A model generated the notes under the pieces. It was given only the letters and a program-made list of their open reading frames with translations, had not been told where the DNA came from and ran no database searches. Both the position numbers and the translations under genes were made by a program. Positions 1-64,000 of a DNA stretch of 64,000 bases are shown piece by piece; positions within the stretch are counted from its first letter, which is position 1, and each line of letters begins with the position of its first letter. This stretch comes from an uncultured Bacteroidota bacterium (lineage in GTDB: Bacteria > Bacteroidota > Bacteroidia > Chitinophagales > Chitinophagaceae): positions 1 to 64,000 of the forward strand of contig CAIVEH010000058.1 in the NCBI GenBank assembly GCA_903904855.1. Reading direction: 5' to 3'.

Positions 1-2
1 CC

Positions 3-131
3 GGACAGTTCAAATCGGATCATGGCGCAGATTGTTTTGTCGTCCTAAGGTCTGTTATTGATACAACCATAAAGGCTGGACAAAATGTTTTGAATGCACT
101 CAGGCTTGTAGCTCTGTATGGGGCTGAATAG
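3..131 (+). pseudogene. C-terminal end of an IS66-like transposase ORF (cut by window edge)
   Basis: Frame 3 reads GQFKSDHGADCFVVLRSVIDTTIKAGQNVLNALRLVALYGAE*, resembling the IS66-type transposase C-terminus (FRSxxGAxxFxxxRSxIDTxxKxGxNxxxAL). It may be an intact gene extending upstream of the window. Confidence 0.45.
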
Positions 132-250
132 TTACCATTTTTTTAGATGTTTTGTGTTGGGATATTTGAAAGGCCAATAGCTTGATGATGTTGAAGCGTG
201 CTATGGCCACTGAAGCTACATAGATGAAATAAAGCCCGGACAACAATCTT
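131..250 (+). mobile_element. Probable right-end non-coding region of the IS element
   Basis: Directly follows the transposase stop. A diverged inverted copy occurs at about 32311-32440, sharing the exact 20-mer cgtgctatggccactgaagc. Confidence 0.4.
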
Positions 251-1966
251 ATGGGTTCTATATCAACCTATCTCCTCATCACATCTCTCTTTCTCCTACC
301 TTTACATTGCTTTTTGCTTCAAATGGAGATTAACAACAGGGATCGGGGGAAGGTATGGCTGCCACTGCTATGTGCACTTGTGCTTATAGCAGGTATGATA
401 CTGGGCTTCAATCTACGGGATACACTGCGCAGCAAAAGGGATATATCGACCGTAATAGCACGAAACGACCGGCTGGATGATATTATAGATCTGGTAGATG
501 AAAAGTATGTAGATACGGTAAACAATAACCTGCTTTATAAAGATGCGGTTTCGGGTATCCTCAAATCGCTGGACCCGCATACGGTATATATACCCGCCGA
601 TGAGGTGGAGGGCGTAAACGAAGGACTGGAAGGCGGGTTTTCGGGTATTGGCGTTGAGTTTTCGGTATTGCGCGATACCATTGAAGTTACAGCAGTGATA
701 GATAAGGGCCCGGCAGCTACTGCTGGTGTGCAGGTTGGCGATCAGCTGATAAAAGTGGAAGATACACTTGTAGCCGGCATACATATAACGTCTGAACGCA
801 TAACGCACCTGCTGAAGGGCAAGCCGCAATCGGTGGTAGCTGTAACTGTTAAGAACAGCGGTGGAGCGCTGAAAACCATGTCGATATCGCGGGGGCTGAT
901 ACCTACCTCCAGCATTGAGGCAAGTATTATGCTCGATGACCATACTGGTTTTATAAAGATCAGCAGGTTCAGCGCCACAACCGCCGGAGAGTTCAAAAAT
1001 GCGCTGAAAAAGCTGCAAACTTCCGGCGCCCGGCAACTGGTTTTAGACCTCAGAGATAATCCCGGCGGCTACCTGGATGCGGCCACCTCTATTGCCGATA
1101 ATTTTCTGGATGGCGACAAACTGGTTGTCTTCACTACCGGATCTCATGCGCCCAAAACAGAATACCGTGCCAAAGAAAAGGGCATGTTCGAGACCGGGCG
1201 GCTGGTGATACTGGTGGATGAAGGTTCGGCATCGGCCAGCGAGATACTTGCAGGCGCCATTCAGGACTGGGACAGGGGTGTGATTATTGGTCGCCGGACC
1301 TATGGCAAAGGGCTGGTACAGGAGCAATATGAGCTACCGGATGGCGCTGCGCTGCGCCTCACAGTGGCCCGGTACTTTACGCCATCGGGCAGGTGCATAC
1401 AGCGTTCGTTTGCACAGGGCAAACAAGCCTATTACCATGACTATGAAAAACGCCTGGAAGATGGCGAGCTTACCGGCAACGACTCGGTGAGCAGCAGTGA
1501 TACCATTCCTTTTTATACCGCCAACCACCGGCTAGTATATGGCGGCGGCGGCATAAAACCCGATGTATATGTGCCCTACGATACCACCCGTTTTTCGCTC
1601 ACATTCCGCAACCTGATCTTCAGCCCCGGACTGAAAACTGTGATCACCGACTACTTTCTGCAAAACAGGTCGCGGCTCAAATACAGCAGTATCAATGAAT
1701 TCACCCGGTCGTTCGACGGGCAGGAACAGATAGCAGGCACCTACCTTGCCAGCCTGGAGCCGGGTCCGAGGAAACTGCTAATAAAGGAACTCGCCAGGCC
1801 GGTGAATAAAGATTTTATGCACCTGCAGATCAAGGCCCGCCTTGCCCGGTTCCTGTTTCAGGATAATGGCTACTACACCTTCAGCGTTCAGGACGATGAT
1901 GTGGTAAAGAAAGCCCTTACTGTAATAGGCAGCGATCTGTACTCAAAGATTATAGGCCGGAAGTGA
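251..1966 (+). CDS. S41 family C-terminal processing peptidase (CtpA-like) with PDZ domain
   Basis: Signal/TM N-terminus, PDZ (GGFSGIGVEFSV...GDQLIKV), catalytic region VDEGSASASEILAGAIQDWDRGVIIGRRTYGKGLVQ. Confidence 0.93.
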   Translation: MGSISTYLLITSLFLLPLHCFLLQMEINNRDRGKVWLPLLCALVLIAGMILGFNLRDTLRSKRDISTVIARNDRLDDIIDLVDEKYVDTVNNNLLYKDAVSGILKSLDPHTVYIPADEVEGVNEGLEGGFSGIGVEFSVLRDTIEVTAVIDKGPAATAGVQVGDQLIKVEDTLVAGIHITSERITHLLKGKPQSVVAVTVKNSGGALKTMSISRGLIPTSSIEASIMLDDHTGFIKISRFSATTAGEFKNALKKLQTSGARQLVLDLRDNPGGYLDAATSIADNFLDGDKLVVFTTGSHAPKTEYRAKEKGMFETGRLVILVDEGSASASEILAGAIQDWDRGVIIGRRTYGKGLVQEQYELPDGAALRLTVARYFTPSGRCIQRSFAQGKQAYYHDYEKRLEDGELTGNDSVSSSDTIPFYTANHRLVYGGGGIKPDVYVPYDTTRFSLTFRNLIFSPGLKTVITDYFLQNRSRLKYSSINEFTRSFDGQEQIAGTYLASLEPGPRKLLIKELARPVNKDFMHLQIKARLARFLFQDNGYYTFSVQDDDVVKKALTVIGSDLYSKIIGRK

Positions 1967-2404
1967 GTCCATCCATTGTATGTTGTCTTTGTTGCTGGCA
2001 TCGGCACAATAGGTCTGGTGGCCATTGGTAAGCAGCCAGTAGCTGCACTGCACTGTGCCCTGGTAGCTGAGCAGCTGATGCAATGTATGCTCGGTAACCG
2101 GCACTTCGGGCGCTTTGCATTCGGCCAGCAGCCAGGGCTTATGAGTGCGGTCGTATACCACGATATCAAACCGCTTGTTGAGTTTGCCCACCGCAATTGA
2201 TTTCTCTACCGCTATCAGGGCTACAGGGTACTGCAGTGTACTGATGAGGTATTGCAACAGGTACTGCCTCACATGCTCTTCGGGGGTTAGTATCACCCAT
2301 TTTTTGCGCACAGGGTCGAAGACGGAAGTTTTGCCCTCGGTCTGGCGTAGTTTCAATTGCAATTTTGAAAAATCAAAAGAGATCATTTGTCTAAAGTAAA
2401 ACAA
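1943..2404 (-). CDS. Type I restriction enzyme R protein N-terminal (HSDR_N)-like protein
   Basis: VRKKWVILTPEEHVRQYLLQYLISTLQYPVALIAVEKSI...RFDIVVYDRTHKPWLLAECKAPEV is typical of the small Bacteroidota HSDR_N proteins. The 3' end overlaps the convergent S41 peptidase gene. Confidence 0.85.
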   Translation of the reverse strand: MFYFRQMISFDFSKLQLKLRQTEGKTSVFDPVRKKWVILTPEEHVRQYLLQYLISTLQYPVALIAVEKSIAVGKLNKRFDIVVYDRTHKPWLLAECKAPEVPVTEHTLHQLLSYQGTVQCSYWLLTNGHQTYCADASNKDNIQWMDSLPAYNL

Positions 2405-2697
2405 TTATTATTTCCTGTGGCAGGAAGTACTGTTAATACCGAATAGACTATAAAGAACGGCATGAAAAAATCTCACGCTAAGGCGCGAAGGCGCAATATG
2501 CAAATGTCATTTTTAAGGCCGCAAAGAATACCAATGCCGATTTATAATGGTTATTTTGTATAAGCCTTATTTGGTGGATTTGCATCGGGCCGTCTGTCTG
2601 TCACATAAATGCCGATTAAGCTATCTTTCAGATTTCAGGCGGGTACTGATGCTATAGGTATAATTTTGAAAATGCAGAACTATTAGCTAAATTTGCA

Positions 2698-2919
2698 ATG
2701 CAATATAATAGGCCAATGACCAGTGCACAACTATACTCACAATTTTCAACACTTCCGGATGCTATGAAAACGGAAGTGGCTGATTTTATTGCCTTTCTGC
2801 AGCAAAAAGCTAAGGTTGAGAAAAAAAGTAAGGATCGTCCATTCGGCATAGCTAAGGGTTTAATTAAAATAGCTGATGATTTTGATGAACCATTGGATGA
2901 CTTCAAAGACTACATGTAA
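2698..2919 (+). CDS. DUF2281-like antitoxin
   Basis: LPDAMKTEVADFIAFLQQK... followed by an immediately overlapping PIN-toxin-like start. Start may be 2716. Confidence 0.7.
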   Translation: MQYNRPMTSAQLYSQFSTLPDAMKTEVADFIAFLQQKAKVEKKSKDRPFGIAKGLIKIADDFDEPLDDFKDYM

Positions 2920-2969
2920 TGCGCTACCTGCTGGATACACATGCATTTCTCTGGTTTCTGGAAACATGA
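2919..2969 (+). pseudogene. Truncated VapC/PIN-domain toxin (16 residues)
   Basis: TAATG overlap with the antitoxin; reads MRYLLDTHAFLWFLET*, the canonical PIN N-terminus, then TGA. Confidence 0.75.
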
Positions 2970-3025
2970 CCCACCTATCTATTATCCTATTCTTATTATC
3001 AATCCGATAATTATTATGTTATCAC

Positions 3026-3033
3026 TAACTTTG
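3026..3033 (+). promoter_or_regulatory. Bacteroidota -7 promoter element TAACTTTG upstream of mnmA
   Basis: Matches TAnnTTTG, just upstream of the start codon. Confidence 0.45.
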
Positions 3034-3038
3034 CGGCC

Positions 3039-4136
3039 ATGAGCAGACAAGGCAAGGTTTTGGTGGCTATGAGCGGGGGTATAGACAGTACTATAGCTGC
3101 GCTGATGCTGCATAACCAGGGTTATGAGGTGGTGGGCATTACCATGAAAACATGGGATTATGCATCGGCAGGTGGAGCTGGGAAGAAAGAAACGGGCTGC
3201 TGCAACCTCGATTCGTTTAACGATGCCCGTATGGCGGCAGTGCAGCATGGGTTTCCGCACTATGTGCTGGATATAAGGGAAGAATTCGGGAGCCATGTGG
3301 TAGAGAATTTTGTAGAAGAATATATAGCTGGCCGCACGCCTAATCCGTGTGTGCTGTGCAATACACATATAAAATGGGCAGCGCTGCTGAAGCGTGCCAA
3401 TGCGCTTGATTGCGAGTTTATAGCCACCGGGCATTATGTAAAGGTGCGGGAAGAAAACAGCCGATATGTGCTCTCCAAAGCCCGCGACCTGACCAAAGAC
3501 CAGAGCTATGTGCTGTGGGGCCTGGGGCAGGATTGCCTCTCAAGAAGTATTTACCCATTAGGAGACCTGCTCAAGACCGAAGTCCGGCAGATGGCTCATG
3601 ATATGGGCTATAAAGAACTGGCTACCAAGGCCGAAAGTTTTGAAATATGTTTTGTGCCTGATAACGACTATCGTGGTTTTCTGAAAAGGAATGTGGAAGG
3701 GCTGGAAGAAAGAGTGAAGGGCGGCAATTTTGTAACGGCCGATGGCAAAGTGGTGGGCAAGCACAACGGCTACCCTTTCTACACCATTGGCCAGCGCAAG
3801 GGACTCGATATTGCATTCGGCAAGCCTATGTTTGTAACCAATATCTTCCCCGATACAAATACCGTGGTGCTTGGCGAAGCCCACGAACTGCAACAGGACG
3901 AAATGACCGTTCGCGGCCTGAATATGGTGAAATATGACACCATAACTCCCGGAATGACCGCTGTTACCAAAATACGCTACCGCGACCCTGGCATGGAAAG
4001 CCTGCTTACGCCAATACCCGGCGGTGTGCATGTAGATTTCCATCATGCGGTGAGCAGTATTGCGCCTGGGCAGTCGGCGGTGTTTTATGAGGGGGATGAT
4101 GTTATATCTGGAGGGATTATACAGAAGGAAATTTAG
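3039..4136 (+). CDS. mnmA: tRNA-specific 2-thiouridylase MnmA
   Basis: VLVAMSGGIDSTIAALML, NPCVLCNTHIKW, ATGHYVK, DQSYVLW, FYTIGQRKGL motifs. Confidence 0.96.
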   Translation: MSRQGKVLVAMSGGIDSTIAALMLHNQGYEVVGITMKTWDYASAGGAGKKETGCCNLDSFNDARMAAVQHGFPHYVLDIREEFGSHVVENFVEEYIAGRTPNPCVLCNTHIKWAALLKRANALDCEFIATGHYVKVREENSRYVLSKARDLTKDQSYVLWGLGQDCLSRSIYPLGDLLKTEVRQMAHDMGYKELATKAESFEICFVPDNDYRGFLKRNVEGLEERVKGGNFVTADGKVVGKHNGYPFYTIGQRKGLDIAFGKPMFVTNIFPDTNTVVLGEAHELQQDEMTVRGLNMVKYDTITPGMTAVTKIRYRDPGMESLLTPIPGGVHVDFHHAVSSIAPGQSAVFYEGDDVISGGIIQKEI

Positions 4137-4295
4137 ATGTTGATAGGCTAATAAATCAGCATTTGAACTAATGAAATTCCATACTCTTAAGTAATAAATA
4201 ATAATATTATTCTATAAATATAGCAATTGTACCTTGAAGTTATTTTGTGGCAATCCCATTTCCCCAACTTTAACCTTTAATAAATCTTTAAAACG

Positions 4296-4303
4296 TACTT
4301 TTG
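4296..4303 (+). promoter_or_regulatory. Bacteroidota -7 promoter element TACTTTTG upstream of kdnA
   Basis: TAnnTTTG match 18 nt before the ATG at 4322; argues against the TTG start at 4301. Confidence 0.45.
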
Positions 4304-4321
4304 CACTCTAAATTTTGCAAA

Positions 4322-5533
4322 ATGCCAGGAACTGAATTATTCGGCAGCGAAGAGCGCAAAGAAATCAATGACGTATTGGAAACAGGTATGCTGTTCCGGT
4401 ACAATAACGACCAGCAACGCAATGGTATCTGGAAGGCCCGCGAATTTGAGGCTGAAGTGAGAAAGATAACCGGCGCCAAGTATGCCCATGCAGTTTCGAA
4501 CGGCTCGGCTGCCATAGCTATTGCACTGGCTTCGGCAGGAATAGGTGCGGGAGATGAGGTGATCTGTCCGCCGTTTACGTTTATAGCCAGTATTGAGGCT
4601 GTTTTATGGATTGGCGCTATACCGGTTTTTGCTGAGATTGATGAGACTTTGTGCCTGAGCGCTGAGGGAATCAGAAATGCCATCACCCCTAAAACCAAGG
4701 GCGTATGCCTTGTGCATATGTGCGGCACCATGGCCGATATGGATGGCATTATGGCTGTGGTAAGGGAACATAACCTGATACTGGTAGAAGATGCAGGGCA
4801 GGCTTTCGGGGCTTCTTATAAGGGTACTTCGGTAGGGCTGTTTGGCAAGACAGGTAGTTTCTCTTTCGACTTTTTCAAGATAGCTACTGCGGGCGAAGGC
4901 GGTATCTTTATAACCAATGACGAGGCGACCTATAAAATTGCAGACGCCTACTCCGATCACGGTCATAACCATGTGGGTAATAACAGGGGTATGGAGCAGC
5001 ATCCTGTGCTGGGTTTCAACTATCGTATCAGCGAACTTCATGCTGCTGTGGGACTGGCCCAGACACGCAAAGTGCCGCATATACGCGAGGTGAACAATAA
5101 GCATAAAAAAGCCCTGACCGAAATACTCTCGCAAACTGAAGGAATAACTTTCGCTCACCTATCTGATCCGGATGGTGATTCGGCAACTTTCCTTAACTTT
5201 TTCCTGCCAGATACTGAGACTGCAAAACGCACAGTGGATGAGATGAACAAAGCAGGAATAGGCGGGTTCAACTACTGGTTCCTGAATATGTACCACTTCA
5301 TCAATCAGTGGGACCACCTGAAAACCATGCAGACCGCTTCTAAACTACCCGCACAGGTATTTGGTATGTCGCAGGATTATACCACACTTGAATTGCCAAA
5401 GTCGCAGGAAGTGATAGGCAGGCTGATATCGTTTGGTATCCGCTGTACCTGGACAGATGAAGATGTTGTGGCGCTGGCGAATAATATTGCAACTTGTGCA
5501 AAGAAAGCAATGCAGGTTGCTGTAATGGCTTAA
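4322..5533 (+). CDS. kdnA: 8-amino-3,8-dideoxy-D-manno-octulosonate (Kdo8N) aminotransferase, DegT/DnrJ/EryC1 family
   Basis: MPGTELFGSEERKEINDVLETGMLFRYN, PPFTFIASIEA, FAEIDETLCLSAEGI, DHGHNHVGNNRGMEQHPVLGFNYRISE closely resemble the Shewanella KdnA sequence as remembered; adjacent to kdnB. Confidence 0.85.
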   Translation: MPGTELFGSEERKEINDVLETGMLFRYNNDQQRNGIWKAREFEAEVRKITGAKYAHAVSNGSAAIAIALASAGIGAGDEVICPPFTFIASIEAVLWIGAIPVFAEIDETLCLSAEGIRNAITPKTKGVCLVHMCGTMADMDGIMAVVREHNLILVEDAGQAFGASYKGTSVGLFGKTGSFSFDFFKIATAGEGGIFITNDEATYKIADAYSDHGHNHVGNNRGMEQHPVLGFNYRISELHAAVGLAQTRKVPHIREVNNKHKKALTEILSQTEGITFAHLSDPDGDSATFLNFFLPDTETAKRTVDEMNKAGIGGFNYWFLNMYHFINQWDHLKTMQTASKLPAQVFGMSQDYTTLELPKSQEVIGRLISFGIRCTWTDEDVVALANNIATCAKKAMQVAVMA

Positions 5534-5702
5534 TAACAATGGCTTTTTACAAAAGAAGTTTTACCACTAAGGGCACGAGGGGAATCACGAAGGGCACAAA
5601 ATTTTATGGATCGATGAGGTGATCGGGGGCACAAAGTTAGTTTTAGGAAAAGTGATTTTTATCCTGTTTTAGGGAACAAAATTAACTAAAGAGTTCAGGA
5701 AA

Positions 5703-5846
5703 CATAGCCCACGGTTTCAACCGTGGGAAAAAAGATAAACAGATGAATTATAACCGTTTCAACGGTTTATTGTTCGCAGGTAAACGGTTGAAACCGTTGT
5801 GTTAATAATGTATTTTTCGCACCCACGGTTGAAACCGTGGGCTATG
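5703..5846. repeat. REP/BIME element, full copy
   Basis: catagcccacggtttcaaccgtggg ... aaccgtttcaacggtt ... aacggttgaaaccgtt ... cccacggttgaaaccgtgggctatg: nested palindromes between kdnA and kdnB. Confidence 0.85.
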
Positions 5847-5910
5847 TAAATAGAATAATTTTTTGGTAAATGAAATTGCCATTTATAGTTTAATTTTTTA
5901 TTCAGGATAC

Positions 5911-6990
5911 ATGCATAAGAATTTCAAGAACATAGATAAGGTTGTTTTCGGCAGGGGCAGCTTCTCGGAGATGGAGGGCATACTGGCTGAGAAACGCAAT
6001 GACAATGACAAGTTCTTTCTTTTTGTAGTTGATAAATATTTTGAAGGAAAGGAACTTGCGAAACGCATACCCGCTGCAACCAATGATGTGGTGCGGTTTA
6101 TAGACGTTGATCCGCATGAGCCGACTACCGATCAGATTGATAGTCTGCGGGATGAAATTTTAGCTGGTCATGGCTTGCCTGCTGGAGTAATTGGCATAGG
6201 CGGTGGCAGCATTATGGATATTGCCAAGGCAGTATCGCTGATGTTTACCAATGAGGGCTCATCTACCCTATACCAAGGATTGAACCTGATCAAAAAACCG
6301 GGTATCTATCACCTGGGGGTACCTACCATTTCAGGTACAGGGGCTGAAGTATCTATGACAGCAGTACTGACCGGGCCAGTAAAAAAACTGGGCCTAAAAT
6401 GCGACTGGACTGTTTTCAACCAGGTAATCTTAGATCCTGAGTTAATCGCTTCTGTACCTGTTGACAAATGGCTGTATACGGGTATGGATACTTACATTCA
6501 CTGTATAGAATCGGAAAACGGCATTAAGAACAACGCCTATAGCCATGCCTATGCTGAACAAGCATTGAAACTTTGCCGGGAGATTTACCTGGGCGATAAT
6601 GCAGGACAGACAGCAGAGAATGATGATAAACTGATGGTGGCCTCTATGATGGGCGGGCTGAGCCTTACCTATTCGGAAGTAGGTGTTTGTCATGCAATGT
6701 CGTACGGGTTGTCAAAGATATTCGGAGAGAAACATTGCTATGCCAACTGTCTGGTATTTCAGCACCTGGATGAATTTTATGGCGAAGGTGTTACAGAATT
6801 GAAGCAGATGCTGGTAAAGCACAATATTACTTTGCCACAGGGCCTGAGCAAAAACTGGAGCGATGCCGAAATAACTGCGATGGCTGAAGTAGCCTACAAC
6901 CTGCCGTTTATGTGGCATCATGCAATTGGTGATGATTGGAAGGAAAAAGTGAATATTGATTTCATAAAGGATTTGTATAAAAGACTTTAA
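5911..6990 (+). CDS. kdnB: Kdo 8-oxidase KdnB, iron-containing alcohol dehydrogenase family
   Basis: VVFGRGSF, IGIGGGSIMDIAKAVSLMFTNEGSS.LYQGLNLIKKPGIYHLGVPTISGTGAE, TGMDTYIHCIES; close to remembered Shewanella KdnB. Start chosen at MHKNFKN. Confidence 0.88.
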   Translation: MHKNFKNIDKVVFGRGSFSEMEGILAEKRNDNDKFFLFVVDKYFEGKELAKRIPAATNDVVRFIDVDPHEPTTDQIDSLRDEILAGHGLPAGVIGIGGGSIMDIAKAVSLMFTNEGSSTLYQGLNLIKKPGIYHLGVPTISGTGAEVSMTAVLTGPVKKLGLKCDWTVFNQVILDPELIASVPVDKWLYTGMDTYIHCIESENGIKNNAYSHAYAEQALKLCREIYLGDNAGQTAENDDKLMVASMMGGLSLTYSEVGVCHAMSYGLSKIFGEKHCYANCLVFQHLDEFYGEGVTELKQMLVKHNITLPQGLSKNWSDAEITAMAEVAYNLPFMWHHAIGDDWKEKVNIDFIKDLYKRL

Positions 6991-7000
6991 TTAATAACTT

Positions 7001-7033
7001 AAGTGTGCCACACCTTTGAGGTATGGCACACTT
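7001..7033. repeat. Intergenic hairpin/inverted repeat between kdnB and kdsA
   Basis: AAGTGTGCCAcACCTTTGAGGTaTGGCACACTT, an imperfect 33-bp palindrome. Confidence 0.6.
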
Positions 7034-7051
7034 CCGGATAAAAAATTTATT

Positions 7052-7888
7052 ATGAGTGCAAAAAAAGTAATGGTTGGCGATATAACCTGCGGTGCAGATG
7101 AATTGTTTCTCATCTCCGGCCCATGTGTTATAGAAGATGAAATGATAATGATGAAAACGGCTGAAAAGCTGAAGGAAGTGAGCGCAAAGCTCAACATTCC
7201 GATCATCTACAAATCATCCTTCCTGAAAGACAACCGCAGCAGCCTGAAGTATTATGATGGCCCCGGACTTGTGGAGGGTATGAAAATACTGGCCAAAATC
7301 AAAGAGCAATTCGGGTTTACCTTGCTTACCGACATCCATTATCCCGATCATGCTGCTCCTGTAGCTGAGGTATGCGATGTGCTGCAGATACCTGCTTACC
7401 TCTGTATGCAATCTGGATTGATGGTTGCTGCCGCCAAAACAGGCAAGGTTGTCAACATAAAGCATGGCCAGTTTCTGGCACCAGATAATATGAAGCACCC
7501 TGTTGCTAAATGCATTGAGTCGGGCAATGATCAGATCATTCTTACTGAGCGGGGCTACACTATGGGCTATAACGACCTGGTGGTGGATCCACGCAGCTTT
7601 TATCATATGGCACAGATAGGTTACCCTGTTGTCTTCGATATTACCCATGCAATCCGAAAATACGGTATACCCAGCGCTGATGCTAAAGGCGGTGCAAGGG
7701 AATTTTTACCAGTATTGAGCCGGGCAGGTGTGGCATCGGGTGTAGATGGTATTTTCATTGAAACCCACCCTGAACCTGAGAAGGCCCTTTGCGATGCAGC
7801 AAGCCAGTTGAGTGTGTATGCGCTGGAAGAATTTTTGAAACCTTTGCTGGAGTTACATGCTATAGAGGTTAAGTATAGAGGTAAATAA
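7052..7888 (+). CDS. kdsA: 3-deoxy-8-phosphooctulonate synthase (Kdo-8-P synthase)
   Basis: LFLISGPCVIEDE, IYKSSFLKDNRSS, GFTLLTDIHYPDHA, VNIKHGQFLAPDNM, FDITHAIRKYG motifs. Confidence 0.96.
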   Translation: MSAKKVMVGDITCGADELFLISGPCVIEDEMIMMKTAEKLKEVSAKLNIPIIYKSSFLKDNRSSLKYYDGPGLVEGMKILAKIKEQFGFTLLTDIHYPDHAAPVAEVCDVLQIPAYLCMQSGLMVAAAKTGKVVNIKHGQFLAPDNMKHPVAKCIESGNDQIILTERGYTMGYNDLVVDPRSFYHMAQIGYPVVFDITHAIRKYGIPSADAKGGAREFLPVLSRAGVASGVDGIFIETHPEPEKALCDAASQLSVYALEEFLKPLLELHAIEVKYRGK

Positions 7889-7933
7889 CTATTTTTACAA
7901 AAAATCGGTCAATTAAAAAATTAAACAAGCAAT

Positions 7934-8947
7934 ATGGAATTATATCTTGATTCGGCAAACCTGAAAGAAATTGAAGAAGGCTTCAAATTAGGTTTTCTTG
8001 ATGGTTTGACCACCACACCTACATTTATGGTGCGCGAAGGCATTATGGATGTGGACAGCACAATTGTGAAACTGTCGAAAATGGTGCCGGTGCTGCAGAT
8101 TGAAGCGCTGGGCAATACGGCAGAGGATGTGGTAAAAGAAGCCCACCGCCAGCTGGACCTTGGTCTTGATCCTAAAAAGACGGTGTTTAAAATACCGGTT
8201 TCTCTTGAAGGACTTCGTGCATGTAATATGCTGCGCAAGCAAGACCTTATGGTGAATGTGCACCTGGTATATACGCTACAGCAGGCCTATATGGCTATGC
8301 ATGCCGGGGCCAGCTATGTATGCCCACTGGTGGGCCGCCTGCAGGACCAGGGGCACGATGCTCTGGCATTGGTACAGCAGTGCGTTGAGGCTGTACATCA
8401 TTATGGTTATGATTCAAAAATCATGTTCAGCTCGGTACGTACTACAGAGCATGTGCGCAATGCAATCAATATAGGCGTGCATACCATTACCGTGCCGCTG
8501 AAAATACTGAAAGGACTCACTGAAAATAACTTTACAACCATAGGCACCGAACAGTTCCTGAGCGATACCAGGCTCATGACCGTGAAAGTGAAGGAAGCAA
8601 TCAACGGACTGAATCCATTGGTAAGTGAAAACTCCAGCCTAAAGGATGCCATTGTAAAAATGACCGAATTTGGTTTTGGTTGTATTACCGTTACCAACGA
8701 TGATGGCGACATTAAAGGTGTATTTACCGATGGCGACCTGAGACGTTTATTGCAGAAAGATGGTGAGCATATACTGGATAAGAAAATAGGCAGCCTTGAG
8801 TTTAAGTCTCCTATCAGTATAGATGCCAATGCGCTGCTTAATGATGCCAATGCAATTTTCAAGAAGATGAATGTAGATACCATACTGGTAACTGATAATG
8901 GCAAGCCTGCAGGTATGCTGGATATTCAGGACCTTAAAAAATACTAG
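7934..8947 (+). CDS. Transaldolase/fructose-6-phosphate-aldolase-like domain fused to a C-terminal KdsD-like CBS pair
   Basis: N-terminal MELYLDSANLKEIEEGF...LTTTPTFM...TVFKIPVSLEGLRA (Schiff-base Lys in K-P-V context); C-terminal GVFTDGDLRRLL...GMLDIQDLKKY (CBS pair). Confidence 0.88.
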   Translation: MELYLDSANLKEIEEGFKLGFLDGLTTTPTFMVREGIMDVDSTIVKLSKMVPVLQIEALGNTAEDVVKEAHRQLDLGLDPKKTVFKIPVSLEGLRACNMLRKQDLMVNVHLVYTLQQAYMAMHAGASYVCPLVGRLQDQGHDALALVQQCVEAVHHYGYDSKIMFSSVRTTEHVRNAINIGVHTITVPLKILKGLTENNFTTIGTEQFLSDTRLMTVKVKEAINGLNPLVSENSSLKDAIVKMTEFGFGCITVTNDDGDIKGVFTDGDLRRLLQKDGEHILDKKIGSLEFKSPISIDANALLNDANAIFKKMNVDTILVTDNGKPAGMLDIQDLKKY

Positions 8948-8971
8948 AAGTCAGCAGCTTAATAATATTGA

Positions 8972-9682
8972 ATGAATATTACCAATCCGGAACAGATAAA
9001 GAGTTTTTTCAAGGGGAGTTTCCTGGCCAGTCCGGAAACTCTTCTTGCTAAATTACATCACATAAAAGCATTTGTCTTCGACTGGGATGGGGTATTTAAT
9101 GATGGTTTTAAAGATGGTGGTGGATCCAGCCCATTTAATGAAATTGACTCAATGGGCATAAATATGATGCGCTTTAATCATTTTCTGCGAAAGGGAGAAA
9201 ACCCTGTAATGGCCATTATTTCAGGTGAAAAAAACTCTGCTGCACTGGCATTATCGGCAAGGGAGCATTTCCATTCTGTTTATTCGGGAATAAAAAACAA
9301 AAAAGACGCACTGCTGCATTTTTGCACAGCTCATAACATCAAGCCTGAAGAAACCGTTTTCTTCTTTGATGATGTGCTGGATCTTTCGTTAGCGCCCATT
9401 TGCGGTATGCGCATAATGGTGGGCAGGGATTCCAACCCTTTATTCAATAACCTGGTTCAGGTGAATGAAATGGCCGACTATATTACCGCAAATGATGGTG
9501 GCCACAATGCCCTGCGCGAAGCCGCAGAATTAATTATCGGTATAACCGGCAGGTATAACAATACCATTATGCAGCGTGTGGCCTGGTCCGACAACTACCA
9601 GCATTATATTACCGAGCGTAATTCTATTACTACAAAATACTTTACCCATTCCGGAACTGCAATAACTGAACAAATAATCTGA
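8972..9682 (+). CDS. KdsC-like HAD-family phosphatase (putative Kdo-8-P phosphatase)
   Basis: FDWDGVFNDG, MAIISGEKNS, GIKNKKDALLHF, VFFFDDVLDLSLAPICG; position between kdsA and kdsB. Confidence 0.75.
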   Translation: MNITNPEQIKSFFKGSFLASPETLLAKLHHIKAFVFDWDGVFNDGFKDGGGSSPFNEIDSMGINMMRFNHFLRKGENPVMAIISGEKNSAALALSAREHFHSVYSGIKNKKDALLHFCTAHNIKPEETVFFFDDVLDLSLAPICGMRIMVGRDSNPLFNNLVQVNEMADYITANDGGHNALREAAELIIGITGRYNNTIMQRVAWSDNYQHYITERNSITTKYFTHSGTAITEQII

Positions 9683-10425
9683 TGATAGCTGGTATTATTC
9701 CTGCGAGGTACGCCTCTACCCGTTTTCCCGGTAAATCGCTCCTGGATATCAGGGGTAAATCAATGATTCAAAGGGTTTATGAAGAAGCATCAAAAAGCAA
9801 ATCGCTTGACACGCTTGTTGTGGCTACTGATGATGAACGGATTCTGAAACATGTACACTCATTCGGGGGAAAGGCAGTAATGACCGGCCTCAACCACCCA
9901 AGCGGCACTGACCGTTGCCTGGAAGCATTGCTGCAACTGGAAGGCGATTACCAATATGTAATTAATATTCAGGGCGACGAGCCATTTATTAATCCAGCGC
10001 AGATAGATGAACTGGCAGCCATTCTGAAAGATGGCACTGTGGAACTGGCTACCCAGATGATACCGGTTAGCACGCACGAAGAGCTGTTTGATATGGGCGA
10101 GGTAAAAATAGTGCTCAATGATAAAATGGAGGCGCTTTATTTCAGCCGTATGGTGATACCTTATATTAAAGGAGTAGCGCAAACCGAATGGCATCAGCAC
10201 TTCACCTACTACCGCCATGTGGGTATGTATGCCTACCGGAAGGATATACTTGAAAAAATAACCAGGCTCCCAGTGTCATCACTGGAGCAGGCCGAATCGC
10301 TGGAGCAACTGCGCTGGGTGGAGCATGGCTATAAAATAAAATGCGCCATAACCAGGTTCGAAAGCCATTGCATAGATACTCCCGGCGATGTGGAAAAAGT
10401 AATGCGGAGAATGGGATTGGAATAA
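9682..10425 (+). CDS. kdsB: CMP-Kdo synthetase (3-deoxy-manno-octulosonate cytidylyltransferase)
   Basis: IIPARYASTRFPGKSLLDIRGKSMIQRVYEEA, VVATDDERI, INIQGDEPFI, FYSR-like FSRMVIPY; ATGA overlap with the upstream gene. Confidence 0.95.
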   Translation: MIAGIIPARYASTRFPGKSLLDIRGKSMIQRVYEEASKSKSLDTLVVATDDERILKHVHSFGGKAVMTGLNHPSGTDRCLEALLQLEGDYQYVINIQGDEPFINPAQIDELAAILKDGTVELATQMIPVSTHEELFDMGEVKIVLNDKMEALYFSRMVIPYIKGVAQTEWHQHFTYYRHVGMYAYRKDILEKITRLPVSSLEQAESLEQLRWVEHGYKIKCAITRFESHCIDTPGDVEKVMRRMGLE

Positions 10426-10589
10426 AGAGTAAGTGAAGATTTCATAATAACTGCTGCAATCTTCCTCGTTCTTTTACATTTTCTCTTCGTTGTAAAAGTC
10501 TTAAAATAGTTTACTATTCGCAGATTTTACGCCTCGATAAAAAGAAAAATAACTTCGGAATATCTCAAGAGTTATTATGAAAGCTTCAC

Positions 10590-10597
10590 TAATTTTG
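10590..10597 (+). promoter_or_regulatory. Bacteroidota -7 promoter element TAATTTTG upstream of aroB
   Basis: TAnnTTTG match 17 nt upstream of the ATG. Confidence 0.4.
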
Positions 10598-10613
10598 ATG
10601 ATCAATCGATCTG

Positions 10614-11651
10614 ATGCTGCAAAAAATAAACTTCCCCTCTGGCTCCGTAAATTTTTTATTCGATAGTTCGTTTGAAGAACTCTGGCAGCATTATGACCAG
10701 CAGCATGTTGTTATCATAACCAACGAGCACATTTCAAAGCTTTATGCACGGCTTTTCAAAGGGCTTAAAATGCTGGTATTACCGGCTTCCGAGAGCAGTA
10801 AAGATCTGCACACCATCGGGTCGCTCTCCCGGCAACTGATAGACCTTAAAGCTACGAGGCAAACGATATTGGTAGGAGTTGGTGGAGGTGTAATCACAGA
10901 TATTACCGGATTTCTCGCATCGGTTTATCTCAGGGGTGTAAGGTTCGGATTTGTACCCACTTCGCTATTGGCCATGGTAGATGCCGCAGTAGGTGGTAAA
11001 AATGGGGTCAACTCAGGGATGCATAAGAATATCCTGGGCACAGTAACGCAGCCATCTTTTATTTTGTATGACACTCGTTTTTTAGACACCCTGCCCGATG
11101 ATGAATGGAGCAACGGATTTGCTGAGATAATCAAATACGCCTGCATTTTTGATGCTGAATTGTTTGAAGACCTTGCAATGCATAATATATCCTATTATCA
11201 GGACGAAGATAACGATGCACTGAATAAACTGATAACACGATGTGTAGACTGGAAGATCAAAACTGTGCAGGAAGATGAAAAAGAATCAGGGATAAGGAAG
11301 TTGCTCAACTTCGGACATACTGCAGCACATGCAATAGAGAATTTGTATGAGATTCCGCATGGCAAAGCTGTAGGCATGGGTATGATCATAGCATGTATGA
11401 TATCTGCCGATGTTTCTGGACTTGAAAAAGTTGTAGTAGAAAAACTGAAAGCCCTGCTGGCGCAATATCACTTACCTGTGAAATTAAAATTCAACGCAGC
11501 AAAGGCCATGGAAATCCTGAAAATGGATAAGAAACGGGTGGACGATAACATAGATTATATAGTACTGGAGAAAACAGGCAAGGCTGTTGTTCATTCACTA
11601 CCATTTGACACGATTGAAAAAGCCCTGATAGCATATGATAGCAACAATTGA
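10614..11651 (+). CDS. aroB: 3-dehydroquinate synthase
   Basis: LVGVGGGVITDITGFLASVYLRGVRFGFVPTSLLAMVDAAVGGKNGVN; NFGHTAAHAIE. Confidence 0.96.
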   Translation: MLQKINFPSGSVNFLFDSSFEELWQHYDQQHVVIITNEHISKLYARLFKGLKMLVLPASESSKDLHTIGSLSRQLIDLKATRQTILVGVGGGVITDITGFLASVYLRGVRFGFVPTSLLAMVDAAVGGKNGVNSGMHKNILGTVTQPSFILYDTRFLDTLPDDEWSNGFAEIIKYACIFDAELFEDLAMHNISYYQDEDNDALNKLITRCVDWKIKTVQEDEKESGIRKLLNFGHTAAHAIENLYEIPHGKAVGMGMIIACMISADVSGLEKVVVEKLKALLAQYHLPVKLKFNAAKAMEILKMDKKRVDDNIDYIVLEKTGKAVVHSLPFDTIEKALIAYDSNN

Positions 11652-12915
11652 ACCCGGGAATATTTCGGGCAGCACAATAGCTCCACCCTCCAAGAGTATG
11701 ACCCAGCGGGTATTTGCAGGGGCATTACTCAATAGAGGTAAGACTATAATTCATGGTGCAGGGAATTCGGAAGATGAACAGGCTGCATTGAATATTATTC
11801 AACAATTGGGCGCTAAGGTTATTTTTAATTCAGGCGGTACAATTGAGATTGAAAGTAATGGCGTTGAGCCAATTTCTGATACAATTAATTGCGGGGAGAG
11901 CGGCCTTGCAGCCAGGCTCTTTATACCTATTGCTGCATTATGCAACAAAGCTATAACCATTACCGGACAGGGCAGCCTATTAAACAGGCCTATGGGCTTA
12001 TATACAGGCATTTTGCCGGAGTTGAATGTTGCCATATCCAATACCCACGGGCATTTACCGGTACACATTAAAGGGCCATTAACTCCTGTTGATATTGCTA
12101 TTGATGGTTCTGACAGTTCCCAGTTTCTGAGTGGTATATTATTTGCATTTTGTTATGCTCAGGCACAGCCAGTAATCTCAATAACGGCACACGATCTTAA
12201 AAGCAAACCATATATAGATATGACACTGGATGTGCTCAAAAAATTTGGCCATTCAGTAATGCATAAAGATTACAAGGAATTTAGTTTATATCGCAGCAAC
12301 CAATCCAATGAAAACAAAATAACAGAAATTTCTGTTGCCGGAGACTGGAGCAGCGCAGCTTTTTTCCTAGTTGCCGCTGCAATTGCAGGTGAAGTTATAG
12401 TATCGGGGTTAGTTGATAACAAGCTGCAAGCTGATAACGCTATATTAGGTGTGCTCCATGATGTTGGAGCAGATGTTTCAGTCAGTGATAACAAAGTCAA
12501 CATCAGAAAACATCGATTGTATGCATTCGAATTTGATGCCACCGATTGCCCCGACTTATTTCCGATCCTGGCAATTCTGGCGGCCTGTTGCAAAGGAGAG
12601 AGTTATATTAAGGGGGTACACAGGCTGTTCAATAAAGAAAGCAACAGGGCAGAAAGCATCAGTGAGATGCTGGAGAATTTTGGTGTTCCTTTTTCTCTGG
12701 AAGATGATTCATTCTGCATCACAGGTGGCAGACAATTGCAGGGTACAGTTATTGATTCGTATCATGACCACAGAATAGTTATGGCTGCCGCAATCGGTGC
12801 ATTGAAAGCAAATGGCCCGGTTGATATTTTGCATGCTGAGTCTGTAAATAAATCTTATCCGGAGTTTTTTAAAACATTGATTTCGTGTGGTGTTACATGT
12901 ACAATACCTCATTAA
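11635..12915 (+). CDS. aroA: 3-phosphoshikimate 1-carboxyvinyltransferase (EPSP synthase)
   Basis: PPSKSMTQRVFAGALL, CGESGLAARLF, DGSDSSQFLSG, DHRIVMAAAIGAL; overlaps aroB by 17 bp. Confidence 0.94.
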   Translation: MIATIEPGNISGSTIAPPSKSMTQRVFAGALLNRGKTIIHGAGNSEDEQAALNIIQQLGAKVIFNSGGTIEIESNGVEPISDTINCGESGLAARLFIPIAALCNKAITITGQGSLLNRPMGLYTGILPELNVAISNTHGHLPVHIKGPLTPVDIAIDGSDSSQFLSGILFAFCYAQAQPVISITAHDLKSKPYIDMTLDVLKKFGHSVMHKDYKEFSLYRSNQSNENKITEISVAGDWSSAAFFLVAAAIAGEVIVSGLVDNKLQADNAILGVLHDVGADVSVSDNKVNIRKHRLYAFEFDATDCPDLFPILAILAACCKGESYIKGVHRLFNKESNRAESISEMLENFGVPFSLEDDSFCITGGRQLQGTVIDSYHDHRIVMAAAIGALKANGPVDILHAESVNKSYPEFFKTLISCGVTCTIPH

Positions 12916-12950
12916 ACTATCTTATCTAGCAACAGGAATTTCTTTTTACC

Positions 12951-13162
12951 CATAGCCCACGGTTTTAACCGTGGGAAAAATGATACTAGATGCTATGTAA
13001 CCGTTTCAACGGTTTATTGTCTCGCAATAGGCTAAAAGTATATAGGGTGAATTCAAACCATATGGCAAATGGGTTCAACTAAAATCCGCCAATTATTAAA
13101 CCGTTGAAACGGTTAGAATACTTTTATCTTTATTGATCCCACGGTTGAAACCGTGAGCTATG
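12951..13162. repeat. REP/BIME element, full copy upstream of the RAYT gene
   Basis: catagcccacggttttaaccgtggg ... aaccgtttcaacggtt ... aaccgttgaaacggtt ... cccacggttgaaaccgtgagctatg. Confidence 0.85.
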
Positions 13163-13265
13163 TATTTTTACATTCAGAGACACAAGGAACTATGAAAATT
13201 ATCTTATTAAAAAAGTGAATCAAGCACATTTTCGGCTTAATTTTATTATTCTGAATTAAATAAAT

Positions 13266-13697
13266 ATGCCTCATTCATACAATAAAATTTGGGTTCATGC
13301 AATTTTTGCTACAAAGGAGCGACAACTGCTGATTAAATCTGAAAGTGAACAAAAAATTTACGATCACTTGAAGGATCAATTGATTGAAATCGGATGCCCA
13401 GTAAGGATAATAAATGGTATGCCAGAACACATTCATTTGTTATTTTTAATGAATCCTCAAAAAGCAATTGCAGACGTACTAAAACAAATAAAAGGCAACA
13501 CATCTCATTGGATAAATGAGAATAACATTGTTGTTGAAAAATTTGCCTGGCAGACTGGTTATGCAGCATATTCGGTTAGTGAATCCCGGCTCCAAATTGT
13601 TTACAAATATATTTTACAACAAAAAACTCATCATGCTAAACAAACTTTTGCTGAAGAATATGACGAGTTTATTAAGTTTCATGGATTAAAAATATAA
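13266..13697 (+). mobile_element. REP-associated tyrosine transposase (RAYT / Y1_Tnp, IS200-like)
   Basis: IWVHAIFATKER, HUH motif MPEHIHLLFLM, YKYILQQKTHHAKQTFAEEYDEFIKFHG; flanked by REPs on both sides. Confidence 0.88.
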
Positions 13698-13698
13698 C

Positions 13699-13775
13699 CA
13701 TAGCCTAAATTTAAACGGTTAAAACCGTTCTAGAATACGGCATTTAAAAACCCACGGTTGAAACCGTGGGCTATG
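13699..13775. repeat. REP element, partial copy downstream of the RAYT gene
   Basis: catagcctaaatttaaacggttaaaaccgttc ... cccacggttgaaaccgtgggctatg. Confidence 0.8.
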
Positions 13776-13839
13776 TAAACCAACGAATTTCTTTATTATT
13801 TACGACATCGACACTCAAATTAAATTATAATTAATTAAA

Positions 13840-14838
13840 ATGAACTCATTCGGCAACATTTTCAGGGTTAATATTTTCGGTGAATCTCATGGCAAATGGG
13901 TAGGCGTAACTATTGATGGCTGCCCTGCCGGAATTGATTTGCAGGAATCTGACCTGCAGCCCGACCTGGAGCGCAGGAAAGCCGGTGCAGCAGGCACCAC
14001 GCCCCGCAAGGAAGATGATATGCCTGTTTTTGTAAGCGGTGTATTTAACAACAAAACTACCGGTGCGCCACTAACGATTATTTTTGAAAACAACAATACC
14101 CGTTCTGGCGATTATGAAGCGCTCAGAGACACTCCCCGCCCCGGCCATGCCGATTTTGTGCTGAATAAAAAACACAATGGCTTTAATGACTACCGTGGCG
14201 GCGGACATTCATCCGGTCGATTGACAGTTGCATTGGTTGCGGCAGGAGTAGTGGCAAAAAAAATACTGAAGGGGGTTACCATAAATGCTTCCCTTTCAGA
14301 GGCAGGAGGTAATACAGATATAGAAGCTGCGATAAATAAGGCAATTGACGACCAGGATAGTATTGGTGGTATTGTAAGTTGCAGTGTAAAAGGATTGCCT
14401 GTTGGTATTGGTGAGCCATTTTTCAATTCAATTGAGTCAGTAATAAGCCATGCTGTTTTTTCCATCCCTGCTGTTAAGGGCATTGAATTTGGCAGCGGTT
14501 TTAATGCTGCAAAAATGACTGGAAGCGAGCATAACGATGCATTAGTTAATGATGAGGGCAAGACCCTTACCAATAATGCCGGGGGAATTAACGGCGGAAT
14601 AAGTAATGGCAATGAAATTTACTTCAGGGTTGCGGTGAAACCTACCAGCAGCACGCCACGTGAGCAGCACACATGGAATAATAAATCGCAATCTATAGAG
14701 CCGTTTACAGTTAAGGGCCGTCATGATCTATGTATAGCGTTGCGGGTGCCTGTGGTAGTAGAAGCGGTTACATCAATTGCATTGGCAGACTTGCTGTTAC
14801 ATCATTCCAGATTACATAACCAGGCTAGTATCACTTAA
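13840..14838 (+). CDS. aroC: Chorismate synthase
   Basis: MNSFGNIFRVNIFGESHGKWVGVTIDGCPAGI; RPGHADFVLNKKHNGFNDYRGGGHSSGRLT. Confidence 0.97.
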   Translation: MNSFGNIFRVNIFGESHGKWVGVTIDGCPAGIDLQESDLQPDLERRKAGAAGTTPRKEDDMPVFVSGVFNNKTTGAPLTIIFENNNTRSGDYEALRDTPRPGHADFVLNKKHNGFNDYRGGGHSSGRLTVALVAAGVVAKKILKGVTINASLSEAGGNTDIEAAINKAIDDQDSIGGIVSCSVKGLPVGIGEPFFNSIESVISHAVFSIPAVKGIEFGSGFNAAKMTGSEHNDALVNDEGKTLTNNAGGINGGISNGNEIYFRVAVKPTSSTPREQHTWNNKSQSIEPFTVKGRHDLCIALRVPVVVEAVTSIALADLLLHHSRLHNQASIT

Positions 14839-14962
14839 CGAACATAACCAGATCAGTCGAAGCAAATAATTGCATAAGTGAAATTGGCCGATTCCAATAT
14901 TAATTATTTTTGCTTTAAACTATTTCTTTTAAATTGAATCTATTATTGTAAAAAACAAAAAC

Positions 14963-16045
14963 ATGAGAAAATTAATTTTACTATCTATTGCAGCAGTTTT
15001 AAGTTTCGGCGCTCATGCGCAAAGAGTTTCAGGTGGGCATATTGCTAAACAGGCCAATCTGAACGCAAACCCTCATAAAGCATCTGCAAAAATCACAAGT
15101 ATTACTGATACTTTAAAGAATACTGTAGCCACAGATACACCTACCCTTTACTATGCTGGAATGACTTCTGATACTGGCTTCCTGTCTGGCATAGATTTTT
15201 ATGGCGATATGGGATATGCAGAGCGTTATGATTTTAACAGTGCCGATAGCAATCTCCAGGTAATTGGCGTGGCAACTCTCTTTGGTGGAACTGTGAACCC
15301 TGCTACTACCAAAAATGTCACATTTTATACCTGGAATGTTGGTCCCCAGGAATTAATAGCCACACATGCCTACAATAGCGGTTTTCCAAACTCAGCTCTG
15401 GATTCAGTTACTGTACCCCTAACAAAACTGGGCATTGCATCGTCTAGCAGTGTACCCGATACTTTTAAAACTTTTATGTTCACAACACCCACAGCTTACC
15501 TGAATAAATCATTTTTTGTAGGCTATCGGATTAATTATGATTTTACGGCACTGGCGGGTGATACCATTGGTGTGTTTACAACCACTCAATATGAAAGAAC
15601 AAGCCCAATATTTACAATTTCCGGAGCAGATACGATTGTTAATAACCAGAATGCCTCAATGTATAATGACGGCACATGGCATGATAATGCAACAGACAAT
15701 TTTATTTTGCCTTATGAGTTTTACATCTATGCGATTGTCAATGTTAAAAATGTTCTGAGTGTAAATGGCATAACCAAAAACAATCTTACATTCTATGGCA
15801 ATTACCCTAATCCTGCTGTTAACAGTACAGATGTTTCTTTAAGCCTGGCTACAAACACAGGAGTTATTTTGCAGGTTACAGATATGACCGGAAGAGTAAT
15901 CAATACTATTAAACAAGCTAACCTGCCAGCTGGTCATCAAACAATCAATATCAATACTTCAAACATGCCGGCAGGAGAATATATTTACCTGCTCCGCACA
16001 ACCGAAGGTGATGGATTTGGAGGGAAACTGACAGTAATTAAATAA
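14963..16045 (+). CDS. T9SS type A sorting domain-containing protein
   Basis: Signal peptide; C-terminal NYPNPAVNSTDVSLSLATNTGVILQVTDMTGRVI...MPAGEYIYLLRT...GKLTVIK. Confidence 0.88.
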   Translation: MRKLILLSIAAVLSFGAHAQRVSGGHIAKQANLNANPHKASAKITSITDTLKNTVATDTPTLYYAGMTSDTGFLSGIDFYGDMGYAERYDFNSADSNLQVIGVATLFGGTVNPATTKNVTFYTWNVGPQELIATHAYNSGFPNSALDSVTVPLTKLGIASSSSVPDTFKTFMFTTPTAYLNKSFFVGYRINYDFTALAGDTIGVFTTTQYERTSPIFTISGADTIVNNQNASMYNDGTWHDNATDNFILPYEFYIYAIVNVKNVLSVNGITKNNLTFYGNYPNPAVNSTDVSLSLATNTGVILQVTDMTGRVINTIKQANLPAGHQTININTSNMPAGEYIYLLRTTEGDGFGGKLTVIK

Positions 16046-16063
16046 CCTGAAATGGATATTATC

Positions 16064-16095
16064 AAAATCCCCGCCCGATAACGGACGGGGATTTT
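16064..16095 (+). terminator. Rho-independent-like hairpin after the T9SS protein gene
   Basis: AAAATCCCCGCCCGataaCGGACGGGGATTTT stem-loop with flanking A/T. Confidence 0.65.
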
Positions 16096-16254
16096 GCTTT
16101 ATGAAGGTTGTAATCAATCTGTATAAGTTGTTTCTGAAAAAAAAAACAGTATTAGACTGGTCCTTCAAAAGGACTATTAACGCAGTTTTATGAGTGCAAT
16201 GCCGCCCAATTCCTGAATGATACGTATTTTTAATGCCAATTTTAAAATCAAAGA

Positions 16255-17406
16255 ATGAGAAATTTTTTTATACTGATAATAGCTGTCCTTTTTAGTTTTT
16301 CTACATTTGCTCAAAGAGTTAAAAATATTCAGGAGCAAAGTATCCAATGGGTAAACTCTGGTGAGGCTAATCTGTTACAGGGAATGCCTTCAGCCAGAAC
16401 TACAGCTATTGGCGACACTTTTACACTTTCTCATACGCCGGCCAGCGATACTATCACCACTTATACTGTGGGTCACAACAGTGGTTACGTTACCGGCACC
16501 AACCTATGGAATGACAAAGCTTTTGCAGAGCGATATGATTTTAATGGGTCAGATAGTTCTGTTGAGGTATTGGGTGTTTTTGCTTTGTTTGCCGGAAAGG
16601 TAAATCCAGCTTCTACTCAAACTGTCAATTTCAATGTTTGGGGTACAACCTACCCTGTAGCCATTAGTGGTTCACTAATCTACAATAGTTTCCCAAATAC
16701 AATTCTCGATTCAGTTACAGCTCCTGTCACTACACTAGGAATCGGAACAACTATAGATACTTTGAAAAAGTTTCTTTTTGCTTCACCCACCACATTTTTA
16801 CCAAGTTCCTTTTTTGTTGGTTACAGCATGAACTACTTTTTTGATACTGCTACCGGCTCCACTCTGAATGGTGATAACTTCGGGTTGGCCTGTTCAAAAA
16901 AAGGGGAGAGATATCCTGCTGGTCCTGCTGGTTTGTATACATTGGAATACAATGCTAACCCTGGAATTGATACTACCCTGGATACCATTTTAAATGTCCA
17001 GAATGCAACACAGGGCTCAGATAATACATGGTACGATAACTACACTCAAAACGATTCAATCAAAAACAATCTGGCTATATACCCGATAGTAGCTATCGGG
17101 CATACAATTGCAGGCGTCGGCAGTATCACCAGAAATAGTCTTACCTTCTTTGGTAATTATCCAAATCCAGCAACTGACTACACCAATATCCGGTTTTCAT
17201 TAAGTACAGTTAATTCTGTTACCATTATGATCACCAATATGTCTGGCCAATTAATAAAAACCATTCAGAAAAATAATCTATCCACAGGTGAGCATCTTAT
17301 CAATGTAAACACCTCTGAATTACCCGCAGGAGATTATCTGTACCTGATCCATACATCAGGAGGAGATGGCGTTGCCGGAAAGATGAGTAAGTTAAATTAT
17401 CCGTAA
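16255..17406 (+). CDS. T9SS type A sorting domain-containing protein, paralogue of the preceding gene
   Basis: Same architecture: AERYDFNGSDSSVEVLGV, FFVGYSMNY, NSLTFFGNYPNPATDYTNIRFSL...LPAGDYLYLIHTSGGDGVAGKM. Confidence 0.88.
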   Translation: MRNFFILIIAVLFSFSTFAQRVKNIQEQSIQWVNSGEANLLQGMPSARTTAIGDTFTLSHTPASDTITTYTVGHNSGYVTGTNLWNDKAFAERYDFNGSDSSVEVLGVFALFAGKVNPASTQTVNFNVWGTTYPVAISGSLIYNSFPNTILDSVTAPVTTLGIGTTIDTLKKFLFASPTTFLPSSFFVGYSMNYFFDTATGSTLNGDNFGLACSKKGERYPAGPAGLYTLEYNANPGIDTTLDTILNVQNATQGSDNTWYDNYTQNDSIKNNLAIYPIVAIGHTIAGVGSITRNSLTFFGNYPNPATDYTNIRFSLSTVNSVTIMITNMSGQLIKTIQKNNLSTGEHLINVNTSELPAGDYLYLIHTSGGDGVAGKMSKLNYP

Positions 17407-17481
17407 CACCGATAATTACTTACTTCAGTATAAATATTGCTACCCTCAATAATCATATAGCCTTGGCTCGTTTAGGTAAGT

Positions 17482-18900
17482 TTATTGCAGTAGCTTTTCA
17501 ATCTGAGCAATAAGTTCATCAGAAGCAAATGGACTTATTACATGATCCACGTTTGCAAACCTGCCCTCTTTATCTATCAGGTAATGGCAGGGTATACTTT
17601 CTGCTTCATATTTCTTTACTACATCCGCCTCTCTGCCTTTTTCCAGATGTGTGTTAATACCATCGGCAGTAAATGCTTTTACAGCGCCTTTCCATATTGC
17701 CTCATCTTCATCTATCGATACGTATACAAATGCAACTGCCTTGCCCTTAAAATGATCCCTTACAATCTGAGCATTTTTCATTTCACCTATGCATGGCACA
17801 CACCCCCTCGACCAGAAGTCTATATAAACCACTTTACCCTTCAGGGCCGATAGCTTCATTTTAGCTCCATCAGGAGTGGTGATATCAAAATCTATTTCGG
17901 GCTTACCGGGGGTTGTTAACCTTCTTTGCTCTATTGCTTCCCGCAGTATTGCAAGGTTTTTACTTTGTGGGAAATGTGCTTTATAGGCAGCAAACTCATG
18001 CTCTACCTGCCCCATCCGGGTATGAGACAGTGAGTTATAAATATGGTGGCCTACAAGAAATTCAGCGGTTAAAGGCGGCATTTCCCGATATACCCTGGCA
18101 AATACAGAATCCTGCCATTCATCAGTCTCCATCTTTATCTTTTTCCGGGCATTTTCACCAGATAATCTTGATGAAAAAAAGTTATTAAGGTATGCTCTAT
18201 AGGACCCCATTGGCAGAAGCTTATCGTCAAACATTGCGGGAATACTGTCTGTAATGTCATATAATTCAGCAGGAATATCTTTTACACTCATGCTTTTCTG
18301 CCTGATTGATTCATGCCTGAATGGATACATATGCATGGTGTACCATACCTCATACTGGTTCGCCTTTCTTATATAGCCGGTAAAAGTTTCCGGCAGGCTT
18401 TTGGCGTTTTTATCTATGTACTTATCCTCATCTTCTATAAGCTTTTTCAGTGCAGCCTTATATTCTTCAGGTTCTTTAAAACCCAGCAGTTGGGCATGAT
18501 TGTCCACAGAGCGGGTGTTATGTTTCTCCCGCACACATTTTGCCAGGTAGTTGGCAATATCACTCCCCTTACCTTCATAGTGCAGTGTGCTATCAAAGTT
18601 AGCTGCATCAACAGTTAAGACCAGATCGGCATCTGGTTCTGCATAAATTTCTGTTTCTTCTTTACCGTTTGAAATTCTCAGGTTGGTATATCCTTCAGGA
18701 ATACTAAATGCCAAACTGAAGTCTCCATTGTCTAATTTAGCTTTATACACAATGGGCTTGTATACAATAGCGGGCAGGCTGTAGCTTATTTTAACAGAGT
18801 CGGCAAGCTGATTCTTAATATGCCCTTTCAGGTGAAAATTGTCTTTGGCAGAGGCGCATATGCCAGGGGCGACAAGCAACAGAAGGATCAGGTTTTTCAT
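17482..18900 (-). CDS. TlpA-like thioredoxin-fold protein with N-terminal DUF4369-like region
   Basis: KGKVVYIDFWSRGCVPCIGEM (CxxC) ... YEAESIPCHYLIDKEG. Confidence 0.85.
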   Translation of the reverse strand: MKNLILLLLVAPGICASAKDNFHLKGHIKNQLADSVKISYSLPAIVYKPIVYKAKLDNGDFSLAFSIPEGYTNLRISNGKEETEIYAEPDADLVLTVDAANFDSTLHYEGKGSDIANYLAKCVREKHNTRSVDNHAQLLGFKEPEEYKAALKKLIEDEDKYIDKNAKSLPETFTGYIRKANQYEVWYTMHMYPFRHESIRQKSMSVKDIPAELYDITDSIPAMFDDKLLPMGSYRAYLNNFFSSRLSGENARKKIKMETDEWQDSVFARVYREMPPLTAEFLVGHHIYNSLSHTRMGQVEHEFAAYKAHFPQSKNLAILREAIEQRRLTTPGKPEIDFDITTPDGAKMKLSALKGKVVYIDFWSRGCVPCIGEMKNAQIVRDHFKGKAVAFVYVSIDEDEAIWKGAVKAFTADGINTHLEKGREADVVKKYEAESIPCHYLIDKEGRFANVDHVISPFASDELIAQIEKLLQ

Positions 18901-19042
18901 GAGCTCATATTTATGAAGGATTACTAAAAATATGATTTTATCTGTAAATCACACAATAAATAACCTTATTAAATAAGCAGATCAAAACCTAAACTGCAAA
19001 CATTACATTCTGAAATAAATACGTCATAGTTTGGGATTAAAA

Positions 19043-20368
19043 TCAGAGTTGAAAAAGAATAGGTAAATAAAAATAGGCTGCAACGGGCTTACCTTTTATT
19101 GTTCCGGGCTTCCAGTCGGGCATTGTACGAATAACCCTGAGCGCTTCCTCTCCTAAAGAGATATCTGGAGTCCTTACAATTTCCGGATTAACAATTTTCC
19201 CATTTTCATTTACTATAAAATGAATGACAACCCTTCCCTGAATCCCCTTTTTCTTCGCATCCTCAGGGTATTTCAGATTGTCGGCCAAGAATTTAGGAAC
19301 ATCAAAATTTGATTCAGGCTTTCTGTCCATCCCGTCCAAAGAATTATAAACGCGATGCTCGTTTACTGCAAGTTTACCATCCCTTGTTACAGTATCATAA
19401 ATCGTGTCATAATCCTTATGAATCAGGCTGGGATCGTGCTCCTTAACCGGAGGATTGACTGCTGTTAATGCATCAGCTTGACTCTTGGTTGATTCAATGC
19501 CGTTTTGCTGGTTGATTTTATTCTCTTTTGGGTTACAGCTCTGCATATAAATTAAACATAAAAAACTAAGCATGGTGGCTGCACCAATTTTAAATAGGGT
19601 TAAAAATCTCGCTGCCTGCCCTAAAGGGCTTTTTTGAAGCATCATAATTCTGCGTTTTAAGGGGTGAATAATAAATGAATGTATAATTGAGAATGACTGC
19701 GTTTGAAAAACTGACGACAACAGTAATTGTGAATACATTGCTTTATCCGCATTTACCAGTTCATCGGCCTGAAATTCATGTACCTGTTGTAGTTCTTTTT
19801 TAATCCACATCAGCAATATATTAGGCCATATAAATGCTTGAAGTGAAGTTAGCAGAAGCATATCGCGGGTATGATTCAGTTGAATATGCGCACATTCATG
19901 TGCCAGTATGGTATCGTTGATTGCATTATCAGGAAAGAATATATAGCTGCCAAAACTACCCGGCCCGAAGTCCGGAGCTATTATCAGTTTATATGCGCCA
20001 TGGTCCACCTGCTGGTTATTCCTTATCAGTTGCCAAATTCGAAAACCCTGCCAAAATTGCCACACAAGAATAATACCGGCTACAAGTAAATAAGCAACAG
20101 GGAACCAGCCCACATTATTGCGAAATGCATCTGTATGCTTACTCCCGGAGACTATAATTGCTGGCAGATAAAATTGCAGCATAGCTTCATTTTGCAACTG
20201 CGGGCTATACCTTTCCGGCAAATGTATCAAGGGCATTATTAATGGAATAACTGCCGATGATATCAGGTAATATCTGCTCAGTTGATACAATGGCCTGTTG
20301 CGCAGAAACATGATATAAATGGCCAGCATAGCCATTGTGTATAGGATTACCTGAAATAAGTACAACAT
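19043..20368 (-). CDS. BlaR1/MecR1-type M56 peptidase with C-terminal TonB domain
   Basis: TM N-terminus, HECAHIQLNHTRDMLLL (HExxH), C-terminal GRVVIHFIVNENGKIVNPEIVRTPD... energy-transducing TonB domain. Confidence 0.9.
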   Translation of the reverse strand: MLYLFQVILYTMAMLAIYIMFLRNRPLYQLSRYYLISSAVIPLIMPLIHLPERYSPQLQNEAMLQFYLPAIIVSGSKHTDAFRNNVGWFPVAYLLVAGIILVWQFWQGFRIWQLIRNNQQVDHGAYKLIIAPDFGPGSFGSYIFFPDNAINDTILAHECAHIQLNHTRDMLLLTSLQAFIWPNILLMWIKKELQQVHEFQADELVNADKAMYSQLLLSSVFQTQSFSIIHSFIIHPLKRRIMMLQKSPLGQAARFLTLFKIGAATMLSFLCLIYMQSCNPKENKINQQNGIESTKSQADALTAVNPPVKEHDPSLIHKDYDTIYDTVTRDGKLAVNEHRVYNSLDGMDRKPESNFDVPKFLADNLKYPEDAKKKGIQGRVVIHFIVNENGKIVNPEIVRTPDISLGEEALRVIRTMPDWKPGTIKGKPVAAYFYLPILFQL

Positions 20369-20374
20369 AAGCGC

Positions 20375-20755
20375 TTATTTTTTAGTTGAATTATTTTTCA
20401 GTTCTTTCAGTATGCTTTCCAGGTCCTCAATGCTTATATCTTTCTCTTTCGCAAAAAAGGAAAACATATTGGAATACGACCCTTCGAAATATCCTTTTAC
20501 AAATTGCTTCATCGACCGCCTCGTATAGTCTTCTTTCTTCACCAATGGGTAATACCTGTTCGATTTACCGAACGATTCAAAAGAAACTACCCCTTTATCA
20601 CAGAGTATTTTTATGATGGTAGATATGGTATTATAATGAGGTTTAGGTTCTGGCAGTTCGTCTACAATCTCTTTTACAAATGCTTTGTCTAGTTTCCATA
20701 ATACCTGCATTATTTCTTCTTCGGCTTTCGTCAGTGGTTTGAATGGTGTTTTCAT
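20375..20755 (-). CDS. BlaI/MecI/CopY family transcriptional repressor
   Basis: PLTKAEEEIMQVLWKLDKAFVKEIVDELPEPKPHYNTISTIIKILCDKGVV. Confidence 0.93.
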   Translation of the reverse strand: MKTPFKPLTKAEEEIMQVLWKLDKAFVKEIVDELPEPKPHYNTISTIIKILCDKGVVSFESFGKSNRYYPLVKKEDYTRRSMKQFVKGYFEGSYSNMFSFFAKEKDISIEDLESILKELKNNSTKK

Positions 20756-20765
20756 ATCTGCTTCA

Positions 20766-20819
20766 ACTAAATTTTTAGTAAACCTACTAACTTTTTAGTT
20801 TACAAACTAATTTTTTAGT
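20766..20819. promoter_or_regulatory. Candidate BlaI-type operator array: three dyads ACTAA-N4-TTAGT
   Basis: ACTAAATTTTTAGT (20766), ACTAACTTTTTAGT (20786), ACTAATTTTTTAGT (20806), exactly 20 bp apart, just upstream of the blaI-like start. Confidence 0.8.
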
Positions 20820-20908
20820 TATAATTTCAAAAATTCTTTTTTTCACTCCCGGTTTTACCCATTAAATTGCTACTCTCCTGTTTTTATAATGCCTTTAGCA
20901 GAATAGTT

Positions 20909-20916
20909 TATTTTTG
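20909..20916 (+). promoter_or_regulatory. Bacteroidota -7 promoter element TATTTTTG upstream of waaA
   Basis: TAnnTTTG match upstream of ATG 20952. Confidence 0.4.
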
Positions 20917-20951
20917 CACCGCTTTACCATTTGGCTTTAATCAGTTGCTAT

Positions 20952-22277
20952 ATGAAAAACACCGGAAGTAATAGAGTTGAGGCTGATGGTTCAAAGGGTA
21001 ATTCATTACCGCGCCGCTTGCTGATGCTCTTTCTTTACGATTTTTTCCTTTCCCTTTATGTAATTGCAATAAAGGTTTATGGCTTATTCAACGGGAAGGC
21101 AGGCAAATGGATTAGCGGAAGAAAAGACTGGGAACAAAACTATACCCAGCTACTTAAAACTGTGGAAAAGAGAATCTGGTTTCATTGTTCATCGGTAGGT
21201 GAATATGAGCAGGCAAAACCAGTTATTGAAGCTTTAAAACAGCAATATCCTGATCATAAAATAGCTGTAACTTTTTTCTCCCCTTCAGGCTTCGAGGCCT
21301 GCAAGAAGACACCGCTTGTTGACTACATACTTTATCTTCCTCCCGACAATAATGCTAATGCCCAAACTTTCATTAATCTGATTCATCCGGCGTTAGCTGT
21401 CTTTGTAAAATACGAATTCTGGTATCACTATCTCGCCGAACTGAAAAAGCAAGGAATACCCACAATAATTGTTTCTGGGGCTTTCAGGCCTGAGCAGCCT
21501 TTCTTTAAGTGGTATGGTGGCCTGTTCCGGGATATGCTCACCTGCTTTGATTTCTTTTTCCTGCAGGATGAACAATCTTCTCTTGATCTGAATAAAATCG
21601 GCATCGATACAAACATTACCATCTCCGGCGATACCCGCTACGACAGGGTTTCAGCTATTGCTAAAAGCATCACACCTATATCAGCTATCGAACAGTTCAA
21701 AGGCTCAAACAAAGTACTAATTGCCGGCAGCAGCTGGCCTGCAGATGAAGAGGTAATTCTTGCCTGCCTGCCCATCCTCCCTGCCAACTGGAAATTAATC
21801 ATTGCACCTCATGAAATCGACGAACCGCACATACGCAAAATACAAAAGCTCTTCGGGAGCCAATCCATCCTTTTTTCCGAGCTGGATGACGAATACACCG
21901 GCTTCGATAAGCGGATACTGATCATTAACAATATTGGTATGCTCTCCCGCCTTTATGCCTGTGGCGATATAGCTTTTGTAGGCGGCGGATTTTATAAGGG
22001 AGGCATCCACAACATATTGGAGCCAGCAGTCTTTGGAGTACCTGTTATTTTCGGTCCGGTTTATCAAAAATTTGTTGAGGCAAAAGAAATGGCTGCATTG
22101 GATATTGTCTTTCCTGTAAAAGACAAAGGCGAATGCGCCATCAGACTTAAAAAGCTCATCAATGATGATGCTTACCATCAATCTATTCATAATTCTTTAC
22201 TGGCTTTCATGAAACAACATACCGGTGCAACCAATACCATAATGGATGTGATAAAAGCAAAGAAATGGCTGGAATAA
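20952..22277 (+). CDS. waaA: 3-deoxy-D-manno-octulosonic acid transferase
   Basis: IWFHCSSVGEYEQAKPVIEALK, VTFFSPSGFEA, VFVKYEFWYHYLAELKKQGIPTIIVSGAFR, FVGGGFYKGGIHNILEPAVFGVPVIFGP. Confidence 0.95.
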   Translation: MKNTGSNRVEADGSKGNSLPRRLLMLFLYDFFLSLYVIAIKVYGLFNGKAGKWISGRKDWEQNYTQLLKTVEKRIWFHCSSVGEYEQAKPVIEALKQQYPDHKIAVTFFSPSGFEACKKTPLVDYILYLPPDNNANAQTFINLIHPALAVFVKYEFWYHYLAELKKQGIPTIIVSGAFRPEQPFFKWYGGLFRDMLTCFDFFFLQDEQSSLDLNKIGIDTNITISGDTRYDRVSAIAKSITPISAIEQFKGSNKVLIAGSSWPADEEVILACLPILPANWKLIIAPHEIDEPHIRKIQKLFGSQSILFSELDDEYTGFDKRILIINNIGMLSRLYACGDIAFVGGGFYKGGIHNILEPAVFGVPVIFGPVYQKFVEAKEMAALDIVFPVKDKGECAIRLKKLINDDAYHQSIHNSLLAFMKQHTGATNTIMDVIKAKKWLE

Positions 22278-22356
22278 TCTGATCTGATCCTGGATTTGCA
22301 AATCTGCCTGAAAAATTATTTTGTTTCCATTTTTTGTTTTTTACGTACAGAATAAA

Positions 22357-22364
22357 TAACTTTG
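22357..22364 (+). promoter_or_regulatory. Bacteroidota -7 promoter element TAACTTTG upstream of the TA module
   Basis: TAnnTTTG match. Confidence 0.4.
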
Positions 22365-22384
22365 TCGTATAAAATAGTGGTATT

Positions 22385-22639
22385 ATGGATGCCAAGGTAA
22401 CTTTAAGTTTTGATGCAAACATTATAGATAAGGCCAAGAACTATGCCGAAAGTCAGGGCATAAGCCTCAGCAGGCTTACCGAAATCCTGTTGCGCAAAGC
22501 CACTCATGGAGGATATCGGGAAATTGAAGATATTCCTATAGCCAGTTGGGTTACCACATTATCCGAAGGTGAATCTGAATATATCACTCCACGGAAGCGG
22601 AAAGACACCAAAAAGGAATATTATAACAGTAAAAAATGA
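22385..22639 (+). CDS. DUF6364-family (ribbon-helix-helix-like) antitoxin
   Basis: KVTLSFDANIIDKAKNYAESQGISLSRLTEILLRK; coupled to PIN toxin. Confidence 0.85.
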   Translation: MDAKVTLSFDANIIDKAKNYAESQGISLSRLTEILLRKATHGGYREIEDIPIASWVTTLSEGESEYITPRKRKDTKKEYYNSKK

Positions 22640-23052
22640 GGTTCTTTTTAGACGCCAATATCCTGATATCTGTACTTAATAAGGAGTTTCCTCAATATAC
22701 CTATACATCCAGGATACTTAGTATGACTGAGGAAAATAAATCAGTTACCCTGGTAACAACAAATATTTGCCTTGCCATTGCTTTTTATTTTGCAGAAAAA
22801 AAACATGGTGAAGTTCAGGCAAAAAAGAAAATCGGACTTTTAGTTGAGCATCTTGATATAGCTGATTGTGGTAACAGGGAAGCTATTTCAGTTATGCAAA
22901 ACAAGAAAATACACGATTTTGAAGATGGCCTCCAATATTATGCAGCTTTACACTCCAACTGCAACTGCATTGTAAGCAATGATCAGGACGACTTTTATTT
23001 TTCAGATCTTCCCGTTTATAATGCAGAACGCTTTTTCAGAAAGTATGTGTGA
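22636..23052 (+). CDS. PIN-domain toxin (VapC-like)
   Basis: MRFFLDANILISVLNKEFPQY...DFEDGLQYYAALHSNCNCIVSNDQDDFYFSDLPVYNAERFF; ATGA overlap with antitoxin. Confidence 0.88.
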   Translation: MRFFLDANILISVLNKEFPQYTYTSRILSMTEENKSVTLVTTNICLAIAFYFAEKKHGEVQAKKKIGLLVEHLDIADCGNREAISVMQNKKIHDFEDGLQYYAALHSNCNCIVSNDQDDFYFSDLPVYNAERFFRKYV

Positions 23053-23138
23053 CCAAAACCCATACTGCTCCTGTTTTCCAATGTATAGCAGCTGATTTAC
23101 TGTTGAATCTTTTTCCAACCAAATATGTGTAAATGAAT

Positions 23139-23166
23139 AAAGCCGCTACATTTCTGTAACGGCTTT
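23139..23166. terminator. Bidirectional terminator-like hairpin
   Basis: AAAGCCGcTACAtttcTGTAaCGGCTTT between convergent genes, followed by T-rich sequence. Confidence 0.7.
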
Positions 23167-23198
23167 GTTCTTTTATTTAGTATCATTATTTGATCAGA

Positions 23199-24449
23199 TT
23201 ACAGGCTGTCATATTTCTTTTTCACTTCCCCATACTTATCCATTTTACTGAGCCTTGAATAAATATCCATAAGCGCTTTTAAAGTGTTCTTATACGTATT
23301 TTTCTCGTCGGCCTTCAGGTCCTTCTGACTGCCATATACACTATTCGCTTTCTCAAAATAAGGACTGGCTTTTGCAAAGAATCCATCTCTTTGCGCCTTC
23401 AGATTGTCGTATTTTTTCATGTCAGCGTCCGTTGAACCGGTTATCGCATTCATCTGATTATTCACATCTGTGGCCTGGTTAAAATAAAGAGCGCCAAAAT
23501 TGTAGTTGAATGACGGATTTTCGGGAGCTAATTTAAGGGCCTTTTGATAGGCATCTTCCGATTTTGTATAATAATCAGCAGAGTTGGCAGGCTTCTTACC
23601 ATCTTTAGGACTGGCCATACCAAGATAAGTAGTAGCTATGTTAAACTGAATCTCTGCATTATTAGGATCCTTTGCTGCAGCATCTTCCAGTTTTTTTACT
23701 ATTTCATCGTCCTTGCCTGCTGAAATATAATAATTCAACTCCTTGTTCCTGATAAATACATCATCCGGAAATTCTTTCCTTCCCTCCTGTATAGCTGCCA
23801 GTTCTTCGTCTTTTTTATTCAGTTTTTCCAACGCATCAACCAGGCATTCGTAAATGTTTGATTTTTTGGTTATCGGATTATTTTTCACTTTGGTAAGCAT
23901 CGGTACAGCTTCTTCATATTTCATCTGGTAATAAGCGCTGTTTGCCAAGGTCTGCATTGCCTCTGCAGCAATTGTGTCTACAGTCTTTTGCTGCGTGGCA
24001 GTGAGCTTATCAAACCTTTTCATATCACGGATCTTAAGCACTATTTTCATAGACTCAGTCGCCTGATCCAGGTTTTTGTTATTGTATGCTGTGGCCCCAT
24101 CATTATAATACAGAAAAGCAGCTATACCCAGCAATTGATCAACCGTACTTTTTTCATACTCTGGTTTCAATTCTATGAGCTTAAATAAAGAAGCAGTTGC
24201 TTCCTTGAAGGGATTTGCAGCCTTATATTTATCTACATTCTGCAGACTATAATAAATCTGTGCTTTCACAAACAATGCTTTGGGTTTCTCCTTGGTTTCA
24301 CTGTTACCCATTGCTTTATCTATATCCTCCTTAGCCTCGTCGTAGTTCTTGCTTTGAAGAGCTACCCCTGCTGAGGTAACATACGTATCCTGAGCCATGC
24401 TATTCAGGGAGAGCGCTAAGGCGGCTAATATCATTACAGCTTTTTTCAT
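23199..24449 (-). CDS. Tetratricopeptide repeat protein
   Basis: Signal peptide; TPR-like ALFVKAQIYYSLQN, AEIQFNIATTYLGMA..., AYQKALKLAPENPSFNYNFGALYFNQA. Confidence 0.85.
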   Translation of the reverse strand: MKKAVMILAALALSLNSMAQDTYVTSAGVALQSKNYDEAKEDIDKAMGNSETKEKPKALFVKAQIYYSLQNVDKYKAANPFKEATASLFKLIELKPEYEKSTVDQLLGIAAFLYYNDGATAYNNKNLDQATESMKIVLKIRDMKRFDKLTATQQKTVDTIAAEAMQTLANSAYYQMKYEEAVPMLTKVKNNPITKKSNIYECLVDALEKLNKKDEELAAIQEGRKEFPDDVFIRNKELNYYISAGKDDEIVKKLEDAAAKDPNNAEIQFNIATTYLGMASPKDGKKPANSADYYTKSEDAYQKALKLAPENPSFNYNFGALYFNQATDVNNQMNAITGSTDADMKKYDNLKAQRDGFFAKASPYFEKANSVYGSQKDLKADEKNTYKNTLKALMDIYSRLSKMDKYGEVKKKYDSL

Positions 24450-24514
24450 ATCACTAAGCTTTAATTTGCGGATTGCTTTTTATTTACTGATTCTATTTAG
24501 TTAGTCTGTATTAT

Positions 24515-27208
24515 TTATTCAGCCGGTTGTTCTGTTGCAGTTTCTTCTCCGGTATTTGTCGCATCACCATCTTCAGCAGTTAAATTGCTTTCGGTTTCCT
24601 CATCAGTTTCCTGATCTGCAATACGGGCAATAGCCGCTATTTTATCCCCTTCATCAATGTTTATCAGTTTCACTCCCTGGGTTGCTCTTCCTGCCTCACG
24701 GATGGCTGCTACTTTCATTCGGATGGTTACACCCGATTCGCAGGTTATCATGAGGTCATCTTTTTCTTCCACACCCATCAGGCCCACCAGCGCTCCGGTC
24801 TTTTCAGTTATATTTATCGTCTTTACACCTTTACCGCCCCTGTTGGTAACCCTGTATGAAAGCAGGTACTTCTCATCGCCTATAAGTACCATATTCGATG
24901 GGTCAGCCTCGGTGATGCTGTCTGTGGTTTCTGTAGCTTCTTCACCTTCTGCTTTCTCTGCCTTATCAGCCTTTAAAAGGAATGGTGTTCGCTTTCCTAA
25001 TCCCTTTTCAGATACCACGAGTATTTGCTTGTTCACATCATCTTTCGATACGCAAAGCATACCAATTACTTCATCAGTATTCTCATCAAGTTCTATACCG
25101 AATACCCCTATAGCGCCACGGCCGGTAGCCCTTACCTTATCCTGTGGGAAGCAAATCGCCCTGCCCGATTTTACAGCCATCATGATGTAATAACCTTCCA
25201 TAGTAAGAGATACATCCAGCAACTGGTCGCCCTCTTCAATGGTTATTGCAATGATTCCATTGGCACGCGGACGGCTGAAATCAGCAAGGTTTGTTTTCTT
25301 TATTATACCTCTCTTTGTGCAGAGTACCACATAATGGGAATTTACAAACTCCTCATCTTCCAGTTGCGGCACATCTATTACAGTTCTGATCTTATCATCA
25401 GCAGGTATCTGAATCATATTCTGAATCGCCCTGCCCTTGCCGTTCTTATCTGCTTCTGGTATCTCATATACCTTCAGCCAGAAACACCTGCCCTTCTCTG
25501 TAAAGAACATCAGCGTATGATGTGTTGATGCTACAAACAGATGCTCAATATAATCTTCATTCCTTGTTCTGCCTCCCATGGCGCCACGTCCACCGCGGCG
25601 CTGCGCCCTGTATTCGGCGTTCGAAGTCCTCTTGATATAGCCAAGATGTGAAATAGTAATTACCACATCCTCCTTCTCTATCAGGTCTTCAATACGCATT
25701 TCATTAGCCATGTATTGGATCTCGCTCTTGCGCTCATCTCCAAACTTCTTCTTTACATCTATCAGTTCGTCTTTTATGATCTGGAATCTAAGGCCTCTGT
25801 CATTCAGTATTTCATCGAGGTGAGCTATCAGTTTCATCAGTTCGGCATGTTCTTCACGTATTTTCTCACGCTCCATACCTGTGAGGCGCTGCAGACGCAG
25901 TTCCAGCACGGCTTTGGCCTGTATCTCGGTCATCCCGAATTCAGTTATCAAACCATCCTTGGCTATTTCAGGGTTGGCCGAATTGCGGATCAGTTTTATC
26001 ACCTCATCCAGGTGATCAAGAGCTATTAGATAACCCTCCAGTATATGAGCGCGTTTTTTAGCCTCACGCAGTTCATATTGGGTGCGGCGCACAACAACCT
26101 CATGCCGGAAGTTGATAAATTCAGAAATCAGGTCCTTGAGGTTCAGTGTGCGGGGCCGGCCATGAACCAGCGCCACATTATTGATACCGTATGATGTCTG
26201 CAGTTCACTGTATTTATACAGCTGGTTGATAACAACCTGAGCAACTACATCTTTACGAAGCTCAACAACAACACGGGTGCCTTCTTTATTCGATTCGTTC
26301 CCAACGTGTGTCACGCCATCAATAATTTTGCCGTTCACTAGCTGGCCTATTTTATCGGCCAGTGCATCGCGGCTTACCTGGTAAGGCACCTCATGTATTA
26401 CAATCGTTTCCTTGCCTGTCTTACTTGTTTCCACATTCACCCTGCCACGCAGCACTACCCTGCCCCTGCCGGTCATAAAGCCCTGCTTTATGCCCTCAAT
26501 GCCGTATATAATTCCCCCTGTAGGAAAATCGGGAGCCTTTACGTGCTTCATCAGCTCCTCAATCGTAATGTCGTTATTGTCAATGTACGCCAGGCAACCA
26601 TCCACAACTTCATTCAGGTTATGGGGCATCATATTAGTAGCCATACCCACTGCAATACCTGATGAGCCATTCAGCAGCAACGATGGTAGCCGTGTTGGCA
26701 ATACCGTTGGTTCTTCCAGCGTATCATCAAAGTTCAGTGTAAAATCAACTGTTTCCTTCTCAATATCCTCCATCATGGCCTCGCCCAGCCGAAGCATACG
26801 AGCCTCTGTATACCTCATTGCCGCCGGATTATCTCCATCCTGGCTTCCGAAGTTTCCCTGGCCATCCACCATCATATACCTCATACTCCAGGGCTGTGCC
26901 ATACGCACCATTGCATCATACACGCTCACATCGCCGTGCGGATGATACTTACCCAACACCTCACCCACAATACGGGCACATTTTTTATGGGGTTTATTAA
27001 ATGTATTTCCAAGCTCATGCATCGCAAAAAGTACCCGGCGGTGCACAGGTTTCAATCCATCCCTAACATCAGGCAAAGCACGCCCCACAATCACCGACAT
27101 AGAATAATCTATGTAGGCGGTCTTCATCTGCTCTTCAATATTGATTTGTATGATTTTATTCGTCTCCGGTGCATCCTGCGGCAAAAGTCCTTCGTTGTTT
27201 TGATCCAT
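24515..27208 (-). CDS. gyrA: DNA gyrase subunit A
   Basis: YSMSVIVGRALPDVRDGLKPVHRRVLFAM, CARIVGEVLGKYHPHGD, QPWSMRYMMVDGQGNFGSQDGD, AMRYTEARM; acidic C-terminus. Confidence 0.97.
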   Translation of the reverse strand: MDQNNEGLLPQDAPETNKIIQINIEEQMKTAYIDYSMSVIVGRALPDVRDGLKPVHRRVLFAMHELGNTFNKPHKKCARIVGEVLGKYHPHGDVSVYDAMVRMAQPWSMRYMMVDGQGNFGSQDGDNPAAMRYTEARMLRLGEAMMEDIEKETVDFTLNFDDTLEEPTVLPTRLPSLLLNGSSGIAVGMATNMMPHNLNEVVDGCLAYIDNNDITIEELMKHVKAPDFPTGGIIYGIEGIKQGFMTGRGRVVLRGRVNVETSKTGKETIVIHEVPYQVSRDALADKIGQLVNGKIIDGVTHVGNESNKEGTRVVVELRKDVVAQVVINQLYKYSELQTSYGINNVALVHGRPRTLNLKDLISEFINFRHEVVVRRTQYELREAKKRAHILEGYLIALDHLDEVIKLIRNSANPEIAKDGLITEFGMTEIQAKAVLELRLQRLTGMEREKIREEHAELMKLIAHLDEILNDRGLRFQIIKDELIDVKKKFGDERKSEIQYMANEMRIEDLIEKEDVVITISHLGYIKRTSNAEYRAQRRGGRGAMGGRTRNEDYIEHLFVASTHHTLMFFTEKGRCFWLKVYEIPEADKNGKGRAIQNMIQIPADDKIRTVIDVPQLEDEEFVNSHYVVLCTKRGIIKKTNLADFSRPRANGIIAITIEEGDQLLDVSLTMEGYYIMMAVKSGRAICFPQDKVRATGRGAIGVFGIELDENTDEVIGMLCVSKDDVNKQILVVSEKGLGKRTPFLLKADKAEKAEGEEATETTDSITEADPSNMVLIGDEKYLLSYRVTNRGGKGVKTINITEKTGALVGLMGVEEKDDLMITCESGVTIRMKVAAIREAGRATQGVKLINIDEGDKIAAIARIADQETDEETESNLTAEDGDATNTGEETATEQPAE

Positions 27209-27579
27209 ATTCAGATATTGGTAAAAATATGCGCAAATATAAGGTTTTATGACCGTATTTATTAGTTAAAAACAACTAATCCAGCCATTAATTCCAATTG
27301 TGAATAACCTTGTGGATTGCGTATTTTAATAGACGAAAAACCGATTGGAAATCTTGGGTATTCCCTTCAAATATAAATTTACCTAACGCAAATTTCCTGT
27401 AACACAAATTATCAAAACCCAGGTGACACTCTGACCCTGACTTGCCATAAATGCATAATCATTTATGGCATAGCTATACTATATTCCATTAAAACATCCC
27501 GTGATCGATTCGATTGTTGCCTTAGGAAATAACAACAACAGATTATATGTAATGCACCAAACGGCAATTAATCTTACAC

Positions 27580-30500
27580 CTACCTTATCAATGTCACATT
27601 TCCCGATTTATGGAAGGTCTTGCCATCAATGCTTACTGCTTCTACCTGGTAAACATACACATCGTAAGGCTGCGGCTTACCATTAAAGTTGCCATCCCAG
27701 CCGTCATTGATGTTGGTCGATTCATAGACCTTATTACCCCACCTGTTATATATCCTGAAGAAATTCAATGAGGAAATACCTCTTTGCAGGATATACAGTT
27801 TATTGTTGATACCGGCATCCGGTGTAAAGGCATTAGGCAGTGTAACCAGGCCTGAAATATCAATGTATACATTTATAGAATCAACCGCTCTGCAACCCCA
27901 TGAGGTAGTACCGTATACTGTATACTTTGTACTGATTTCAGGGCTTATCAACGGATCAGATACATAGGCATTGCTGAGGCCCGATGGCGGAAACCATTCA
28001 AATGAAGAACAGTTTGTCTGGGAATTAATCTGGTAGCTTTCCCCCGGATACAGTTTTACCGAATCACCCAGGTTTAACACCGCAGCAGGTTGTATTACAA
28101 TGCGGGTTTTAACAGTATCAAGGCAGTTGAACTGGCTCTTCACTATTGCCGTATATGCCTGCGAAGTGATACAATGCGCCCATGGGCTTGGAGCCATGGA
28201 ATCGCTCAGGTATTTACCCGGATGCCACCTGTAAGATACACCCCCTGTTGGTTTCAACTGCACCGAATCTCCCGGACATAAATTATAGCTTGTATCCAGA
28301 CTGGCGAAGTTGCCCGGATGAACAATTATCATAGCTGAATCGCCGCTCGTACAGCCTGCTGGTGTAGAAACTACCAGATAAATTTTACCATCGTTTCCCG
28401 GAGTAAATACCACGTTCTGAATGGTAGTGTCATTGAGGTAAGTTCCGGGGCTCCATTTGAAAATATAATGCGTGTACCAATTTGGTTGCACATTCGCGTG
28501 AAGGTGCAGTGTATCATATTGGCAGATCGATTGGTTGCCGCCCATATATACTATCGGATAGGGCTGAACGTCTATTAAAAATGAATCCTTTTTCTCAGGG
28601 CAGCCAGCCAGGTAAATGTGTACTACATATTCTGCCGAAGTATCAGGTGTAATCATCGGGCTGGAAGTCGTACTCGCAGGTATCCCGGCCGTAGGTAACC
28701 ACTGAAAAGTTGCCCCCGGAGCTGCGGTAAGTTTTGCCTGAACAGATTTGCCTCTGCAGATAGCCGTATCAATATTGCCCAGTGTAAAGGTGTCGTAAAT
28801 AATCGCTACATGAATGGTGTCTGATGAGGAGCAACCCGCAACTGTAACTTTAAGCCAGTAGGTACCCGTCGTATCAACAATTATGGTATCTGCGGTGCCT
28901 CCGTTACTCCATAAGTAATTAGGTAAAGTATAAGTAACCAAAGACTGCAAAGTATCCGGTTTTGGAATGCAATTGGTGAGATCCGGCCCCAGGTTTACTA
29001 CCGGGAATGGAGAGAGCAAGACATGAATACTGTCTGTAACCACACATCCATTATCTAACCGGAGCCAGTAAGTTCCCGTGGCTGAAACATGAATTGAATC
29101 TCCTGTGCTGCCTGTACTCCACAAATAAGTGGTTCCTGTTGGTTGAGTTGATGCTAAAATAATAGAATCTCCCATACAGAATGCAGTGTCATTACCAAGA
29201 AATACAATGGGCAATGGGATATAATTTACTTTAAAAGTGTCAATGCGTGTAGCACAGTGTTTACTGTCGTAGACCCAGTAAATTCCGCTGGCAGCTGCTG
29301 AAATGGAAATAGTTGAAGCTCCTGTATTCCACAAATAGGAAACATAGCCAGCTGTACCTGTCAGTGTAATCGGTGCCGATGCTATACACAGTGTAGTATC
29401 CCTGTTGCTGGTAGTGGTATCGGGTACTTTAATAGCCACATATACACTATCCTTGGCAACACATATCTCCCTGAAAGAAATGTCATCCAGAACAAAATCG
29501 TTCCCGGAGGATGTTGTATTCAGATCATAAATGCAAATTGTCGCCACAGTATTAACACCACTATTCCATACCTGAAAGAAATTGGTCCAGGTACCTGGGG
29601 GGCTGCTGATAGTAGTAGGTGTGCCGATTAATACACCATTGATTTTAAACTGAAGAATAGGAACATCAGGTGGCACAGTTACTGATGATGAATTGGCTAT
29701 CCATGCCGAAAAATCATAGTCAGTATTTGGCAATACCGGTATAGTTTCGCACCATACATCTGTTGGGGTTGGCCCGCCGTTAATGATCATCATATTCCCT
29801 GTTCCAGTGGTATGGTCTCCAAATGATGTAAATCCGCTATGCACCAGATTCGGATTAGTGTAAACTGAATAATCCCCTTCCAGCAATACTGTGCTTGGAG
29901 GAGCTGACCACGTATATGAACTGGTAAATCCAACATTTCCAAGACTAAAATCTCCATTGGAGACAAGATTAAAAGGTATCAGCGACTGAACAGTAATATC
30001 ATAATAACCTGATGTAGCAGGAGCTGTCAGTACTGGAGTAAGTATCGTAGTAGATGATAATCCCGTAGCCGGCGTCCATGTAATTCCCATTACTGAATCC
30101 GTTCCTGTAAGTACTGCAGGCAGAGTTACCAGATCTCCTGCACATGGATGCAAACTATCAGGCAGGCTCACATTATTGCATGTGAAGGTACATGTATAGC
30201 TGGCACAACTCAGATAGCTTTCAGATACTAATGAATTCAGACCACCGGTTGAAGCAACTGTACCATATATTTCCAGGCCTGTTGGATTGGATTCTACAGT
30301 TGGATCATTATAGTTATTCTCAATAACATTTAAATAATGGGTACCTGCTGCAAGGTAAACTGTGTATGTCAGATGTGAAAATGAAGTAAAATGCGGGGAT
30401 GATGGTGTACCAGATTCTGAAAAAGGAAGAATTGTGCCATCTATATCCATTGTCGAAATATAGTTATCATCAGCAATCCAGATATCCAATTTTATGGAAT

Positions 30501-30915
30501 CAGCCACACACATTCTGAAAGGCCTTCTCAGGGTCATATTATAAGGAGTTCCGGCAGGACCAGTTCCATCAGTTGTATATGTATTTGAATTAAGGCACGT
30601 AATCCATCCTCCGGGATTGGCGGGCGGATCAACAATCCATGCGCCAACTGGTGTCACAATATCTGCATTGGCACCCGGTACTACTTCAATCAATCCGGTA
30701 CCCATTAGTGCAATAGCTGTTGCAACACTTGGGCTTTCCGCAGCAACCAGCCAATGTGGATCATGCACCGGAGGCGCTCCATTGGCTCCGGGAGTTATCC
30801 CCAGACCGGTTATTGGATCATAGCCAGTATTAATAACAAGAGAACTTGTAAGGCACTGGGCATTCATAATGAATGACAAGCAAATAAAAACCAGCAGGAG
30901 CAAATATTTCTTCAT
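27580..30915 (-). CDS. Large secreted protein with T9SS type B (gliding-motility CHU_C) C-terminal domain
   Basis: C-terminal LPNAFTPDAGINNKLYILQRGISSLNFFRIYNRWGNKVYESTNINDGWDGNFNGKPQPYDVYVYQVEA; repeated LGxDTxxCxGDSxxL modules. Confidence 0.9.
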   Translation of the reverse strand: MKKYLLLLVFICLSFIMNAQCLTSSLVINTGYDPITGLGITPGANGAPPVHDPHWLVAAESPSVATAIALMGTGLIEVVPGANADIVTPVGAWIVDPPANPGGWITCLNSNTYTTDGTGPAGTPYNMTLRRPFRMCVADSIKLDIWIADDNYISTMDIDGTILPFSESGTPSSPHFTSFSHLTYTVYLAAGTHYLNVIENNYNDPTVESNPTGLEIYGTVASTGGLNSLVSESYLSCASYTCTFTCNNVSLPDSLHPCAGDLVTLPAVLTGTDSVMGITWTPATGLSSTTILTPVLTAPATSGYYDITVQSLIPFNLVSNGDFSLGNVGFTSSYTWSAPPSTVLLEGDYSVYTNPNLVHSGFTSFGDHTTGTGNMMIINGGPTPTDVWCETIPVLPNTDYDFSAWIANSSSVTVPPDVPILQFKINGVLIGTPTTISSPPGTWTNFFQVWNSGVNTVATICIYDLNTTSSGNDFVLDDISFREICVAKDSVYVAIKVPDTTTSNRDTTLCIASAPITLTGTAGYVSYLWNTGASTISISAAASGIYWVYDSKHCATRIDTFKVNYIPLPIVFLGNDTAFCMGDSIILASTQPTGTTYLWSTGSTGDSIHVSATGTYWLRLDNGCVVTDSIHVLLSPFPVVNLGPDLTNCIPKPDTLQSLVTYTLPNYLWSNGGTADTIIVDTTGTYWLKVTVAGCSSSDTIHVAIIYDTFTLGNIDTAICRGKSVQAKLTAAPGATFQWLPTAGIPASTTSSPMITPDTSAEYVVHIYLAGCPEKKDSFLIDVQPYPIVYMGGNQSICQYDTLHLHANVQPNWYTHYIFKWSPGTYLNDTTIQNVVFTPGNDGKIYLVVSTPAGCTSGDSAMIIVHPGNFASLDTSYNLCPGDSVQLKPTGGVSYRWHPGKYLSDSMAPSPWAHCITSQAYTAIVKSQFNCLDTVKTRIVIQPAAVLNLGDSVKLYPGESYQINSQTNCSSFEWFPPSGLSNAYVSDPLISPEISTKYTVYGTTSWGCRAVDSINVYIDISGLVTLPNAFTPDAGINNKLYILQRGISSLNFFRIYNRWGNKVYESTNINDGWDGNFNGKPQPYDVYVYQVEAVSIDGKTFHKSGNVTLIR

Positions 30916-31097
30916 CTTCCGGGTTTTAACAATTGTTCCTATGTATAAGACAGGTATGAATCAAATTAAGTTGGTACAATTAAAATAATAAAGACCTTTC
31001 AAAAATAAACATTTAATCTGATTAATGCAAATGAAATTCATATAACTGCGAGGCAAATTTTCCTCTGCTGCAATTTTAATTGATTCGCTAGCTACAT

Positions 31098-32312
31098 TTG
31101 CCAATCCTGCCAATGAAATACATCACTACTCTATACAAAAATGCTTACAGCGGACTATCTCCGTCCACCTGGTGGCTTTCTCTTGTCCTGGTAATCAACA
31201 GGAGCGGAACCATGGTAGTACCATTTATGACTTTATACCTTACCCAATCCAAACATTACAACATTGCAAAGGCAGGCACGGTTATGGCCATGTTTGGCGC
31301 GGGGGCAGTCTGCGGTGGGCTGCTTGGTGGCAAACTAACCGATAAGCTGGGTTTTTATAATGTGCAGATAGCAGGCCTTGTTTGCGGCGGCTTTATGTTC
31401 CTTATACTCGGTAATATGGATCAATACCCTGCCATACTTGCCTGCACATTTCTGCTGGCATTGCTGAATGATACTTTCAGGCCGGCCAATGCCACAGCAG
31501 TTGCACATTACAGCAAAGAAGAAAACAGGATCCGCTCATTTTCATTGAACCGCCTGTCCAATAACCTTGGCTGGGCAGTAGGTGGCGCCGCCGGAGGCAT
31601 TATTGCCGCCCGCAATTACCACCTGCTTTTCTGGATCGATGGTATTACCAATATTTTAGCTGCCATTTTATTACTGATCGTCTTATCTCCTTCCCGGAAC
31701 GCCACTACACCCGCCCATAAAGACCGGCAGAAAGCCGTCGCTACCCGCCTGCCCTACCAGGACACCGGCTATCTTTTGTTTATAGTGTTTACCATTCTGT
31801 TTGGCTGTATGTTTTACCAGATGTTTGCCACCCTCCCAGTATTTTTTAACCAGAAACTCCACTTATCCCCTGCCCATATAGGTATGGTTATGGCGCTGAA
31901 CGGAATATTGATTGTACTATTTGAAATGGCGCTCATTTACAAACTCGAACCCAGAAACATCCATATCAGCATCATAACCACCGGCGTTCTGGTATTGGGC
32001 CTTTCCTTTGTTACCTACAACCTGCTTCCCGGCACCTTTATCCTGGCATTGTTTGCCACCACATTACTTACAGCCGGCGAAATGCTCGCCATGCCCTTCA
32101 TGAACCTGATGTGGGTCAAACGCACCGACAATACCAACCGGGGCCAGTATGCAGGGCTATACACAGTAGCCTGGTCAATTGCACAGGTGGCAGGCCCGTT
32201 TGCCGGCACACAAATCGCCCAGCACTACAGTTTCAACCTGCTCTGGTGGCTGCTTGGCGGCCTCAGTGTATGCCTGGCCATAGGCATAAAACTAATTCGG
32301 ATGAAGGCATAA
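31098..32312 (+). CDS. MFS transporter
   Basis: Multiple hydrophobic helices; GAGAVCGGLLGGKLTDKLGFYNVQ, NRLSNNLGWAVGGAAGG. Confidence 0.9.
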   Translation: MPILPMKYITTLYKNAYSGLSPSTWWLSLVLVINRSGTMVVPFMTLYLTQSKHYNIAKAGTVMAMFGAGAVCGGLLGGKLTDKLGFYNVQIAGLVCGGFMFLILGNMDQYPAILACTFLLALLNDTFRPANATAVAHYSKEENRIRSFSLNRLSNNLGWAVGGAAGGIIAARNYHLLFWIDGITNILAAILLLIVLSPSRNATTPAHKDRQKAVATRLPYQDTGYLLFIVFTILFGCMFYQMFATLPVFFNQKLHLSPAHIGMVMALNGILIVLFEMALIYKLEPRNIHISIITTGVLVLGLSFVTYNLLPGTFILALFATTLLTAGEMLAMPFMNLMWVKRTDNTNRGQYAGLYTVAWSIAQVAGPFAGTQIAQHYSFNLLWWLLGGLSVCLAIGIKLIRMKA

Positions 32313-32440
32313 GAAAGGTTTTGTTGGCCCGGTTAAAGAATAGCTATGCAGCTTCAGTGGCCATAGCACGTTTCAGGTGCGGATATCTATAAGGCCTGCC
32401 AATCAAACCATCACAAAACATACAAAAAAATGATGGTCAC
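32311..32440 (-). mobile_element. Diverged relic of the IS end region seen at 131-250
   Basis: Reverse complement carries accatcattttttgtatgttttgtgatgg ... gaaacgtgctatggccactgaagctgcatag, aligning to 134-230; exact 20-mer at 32351-32370. Confidence 0.55.
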
Positions 32441-32795
32441 TGCGACGAAGGAAGCATCCTCAGGTTACGCTGGCAATAACCCGCGCACATCCGGAAAAAA
32501 TGCTAAATACTGACTAGCCGGATATCCAACTCCCCTCCTGTTTTTAGATTAACGTCTACTCACATCATTTATTTCTAATTATCACAAAAATGCCCCGATA
32601 GAGTGGCCTTTCAGTTTGTAGCATATCACACATTTCTTTGCCCAACACTCACCGTAATGGACTAACAAATACGCATAGGTGTAGGGACATGGTTCACCCC
32701 TGCCCTATTTTGTGGCTCCTCAAAAACAGACCTCCCACAACATTCGTTGCAGCAATCAATCATGCCGGCATTTGCACTGGCAACAGGTCAAATTC

Positions 32796-34880
32796 CTATT
32801 GCTTCACAAACTTCCACTCTTCAATGCCGTTTATTTTTACAAAGTAAACACCTGCAGTAAGTTGCGATACGTCTACCTGCACCTCCTTGTCGTCATAATT
32901 GCGGGCAAAGACAGTTTGGCCGAGCAGGTTCATAATTGCCACCTTGGTAATGGTCTGATCTGCGGTTATCGTCAGCGTTTTCGAAACAGGATTAGGATAA
33001 AACAACACGCGGCCCTGATTGATATTGCTGATACCCACACCGTGGCATTTATGTATTGTTAGTGTATCGGTGGCTATGCAGCCATCGGTAAGGGAATATT
33101 TGATCACAACAGTACCTGTACCTGCCGCATGAACGATACCCGATACCGAACCCACAGTAGCCAAAGCTGTATTGCTGCTGGTCCACATGCCTCCGGGCGA
33201 TGGGTCGGATAAAGTGATTGCAGAATCCAGGCAAACGGTTGTAGGGCCGGTAACAGGGGCGGGGGCGGCAATTACGTTTACTGTCTGTACCTCAAAGCCC
33301 GTATTGCCAAGCTGGTAGGTAATAGTTGCTGTGCCGGTAGCTGCACCCACAAGGAGTCCTGAGGTATTGCCGACGGTGGCAATGGCAGGGTTACTGCTGC
33401 TCCAGTAGGTACAGGAGAATGCCGATGTCAGTAGGGTGTCCTCTCCCCGGCAAAGGGTCAGCGGCGCCAGGGTGGCGAGTGGCGTTTTAGTAAACGGATA
33501 GGAATATTTAGCCATTACCAGCGCCTCATAGGTAGTGGAGCCATATATCGGCACCAGTGTGTCTGCACCAAATATTACCGGGCTTATGAAGTCATCTCCA
33601 TAATATACATTCCCGTTATTATCTACAGCTACACAATCCTGGTCATCACCCCCACCCATCCCCGGGTGCACCGTATTGAGGTGATTGCCTGCCGTATCGT
33701 ATTCAACGAGGTATGCATCGCCTATTGTTACCATCCATAAATGGCCATTATTATCTGCCGCAACGCTCCCGGCATACTCGGCAACCATAAAAGTGTCTTC
33801 ATGGCGTCCCCAAAGCGCATGTCCAAGCGAGTCGAATTTGATCAGAAAATAATCAGGATACCATATTGTGGGTGTAGTGGGCATAATCACACTGCCGAAA
33901 CCCAGCGAATCAAGATAGCCTCCCGCCATGTACACATTGCCCCATTTGTCGGTAGTTATGCAGTTCACCCGGTCCTGGTCATGGCCTATTGAACCCCTGA
34001 TCCATTTCTGATTGCCCAGGGCATCATATTTTGCAATAAAGGGGTACTGTACGCTGGCCGCGGTGGGATTGAAAAGGGTATCGCCACCGAAAATCAAAGT
34101 GTCGGAAAAATAAACACCGCCTACATACAAATCGCCCTGCGGCGAGGCTGCAATACAGTTTACAAAATCCGATGATCGTCCGCCAAAGCTCTTCGCCCAT
34201 ACCACCTCACCTGCGGGGTTAAATTTGGCCACAAACACATCGCATGTATCGGGACTCGTGCCCGAATTGTGCACTACCAACGTGCCGCCAATGGTATCTG
34301 TTGCCCCGTCAAATATTCCTGCCACATAGGGATTGCCCGCCTGGTCCACACTCAGGCCACTGGGGCCAATATTAGCTGTTATAGGGTCGTTGCCCATATG
34401 CCCCACATTTTTGATCCAGTCAACATGACCCGACGAATCCATCTTCACCAATACATACATACCGTAGCTCACTGAATAGTCACTGACAATCTGGCTGCCC
34501 GACTGCACTGTGCCATAGTAATAAACGCCATAGAAGTAGTTGTTGCCGCATTGGTCTGCAGCCATACTGAACATTTGAAGGCTATTGCCGTTGATATGGA
34601 TCATCCAGCGCTTATGTCCGGCTGAGTCAGCACTCACTACAACGACCTTCACCGTGTCGAAAGGATTGATGAGCGTATCATGGCCCCAGATTACCGTCCC
34701 CTCTATTTGTCCGGCTTCATATATGTTCCCCATAGGATCCACTGTTATTGGCCAGGCTTCGCTAAAGGTACCGGGGTTGACCAGCACTTTCGCCCATTTC
34801 GGTGTAACCTGTGCATCAGCTTCCCCGGGGACAAAAAAACAAGCAAGCAGAATGATAAGAATAACGGGATATTTTGTCAT
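32796..34880 (-). CDS. T9SS type A cargo protein with SBBP-like beta-propeller region and two Ig-like (Big_2) modules
   Basis: Repeated VDQAGNPYVAG/ TTDKWGNVYMAGG motifs; GGMWTSSNTALATVGSVSGIV; C-terminal VLFYPNPVSKTLTITADQTITKVAIMNLLGQTVF...LTAGVYFVKI. Confidence 0.88.
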   Translation of the reverse strand: MTKYPVILIILLACFFVPGEADAQVTPKWAKVLVNPGTFSEAWPITVDPMGNIYEAGQIEGTVIWGHDTLINPFDTVKVVVVSADSAGHKRWMIHINGNSLQMFSMAADQCGNNYFYGVYYYGTVQSGSQIVSDYSVSYGMYVLVKMDSSGHVDWIKNVGHMGNDPITANIGPSGLSVDQAGNPYVAGIFDGATDTIGGTLVVHNSGTSPDTCDVFVAKFNPAGEVVWAKSFGGRSSDFVNCIAASPQGDLYVGGVYFSDTLIFGGDTLFNPTAASVQYPFIAKYDALGNQKWIRGSIGHDQDRVNCITTDKWGNVYMAGGYLDSLGFGSVIMPTTPTIWYPDYFLIKFDSLGHALWGRHEDTFMVAEYAGSVAADNNGHLWMVTIGDAYLVEYDTAGNHLNTVHPGMGGGDDQDCVAVDNNGNVYYGDDFISPVIFGADTLVPIYGSTTYEALVMAKYSYPFTKTPLATLAPLTLCRGEDTLLTSAFSCTYWSSSNPAIATVGNTSGLLVGAATGTATITYQLGNTGFEVQTVNVIAAPAPVTGPTTVCLDSAITLSDPSPGGMWTSSNTALATVGSVSGIVHAAGTGTVVIKYSLTDGCIATDTLTIHKCHGVGISNINQGRVLFYPNPVSKTLTITADQTITKVAIMNLLGQTVFARNYDDKEVQVDVSQLTAGVYFVKINGIEEWKFVKQ

Positions 34881-35281
34881 AAAGTGGGATGTTAACAAGT
34901 ATATAAAAGACAACCCTTGATTACAAAAGGTTGGGTTCATCCAGAATTAAAGCTAGTCTTTAGTGCGATCTCAACAAATAAATTCTGAATCCTCCACCGG
35001 CACAATCTTAAGCAAAGCAAACTGCATGGCCGTATTGGGAATGCCTGTTATACTCCCCAAGGGATAAAAAAGTGAACTTCCAAATGGGCTTTGCGCCTTC
35101 TTTGCGCGAGTCATTGTGCATTACTGGCCAGAATTAATGTAATAGTTTAGCCCATGTATAGTAACAACCCTCAGCATAATCAAAAACCTAATTTGTTTAT
35201 CTTAATTTTTATGTTCATTACCTTTACAACCAGTACAGAGCAGCTCCTACCCGGAAACCCTGTACTATAAAAAATCAGAAG

Positions 35282-36835
35282 GTGGATAGCAAAAAAATCA
35301 GTACCGATTCAGGGATAGAAATCAAGGAATTATATTGTCAGCCAGTGAAAATGGATGAACTCCCAGGGCAGTTCCCATTCACCAGGGGCGTGCACGCTGC
35401 CATGTACCGCGACCGGCTCTGGACCATGCGGCAATATGCGGGTTTCAGCACCGCCGAAGAGTCTAATAAAAGGTACCACTTCCTGCTGGGTCAGGGTGTC
35501 AACGGTCTTTCAGTGGCATTCGATCTGCCCACCCAGATAGGCTACGATTCCGATCACCCTATGTCAGAAGGCGAGGTGGGTAAAGTTGGTGTTGCCATAG
35601 ATTCGCTCCAGGATATGGAACTGCTGTTTAAAGATATCAGGCTCAGTGATATCTCCACCTCCATGACCATTAATTCCACTGCATTTATTCTCCTGGCTCT
35701 ATACATAGCATTAGCTAAAAAGCAGGGCGCCGATATAAAAAAGATATCCGGAACCATTCAGAATGACATACTGAAAGAGTACGCAGCAAGAGGCACTTAT
35801 ATCTACCCTCCTACCCCTTCCATGCGGCTCATCACCGATATATTTGAGTATTGCAGTAAGGAGGTACCAAAGTGGAATACCATCTCCATATCAGGTTACC
35901 ATATCCGCGAGGCAGGCTCAGATGCGGTGCAGGAGCTGGCATTCACATTGGCTAACGGCAAAACCTACCTTCAGGCAGCCATCACCAAGGGGCTGGATAT
36001 AAATGTATTTGCACAGCGGCTGTCCTTTTTCTTCAATGCACACAACAATTTGTTTGAAGAAGTCGCCAAATTCAGGGCTGCAAGGCGTATGTGGGCACAG
36101 ATCACCAAATCATTAGGAGCAACCGACCCTCGTGCCCAAATGCTGCGGTTTCATACCCAGACAGGCGGAAGCACGCTTACTGCACAGCAACCTAAAAACA
36201 ATATTGTTCGGGTAGCCCTCCAGGGATTGTCGGCCGTATTAGGTGGCACTCAGTCATTGCATACCAATGGTTATGACGAAGCGCTTTCGCTGCCTACCGA
36301 AGAGGCCGCATCAATAGCCCTGCGCACCCAGCAAATACTGGCCTACGAAAGCGGTGCAACCGATACTGTAGATCCGCTGGCCGGCTCCTTTTATGTCGAA
36401 TCGCTGACCAATGAAGTTGAAGCTGCAGCATGGAAGCTGATTGAAAAAATTGATGCAATGGGTGGCTCGGTAAAAGCCATTGAGCACCATTTTATGCAGG
36501 ACGAAATTGCCCGTTCAGCATATGCCTACAACAAGGCTATTGAAGATGGCAGCAAGGTAATTGTAGGTGTGAATAAATTCACCTCCGATGAAATGAGCAA
36601 GCCACCCGGCTTCAAGATCAATGATTCCATACGCATTGCGCAATCAGAAAAACTGGCTAAGCTCAGGGCAGAACGGAATAACGAAGTAGCCTCAGCCTGT
36701 CTGGCAACTATTAAGGCAAAAGCTACGACTACCGAAAACCTGATGCCTGCTGTAATAGATGCTGTTGAAAATCTCTGCACACTTGGAGAGATAGCCGATA
36801 CTTTGAGAAGTGTGTGGGGAGAGTATAAGGGGTAG
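35282..36835 (+). CDS. Methylmalonyl-CoA mutase family / acyl-CoA mutase large (catalytic) subunit lacking the B12-binding domain
   Basis: [98 protein letters not shown]; ends at about 517 aa with no cobalamin domain. GTG start. Confidence 0.92.
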
Positions 36836-36865
36836 ACTACAGTATAATATTATGGAGGTTAAACT

Positions 36866-37669
36866 TTGACCATGAGATACCGGTTAATCATACTGACATT
36901 GTTTGCGCTTTCGGGTATTTATTGTTGCCGGAATGACTCCCATGATAAGCCAATCCAGATAAACCATAAACAAGTCATTACTTCAATGCTTTATAAACAT
37001 GACAGTATCAGGCATCGCGCTAAGAAACAATCTATGCCTGAGTTAGAAAATAATTTATTCCCAAAACCTAAGAATCCCCATCAGATATTATCAACTGATG
37101 CAAAATTTTACGGTGAGCACCTGCTTAAAGGTTACACTAAAAAATTAAGGTATTATTTTGATAAGTACGAGGATTCATCAAATGGTGTCCGCATTTACAT
37201 GGATACAACCTTAATAAAATATTTCGAAGGTGTAAAAGAATTAGGCTATCTTAATCGGGATAAAATCAAAGATTCAGTTTTTGTTTTGCCTGAACTGAAT
37301 ATTATTGAAGATGGTCAATCATACTATTTTTCTGATACCACCATTCCGCGCCTGCACACTGAATCATTTTGCTGTCACCCTGATAATATGTTTCTTGTCG
37401 GCGACATAGATGAAGATGGAATCAGCGAAGTTGGACTTTTTGTTTCAGCTTGTACTAGCAGGTATAAAGTGCTGTATGTATATTCATTAAAAAACAATAA
37501 ATGGAAGGAAGTTGGTAATGTATGCTTTGATATATTTTACGAAAAGCCTAATAAAGAAAAGAGAGTTAGAAAAATAGGTAAAAGGAAATTTGAAATGCTG
37601 GAGATTTCTGCTTGTGTATCAGACAAAAAATATGCCGGTAAGCCTCATTGGAGAAAATTTTCTTTTTAG
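36866..37669 (+). CDS. Hypothetical protein, possible lipoprotein
   Basis: N-terminal signal with CC (ALSGIYCCRNDS); no recognised family. Confidence 0.6.
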   Translation: MTMRYRLIILTLFALSGIYCCRNDSHDKPIQINHKQVITSMLYKHDSIRHRAKKQSMPELENNLFPKPKNPHQILSTDAKFYGEHLLKGYTKKLRYYFDKYEDSSNGVRIYMDTTLIKYFEGVKELGYLNRDKIKDSVFVLPELNIIEDGQSYYFSDTTIPRLHTESFCCHPDNMFLVGDIDEDGISEVGLFVSACTSRYKVLYVYSLKNNKWKEVGNVCFDIFYEKPNKEKRVRKIGKRKFEMLEISACVSDKKYAGKPHWRKFSF

Positions 37670-37683
37670 TGACCTGATAAGTA

Positions 37684-38808
37684 CTATGGCACAACTATTA
37701 ACCCGATTTCGCTTTTATTCCTTTTCTGCTCCAGCAGCCATGCACTCACCACAACATTGCCATAGCTCCGTATGCCATCTTTCTGATCCTGCATTTTCAG
37801 GTAGTTGTCATATAGTTGAGTACTATACCGGGCATAGTCATTCTGGTACTTTTTACTTATCTGGTCCAGGGTATCTATATGAGCTTTAGTCAGTTTATTG
37901 AGCATGGAGTCAAACTCCTTTGCCTTGGCCGAATCTCTCCTGTAAAGCCGGTTATTGGCATACAGCCATATATTCAGGTACGCTGAATACCGGAAAGTGC
38001 TGTCTGGCGTTGTGGTACCTAATGCATACGCCATCAGGTTTGCATCCTCTTCCGATGCAATACCTGCCTGGTGTGCCATTTCGTGGCATATAAGGAAGGG
38101 CATGGTAAATGCCGGCAGTTCAGCATCTATCTGGCCCTCCCCGGTAAAAGGGTTGTAATATCCCTCCACTCCCAGCCTCCTCATGAAATAACCAAAAAGT
38201 CCGGGCTTGATCTTCAATCCGTAATGCTTCACCTTACTATCTGTATAAGTTCTGTAAATTGCTTCTGCCTTATGGTCTGTTTCAATGAGTGAAAGGGAAT
38301 GATAACCCGGTGCATATTCATTGAGTTTGTCAACCAGTATACGATTAAACGCAATCAGGTTTTCCAGCGATTTCTTTTTCCGCTCAGCCTTTTCAATTTC
38401 AGTTTGTGGTGGTGGTATCTGGTGTATAAGACCCCATTCCTGCAGTAAGGAAGGTTTGTAGTAATTAGCGCCCCACCCTGTAATAAATAACAGGTAAAAG
38501 AAAAGTATAGTCTTGATAGTTCTGATGACAGAATTAGCCAACAATACTTTAGCGGCCCTGAAGCGAATAATATACCTGACCCACTTTATAACAGTTACAA
38601 GAGCCCATACTCCTCCTGCTATATATAAAACATCGCCAATGCTGAAAGGCAAATGCCCCAATAGCAATCCCCGGAATGTTTGAAACGGATAAAAAATATA
38701 TTGGTCATAACCTGCAATTATACCTGAGTAATACGGCAGCAAAAAATAAACCAGGCAGGAAATAACTAGTAACAATACCAGACTGATCCATTTTCCTTTC
38801 TGATTCAT
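37684..38808 (-). CDS. DUF3810-family membrane protein with HExxH metalloprotease-like motif
   Basis: PFSIGDVLYIAGGVWAL, AFTMPFLICHEMAHQAGIASEEDANLMAY. Confidence 0.85.
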   Translation of the reverse strand: MNQKGKWISLVLLLVISCLVYFLLPYYSGIIAGYDQYIFYPFQTFRGLLLGHLPFSIGDVLYIAGGVWALVTVIKWVRYIIRFRAAKVLLANSVIRTIKTILFFYLLFITGWGANYYKPSLLQEWGLIHQIPPPQTEIEKAERKKKSLENLIAFNRILVDKLNEYAPGYHSLSLIETDHKAEAIYRTYTDSKVKHYGLKIKPGLFGYFMRRLGVEGYYNPFTGEGQIDAELPAFTMPFLICHEMAHQAGIASEEDANLMAYALGTTTPDSTFRYSAYLNIWLYANNRLYRRDSAKAKEFDSMLNKLTKAHIDTLDQISKKYQNDYARYSTQLYDNYLKMQDQKDGIRSYGNVVVSAWLLEQKRNKSEIGLIVVP

Positions 38809-38891
38809 TGAACAAATATAGTATAACCACTTGCAAATGAAACGGGGAGCTAATGCCCCCCGTTTCTTAAAAAACATATCATTGATACAGA

Positions 38892-41800
38892 TTATTGCTC
38901 AACAACCATATGGAATACTTTGCTCTCAGTAGCTGATTGCACATTTACCATATACATGCCATTGGCAAGACCGCTGTTCATCTGTACTTTCTCATCAATA
39001 ACACCATTATGTGCTATCACCTTGCTGGTGTAAATAACCTGGCCAAGCACATTGGTTACTTCTATTGATATTTCCTGATCATCTATTGAAGAAAGCGTAC
39101 CCTTGATTGTAAATGTTCCGTTATTAGGATTTGGAACCAGGCGTATATCGCCGGTCATTGTGCTAACTGGTTTCACACTTACGTTGCTTGAATGAACGGT
39201 AAATGAACTTCCACCTATCAGGTAACCACATGCATTACTGTCAGATACCTGGCAAGCTACTACATCCTGATCGTTAAGCGTGGTAGAGTACAGAACCGAA
39301 GTACTAGCACCAGTAAGTTCTACACCATTAATAGACCACCTGTAAACCGGAGCAGCGCCTGGATTAGTAACAGTAGCTGTAAGTGTGTCATTGTAAAGCA
39401 CTGTACCCACATTAGCACCTGAATTCAGGCTGATTGTAACCACTGGAGCCAGACTTGTCTGTGTATTGAAAGTAAGATTGTTACTCAATACTGTAGATGC
39501 AGTTACGCACTGATAGCTGCTGGTCATAGTACAGAACAGTATATCGCCATCTGTTGGTATGTAGGTAAATGTATTACCGCTGCCTACTGGTACACCACCC
39601 AGTTTCCATGAATAAGAAGGAGTAGTACCACCATTAACCGGTGTAGCAGTTATATCAACTGTTGTACCCTGACATACTGTTGTTGAAGGTGAAGCTGCAA
39701 TCGTTACTGAAGGAGTAACATCAGGTCTTACAGTCATCGTTACAGAACCATTGGCAGTAGCTGGCAGCGGACAAGGTTCGTTACTTGTCATCATTACACT
39801 GATAACATTGCCGTTTGATGGAACGAATGTATAAGAACTGCCTGTTGCTCCTGTTAAGATACCATTCACAGACCATGAGAATGCTGGAAATGCACCCCCA
39901 TTAACTGTAAGTGCAGAGAAGGTAACAGTTGTACCTGTACATACTGTATCACCCACACCTGTAGCAACTGTTACAGAAGGAATAACAGAAGGCATGGTAG
40001 TTACTACAGCTGTACCTGTCATGTTTGAAGAACATGTAGTAGTCGAATTAACAGCCATTACACTGTAAGTACCCGCAGTATGTAGTCCGAAGCTGATAGC
40101 AGCGCCTGTACCGGCAACAGATCCCGGAATCAGGGAAGTACCATTGTATAACTGATAATTAACACCTGCATCAGATCCACTCAATCCTACAGGCAAACCA
40201 GCTGTACTTGCGCAATAAGCGCCACCACCTGTTACTGCATATACTGAAGGTAATGAGCTTATAGAAACAACCACACTACCTGCCATTGCATTTGTACAAC
40301 CGGTAGCTGTATTTGATGCACTTACTGTATAAGTACCTGCAGCAGTTACCAGGCCAAAATTAATAGAGCTTCCTGATCCTGAAACCGGAGCCAACACATT
40401 TACAGTACCCAGTTTCAACTGATAAGTAATACCAGATGCTGTACCGCTTAAGCCAACATTAACACCTGTTCCACCTGTGCAGTAATTACCACCACCTGTT
40501 ACAGTAAAGGCAGCAGGTAACGCATTAACTGATACAGTAACTGAACCTGTCATTGGAGCGCTGCAAGATGTAACCGGATTAGTAGCTAATATAGTATAGG
40601 TGCCTGGTGTAGTCTGAGGACCAAAATCAAGTGAACTGCTATACGAATGTGTAGTTCCTACAGCTACACCATCAAGGTATAACTGATAGAAACAAGGAGA
40701 ATCCATGGCGCTGATGCCAACATGAGAACCAGCAGAACCTGCGCAGAAACTTCCACCACCTACAACAGTATAAGCTGTTGGCAACGGATTAACTGCTACC
40801 GATGCACTGCTGAGCATATTGTTGGTACAGCCGGTTGATGAATTTGTAGCTACAACTGTAAAGGTACCGCCAGTTGTCTGAGGACCAAAATTCAGTGAAT
40901 AGCCTGTACCTGCCATTGTAGCTACAGATGAAGAACCTCTCCACAACTGGTAGTTAACACCGGCATCAGATCCGCTCTGGAACACTGGTACACCTGCACC
41001 GCCTGCGCAGAAACCGCCGCCACCTGAAACTGTGTAAAGCGCTGGTAAAGAATTAATAACTACAGATGGAGTATCGTTCATAGTACTGTAGCATGTTGTT
41101 GCAATGCTGGTAGCAACTACTTTATAAGTACCTGCTGATGTCTGCAGACCATAATTGATAGTGAAACCAGTACCTGATACCGAACCACCCACTGGTACTG
41201 CACCGAGATACAACTGATATTGAGTACCAACATCAGATCCGTTCAGAGAAATGTTAACACCTGAACCACCCAGGCAATAACCTGTTGAGCTTGCAATTAC
41301 ATTGTAAGATGTAGGTAAAGGACTGATTCCTATCGATGGGCTGCCTACCATGTTAATGCTGCAACCTGTAGATGCATCTGTTGCTGTTACGAAATAAGTA
41401 CCAACAACTGATTGATATCCGAAATCAAGGCCTGTACCGGTACCTGCTGTTGGAGCGCCCAGCGGCAGAATACCACGATACAATTGGTAATTGATTCCCA
41501 TTGTAGAATTGCTGAGTCCGATATGCTGACCAAGGCCGCCCGGGCAATAATTGCCACCACCGGTAACTGTATCAACAATTGGCAACGGATTAACAATAAT
41601 GCTAACACTGCCGGTCATATTGCTTTGGCAGAGTGTAGTAGTATTGGTACCGGTAACAGTATATGTTCCTGCTGCCGACTGTAAGCCAAAGTTAATTGCA
41701 CCTGCACCACCTGCCTGAGGTAAGCCGGTTGCAATACCGTCTTTATATAACTGGTAGCTGATTCCTGATGCAGAACCTGAAAGGCCAACATTCAGGCCAG

Positions 41801-44800
41801 TACCGCCTGCGCAATAAGAACCGCCTCCTGTAACTACATAAGTAGAAGCTGGTAATGGATTAACAGATACCGATGTGCTGCCAGCCATTGTAGAAGTACA
41901 TGAAGTAACACTATTGGTTGCTACTACTGTATATGTTCCTGGTGCTGTCTGGTTGCCGAAATTCAACAATCCTGTTACACCGCCAAATGGAGCGCCAACT
42001 GGTGAACCTCCGAGTTTCAGCTGGTAGTTGATACCTGCATCTGAAGAAGAAAGCGTAACCGGAACTCCTGCACCGCCTGCACAGAATGAACCGCCACCAC
42101 CTACATTATAAACCAATGGAAGTGCGTTAACAGATATGGACTGGCTTCCGCTCATTGAATTGATACAGCCGGTAACTGAGTTGGTACCGATAACAGTATA
42201 TGCACCGCCACCTGTAAATGTGCCAAAGCTCAATGCGCTGCCAGTACCTGCCAATGCCGGACCAGTCATTACACTACCCAGATATAACTGATAGCTGATA
42301 GTAAGATCCGAATTGCTCAATCCTACAGGAAGACCTGCGCCACCTGCGCAATAGCTGCCACCACCGGTAACATTATAAGCAGTTGGTAAAGGATTCAGTG
42401 ATACGGTTACACTGCTTGTCATGTTATTAGAGCAACCGGTAAGCATACTTGTTGCAATAACTGTATAAGTACCAAGTGCAGTTTTATTACCAAAATCAAG
42501 TGGAGAACCTGTACCAGACATAGGTAAACCGGATGTTGAAGCACCAACATAAAGTTGATAATTAACCCCTGAAACTGAACCGCTGAGTTGCACATCAGAT
42601 CCTGTTCCACCTGTGCAATAGCCACCACCACCTGTTATTGTAAAGGCTGTTGGCAATGCATAGTTGGAAACTACAGCAGTTCCTGTCATATTGCTGCTGC
42701 ATGTTGTTGTTGGATTTACAGCCTTAACGGTATAAGTACCGATGCCGGTTTGTAATCCAAATGTTACAGGAACACCTGTTGTTCCTGCAACTGAAGAACC
42801 TACAGGCGCACCTGAAAGGTAAAGTTGATAATTAATACCAGTGCTGCCGGTATCTACTCCTATCACTCTGCCTGTTCCGCCTGGGCAATAAGCGCCACCA
42901 CCTGTTACAGTATGAATTGAAGGAAGTGGATTAATTGAGATCAGCACACTGCCCGTCATTGTTGATGTACAACCTGAAGAAGTCCTTGTTGCAACTACAG
43001 TATAGATACCAGTACCAGTCTGGAGGCCAAAGCTGATTGCGCTTCCTGTTCCGGTTACTGATGGCAGACCGGTAGAAATACCTGCTAAATAAAGCTGGTA
43101 ACTTACACCTGTATCTGAGCTGCTTAATCCAACAGAAGTACCTGAAGTACCTGTACAATAGCCACCACCACCTGTTACGGTATAAAGCGCTGGAGCCAAT
43201 AATTTATTGATAATTGCGCTGCCGGTCATTGTAGCAGTACATCCGGTAGCAGTACTTGTAGCACGGGCAATAAATGTATCGCTTAAGCCTACAGAAATTG
43301 TTCCGAAGCTGATAACACCACCTGTACCCGCAACTGCAGCACCTATTAAAGTACCATCATTAGGATCAAGTAACTGATAATTTACGCCTGTTACCGATCC
43401 GCTGAGGCCTACCGGTACACCGGCAAGTCCTGCACAATAGTTACCGCCGCCTGTAACTGTAAATACAGCAGGTGCAGTAGTAATAGATACGGTAGCAGCG
43501 CCTGTCATAGTATTGGTACAGCCGGTTACAATATTGGTACCTATAACGGTATAAGTACCTGTAGAAGCCTGAATACCCATATCAAGTGAAGAACCTGTTC
43601 CTGTTCCTAAAACAGCTGAACCGGTAGATACACCTAGATTATACAACTGGTAGGAAACGCCTGCCTGAGAATTGCTTATAGTAATATCTACACCAGTGCC
43701 GCCTGCGCAATAGCTGCCACCCGAAGAAACAGTATATGCTGTTGGCAGAGGATTGGTTGTTACAGTCACAAAGGCTGGTACCATTGGATTAGTACAAAGT
43801 GTGGCAATGTTTGTTGCAACAACATTATAGTTACCTGCTGTCAGTGGTCCGAAAACAAGCGGAGCACCTGTACCATTAACCGGTGTACCTATGGCTAATG
43901 ATGTAGTAGTATTATATAACTGATATCTAATACCAGCGTCTGAATTATTAAGTGTCAATGTAACTCCTGTTCCACCTAAGCAGTAAGTAGAAACTGTGGT
44001 TGGTGCGAGTGTATATTGGGTAGGCAAAAGAGCAACACTAACTGTAGCGCTACCAATCATATTGCTTACGCAATTGGTTGTAGTATTGGTAGCTGTAACT
44101 GTATACGTTCCTGCTGTATTTTGTAGCGGGAACGTAATAGTTGATGGAACTGTAGCAAGTCCGGCTATAGTAGACTGAAGTGTTGCTCCGTTGAATAACT
44201 TGTAGTTATAACCTGAATAGGTTGTATCTACAGCAATTGCAACTCCTGTACCTCCGATACCACATACTACGCCACCACTACCTGTGGTAATATGAGTAAC
44301 TGGTGGCAATGGATTAATTGTAACCGTAACACTGGTTCCGGTTACACTGGTACAACCTGTAACAGTATTGGTAGCTCTTACAGTATATGTTCCTGCTGCA
44401 AGCACTGAACCTAAAGGTAACAGAGCGCCGGTACCTGTAAAGGCAGTACCAAAATTTGAACCTCCTAGCAGTATCTGATAGCTGGTTAATGTCTGGGATC
44501 CGCTCAAAGTCAGTGGAACACCAGTACCACCTGCGCAATAAGCGCTTGATGTACCTGTAAAGCCAAGGGTAAATACTGTAGGTGCCACACCGGCTGTAAC
44601 CGCTGCTGAGCCAAGCATGGTATTACTACATCCTGTAGTAGCATTCAATGCAGTAATTGTATAAGTAGCATTGGTAGTTAAAAGTCCGTAGCTGAGGGCC
44701 GAACCGGTAGTACCTGGTAAAGTAACCGAAGTTCCTCCTACCAGTGTATAATTCACACCAGTCTGAGAGTTACTTAAACCTACAGGAACGCCTGTACTAC

Positions 44801-47800
44801 CAGGACAGTTAATACCACCACCGGTAACTGTGTATGCTGTTGGCAATGGATTAACCAATATAACAGAAACGCCTGTCATATTATTAACACAACCTGTAGT
44901 GTTATTGGTTGCAACTACAGTATAATTACCACCGGCAGTCATCGTGCCGAAGGAAATGGCGCCGCCTGTTCCTGTTACCAGCGCTCCTGGCAGTAAAGTT
45001 CCATTCAGGTATAATTGATAACTGTATGAAGTTCCACCAGAAACTGGCTGTGAACTTGAGAGACCAACTGCAAAACCAGTGCCACCTGCACAATAAGCTC
45101 CGCCACCTGTCATGTTAAATGCTGTTGGAAGGACTGATAAAGCAACAGTTGCTGATCCGCCCATGGCTTGTGTGCAACCTGTAGTTGTATTGGTAGCTAC
45201 TGCTGTATAAGTAGTGGCTGTAGTCTGTATTCCAAATGATATTGGTGAACCTGTACCTGCTACCGGACTTCCTACAGCAGTACCACCATTCATTAATTGA
45301 TAACTGATTCCTACATCTGAACCACTTAAACCAACAGCAACACCGGTTGAACCTGCGCAATAAGCGCCGCCACCGGTAAGTGTATAAATATTAGGCAATG
45401 CATTAACTGTACCTGAAGTTGTTGCAATACAACCTGTAGGTAATGTATAAGTAAGGCTAACAGTTCCTGCTGCTACACCACTCATAATTCCTGTAAAGCC
45501 GCCAATAGTAGCTATTGCAGTATTGCTGCTGTTCCATGAACCGCCTGCAGAGGCATCTGAAAGTGTTGTTGATGAACCTACACAGACATTCAATGTACCT
45601 GTAATTGCTGCAGGTAATGGATTTACGGTAACAGGATATACAACATTACATCCGATAGGAGCTAAAGTATAAGATATTACAGTTGTACCTGGGGTAATTC
45701 CGGATACAACACCTGTTGTTGATATACTTCCGACAGCAGGCAGACTGCTTGTCCATGTACCACCTGAAGTACCATCTGCAAGCGCAGTAGTAAGGCCAAG
45801 ACAAACTGTTGGATTTCCTGTAATTACGGCAGGAGTTGGATAAACTGTAACTGTCTGTGTTACAAAACAACCTGCTGGTAATGTATAGGTAATAGTTACT
45901 GTACCTGCTGATACGCCTGTTACCACGCCTGTTGCAGAAACTACTGTGGCTATAGCAGTATTAGAACTTGTATATGAACCACCGGTTGTAGCATCGTTTA
46001 AAGTTGTACTAAGACCGGTACATACTGTAAATACACCGGTTATTGCTACTGGTTGTGGATTTACAGTTTCTACCATAGTTGTAAAGCAACTACCTGGAGC
46101 TGGTAAAGTGTAAGTAATTGTAGGAGTACCTACAGCCACACCTGCAACAACTCCCAGGCCGGAAATAGTAGCCAGTGAAGTGTTGCTGCTGCTCCATGAG
46201 CCGCCGCTTACACCGTCAGTTAGTGTAGTGGTAAGGCCTACACATACAGTATTTGAACCTGATATAGCTGCTGGTGATGGATAAACCGTTGTACCGGCAG
46301 TTATCAGACATGTTGTAGGCAATGTATAAGTAATCGTTGCTGTACCTGCTGTTACACCGCCCACAATTCCTGTTCCTGTACCTACAGTTGCAACTGCTGT
46401 GTTACTGCTGGTCCATGTTCCACCTGCGGTAGCATCAAACAATGTAGTTGTAGCTCCTGCACATACGGTAGCGATACCGGTAATTGCTGGTGGAATTGGG
46501 TTAACTGTTATCGGATAAGTTGTCAGACAGCCTGTTGGCAGTGTATAAGTAATAACAGGATTACCTGCTGCAACACCCGTTACAACACCGGTTAAAGCAA
46601 CAACGCTTCCAAGTGTGGCATTGCTGCTGCTCCATGTACCGCCTGTTGTAGCATCGGTCAATGAGGTGGTTAATAATACACACACACTGGCTGTACCCGT
46701 AATGGCCGCTGGTAATGGATTAACCGTGAATGGGAAAATTACAAAACAACCTGCTGGTAAAGTATAAGTGATATTACAACTACCGAAAGCAACACCGGTT
46801 ACTGTACCGGTTCCGGCACCCACTGTAGCAACAGCAGTATTGCTGCTTGTCCAGGTACCACCGGTAACCGTATTTGCCAATGTTGTGGTAAGACCTACGC
46901 ACACATTATTTGTTCCTGTTATAGCTGCTGCTACCGGATTAACGGTAACAGTATATGTTGTAAAGCAACCTGCCGGTAATGTATAAGTAATACTTACTGT
47001 ACCTGCTGCAACACCTGTTACAACACCGCCGGCAGATATTGTGGCAATAGCTGTATTACTGCTGGTCCATGTACCGCCGGTAGTTGCATCAGCCAGTGTA
47101 GTTGTTAAACCAACACATACTGTGGCAGTACCTGTAACAGCTGCAGGAGTAGGATTTACCGTAAATGATTCAGTAACATTACATCCTGCTGGAAGTGTAT
47201 ATGTCAGATTAGTAATACCGGCCAATACTCCGGTAACAATACCGGTACCGCCACCTATTGTAGCTACTGTAGGTGTTGAACTTGTCCATACACCACCTGC
47301 TGTAAGATCAATTGCAGTTATTGTAAGGCCTACGCAAACTGAAGCAGGACCTGTAATAGCAACCGGAGTTGGATTAACTGTTATATTAAAGGTAGCAAAG
47401 CAACCTGTAGTCAATGTATAAGTAATTGTTGGTGTACCTGCCGCGATACCATTTACGATACCTGATGATACGCCAACTGTAGCAATCAATGCATTGCTGC
47501 TAGACCAGTTACCACCACCCGTAGCATCGGCCAGTGTAATTGCTGAACCGGCACATACTGTTGTCAGTCCTGATATTGCAGCCGGGTTAGGATTAACCGT
47601 TACAGTTGCACTGATCGAACAGCCTGTTGGTAATGTATAAATAATATTTGCAGTTCCAAATGCAACACCGGTTACAACGCCTGTGCTTGCACCTACTGTT
47701 GCAACTCCCGGGGTAGAGGTAGTCCATGTACCACCTGTTGAAGTGTTAGCAAGTGTAGTAGTTGTGCCTGGGCATAAGAACATTGTTCCTGTAATAGATG

Positions 47801-50800
47801 CTGGCAATGGATTGATTACCACTGTCTGGCTACCCGACATTGTGCTTTGACATAAAGTAGTAGTGTTGGTACCTATTACGGTATAAACTCCTGCAGTTGT
47901 CTGAGAACCGAAAGTAATTGCTGCACCAGACCCAACAACCGGGCTTCCGGTAGAAACTCCACTCACATAAAGCTGGTAGCTTACACCAGTCTGAGAACTG
48001 GATAATCCTACAGCAACACCAGAACCACCTGCGCAATATGGGCCACCGCCTGTAACCGTAAATGTATTGGTTGGCAATGGATTTGTAAATATTGTTGCAG
48101 AACCTGACATGTTACTTCCGCAACCGGTTGTTGCGTTGGTTGCAGTAACAGTATAAGTTCCTACAGTAGTAATAGCACCAAAGTCAAGACCTGCGAATGT
48201 ACCGGCAAGTGGAGTACCCACTGTAGTAGCGCCAAGCCATAATTGATAATTAATACCACCGGTAGAATTGGACAGGAATACATGTGATCCTGTACCACCA
48301 ACGCAATAACCACCGCCGCCGGTTACAGTATAAACTGTTGGCAGAGGATAAACTGTAAATGTGGATGTATTATTGGATAACGGTACACTTGTACAGGTTA
48401 ATGCATTTGAGATACCTGTAATAGTTACTGTGGTAGAGCCTGTAGCTATCAGTGAACCTAAAGGAATATTAAATGTACCAGTTGTAGCGCCCATTGTCAG
48501 GGTAGCTGTAGCGCCTGTTACGGCATTGGCTCCCGACAGGTTGTAGGTAACCGTGAAGGTACCTGCACCAAGCGATGAAGATGCAATAGTAACTACGCTG
48601 CCCACGCCTACGCATAGTGACGTTGCTACTGTTGAAGTGAATGAACTGATATTTGGTACTGGGTTAACTGTAATTGTATAAGAAGCAGTACAACCTGCGC
48701 CTAATGTATATGTCATATTTACTACGCCAGCTGCAACACCGGTAACAATACCGGTACCGGGTGCGATAGTAGCTGTTGCGGTATTACCGCTGCTCCATAC
48801 ACCACCTGAGGTAGCATCATTTAAAGTAATATTTGAACCTGCGCAAACTACAGTTGGACCTGTAATAGCCGACGGTGTAGGATTAACCACAACTGGTGTG
48901 ATTACATAACAACCGGTAGGCATAGTGTAGGAGATGTTTGGTGTACCAACTGCTATACCAGATACTATACCAGTACCAGCTCCCACAGTCGCCATTGCCG
49001 GATTGGTTGATGACCAGGTACCGCCTGCGAGTGTGTTACTTAATACTGTTGTTGCACCTACGCATACACTGGCTGTACCAGTTGATGCCGGAGGATTCGG
49101 ATTGACAACTACCGCCTGTGTAACATAACAACTGCCTAATGTATAAGATATAATTGGTGTACCTGCACCAACCCCTGTAACAACAGTAGATGCCGAAGGA
49201 CCGGCCACTACCGATGCTTCAGATGTATTGCTGCTGCTCCATGTACCGGCAAGAGTGGCACTTGCTAAAGTTGTAGTGAATCCTGTACATACTGTAGCAA
49301 CGCCTGTAATAGCTGAAGGAGTCTGGTTAACTGCAACACCATAAGTAGCATAGCACCCTGTTGCAAGTGTATAAGACATAGTTGGTGAACCTACTGCAAC
49401 TCCGGTAACTACACCTGTACCTGCTCCAATCGTTGCCTTGGTTGCATCACTGCTGCTCCAGGTACCTCCGGAAGTAATATCTGCCAGGCCAATTGTCTGG
49501 CCGGTACATACTGATGTCGCACCTGTGATAGCTGCCGGGTTCGGATTAACTGTAATCGGAGTAGTTACATAACATCCTGTTGCTGGTATCGTATACGTAA
49601 TAAGCGGAATGCCTGATGCAATACCGGTCAAGACTGTTGATGCGCTTGGGCCAATTACAACCGCAGCCAGAGAAGCATTACTGCTGGTCCAGTTACCTGT
49701 AGATGTTGCATCTGTAAGTGTAATATTAAAACCAACACAAACATTTGTTGGTCCTGCAATTGCTACCGGAGTCTGGTTAACAACAATACTCTTTGTTGCC
49801 AGACAGCCTGTAGGTAATGTATAAGTAATAGTAGGACTACCTGGAGTGATACCACCAACAATTCCGGTGGCTGCACCAACAGTTCCCTGTGCAGCATTGC
49901 TTGAAGACCAGGTACCGCCTGTTGTTATTGTTGAAAAAGTTGTAGTGTAACCGGTACAAACACTTGCTGCACCTGAAATAGCTGCAGGATTTGGATTAAC
50001 AGTTACAGGCGTTGTAGTAAAACATCCCGTAGGTAAGGTATAGGTTATTATTGGTGTACCTGCAGAAATACCTAAGATAACATTTGAAGTGCCTGCACCA
50101 CCTGTGGTTGTAGCTTCAGAACTGTTGCTGCTGGTCCATGTTCCTGCAGGAGTAGTTGCATCAGCCAGAGTAGTCGTCAGGCCGATACACACATTGGTTG
50201 TTCCGGTTATAGCTGCCGGATTAGGGTTAACTATAATTGTAGTAGAATTGGAACATCCGCTTGGTACTGTATATATTATTGTAGCGGTACCATTGCTTAC
50301 ACCTGTTACTGTACCTGTACCAGCGCCCACTGTTGCGAATGCAGGATTACTGCTGCTCCATATTCCACCGGTTGTAGCATCTGTTAATGTTGTAGTAGCC
50401 CCTACACATATTGATGAACCTGCGGGAGTCGGTGCTGGTGGAGTCTGATTTACTGTAACTGGCTGGGTTGTATAACAACCTGTTGCGTTTATCTGATAAG
50501 TTATTGTTGGTACTCCTGCTGCAAGTCCACTTACAACACCACCGGCTGTAACTGTTGCCATAGTACCATTACTGCTGCTCCATGTTGCAGGTCCGGCAGT
50601 TGCGTCTGTCAGTGTTGTAGTAAATCCGGTACATACATTAAAGGTACCGGAGATAGCGGCCGGTAATGGATTTACCACAACTGTTGCCTGGTTCAAACAT
50701 CCTGTAGGTAAAGTATATATAATATTAGGTGAGCCTGCCAATACTCCTGTTACAATCCCTGTAGTCGCGCCAACAGTTGCCTTGGTAACATCACTGCTGC

Positions 50801-53800
50801 TCCAGGTTCCACCTGATGTGGCCTCGGTAAGCACAGTTGTTGATCCAACGCATACTGCCAGTGTACCACCCGGTACTGCCGGATTAGGATTAACTGTAAC
50901 TGGCGTTACTGTATAACAGCCGGTTGCTACAATTGCATAAGTAATATTTGGTACGCCTGCTGCAACACCGGTTACTATATTACCTGCAACAGTTGCAAGT
51001 GAAGTATTGCTGCTGGTCCATGTTGCAGGGCCGGGGGTAGCATCCGATAGTGCTGTTGTAAGTCCTACGCACACATTCTGTGTACCTGTTATTGCAACTG
51101 GTGTCTGGTTGACAACTACTGTTGCTACAGCATAACAACCTGTGCCAAGTATATATGATATTGTTGCTGATCCTGTTGCTACTCCGGTTACAACACCGGT
51201 AGCTGCATTTACTGTTGCCTTGGTAGGGTCACTTGTACTCCATGTACCACCACCGGTAGCATTACTCAAGGTTGTGGTAGCTCCGGTACAAACAGCCAGA
51301 GTACCTGTTATTGCACCCGGATTGGCATTATCAACAAATGAAGTTGTTGCAGAACATCCTGTTGCAGTAACTGTATAAGATATATTAGCAGTACCTGCAC
51401 TTACGCCCGTAACAAGTCCACCAGCTGAAACTGTAACGATAGCGGTATTGCTCGAACTCCATGTTGCAGGACCGGCACTACCGTCGCTTAATAAACTGGT
51501 ACCGGTACCACATACATTTGTAGTTCCTGTAATTGGTAAAGGATTTGCATTTACAGCTACCACCTGGGTAACAGCACAACCGGTAGGCAGCGTATAAGTA
51601 ATGGTAGGACTGCCAGGTGCAACACCTGCTACAATACCTGTACCGGCACCTACTGTGGCCCATGACGGGTTACTGCTGGTCCATACGCCGCCACCGCCAT
51701 CTGTAAGAACTATGGTCGAACCCACACACACCTGGGAAGCGCCCGATATCGCAGAAGGCAAGGGATTTACAGTTACTGTTGCTGCTGAAAAACAACCGGA
51801 ACCTAATGTATAGGTAATATTGGTTGTTCCTGCTGTAAGTCCGTTTACTAAGCCACCCAATGCAGTAATTGTTGCTACTGCAGGGGCGCTGCTAGTCCAG
51901 GAACCGCCAGCTGGTGATGATGCAAGAGTTGTATTTCCACCTACGCAAATCCCGGTTGTGCCGGATATTGCACCTGGTGTTGTATTCACAACTATCGACT
52001 CTGTAGCGAAACATCCTGTTGCTGTATTTGTAAAAGTAATTGTTGGTGTACCTGCAGAAAGACCTGTTATAAGACCTGTGCCCGAAACTATCGATGCCTG
52101 GCTGGTATTGCTGCTGGTCCATGTCCCAGGAGTTGATGCATCGGTCGCGCTTATTGCCGATCCAACGCAGACTGTTGTTGGGCCGCCAATTGCAGCCGGA
52201 TTATTATTAATGGTCATTGGCCATAAGGCGTAACAACCCGAAGGTAATACATATGATATGGTTACAGCTCCTGCTCCTACGCCGGTTACTACTCCGGTTC
52301 CCGACACGACTGTAGCCTTTAAAGGGTCGCTCGTGCTCCAGGTACCGCCGCCTGTTGTATTGGTTAATGTTGTAGTAGCGCTCACACATAATGTGCTTGC
52401 ACCTGTTGTAGCCACTGGTGTCTGGTTAACTGTATATGACTGAATTGCATAACATCCTGTTGCAGTAATAGTATAAGAAATGTTCGGAACACCTATCGAT
52501 ACTCCGCTAACCGTGGTTGAGGTACTTGGACCGGCAACTACAGTAGCAAGTCCTGTATTACTGCTGCTCCAGGTTCCACCTGCTGTTGCATCGGTTGCTG
52601 TATTCGTCATTCCGGTACAAACTGTAAACGGAGAACCCGATATTGCAGCTGGGTTAGCATAAACGTTGAATGCTTGAGTAGCATAACAACCGTTACTGGC
52701 AGTGTAGGTAATATAAGGTGCTCCCGCAGCAATTCCGGTAACTGTACCGGCTCCGGCACCTGAGGCTATTACTGAACCAAGTAGCGCATTACTGCTCGAC
52801 CAGGTACCGCCTGCGGTCAGGTCCGTAAGTACAGTACTGTAAGTCATACACACACTCGATGCTCCGGCGATGGCATTCGGAGTAGTATTAACAGTGACAG
52901 GCTGATAAACCGCACATCCGCTTGGTACTGTATAAGTAATTGTTGGGATACCTGCCAAAATACCATTTACATTGGCTGTACCTGATCCTGGTGCACCTGT
53001 TGCAGAAACTGTTGCCAGTGATCCGTCACTTGAACTGAATATACCACCTGTCGTACCGCTTGCTACTGGTATGGAAAGCCCTGTACATACAGTAAATGCT
53101 GGAACTATTGCCGGACCGGTTATTGGCAGAGGTGTGCTAAATACAGTCATTGGAAATGTACTGAAACATCCTGTACTAGCTAATGTATAGGAAATGGTAA
53201 CAGTTCCGTTACTTACTCCGGTAACAACACCTGTACCGTTTACAGTAGCAACAAAAGCATTGCTGGTGGACCATGTAGTACCGCCACTTGAAGTAAGGCC
53301 TGTTGGGTATGGTGCTGATGCACCAGTACAAACAGTAGGGCTACCAGTTATGCTGGTTGGTGCTGCTGCTACAGTTACCTGGGCATATGCAAAACAAGTA
53401 TTGGGAAGTGTATAAGTAATATTAGAAGTTCCTGCACTTACACCGGTTACAGTTGTAATACCGGAAGTACCACCCGTAAAGCTAAAAAATATATTCGCTG
53501 GGCTATATGTTCCACCTGAAGTACCATCAGTTACTGTAATTGTTGCACCGTTAGCGCAAACTGTACTGGGTACAGTTATTGGTAATGGATACGCCATATT
53601 TGTGAAGGTGATGTTTGTCGTAGTGCTGCCAAATCCGTCAGTAACTGTTACCTGGATCGTTTCAGACCCTATATAGCCTGTATTTGGTGTATAAGTTACT
53701 CCTACCGGAGTGGTATTGGTTGAGACACCTACCAGTGCTGTAGGGCCATAGGGCAAATTTGCAATTGAGCCATGAGTTGGCGGAACAGTTAATGTCCAGG

Positions 53801-54032
53801 TAAAATTTGCTGCGCCTGTATTGTCATGCGCAGTTAACAAGGAGGTGATATCCGTTCCTCCTGCATTCGCACATAACGTATAGGTTTGTGCACCTCCGTT
53901 ATTGAAGATTGGTTGGGCTATAGCCTGAACGCCAAACAACATCATACCTGCCAAAAACAGGGTTCTCATGATCCTGCTTTTTACATTGTTTACCGCATTG
54001 TGTTGTTCAGTGTAAAGATTCCTTGATGTCAT
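38892..54032 (-). CDS. Giant (5046 aa) T9SS cargo protein composed of two interleaved Ig-like repeat families
   Basis: Signal peptide; tens of ~70-aa Big_2-like modules (TVCVGxTTTLxDATxGGTWSSSNxxxATVxxGTGxVTGVxAGTxxITYTLPxGC) and ~22 modules of ~88 aa (VTGGGxYCAGGTGVxVGLSxS...YQLY...TYTVxATNxxTGCxxxMTG); C-terminal LVPNPNNGTFTIKGTLSS...LANGMYMVNVQS type A sorting domain. Confidence 0.93.
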   Translation of the reverse strand: MTSRNLYTEQHNAVNNVKSRIMRTLFLAGMMLFGVQAIAQPIFNNGGAQTYTLCANAGGTDITSLLTAHDNTGAANFTWTLTVPPTHGSIANLPYGPTALVGVSTNTTPVGVTYTPNTGYIGSETIQVTVTDGFGSTTTNITFTNMAYPLPITVPSTVCANGATITVTDGTSGGTYSPANIFFSFTGGTSGITTVTGVSAGTSNITYTLPNTCFAYAQVTVAAAPTSITGSPTVCTGASAPYPTGLTSSGGTTWSTSNAFVATVNGTGVVTGVSNGTVTISYTLASTGCFSTFPMTVFSTPLPITGPAIVPAFTVCTGLSIPVASGTTGGIFSSSDGSLATVSATGAPGSGTANVNGILAGIPTITYTVPSGCAVYQPVTVNTTPNAIAGASSVCMTYSTVLTDLTAGGTWSSSNALLGSVIASGAGAGTVTGIAAGAPYITYTASNGCYATQAFNVYANPAAISGSPFTVCTGMTNTATDATAGGTWSSSNTGLATVVAGPSTSTTVSGVSIGVPNISYTITATGCYAIQSYTVNQTPVATTGASTLCVSATTTLTNTTGGGTWSTSDPLKATVVSGTGVVTGVGAGAVTISYVLPSGCYALWPMTINNNPAAIGGPTTVCVGSAISATDASTPGTWTSSNTSQASIVSGTGLITGLSAGTPTITFTNTATGCFATESIVVNTTPGAISGTTGICVGGNTTLASSPAGGSWTSSAPAVATITALGGLVNGLTAGTTNITYTLGSGCFSAATVTVNPLPSAISGASQVCVGSTIVLTDGGGGVWTSSNPSWATVGAGTGIVAGVAPGSPTITYTLPTGCAVTQVVAVNANPLPITGTTNVCGTGTSLLSDGSAGPATWSSSNTAIVTVSAGGLVTGVSAGTANISYTVTATGCSATTSFVDNANPGAITGTLAVCTGATTTLSNATGGGTWSTSDPTKATVNAATGVVTGVATGSATISYILGTGCYAVATVVVNQTPVAITGTQNVCVGLTTALSDATPGPATWTSSNTSLATVAGNIVTGVAAGVPNITYAIVATGCYTVTPVTVNPNPAVPGGTLAVCVGSTTVLTEATSGGTWSSSDVTKATVGATTGIVTGVLAGSPNIIYTLPTGCLNQATVVVNPLPAAISGTFNVCTGFTTTLTDATAGPATWSSSNGTMATVTAGGVVSGLAAGVPTITYQINATGCYTTQPVTVNQTPPAPTPAGSSICVGATTTLTDATTGGIWSSSNPAFATVGAGTGTVTGVSNGTATIIYTVPSGCSNSTTIIVNPNPAAITGTTNVCIGLTTTLADATTPAGTWTSSNSSEATTTGGAGTSNVILGISAGTPIITYTLPTGCFTTTPVTVNPNPAAISGAASVCTGYTTTFSTITTGGTWSSSNAAQGTVGAATGIVGGITPGSPTITYTLPTGCLATKSIVVNQTPVAIAGPTNVCVGFNITLTDATSTGNWTSSNASLAAVVIGPSASTVLTGIASGIPLITYTIPATGCYVTTPITVNPNPAAITGATSVCTGQTIGLADITSGGTWSSSDATKATIGAGTGVVTGVAVGSPTMSYTLATGCYATYGVAVNQTPSAITGVATVCTGFTTTLASATLAGTWSSSNTSEASVVAGPSASTVVTGVGAGTPIISYTLGSCYVTQAVVVNPNPPASTGTASVCVGATTVLSNTLAGGTWSSTNPAMATVGAGTGIVSGIAVGTPNISYTMPTGCYVITPVVVNPTPSAITGPTVVCAGSNITLNDATSGGVWSSGNTATATIAPGTGIVTGVAAGVVNMTYTLGAGCTASYTITVNPVPNISSFTSTVATSLCVGVGSVVTIASSSLGAGTFTVTYNLSGANAVTGATATLTMGATTGTFNIPLGSLIATGSTTVTITGISNALTCTSVPLSNNTSTFTVYPLPTVYTVTGGGGYCVGGTGSHVFLSNSTGGINYQLWLGATTVGTPLAGTFAGLDFGAITTVGTYTVTATNATTGCGSNMSGSATIFTNPLPTNTFTVTGGGPYCAGGSGVAVGLSSSQTGVSYQLYVSGVSTGSPVVGSGAAITFGSQTTAGVYTVIGTNTTTLCQSTMSGSQTVVINPLPASITGTMFLCPGTTTTLANTSTGGTWTTSTPGVATVGASTGVVTGVAFGTANIIYTLPTGCSISATVTVNPNPAAISGLTTVCAGSAITLADATGGGNWSSSNALIATVGVSSGIVNGIAAGTPTITYTLTTGCFATFNITVNPTPVAITGPASVCVGLTITAIDLTAGGVWTSSTPTVATIGGGTGIVTGVLAGITNLTYTLPAGCNVTESFTVNPTPAAVTGTATVCVGLTTTLADATTGGTWTSSNTAIATISAGGVVTGVAAGTVSITYTLPAGCFTTYTVTVNPVAAAITGTNNVCVGLTTTLANTVTGGTWTSSNTAVATVGAGTGTVTGVAFGSCNITYTLPAGCFVIFPFTVNPLPAAITGTASVCVLLTTSLTDATTGGTWSSSNATLGSVVALTGVVTGVAAGNPVITYTLPTGCLTTYPITVNPIPPAITGIATVCAGATTTLFDATAGGTWTSSNTAVATVGTGTGIVGGVTAGTATITYTLPTTCLITAGTTVYPSPAAISGSNTVCVGLTTTLTDGVSGGSWSSSNTSLATISGLGVVAGVAVGTPTITYTLPAPGSCFTTMVETVNPQPVAITGVFTVCTGLSTTLNDATTGGSYTSSNTAIATVVSATGVVTGVSAGTVTITYTLPAGCFVTQTVTVYPTPAVITGNPTVCLGLTTALADGTSGGTWTSSLPAVGSISTTGVVSGITPGTTVISYTLAPIGCNVVYPVTVNPLPAAITGTLNVCVGSSTTLSDASAGGSWNSSNTAIATIGGFTGIMSGVAAGTVSLTYTLPTGCIATTSGTVNALPNIYTLTGGGAYCAGSTGVAVGLSGSDVGISYQLMNGGTAVGSPVAGTGSPISFGIQTTATTYTAVATNTTTGCTQAMGGSATVALSVLPTAFNMTGGGAYCAGGTGFAVGLSSSQPVSGGTSYSYQLYLNGTLLPGALVTGTGGAISFGTMTAGGNYTVVATNNTTGCVNNMTGVSVILVNPLPTAYTVTGGGINCPGSTGVPVGLSNSQTGVNYTLVGGTSVTLPGTTGSALSYGLLTTNATYTITALNATTGCSNTMLGSAAVTAGVAPTVFTLGFTGTSSAYCAGGTGVPLTLSGSQTLTSYQILLGGSNFGTAFTGTGALLPLGSVLAAGTYTVRATNTVTGCTSVTGTSVTVTINPLPPVTHITTGSGGVVCGIGGTGVAIAVDTTYSGYNYKLFNGATLQSTIAGLATVPSTITFPLQNTAGTYTVTATNTTTNCVSNMIGSATVSVALLPTQYTLAPTTVSTYCLGGTGVTLTLNNSDAGIRYQLYNTTTSLAIGTPVNGTGAPLVFGPLTAGNYNVVATNIATLCTNPMVPAFVTVTTNPLPTAYTVSSGGSYCAGGTGVDITISNSQAGVSYQLYNLGVSTGSAVLGTGTGSSLDMGIQASTGTYTVIGTNIVTGCTNTMTGAATVSITTAPAVFTVTGGGNYCAGLAGVPVGLSGSVTGVNYQLLDPNDGTLIGAAVAGTGGVISFGTISVGLSDTFIARATSTATGCTATMTGSAIINKLLAPALYTVTGGGGYCTGTSGTSVGLSSSDTGVSYQLYLAGISTGLPSVTGTGSAISFGLQTGTGIYTVVATRTSSGCTSTMTGSVLISINPLPSIHTVTGGGAYCPGGTGRVIGVDTGSTGINYQLYLSGAPVGSSVAGTTGVPVTFGLQTGIGTYTVKAVNPTTTCSSNMTGTAVVSNYALPTAFTITGGGGYCTGGTGSDVQLSGSVSGVNYQLYVGASTSGLPMSGTGSPLDFGNKTALGTYTVIATSMLTGCSNNMTSSVTVSLNPLPTAYNVTGGGSYCAGGAGLPVGLSNSDLTISYQLYLGSVMTGPALAGTGSALSFGTFTGGGAYTVIGTNSVTGCINSMSGSQSISVNALPLVYNVGGGGSFCAGGAGVPVTLSSSDAGINYQLKLGGSPVGAPFGGVTGLLNFGNQTAPGTYTVVATNSVTSCTSTMAGSTSVSVNPLPASTYVVTGGGSYCAGGTGLNVGLSGSASGISYQLYKDGIATGLPQAGGAGAINFGLQSAAGTYTVTGTNTTTLCQSNMTGSVSIIVNPLPIVDTVTGGGNYCPGGLGQHIGLSNSTMGINYQLYRGILPLGAPTAGTGTGLDFGYQSVVGTYFVTATDASTGCSINMVGSPSIGISPLPTSYNVIASSTGYCLGGSGVNISLNGSDVGTQYQLYLGAVPVGGSVSGTGFTINYGLQTSAGTYKVVATSIATTCYSTMNDTPSVVINSLPALYTVSGGGGFCAGGAGVPVFQSGSDAGVNYQLWRGSSSVATMAGTGYSLNFGPQTTGGTFTVVATNSSTGCTNNMLSSASVAVNPLPTAYTVVGGGSFCAGSAGSHVGISAMDSPCFYQLYLDGVAVGTTHSYSSSLDFGPQTTPGTYTILATNPVTSCSAPMTGSVTVSVNALPAAFTVTGGGNYCTGGTGVNVGLSGTASGITYQLKLGTVNVLAPVSGSGSSINFGLVTAAGTYTVSASNTATGCTNAMAGSVVVSISSLPSVYAVTGGGAYCASTAGLPVGLSGSDAGVNYQLYNGTSLIPGSVAGTGAAISFGLHTAGTYSVMAVNSTTTCSSNMTGTAVVTTMPSVIPSVTVATGVGDTVCTGTTVTFSALTVNGGAFPAFSWSVNGILTGATGSSYTFVPSNGNVISVMMTSNEPCPLPATANGSVTMTVRPDVTPSVTIAASPSTTVCQGTTVDITATPVNGGTTPSYSWKLGGVPVGSGNTFTYIPTDGDILFCTMTSSYQCVTASTVLSNNLTFNTQTSLAPVVTISLNSGANVGTVLYNDTLTATVTNPGAAPVYRWSINGVELTGASTSVLYSTTLNDQDVVACQVSDSNACGYLIGGSSFTVHSSNVSVKPVSTMTGDIRLVPNPNNGTFTIKGTLSSIDDQEISIEVTNVLGQVIYTSKVIAHNGVIDEKVQMNSGLANGMYMVNVQSATESKVFHMVVEQ

Positions 54033-54429
54033 AGTCTTTTGCTTTAGATAAAAAAATTAATTACCTCTTTTTATACATCTCCAGTTAATAATTGCACTAA
54101 TAAACAGGCACAAAATGATACACCTTCTGCATCATTTTTAACCTGCCTTTATACAATTTTGGGACTAAGATAGTTTAAATTATTTTTAAAAAATAGATTT
54201 TGGCAAAAAAAATTAACCACACTGTCTTTAATCGGGTGATTTAGTAAAAGTATGACCCGTTTCAATCGTTTCTGAATCGCGTAAATAGTGACTGATTCAG
54301 TATTTTTAACATTCAATATATTGAATTATATTTATTTCGTGTGCCAAAAAAAATTACTAAACATTAAATTATACATATAAGTGAACCTATACTCCCAATG
54401 ATTAAATTTGTACTCATTAATAGAAATTT

Positions 54430-55527
54430 ATGAAAAAAATCAACTGGGGCAGATTATCCCATTTTATGCGATTGAGAACTTTTTCTTCAGGCCTTATCCT
54501 CATTTCATTATTTTGTTTTTCTGGTTGCGGAAATTCTGGTGAACAAATTCCAGATGTATCAAATATTACAATAAATCTACAAACATATCGTTTCGATAAA
54601 GATCTTTATGCTATCGACACTAATCATATTGGCCTGGGCCTGCAAAAGCTAAATGAAAAATATCCCGACTTCCTTAATTATTACCTCGACACAGTAAGAC
54701 AATATGGCATCCATAGCAATTTCTCGGATACTGCAAAAGGTGGTATCGACAGCCTCAGAATCGATCTGACTTTCAAAGATTTTGTAGGGCTGCAGGATAC
54801 TATTATTAAGTACTACCCCGACAATAAGGATATCGACAAAGATCTGACTGATGGCTTCCGGTTTATGAAATACTATATTCCGGATTGTTCTATACCACGC
54901 ATTTTTTATCTTAACATGGGTTTAAGTAAATGGTCTTCCTTCCCGGTCGACAACAAAACCATCTGTGTTGGCCTCGATATGTTTCTTGGCGACCAATACC
55001 CCTTCTACCGGTCAATTGGTGTACCCGGCTACATGTTACCTCATTTCCGCAGGAAATACCTCCCTGTTTCGGTACTCAATACAGTTTACCAGACTATCCA
55101 TCCCTTCAGGCAAGACGATAAAACACTGCTGGATCTGATGATACAAAGAGGCAAAGAGCAATTTTTCCTCCATAAAGTACTCCCCCACCTGCCCGATTCT
55201 GTAATTTTCGGCTTTACCCAAATTCAGCTGAAATGGTGCAATGAAAACGAAAATATGGTTTACAACTTCTTCATTCATCAGAAGCTGCTATATAATAAGG
55301 AAGGGCATAGCATACTTCCTTACGTTTACGATGGCCCTTTTGCCAAAGATATGGAAGCCCCGTCCGACCCGGTAAAATACACACCTGGCAATATAGGTAC
55401 CTGGCTCGGCTACCGCATTGTTTGTGCCTGGATGGGCCAGCACCCGAAAACAACTCTTGAAGAATTGCTGAATCAACAGACAGACCCTGCCCGATTCCTG
55501 GAAGAAGCTAAATACAGGCCTAAGTAA
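54430..55527 (+). CDS. gldB: Gliding motility lipoprotein GldB
   Basis: Lipobox SLFCFSGCG; RFDKDLYAIDTNHIGLGLQKLNEKYPDFLNYYLD; LLNQQTDPARFLEEAKYRPK. Confidence 0.9.
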   Translation: MKKINWGRLSHFMRLRTFSSGLILISLFCFSGCGNSGEQIPDVSNITINLQTYRFDKDLYAIDTNHIGLGLQKLNEKYPDFLNYYLDTVRQYGIHSNFSDTAKGGIDSLRIDLTFKDFVGLQDTIIKYYPDNKDIDKDLTDGFRFMKYYIPDCSIPRIFYLNMGLSKWSSFPVDNKTICVGLDMFLGDQYPFYRSIGVPGYMLPHFRRKYLPVSVLNTVYQTIHPFRQDDKTLLDLMIQRGKEQFFLHKVLPHLPDSVIFGFTQIQLKWCNENENMVYNFFIHQKLLYNKEGHSILPYVYDGPFAKDMEAPSDPVKYTPGNIGTWLGYRIVCAWMGQHPKTTLEELLNQQTDPARFLEEAKYRPK

Positions 55528-55673
55528 TAATAGAAAACGAGGATACATAGATTTACACGGCTTCTTTGTCTTAGTGATGTTGATTAAATAAAGTATATTT
55601 CAACTTGAGTTCGACGCATTTTTCTCACAAAAAACATAATTATTATCGTATTTGCAGGTTATTATGCATCACA

Positions 55674-55702
55674 AGATTAGAACTTTTCAAAAGTTCTAAT
55701 CT
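55674..55702. repeat. 14-bp-arm inverted repeat (one central base)
   Basis: AGATTAGAACTTTTcAAAAGTTCTAATCT. Confidence 0.7.
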
Positions 55703-56084
55703 AACCACAAGACCTGATGCAAATAATTGAAAATGAAAATAGTATCATCGAGCTAATGTTATTTTATACTATAGTCTGCATAAAACTCTGCTATAAACTT
55801 ATTGATGGCTTTGTGGCTTTCTTACCGAACCTTGTTTATAGTTTAAACCGCATAAAATTATGCATTGCAATCTTTGATGGCTTTGCGGTCTTGCTTTTAT
55901 ATAATACCTATTATCAATTGATTGGTTTGCGGCTTTGCGGCTTTGCGTGAAACTTATCATTGCACAATTTTACACAGCGAGCAGTATTATACCACCGGTT
56001 TGCGACTTTTGGTAATATTATTCATTTCTCCTATTCATATAATAATTGCTGTACTTTCCTGGTTGAAAATTCATTTCATTTTTT

Positions 56085-56092
56085 TACTTTTG
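56085..56092 (+). promoter_or_regulatory. Bacteroidota -7 promoter element TACTTTTG
   Basis: TAnnTTTG match upstream of the DUF3078 gene. Confidence 0.4.
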
Positions 56093-56145
56093 CACCCCGT
56101 TAGAAAAACGAATACTCAAATCAATTGCTTAACTGTAATTTAATT

Positions 56146-57169
56146 ATGAAAATAAATATATTATTTATTATCACTTCATGCATGATAATAAGCCAGGCTC
56201 ATGCTCAGATCAAAAAAGTAGATGAGATTAAGAAATCACTCGAAACAACCAATAAAGACACCGTTGCATGGATGCATGGTGGCGTACTCAATGCCGGCAT
56301 AAATGAAGGTTTTCTGCACAACTGGGCTGCCGGAGGCGAAATTGCGTCCCTCACTCTAAATGGTGTTTTCCATGGATACCTCAATTACCTGCATCATCGC
56401 AATGTGTGGAGCAATAACCTCGATCTGAATTATGGCCTTAATTACGCTTACTCCACTGGTTTTCTCCCTCACAAAACAGACGACCGTATAGATTTTACAT
56501 CCAAGTATGGTATCAGGTACGATTCTTCTAAAAATATCTTTTTTACCGGCCTGTTCAATTTTAAATCTCAGTTCACCAAAGGGTATGATTATACCCGTTC
56601 CCACTGGGATTCAGCAGCAGTATCCAACTTCTTTTCACCCGCTTATTTTACTACTGCAATTGGTATGGAGTACCGGAAGGGAAGCGATGTGTCTCTCTTC
56701 CTTTCTCCTCTTGCCGGCAGGTTAACCATGGCATCAAAATTTTATACAAGTCAGTCCGATCAGGGTGCTTTTGGTGTACCTAAAAACAAAACAGCCTACT
56801 ATCAGTTTGGTGCTTATTTTTCAGGCCGATACCAGGCCAGTTTAAGTAAAAAAGTAGTTTATAAAGCCAGGTTAGACTTATATTCCGATTATCTGGCCAA
56901 GGATACAAAAGACTCAACAGGAAAAGTTATTAAAAAAGACAGCCCGGCTAACATAAGTATGCTACTAGATAATTTTGTATCATGGAAAATATCAAAGTAC
57001 CTTAACCTGACTTTTGGCCTCACCCTGGCATATGATAATAATATACCTTACACAAAAACGCCCACACCCCACTACTGGCCCTAACGCCAACCAGGAAATA
57101 CCCGGCAATAATATAGGATGGCTCCAGATAAACCAGGTGTTCACACTCGGCCTGGAATATAAATTCTAA
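56146..57169 (+). pseudogene. DUF3078-family protein, frameshifted near the 3' end
   Basis: ORF 56125-57084 ends ...KTPTPHYWP*. The +1 frame from the CCCC run at 57067-57070 continues PTTGPNANQEIPGNNIGWLQINQVFTLGLEYKF*, the expected C-terminus of an outer-membrane-type beta protein. Confidence 0.8.
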
Positions 57170-57209
57170 GAATAAAATACAATGAGCTTATAATAAAATT
57201 ATAATTCCC

Positions 57210-57273
57210 CATAGCCCACGGTTTCAACCGTGGGCTTGTAATAATAGGCTTTACATAACGGTTTTAACCGTTT
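57210..57273. repeat. REP element, half copy
   Basis: catagcccacggtttcaaccgtgggc ... aacggttttaaccgtt. Confidence 0.8.
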
Positions 57274-57581
57274 ACAAGCAATTAAATAATCTTTGAATCG
57301 ATAATAGTATAGGTATTGGGTTACTCCAACTTTGTCAGATACAACGTTGGGCTTTATTTTTTGAACTATTAAGTTTCTGCCATTGTATTTAATACCCTAT
57401 TTTTGCTTTGACGATTTTTTTCAGGCAAATAGATACAAGGTTTAATCCAAAGCTATTAATTGATGGCCATGAAAGGGACTAATACATCAGCGACAGGTGA
57501 AGCCCCTCGAAATAGATATTAAACAAAATAAGCCCTGAAAGGGCGTAATATATTTAGCAACGCTCTTAAACTTAATAAAAT

Positions 57582-57589
57582 TACTTTTG
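57582..57589 (+). promoter_or_regulatory. Bacteroidota -7 promoter element TACTTTTG upstream of scpA
   Basis: TAnnTTTG match. Confidence 0.4.
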
Positions 57590-57648
57590 CACGAATAAAT
57601 CTGATTTAAACTTTAGACTAAATACTAAAGACTTTAGACTCCAAAAAA

Positions 57649-58449
57649 ATGGCCGTATCATACCAGATAAAACTCCCGCAGTTCGAAGGCCCCTTCGACC
57701 TACTCTTGTTCTTCATTGAGCGGGATGAGCTGGACATTTACAATATCCCAATCGCAAAAATCACCAATGAATTTCTCAGTTATATTCACTCGCTTGAAAC
57801 GCTGAATATTGAGCTGGCAAGTGAGTTTATTTTGTTTGTATCCACCCTCATGCGTATCAAAGCACGCATGTTGTTGCCACGCAGAGAACTCGATGCACAG
57901 GGCAAAGAAATTGATCCCCGCCAGGAACTGGTGGATAAAATTCTGGAATACAAACGGTTTAAAGAAGCCTCCGAAACAATGATGGTTATGGAAGCCGACC
58001 GTCTCATGCAACAAAAGCGCGGCAATATCCATGCCGAAATGGGAGGCCTGAGCGAAACCTACTCCGAAGGTACCGAGATCCAGACTGTAACCATGTACAA
58101 GCTGCTCCAGGCCTACGAAAAAGTGATAAAAAGGTTCAACGAGCGCATGAACAAACCACAGCATGTGGTGGTAAAATACAATTACAGCCTGGAGGGTCAG
58201 CGCACATGGCTCATCGACAGTTTGCGTGAAACCAAACGCGTACCGTTCGAAATATTGTTTGCAAGTTGTCAGAACCGTATTCATGCCATATTCACGTTTC
58301 TGGCAATGCTTGAATTGATACAGCAAAAATACCTCGCAATACTTATAGGCACAGGCCGCAATAATTTTATAGTAGAGTGGAGCGATGAAGCCGAAACAAC
58401 ACCAGCCCCCGAAACAGAACTTCCCGATTCCGAAAATCTGGCACAATAA
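57649..58449 (+). CDS. scpA: Segregation and condensation protein A
   Basis: YQIKLPQFEGPFDLLLFFIERDELDIYNIPIAKITNEFLSYI...ELASEFILFVSTLMRIKARMLLPR. Confidence 0.95.
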   Translation: MAVSYQIKLPQFEGPFDLLLFFIERDELDIYNIPIAKITNEFLSYIHSLETLNIELASEFILFVSTLMRIKARMLLPRRELDAQGKEIDPRQELVDKILEYKRFKEASETMMVMEADRLMQQKRGNIHAEMGGLSETYSEGTEIQTVTMYKLLQAYEKVIKRFNERMNKPQHVVVKYNYSLEGQRTWLIDSLRETKRVPFEILFASCQNRIHAIFTFLAMLELIQQKYLAILIGTGRNNFIVEWSDEAETTPAPETELPDSENLAQ

Positions 58450-58764
58450 TTGTACTACATCATTTGCCGCCATATGCGGCATAAATCTCCCCTAAAACTG
58501 TCGGACAGAAAGATGGGGATTTTTTATATCGCCAAATTCATAACCACTTGCATCTATCATACTGGAAGAAAGTAAAGCGTGCCGGAAATAAGTAGATTTG
58601 AGGTCCATGCAACTTGCATCTATCCGGCCTCATCGGCAAAATATCCTGAAGAATAGTTTACCCTGATGTATCGAAGGGAGGAGCATGGTTCAAATGAGAA
58701 TTATTTTTAAAAATTAAACACCACCCAAAAACAGAATTCGTGTAGAGACGCATTGAATCCGACT

Positions 58765-59110
58765 AACCCGCGCCCATCAGGAAATGATAATAATAATACA
58801 ACCATCAGGAAGCACTCTCCCGGTTCGCAACAGACTCCCCTCCTTTCTTCAAGGAGGGGTGGCGAAGCCGGGGTGGTTCTTTCCTGTTTTTTCCCGGATC
58901 CCGAAGCATTTCGGGAAGGAGGGGACCGGTTGAACGAGGCGAATGCCGAGTGCAACCAGGGGTGGTCAACCCGCGCCTATCAGGAAGCACTCTCCCGGTT
59001 CGCAAACTCCCCTCCTGTTTTTAGGAGGGGACCGGTTGAACGAGGCGCATGCCGAGTGCAACCAGGGGTGGTCAACCCGCGCCCATCAGGAAACCCTCTG
59101 CCGGTTCTCA
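58765..59110. repeat. Intergenic repeat cluster with 106-bp tandem unit
   Basis: gaccggttgaacgaggcg[a/c]atgccgagtgcaaccaggggtggtcaacccgcgcc[t/c]atcaggaa... begins at 58924 and again at 59030; a further partial unit at 58765-58860. Confidence 0.8.
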
Positions 59111-59211
59111 ACGGACTCCTCCATACTTTAAAACAATTATGCTAAATCCCTATCCCAACCTCACACCCATAACAATAGCCTAATGCATGGCCCCCCTTTA
59201 GGGGACGGGGG

Positions 59212-60261
59212 TTACGTCTCCTCATCAAAATATATCTTATAAAAACTCTTCCCCAGCTTCGCATCAAACCCCTTCTCAATGAGGCTCTTATCACCATGTA
59301 TATACACATGAAAATTCTTGTCCAGCTTCAGCACGCTCTTAAATACCCTTGCCTGCTTCTTCACAGCGCTGTTGCTTATCTCAAAATTATCCTCCAGCTC
59401 CACACCCGTATCCTGCACATACTCTTCCTTATATTTTGTAAATGATTTGATCACCTCCTTGTCCTCAAATACCATCTCGAGGAAACTGTCTTCTTCAAAA
59501 GCCGCATTCTTTTTAAAGTACTCCACAGTCTTGTTCAGATAGCTGATCTTGTCTGTTTTATTCACCTCATACTCCTGCTCCAGTTGGTTCGTCACAAAAT
59601 TTTTGCAGGCATCCAGGTAGTGTTGTGTAGCATGGTAGTTGTCGTTCGAAGGAGTTATTTTCAGAAACTCATTTTTCCAGTACAGAGCCTCCTCGCCGCG
59701 GCTCACCGCATCCACCACAGCCACTACATACCCACCTTCTTTATTGGTGTTCAGTATCAGGCAGCCCTTATCCAGTTTGTTGATGTTTACCCCCTCCTCA
59801 ATAGCCAGCAGATAATCGCTCCCATCAAACTCCGGCTTCAGAAAGGTATCCCTGTTCTCCGACTTAAAAATCCCAATCGCATCCAGCTCCACACCATCCA
59901 GCAGGCAGTTCTTGAAATAAGCTACATACAGTTCTCCGTTCTTAATTTTCGGATGAGCAGATGATTCATACAGCAGCTTCCCAATCTCTTTCGACTCCTT
60001 CACAAACCCCTTAGGCCCACCAAAAATATTCCGCGCCACCGTATATATCTCATTCAGCTCAATGTTGGTCACATGCGTGAAATTATACAGCGGTACCTCC
60101 ACAAACGACTTCAGGAAATAATCTGTAAGCACCTTCGCCAGGTCCGGCTGATGCTGCAGGTCTATCGTATTGTCCGACAATTTATACCCCTCGTCCAGCG
60201 ACTTATTCCCCACCCTGTGGACGATAATTTTATTGAGATTTATTTTTAGAAATTCGAGCAT
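59212..60261 (-). CDS. Nucleoid-associated protein (NdpA/YejK family)
   Basis: KIIVHRVGNKSLDEGYKLSD...; VVDAVSRGEEALYWKNEFLKI; family-length 350 aa. Start chosen at MLEFLKINL. Confidence 0.85.
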   Translation of the reverse strand: MLEFLKINLNKIIVHRVGNKSLDEGYKLSDNTIDLQHQPDLAKVLTDYFLKSFVEVPLYNFTHVTNIELNEIYTVARNIFGGPKGFVKESKEIGKLLYESSAHPKIKNGELYVAYFKNCLLDGVELDAIGIFKSENRDTFLKPEFDGSDYLLAIEEGVNINKLDKGCLILNTNKEGGYVVAVVDAVSRGEEALYWKNEFLKITPSNDNYHATQHYLDACKNFVTNQLEQEYEVNKTDKISYLNKTVEYFKKNAAFEEDSFLEMVFEDKEVIKSFTKYKEEYVQDTGVELEDNFEISNSAVKKQARVFKSVLKLDKNFHVYIHGDKSLIEKGFDAKLGKSFYKIYFDEET

Positions 60262-60313
60262 GATTATTCTTTTATAGAATCCGGGTAAATACAAGAGTTA
60301 ATTTAATCAGCAG

Positions 60314-60634
60314 CTATCGAAGTTGCAGATAGGCTTTTAATTTAGAATCAACCTCATTCTGAATAATGGAATTAATAAACCCAAGCCTTCCCATTACGAG
60401 GGTTTTATCAAGTGTGGCAATTTTTGAAATCCTTAAAAGGGATTGTTTTCTGATGCCGTTTTGTTTATCAGGATGGAGTACTGCATCAGTGGGTTCTTTC
60501 CACTTTAATTGGGTGGTAATGAAAACGACAGTTAGTTCATTTGCCGACTCAGCTATAACTAATGCAGGTCTTAATTTATTTCCTGAAAGATCAGAAAAAG
60601 GAAAAACAATAAGTATTACATCCCCTTTCTGCAT
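60314..60634 (-). CDS. MazF/PemK-family toxin
   Basis: MQKGDVILIVFPFSDLSGNKLRPALVIAESANELTVVFITTQ; overlaps the upstream antitoxin gene. Confidence 0.88.
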   Translation of the reverse strand: MQKGDVILIVFPFSDLSGNKLRPALVIAESANELTVVFITTQLKWKEPTDAVLHPDKQNGIRKQSLLRISKIATLDKTLVMGRLGFINSIIQNEVDSKLKAYLQLR

Positions 60635-60858
60635 CAGTATTTTTCTATCAGGTCATCAAGAGTGTACAATTCTTCCTCATCATGCAGAAACGCGAAAGCG
60701 TCTGAGTTTTCCACAATCCTTTGTATTCCTTTTTGTAATTGTTCGTCCTCCGTTTTCTTTACCATAAAATCAGCAAAATCAGCCACTTCCTCACCAGCAG
60801 ACTCAGGAAGTCTGTTTAGTGCATTAATTGTTTTTTCAATTATTTCAGCTCTCGACAT
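60634..60858 (-). CDS. Antitoxin of the MazF/PemK-like module
   Basis: Small acidic ORF translationally coupled to the toxin (NALNRLPESAGEEVADFADFMVKK). Confidence 0.75.
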   Translation of the reverse strand: MSRAEIIEKTINALNRLPESAGEEVADFADFMVKKTEDEQLQKGIQRIVENSDAFAFLHDEEELYTLDDLIEKY

Positions 60859-60923
60859 TTCGGTTTCTTAATAACCAAATTTACGTATAAATCTGAATAT
60901 AGACAACCTTCTGCTTACACCTT

Positions 60924-61050
60924 CAACTCGTTCTCGTTTATAACGAGAATGCACCGGTTGTGCGTTTGTAACGCACGACCTGCGAATAGATACCTCGCAA
61001 CACTAAAATTCAGATCGCCTTTCCCAAAACATTCTTCAGCAACACATCCG
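60924..61050. repeat. Intergenic repeat family 2, copy 1
   Basis: ttctcgtttataacgagaatgcaccggttgtgcgtttgtaacgcacgacc...actaaaattcagatcgcctttcccaaaac. Confidence 0.8.
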
Positions 61051-61494
61051 AAGTTACATCGTAAGGATTGCCGATCCCAGCGGCTGTTGCAGGCCCGCCG
61101 TCTCCAGCATAATATTCACTTCCATCTCCAGCTACAGTTTAAATCATCTGTGCTGTCAGTGGCCAGGGTAGCAACATTAATAGAGAGTAGAAAATGTGCC
61201 TCATAAATATAAATTTGTTTGTTATTAAAGTAAATTAAATTACATGAATGGAGATAGCTTTTCAAAAAATAAATCGCTCCTATTAATCCATTTAATATTT
61301 TGATTGCAACAGTATTTGCAACTACTATTGGTATTACCCCGGCGCACAGTTCCTGCGCCATTTTACGGTCATTTTTATAGAGTATTTATTTATAATATAA
61401 ATAATTATTACATGTTTATTGATTTTACCCAAACAAATCCTGATGACAGTTTCCGTGGTTTTAATAAACTTATTTCAAGCATTTTAGCAAAAAT

Positions 61495-61965
61495 CTATTT
61501 GTTCATTATTTCTTCAAGCAACCCTGCTGTATCAATACCATTAAATTCCCTTTCCGCATATAGATTAATAGGACTATAGCTGTCCTTTCCAAAAAATGAA
61601 ATCGTTATTATTCCTGTGTAGTTTCCATCCTTATAAAACCTCATCGAACATTTGTACAACATTTTATCATCTATTCGAATAATACTATCATTCGTTCTTA
61701 TGCTATCAGTAGAGATCAGACCATTACTATTACTAACAATGTAAATAGCATCATCTATATTATGTAACACATAATTTACTTGGGTATTATCTCGATCAAC
61801 AAAAAGATGCTTTAGGGAGTCAATTTCTCTACTTTTTAGCTGATCGATTAATGTCATAAATGCTTGCCTCCTCTTAAAATCAGCTTTTTTAAGTCTGTCA
61901 GAGCAGCTTAAACAATAAAAAAGAAGTGCTATAAATAGAAAAATGTAAAATTTATTATTTATCAT
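61495..61965 (-). CDS. Small predicted lipoprotein (possible immunity protein)
   Basis: MINNKFYIFLFIALLFYCLSCSDRL lipobox; 3 nt downstream of the chimeric toxin-like ORF. Confidence 0.6.
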   Translation of the reverse strand: MINNKFYIFLFIALLFYCLSCSDRLKKADFKRRQAFMTLIDQLKSREIDSLKHLFVDRDNTQVNYVLHNIDDAIYIVSNSNGLISTDSIRTNDSIIRIDDKMLYKCSMRFYKDGNYTGIITISFFGKDSYSPINLYAEREFNGIDTAGLLEEIMNK

Positions 61966-61968
61966 GTG

Positions 61969-62367
61969 TTAATTTTTAGGAATTGGGTAATTCTTAGTTT
62001 TCAATATTTTATTGCCAATTGCTTTAACTGCTTGGTTGTAAATTGATTTTTGTTCAGTACTCATCCCTTCTTTGTAGTTGCTAGGTGCGGTACCATCGGT
62101 TACATAATTTATAAGATCTGCCCTAAAATTGCCTGCCTCATTTATTTTGCCGATCGCTTTAAGAGCACTGGTTAATTTTGGATCATTTATAGTCTTGTCC
62201 ACTAAATTAGTAGCGGTGTAAAATCCGTTTCGCAATTTTGGTTCTTGATATACAATGGCAAATGTAGATACATTGCCTGTGATAGTATTTTTTACCCCTC
62301 CCAGCGACTTATTCCCCACCCTATGGACGATAATTTTATTAAGATTGATTTTTAGAAATTCGAGCAT
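61969..62367 (-). CDS. Chimeric ORF: NdpA N-terminal 22 aa fused to an unrelated, toxin-like C-terminal region
   Basis: MLEFLKINLNKIIVHRVGNKSL is identical to the NdpA N-terminus; the remainder (GGVKNTITGNVSTFAIVYQEPKLRNGFY...NYPIPKN) is unrelated. Confidence 0.7.
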   Translation of the reverse strand: MLEFLKINLNKIIVHRVGNKSLGGVKNTITGNVSTFAIVYQEPKLRNGFYTATNLVDKTINDPKLTSALKAIGKINEAGNFRADLINYVTDGTAPSNYKEGMSTEQKSIYNQAVKAIGNKILKTKNYPIPKN

Positions 62368-62451
62368 GATTATTATTATTGAATTCGAATATTTTTGAGG
62401 TGAAGATAGTCACCAAAAGATGATTTTGGCATTAGTACAATAGTTATGTTT

Positions 62452-62553
62452 CAACTGGTTCTCGTTTTTAACGAGAATGCACCGGTTGTGCGTTTGTAAC
62501 GCGCGACTGCACATAGCTACCTTACAAAAATAAAATTCAGAACGCCTTTCCCA
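62452..62553. repeat. Intergenic repeat family 2, copy 2
   Basis: caactggttctcgtttttaacgagaatgcaccggttgtgcgtttgtaacgcgcgac...taaaattcagaacgcctttccc. Confidence 0.8.
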
Positions 62554-62619
62554 CTAGTCCAAGCAATCCCGCTTGGTCTTAATTCATGCAAGAGTCCCGC
62601 TTGCGTAATAACTGTTAAA

Positions 62620-62750
62620 TCTTCTCGCTGACTATTAGAATGCACCGGTTGTGCGTTTGTAACGCACGACCGGCGCATAGCCACCGTACATTACTAAAAT
62701 TCAGAACGCCTTTTCCAAAACCTTCCACAGCAATAAAGTCGAAGTTTCCT
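62620..62750. repeat. Intergenic repeat family 2, copy 3 (first palindrome degraded)
   Basis: cttctcgctgactattagaatgcaccggttgtgcgtttgtaacgcacgacc...taaaattcagaacgccttttccaaaacc. Confidence 0.8.
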
Positions 62751-62753
62751 CCA

Positions 62754-62788
62754 AGGTGTGCTTCACCTTCTTCTGGTGTGGCACACCT
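62754..62788. repeat. Hairpin similar to that at 7001-7033
   Basis: AGGTGTGCttcACCttcttctGGTgtgGCACACCT. Confidence 0.6.
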
Positions 62789-63029
62789 GTGCTAGACTCT
62801 CAACTAACCTCCAACTCATTCCATCATTCCCCAAACCACAAATAAAGCCAACCAATTTGTCATTCGACCAATTACTGTTGAATATTATGTCAAAAAGTAA
62901 AATTAAATCCTTTTTATTTGGATAAATAAACCTTTTATCTTACATTTACTGCCATTTATTTTGGAATACCTGAATACACTTCATTGGAATAAACTAACTA
63001 CTAAATACTTTATACTAAAGACTAAAAAA

Positions 63030-63821
63030 ATGAAACACGAACAACTGCAGCAAGCTGAGGCTCTCTACATGCAGACCAACCTCCCCAAATCCGAAATCGC
63101 CGATAATCTCGGCATCAGCCGCACCACCCTCTACACATGGGCGCAGGAATACGACTGGGACCGCCTTAAATCCAATGCCAGGAATATGCCAACGCTTATG
63201 GCCGAGAACATGTACATCCTCCTCGGCCATAAGCTCAATAGTGTTCTGGCCGCCTACGATAATGGCAGAATCGTCCCGCTCAACGATCTGAGTATGATCT
63301 GCAAACTCACCAATGCTGTTCATAAGCACACCAACCGCAGCACCATCAACGAAACCATGGAGCTACGGATGCATTTCATGGACTATGTGAAGGCGCAGGA
63401 ACCATCAATGGTCGCTTCCGTGCAGCCGCTTATTGACGGCTTCATCCGCTCCCGTGCAAAAACCAAACCCGGAAGGCCCAATGTTCTTTTGCCGGTAAAA
63501 GCTCAAACAGAGAATAAAACACCCAATGATCAGGATTTGCTGCAGGCTATAGATGATATCAAAGCCCGTACTCAAAATGGGTCAGCAAGCCAAAAGGCAA
63601 CCAATATAACAGAGCAGCCACAAGACTTAGAAGCAATAAATAAATTCCTGGACCTGGCCGACCAATACATAGCACAGCGCCCCGAATTCACTGTTGATCA
63701 GTCTGCAACCTCGCAAATAAATACACCTGTTTTGAACAAAGCCAGCAACCTCAACCGTGCTCAGCGTCGCGAACTCGAAAGAATAGCCAAAAAGAAAAAT
63801 CAACAGAAACAGGCGGCATAA
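63030..63821 (+). CDS. Helix-turn-helix protein resembling phage terminase small subunit / transposase-type HTH
   Basis: EQLQQAEALYMQTNLPKSEIADNLGISRTTLYTWAQEYDWDRLKSNARN; basic C-terminus RAQRRELERIAKKKNQQKQ. Start chosen at MKHEQ. Confidence 0.65.
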   Translation: MKHEQLQQAEALYMQTNLPKSEIADNLGISRTTLYTWAQEYDWDRLKSNARNMPTLMAENMYILLGHKLNSVLAAYDNGRIVPLNDLSMICKLTNAVHKHTNRSTINETMELRMHFMDYVKAQEPSMVASVQPLIDGFIRSRAKTKPGRPNVLLPVKAQTENKTPNDQDLLQAIDDIKARTQNGSASQKATNITEQPQDLEAINKFLDLADQYIAQRPEFTVDQSATSQINTPVLNKASNLNRAQRRELERIAKKKNQQKQAA

Positions 63822-64000
63822 TCTGCCAGGGCTGTTGCAAGGCCGCACACTGAAACTGAACACTGTACGGAAATTGTCCACTTTTTACCCCCAAAAAATT
63901 GATAATCAATACAAAAATGTTCAGTTTCTAATGGAGCATAGGTTGTAAAAATAACCCTAATTCTTACTCCCTCATCTTACGTTAGAAATAGGAACTACTA

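Follow-up and report, generated by a model that had tools for sequence, protein, structure and literature searches.

A Bacteroidota Kdo8N operon gene that joins a transaldolase-type barrel and a KdsD-type CBS pair: a probable replacement for the arabinose 5-phosphate-supplying enzyme KdsD

The Kdo8N operon and the fusion gene

The window, by which we mean the whole stretch of 64,000 nucleotides that was analysed, contains an operon with the gene order kdnA-kdnB-kdsA-fusion-kdsC'-kdsB, in which the fusion is a gene encoding a transaldolase/FSA domain followed by a CBS pair (Table 1). The first-pass annotation had described a Kdo operon with the fusion located between kdsA and a kdsC-like gene. 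The gene positions were confirmed by NCBIfam profile matches, and the operon assignment was borne out as well, although it is more exactly a Kdo8N operon, kdnA and kdnB having gone unrecognised in that annotation. The open reading frames of kdnB and kdsA open with TTG codons at positions 5863 and 7016, respectively, and the ATG codons listed in Table 1 are the likely starts. The product of kdsA passed both equivalog cut-offs, with 343 bits for NF003543 (cut-off 242) and 327.7 bits for TIGR01362 (cut-off 314). Gram-negative outer membranes contain Kdo as a core sugar, and the presence of a waaA gene in the window, overlooked in the first-pass annotation, suggests that the source genome makes use of Kdo.

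Table 1. Positions in the window of the operon genes, of waaA, and of the domains and selected codons of the fusion
Feature	Position	Strand	Basis or remark
kdnA, 8-amino-3,8-dideoxy-manno-octulosonate transaminase (DegT family)	4301..5533	+	PDB 5k8b, E 2.6e-128
kdnB, 3-deoxy-manno-octulosonate 8-oxidase (Fe-ADH family)	5911..6990	+	PDB 5k8c, E 1e-121
kdsA, KDO-8-phosphate synthase of a separate clade (alt-KdsA)	7052..7888	+	NCBIfam; clade-specific residues
Transaldolase/FSA-CBS fusion, proposed KdsD replacement	7934..8947	+	337 aa, ATG start
TIM-barrel transaldolase/FSA domain, residues 3-201	7940..8536	+	Pfam TAL_FSA, AF2 fold, residue table
Codon of T28 (changed active-site position)	8015-8017	+	
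Codon of Lys86	8189-8191	+	
Codon of H110 (changed active-site position)	8261-8263	+	
Codon of C130 (changed active-site position)	8321-8323	+	
Codon of L132 (changed active-site position)	8327-8329	+	
KdsD-type CBS pair, residues 229-336, GVFTDGDLRR motif	8618..8941	+	Pfam CBS, PDB matches
kdsC', kdsC-like HAD phosphatase, divergent	8972..9682	+	NF007019 (KdsC) 56 bits, cut-off of 208 missed
kdsB, CMP-Kdo (or CMP-Kdo8N) synthetase	9682..10425	+	NF003952 and TIGR00466 above cut-off
waaA/kdtA, Kdo transferase, outside the operon	20931..22277	+	Pfam PF04413, E 5.3e-44

In the Pfam scan of the fusion, a TAL_FSA domain (E 7.5e-33) was found instead of a SIS domain, and a CBS pair (E 4.8e-15) was located in the C-terminal third. 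The KdsD/KpsF models TIGR00393 and NF008141 covered the C-terminal part of the protein only, and the best PDB matches of the CBS half were the KdsD CBS structures 4o9k, 3k2v and 3fna. The nearest PDB sequences to the barrel were those of the TalC-type transaldolases 1vpx, 3r8r and 3s0c, and the score against the FSA/TalC model TIGR00875 was 159.9 bits, below the equivalog cut-off of 245.95. An AlphaFold2 model of the fusion (76 sequences, mean pLDDT 92.1, pTM 0.70) had the Thermoplasma acidophilum transaldolase 3s0c as its top fold match, with a TM-score of 0.92 by target length. The initial reading of the 337-aa open reading frame as a transaldolase joined to a KdsD-type CBS pair was thus confirmed by Pfam, NCBIfam and PDB matches. 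A tree of the TAL domains showed a long branch between the fusions and TalC, but the support for the root of the fusions was poor (0.17), and we therefore make no claim about their exact origin.

The neighbourhood of the fusion was compared among relatives by a scan of genome_contigs, which yielded 480 stretches encoding relatives of the fusion. In the best 80 of these 480 loci, kdsC' was found near the fusion in 63 cases, kdsB in 59, kdsA in 52, and both kdnA and kdnB in 44; the counts are minima, owing to truncated contigs. The order kdnA-kdnB-kdsA-fusion-kdsC'-kdsB was present in 34 of the best 80 loci, with eight more lacking only a recognised kdsC', and the operon linkage is thus conserved across relatives. 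Additionally, the pairwise divergence of the fusions, calculated from identities, was correlated with that of the KdsA proteins of the same loci (r 0.89, 61 loci). The closest relative, whose fusion is 97% identical, carries two short open reading frames between kdsA and the fusion (L036, 7330-8000) which are absent from the window and look like a ParD/ParE-type toxin-antitoxin pair.

Co-occurrence of the fusion with KdsD and KdsA

The textbook source of D-arabinose 5-phosphate (A5P) for Kdo is KdsD or GutQ. The cluster had been described at the outset as being without a SIS-domain KdsD, and a SIS-domain search not only confirmed this but also detected no SIS-type KdsD in the whole assembly, which is 97.1% complete. 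The only SIS matches were a bifunctional phosphoglucose/phosphomannose isomerase-like protein and two open reading frames of GlmS length, each containing two SIS domains. The closed chromosome of a relative (CP075895.1), which carries kdsA-fusion-kdsC'-kdsB, is likewise devoid of KdsD, its SIS proteins being only GlmS, a PgmBi-like isomerase and GmhA, the last of these under the cut-off. Despite its lack of KdsD, the source genome encodes KdsA twice, the second copy being canonical and lying apart from the operon (L228, contig C3, 2440-3225). Contamination was considered as the source of this contig and rejected, because its GC content and tetranucleotide profile match those of the window; the second KdsA is therefore probably genuine.

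The distribution of the genes was then compared across two samples, one of 247 genomes from the phylum and one of 388 from the class, many of which are drafts or MAGs. In the phylum sample, the fusion was found in four genomes, all without KdsD. Among the 68 phylum-sample genomes without KdsD, a true KdsA was detected in only five, namely the four fusion carriers and G023 (L184), a genome of another family that has a canonical KdsA with neither KdsD nor the fusion; at least one more source of A5P may therefore exist. The other 63 of these 68 genomes also lack a true KdsA, and whole families of Bacteroidota, such as f23, seem to be without a Kdo pathway of this kind.

In the class sample, the fusion was present in 74 of the 388 genomes (31 of the 194 genera), KdsD in 223 (201 of them above the curated cut-off) and KdsA in 284. 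Of the 284 genomes with KdsA, 65 had only the fusion, 211 only KdsD, four had both genes and four had neither, which corresponds to a Fisher p of 5.6e-54, uncorrected for phylogeny. When 18 KdsD matches read as weak (E 1e-40 to 1e-51) were removed, the counts became 65, 194, 4 and 21, respectively (p 2.7e-40, likewise uncorrected). Three of the four genomes with both genes belong to one genus, the fourth being G542, and the four with neither gene are 60-83% complete. The absence of KdsD from genomes that carry the fusion, which had been named as a point to check, is thus nearly perfect. Moreover, at least seven families (f1, f8, f10, f47, f53, f76 and f87) contain genomes of either state, so that the pattern does not reflect a single split between lineages.

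The exchange of the two genes can be followed most closely in family f10, where 11 genomes carry the fusion and the other 65 KdsD, so that all 76 genomes hold exactly one of the two (p 1.7e-13). KdsA proteins form two clades, one with identities of 65% or more to the KdsA of the window and one with identities of 49% or less. The alt-KdsA clade (76-79% identity to the window's protein in this family) accompanied the fusion in all 11 genomes that have it, and was found besides in five genomes with KdsD and no fusion (G495, G586, G643, G607 and G632). Two of the latter, G586 and the single-contig genome G495, carry the operon kdnA-kdnB-altKdsA-kdsC'-kdsB from which the fusion is missing, and in G495 KdsD is located elsewhere, adjoining a RecQ-like gene. 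The fact that the same KdsA clade lives with either enzyme points to one common product, and by this comparison the fusion and KdsD most likely supply the same compound, A5P. In a further member of the family, G189, a lone fusion lies outside any kds operon, with a heparinase-like gene on one side and a short radical-SAM gene on the other, and KdsD is absent; this one gene thus seems enough to dispense with KdsD.

An alternative is that the fusion makes another aldose phosphate, which alt-KdsA would use in place of A5P, so that the cassette would lead to a different Kdo-like sugar. Alt-KdsA does differ at or close to the acceptor region by substitutions specific to its clade, namely A72D (giving KDNRSS in place of KANRSS), R131M (equivalent to A. 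aeolicus R106), K150H and, in a later loop, Q214R and P216Y. The acceptor pocket seems to have been rebuilt, the acceptor could differ from A5P, and the divergence of the KdsC-like protein would fit such a difference. Nevertheless, the five genomes described above, two of them with the same operon, combine alt-KdsA with an ordinary KdsD, and two others (G379 and G347) hold a canonical KdsA alongside alt-KdsA and the fusion, with no KdsD. Since kdsB, kdnA and kdnB also match the enzymes of normal Kdo/Kdo8N synthesis, we regard a different sugar as unlikely.

Active site of the fusion and candidate routes to A5P

The active-site residues of 103 fusions were compared with those of 26 stand-alone transaldolase relatives. 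E57 (T. acidophilum E60), K86, N108, R135, S167 and R169 were invariant in the fusions, D6 was found in 102 of 103 with one gap, and the same residues occupy these positions in the 26 relatives. Together with the fold, they are the features that the fusion shares with TalC/MipB and FSA enzymes (3s0c; E. coli 1l6w). It differs from these enzymes at four positions, where T28, H110, C130 and L132 in 103/103 fusions correspond to N28, T110, S130 and F132 in 26/26 stand-alone relatives, as well as by about 120 extra residues comprising the CBS pair, by its Kdo operon setting and by its score under the equivalog cut-off. We take N28 and S130 to contact the donor ketose at its C1 hydroxyl, and T110 to hold the catalytic water jointly with E60. 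The loss of N28 and S130 and the gain of a histidine may point to an aldose-type imine or a new acid/base. According to the predicted secondary structure of the AlphaFold2 model, the residues listed lie in or just past the ends of the barrel strands, and three of the positions (K86, E60 and F132) are ones varied in the T. acidophilum transaldolase structures 3s1w and 4xz9.

In four divergent relatives of family f45 (L177-L180, in G288, G320, G348 and G424), Arg or Ser replaces K86 and the phosphate-binding Arg residues R135 and R169 are gone, and no KdsA was detected in their genomes. Within the sample examined, the catalytic residues are kept only alongside KdsA. The four transaldolase-CBS homologues are probably non-catalytic, and they are perhaps CBS-based sensors; the neighbours of L178 are genes for an M61 peptidase and a phosphodiesterase.

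These comparisons bear on the option, raised in the first-pass annotation, that the fusion regulates the Kdo enzymes or serves as their scaffold; A5P would then come from another, unrecognised gene. CBS pairs are regulatory, and G023, with its KdsA but neither KdsD nor fusion, leaves room for a further A5P source. The option is weakened, however, by catalytic and phosphate-binding residues that are invariant in the 103 fusions and lost in the relatives without KdsA, and by the lone fusion of G189, which goes with the absence of KdsD even outside a kds operon; we consider it very unlikely. That the fusion is simply the cell's ordinary transaldolase or FSA with an acquired CBS pair, placed in the operon by chance, is scarcely credible, for although its fold and sequence are nearest to TalC-type transaldolases, the source genome encodes a separate TAL/FSA homologue (C23:9199-9852), so that the family has another representative there, its score misses the FSA/TalC equivalog cut-off, four otherwise invariant active-site positions differ, and chance linkage would not explain the mutual exclusion with KdsD.

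We therefore return to the replacement of KdsD. It is highly probable that the transaldolase/FSA-CBS fusion has taken the place of KdsD in supplying A5P to KdsA, the catalytic domains of the two proteins being unrelated. The proposal made at first sight, that a SIS catalytic domain was exchanged for an aldolase fold while the CBS pair was kept, is supported by the architecture, by the exclusion of KdsD and by the operon linkage. The comparative case for A5P supply is strong, whereas Schiff-base catalysis on Lys86 is proposed more weakly. In the mechanism suggested, KdsA of the Kdo/Kdo8N pathway would receive its A5P from the remodelled barrel, and the KdsD-type CBS pair would act as a regulatory sensor, possibly for feedback by CMP-Kdo or CMP-Kdo8N, which is a guess from homology.

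If A5P is indeed the product, three routes may be envisaged. The one we tentatively place first is C2-epimerisation of R5P. R5P and A5P differ only in configuration at C2, and ordinary enamine chemistry would permit the epimerisation if a lysine imine formed at C1. Taken as a whole, a transaldolase-fold enzyme that epimerises R5P to A5P via a C1 lysine imine, either through deprotonation or through retro-aldol and aldol steps around a glycolaldehyde enamine, is possible but rather unlikely; the disappearance of N28 and S130 and the gain of H110 would fit it without proving it.

The second in rank, which is also possible, is aldol addition of glycolaldehyde to G3P, the chemistry put forward in the first-pass annotation and one of the three that fit. 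The preferred partners of E. coli FSA are reported to be glycolaldehyde and G3P, which give A5P (PMC6298115, PMC9947464). The aldol route is thus chemically established, but it would need a supply of glycolaldehyde. We know of no common metabolite that could serve as a sugar-phosphate donor releasing glycolaldehyde in the active site with the right stereochemistry. Additionally, the fact that the fusion alone appears to suffice in G189 would argue for a housekeeping substrate over a dedicated supply of glycolaldehyde.

The third and somewhat more doubtful route is isomerisation of Ru5P through an enediol, with participation of H110, E57 and K86. For Ru5P, a plain aldose-ketose isomerisation by way of a Schiff base was rejected by our own reasoning, since an imine on the isomerising carbonyl would give amino-sugar (Amadori-type) products; the Ru5P route would therefore need K86 in a role other than that of a C2 Schiff base.

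Relation to known systems and other features of the window

The fusion resembles KdsD/KpsF/GutQ in its position in the Kdo pathway, in its C-terminal CBS pair with the TDGDLRR motif and, as mutual exclusion and interchange suggest, in its supply role. It differs from them in that the SIS domain is missing and the catalytic domain is instead a (beta/alpha)8 transaldolase barrel, in which the Schiff-base lysine is conserved. Formation of A5P from glycolaldehyde and G3P by a member of the transaldolase family is also known from the engineered use of E. coli FsaA (PMC9947464, PMC6298115); that, however, is a laboratory pathway in which KdsD consumes A5P, whereas the fusion is natural, seems to provide A5P for Kdo synthesis and possibly does not act on glycolaldehyde. 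The Kdo8N genes kdnA and kdnB (5k8b and 5k8c) both head the fusion operon. In the open-access literature we found no prior description of such a fusion beside kdnA/kdnB, and no earlier report tying Kdo8N, KdsD or A5P isomerase to a transaldolase with a CBS pair.

It looks as if an unrelated enzyme has taken over an essential Kdo step in many Bacteroidota. If this is true, the organisms concerned (the 74 genomes and 31 genera of the class sample) use an unrelated enzyme for the A5P step, in a role that genome annotation and pathway models overlook. The fusion would also be a natural example of a catalytic fold exchanged with retention of the regulatory domain, and a natural A5P-forming enzyme of aldolase fold, useful to synthetic pathways that now depend on FSA. 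Should the C2-epimerase reading hold, it would represent a second natural route into Kdo, chemically different and bearing the grafted end-product sensor of KdsD.

Two further features of the window may be mentioned. An IS200-like Y1 transposase gene (Pfam PF01797) is located at positions 13266-13697, between aroA and aroC. On the reverse strand, positions 38892-54032 are occupied by an open reading frame of 5046 aa with repeated segments and a C-terminal tail that resembles a secretion sorting domain; it is predicted to encode a giant surface or secreted protein.
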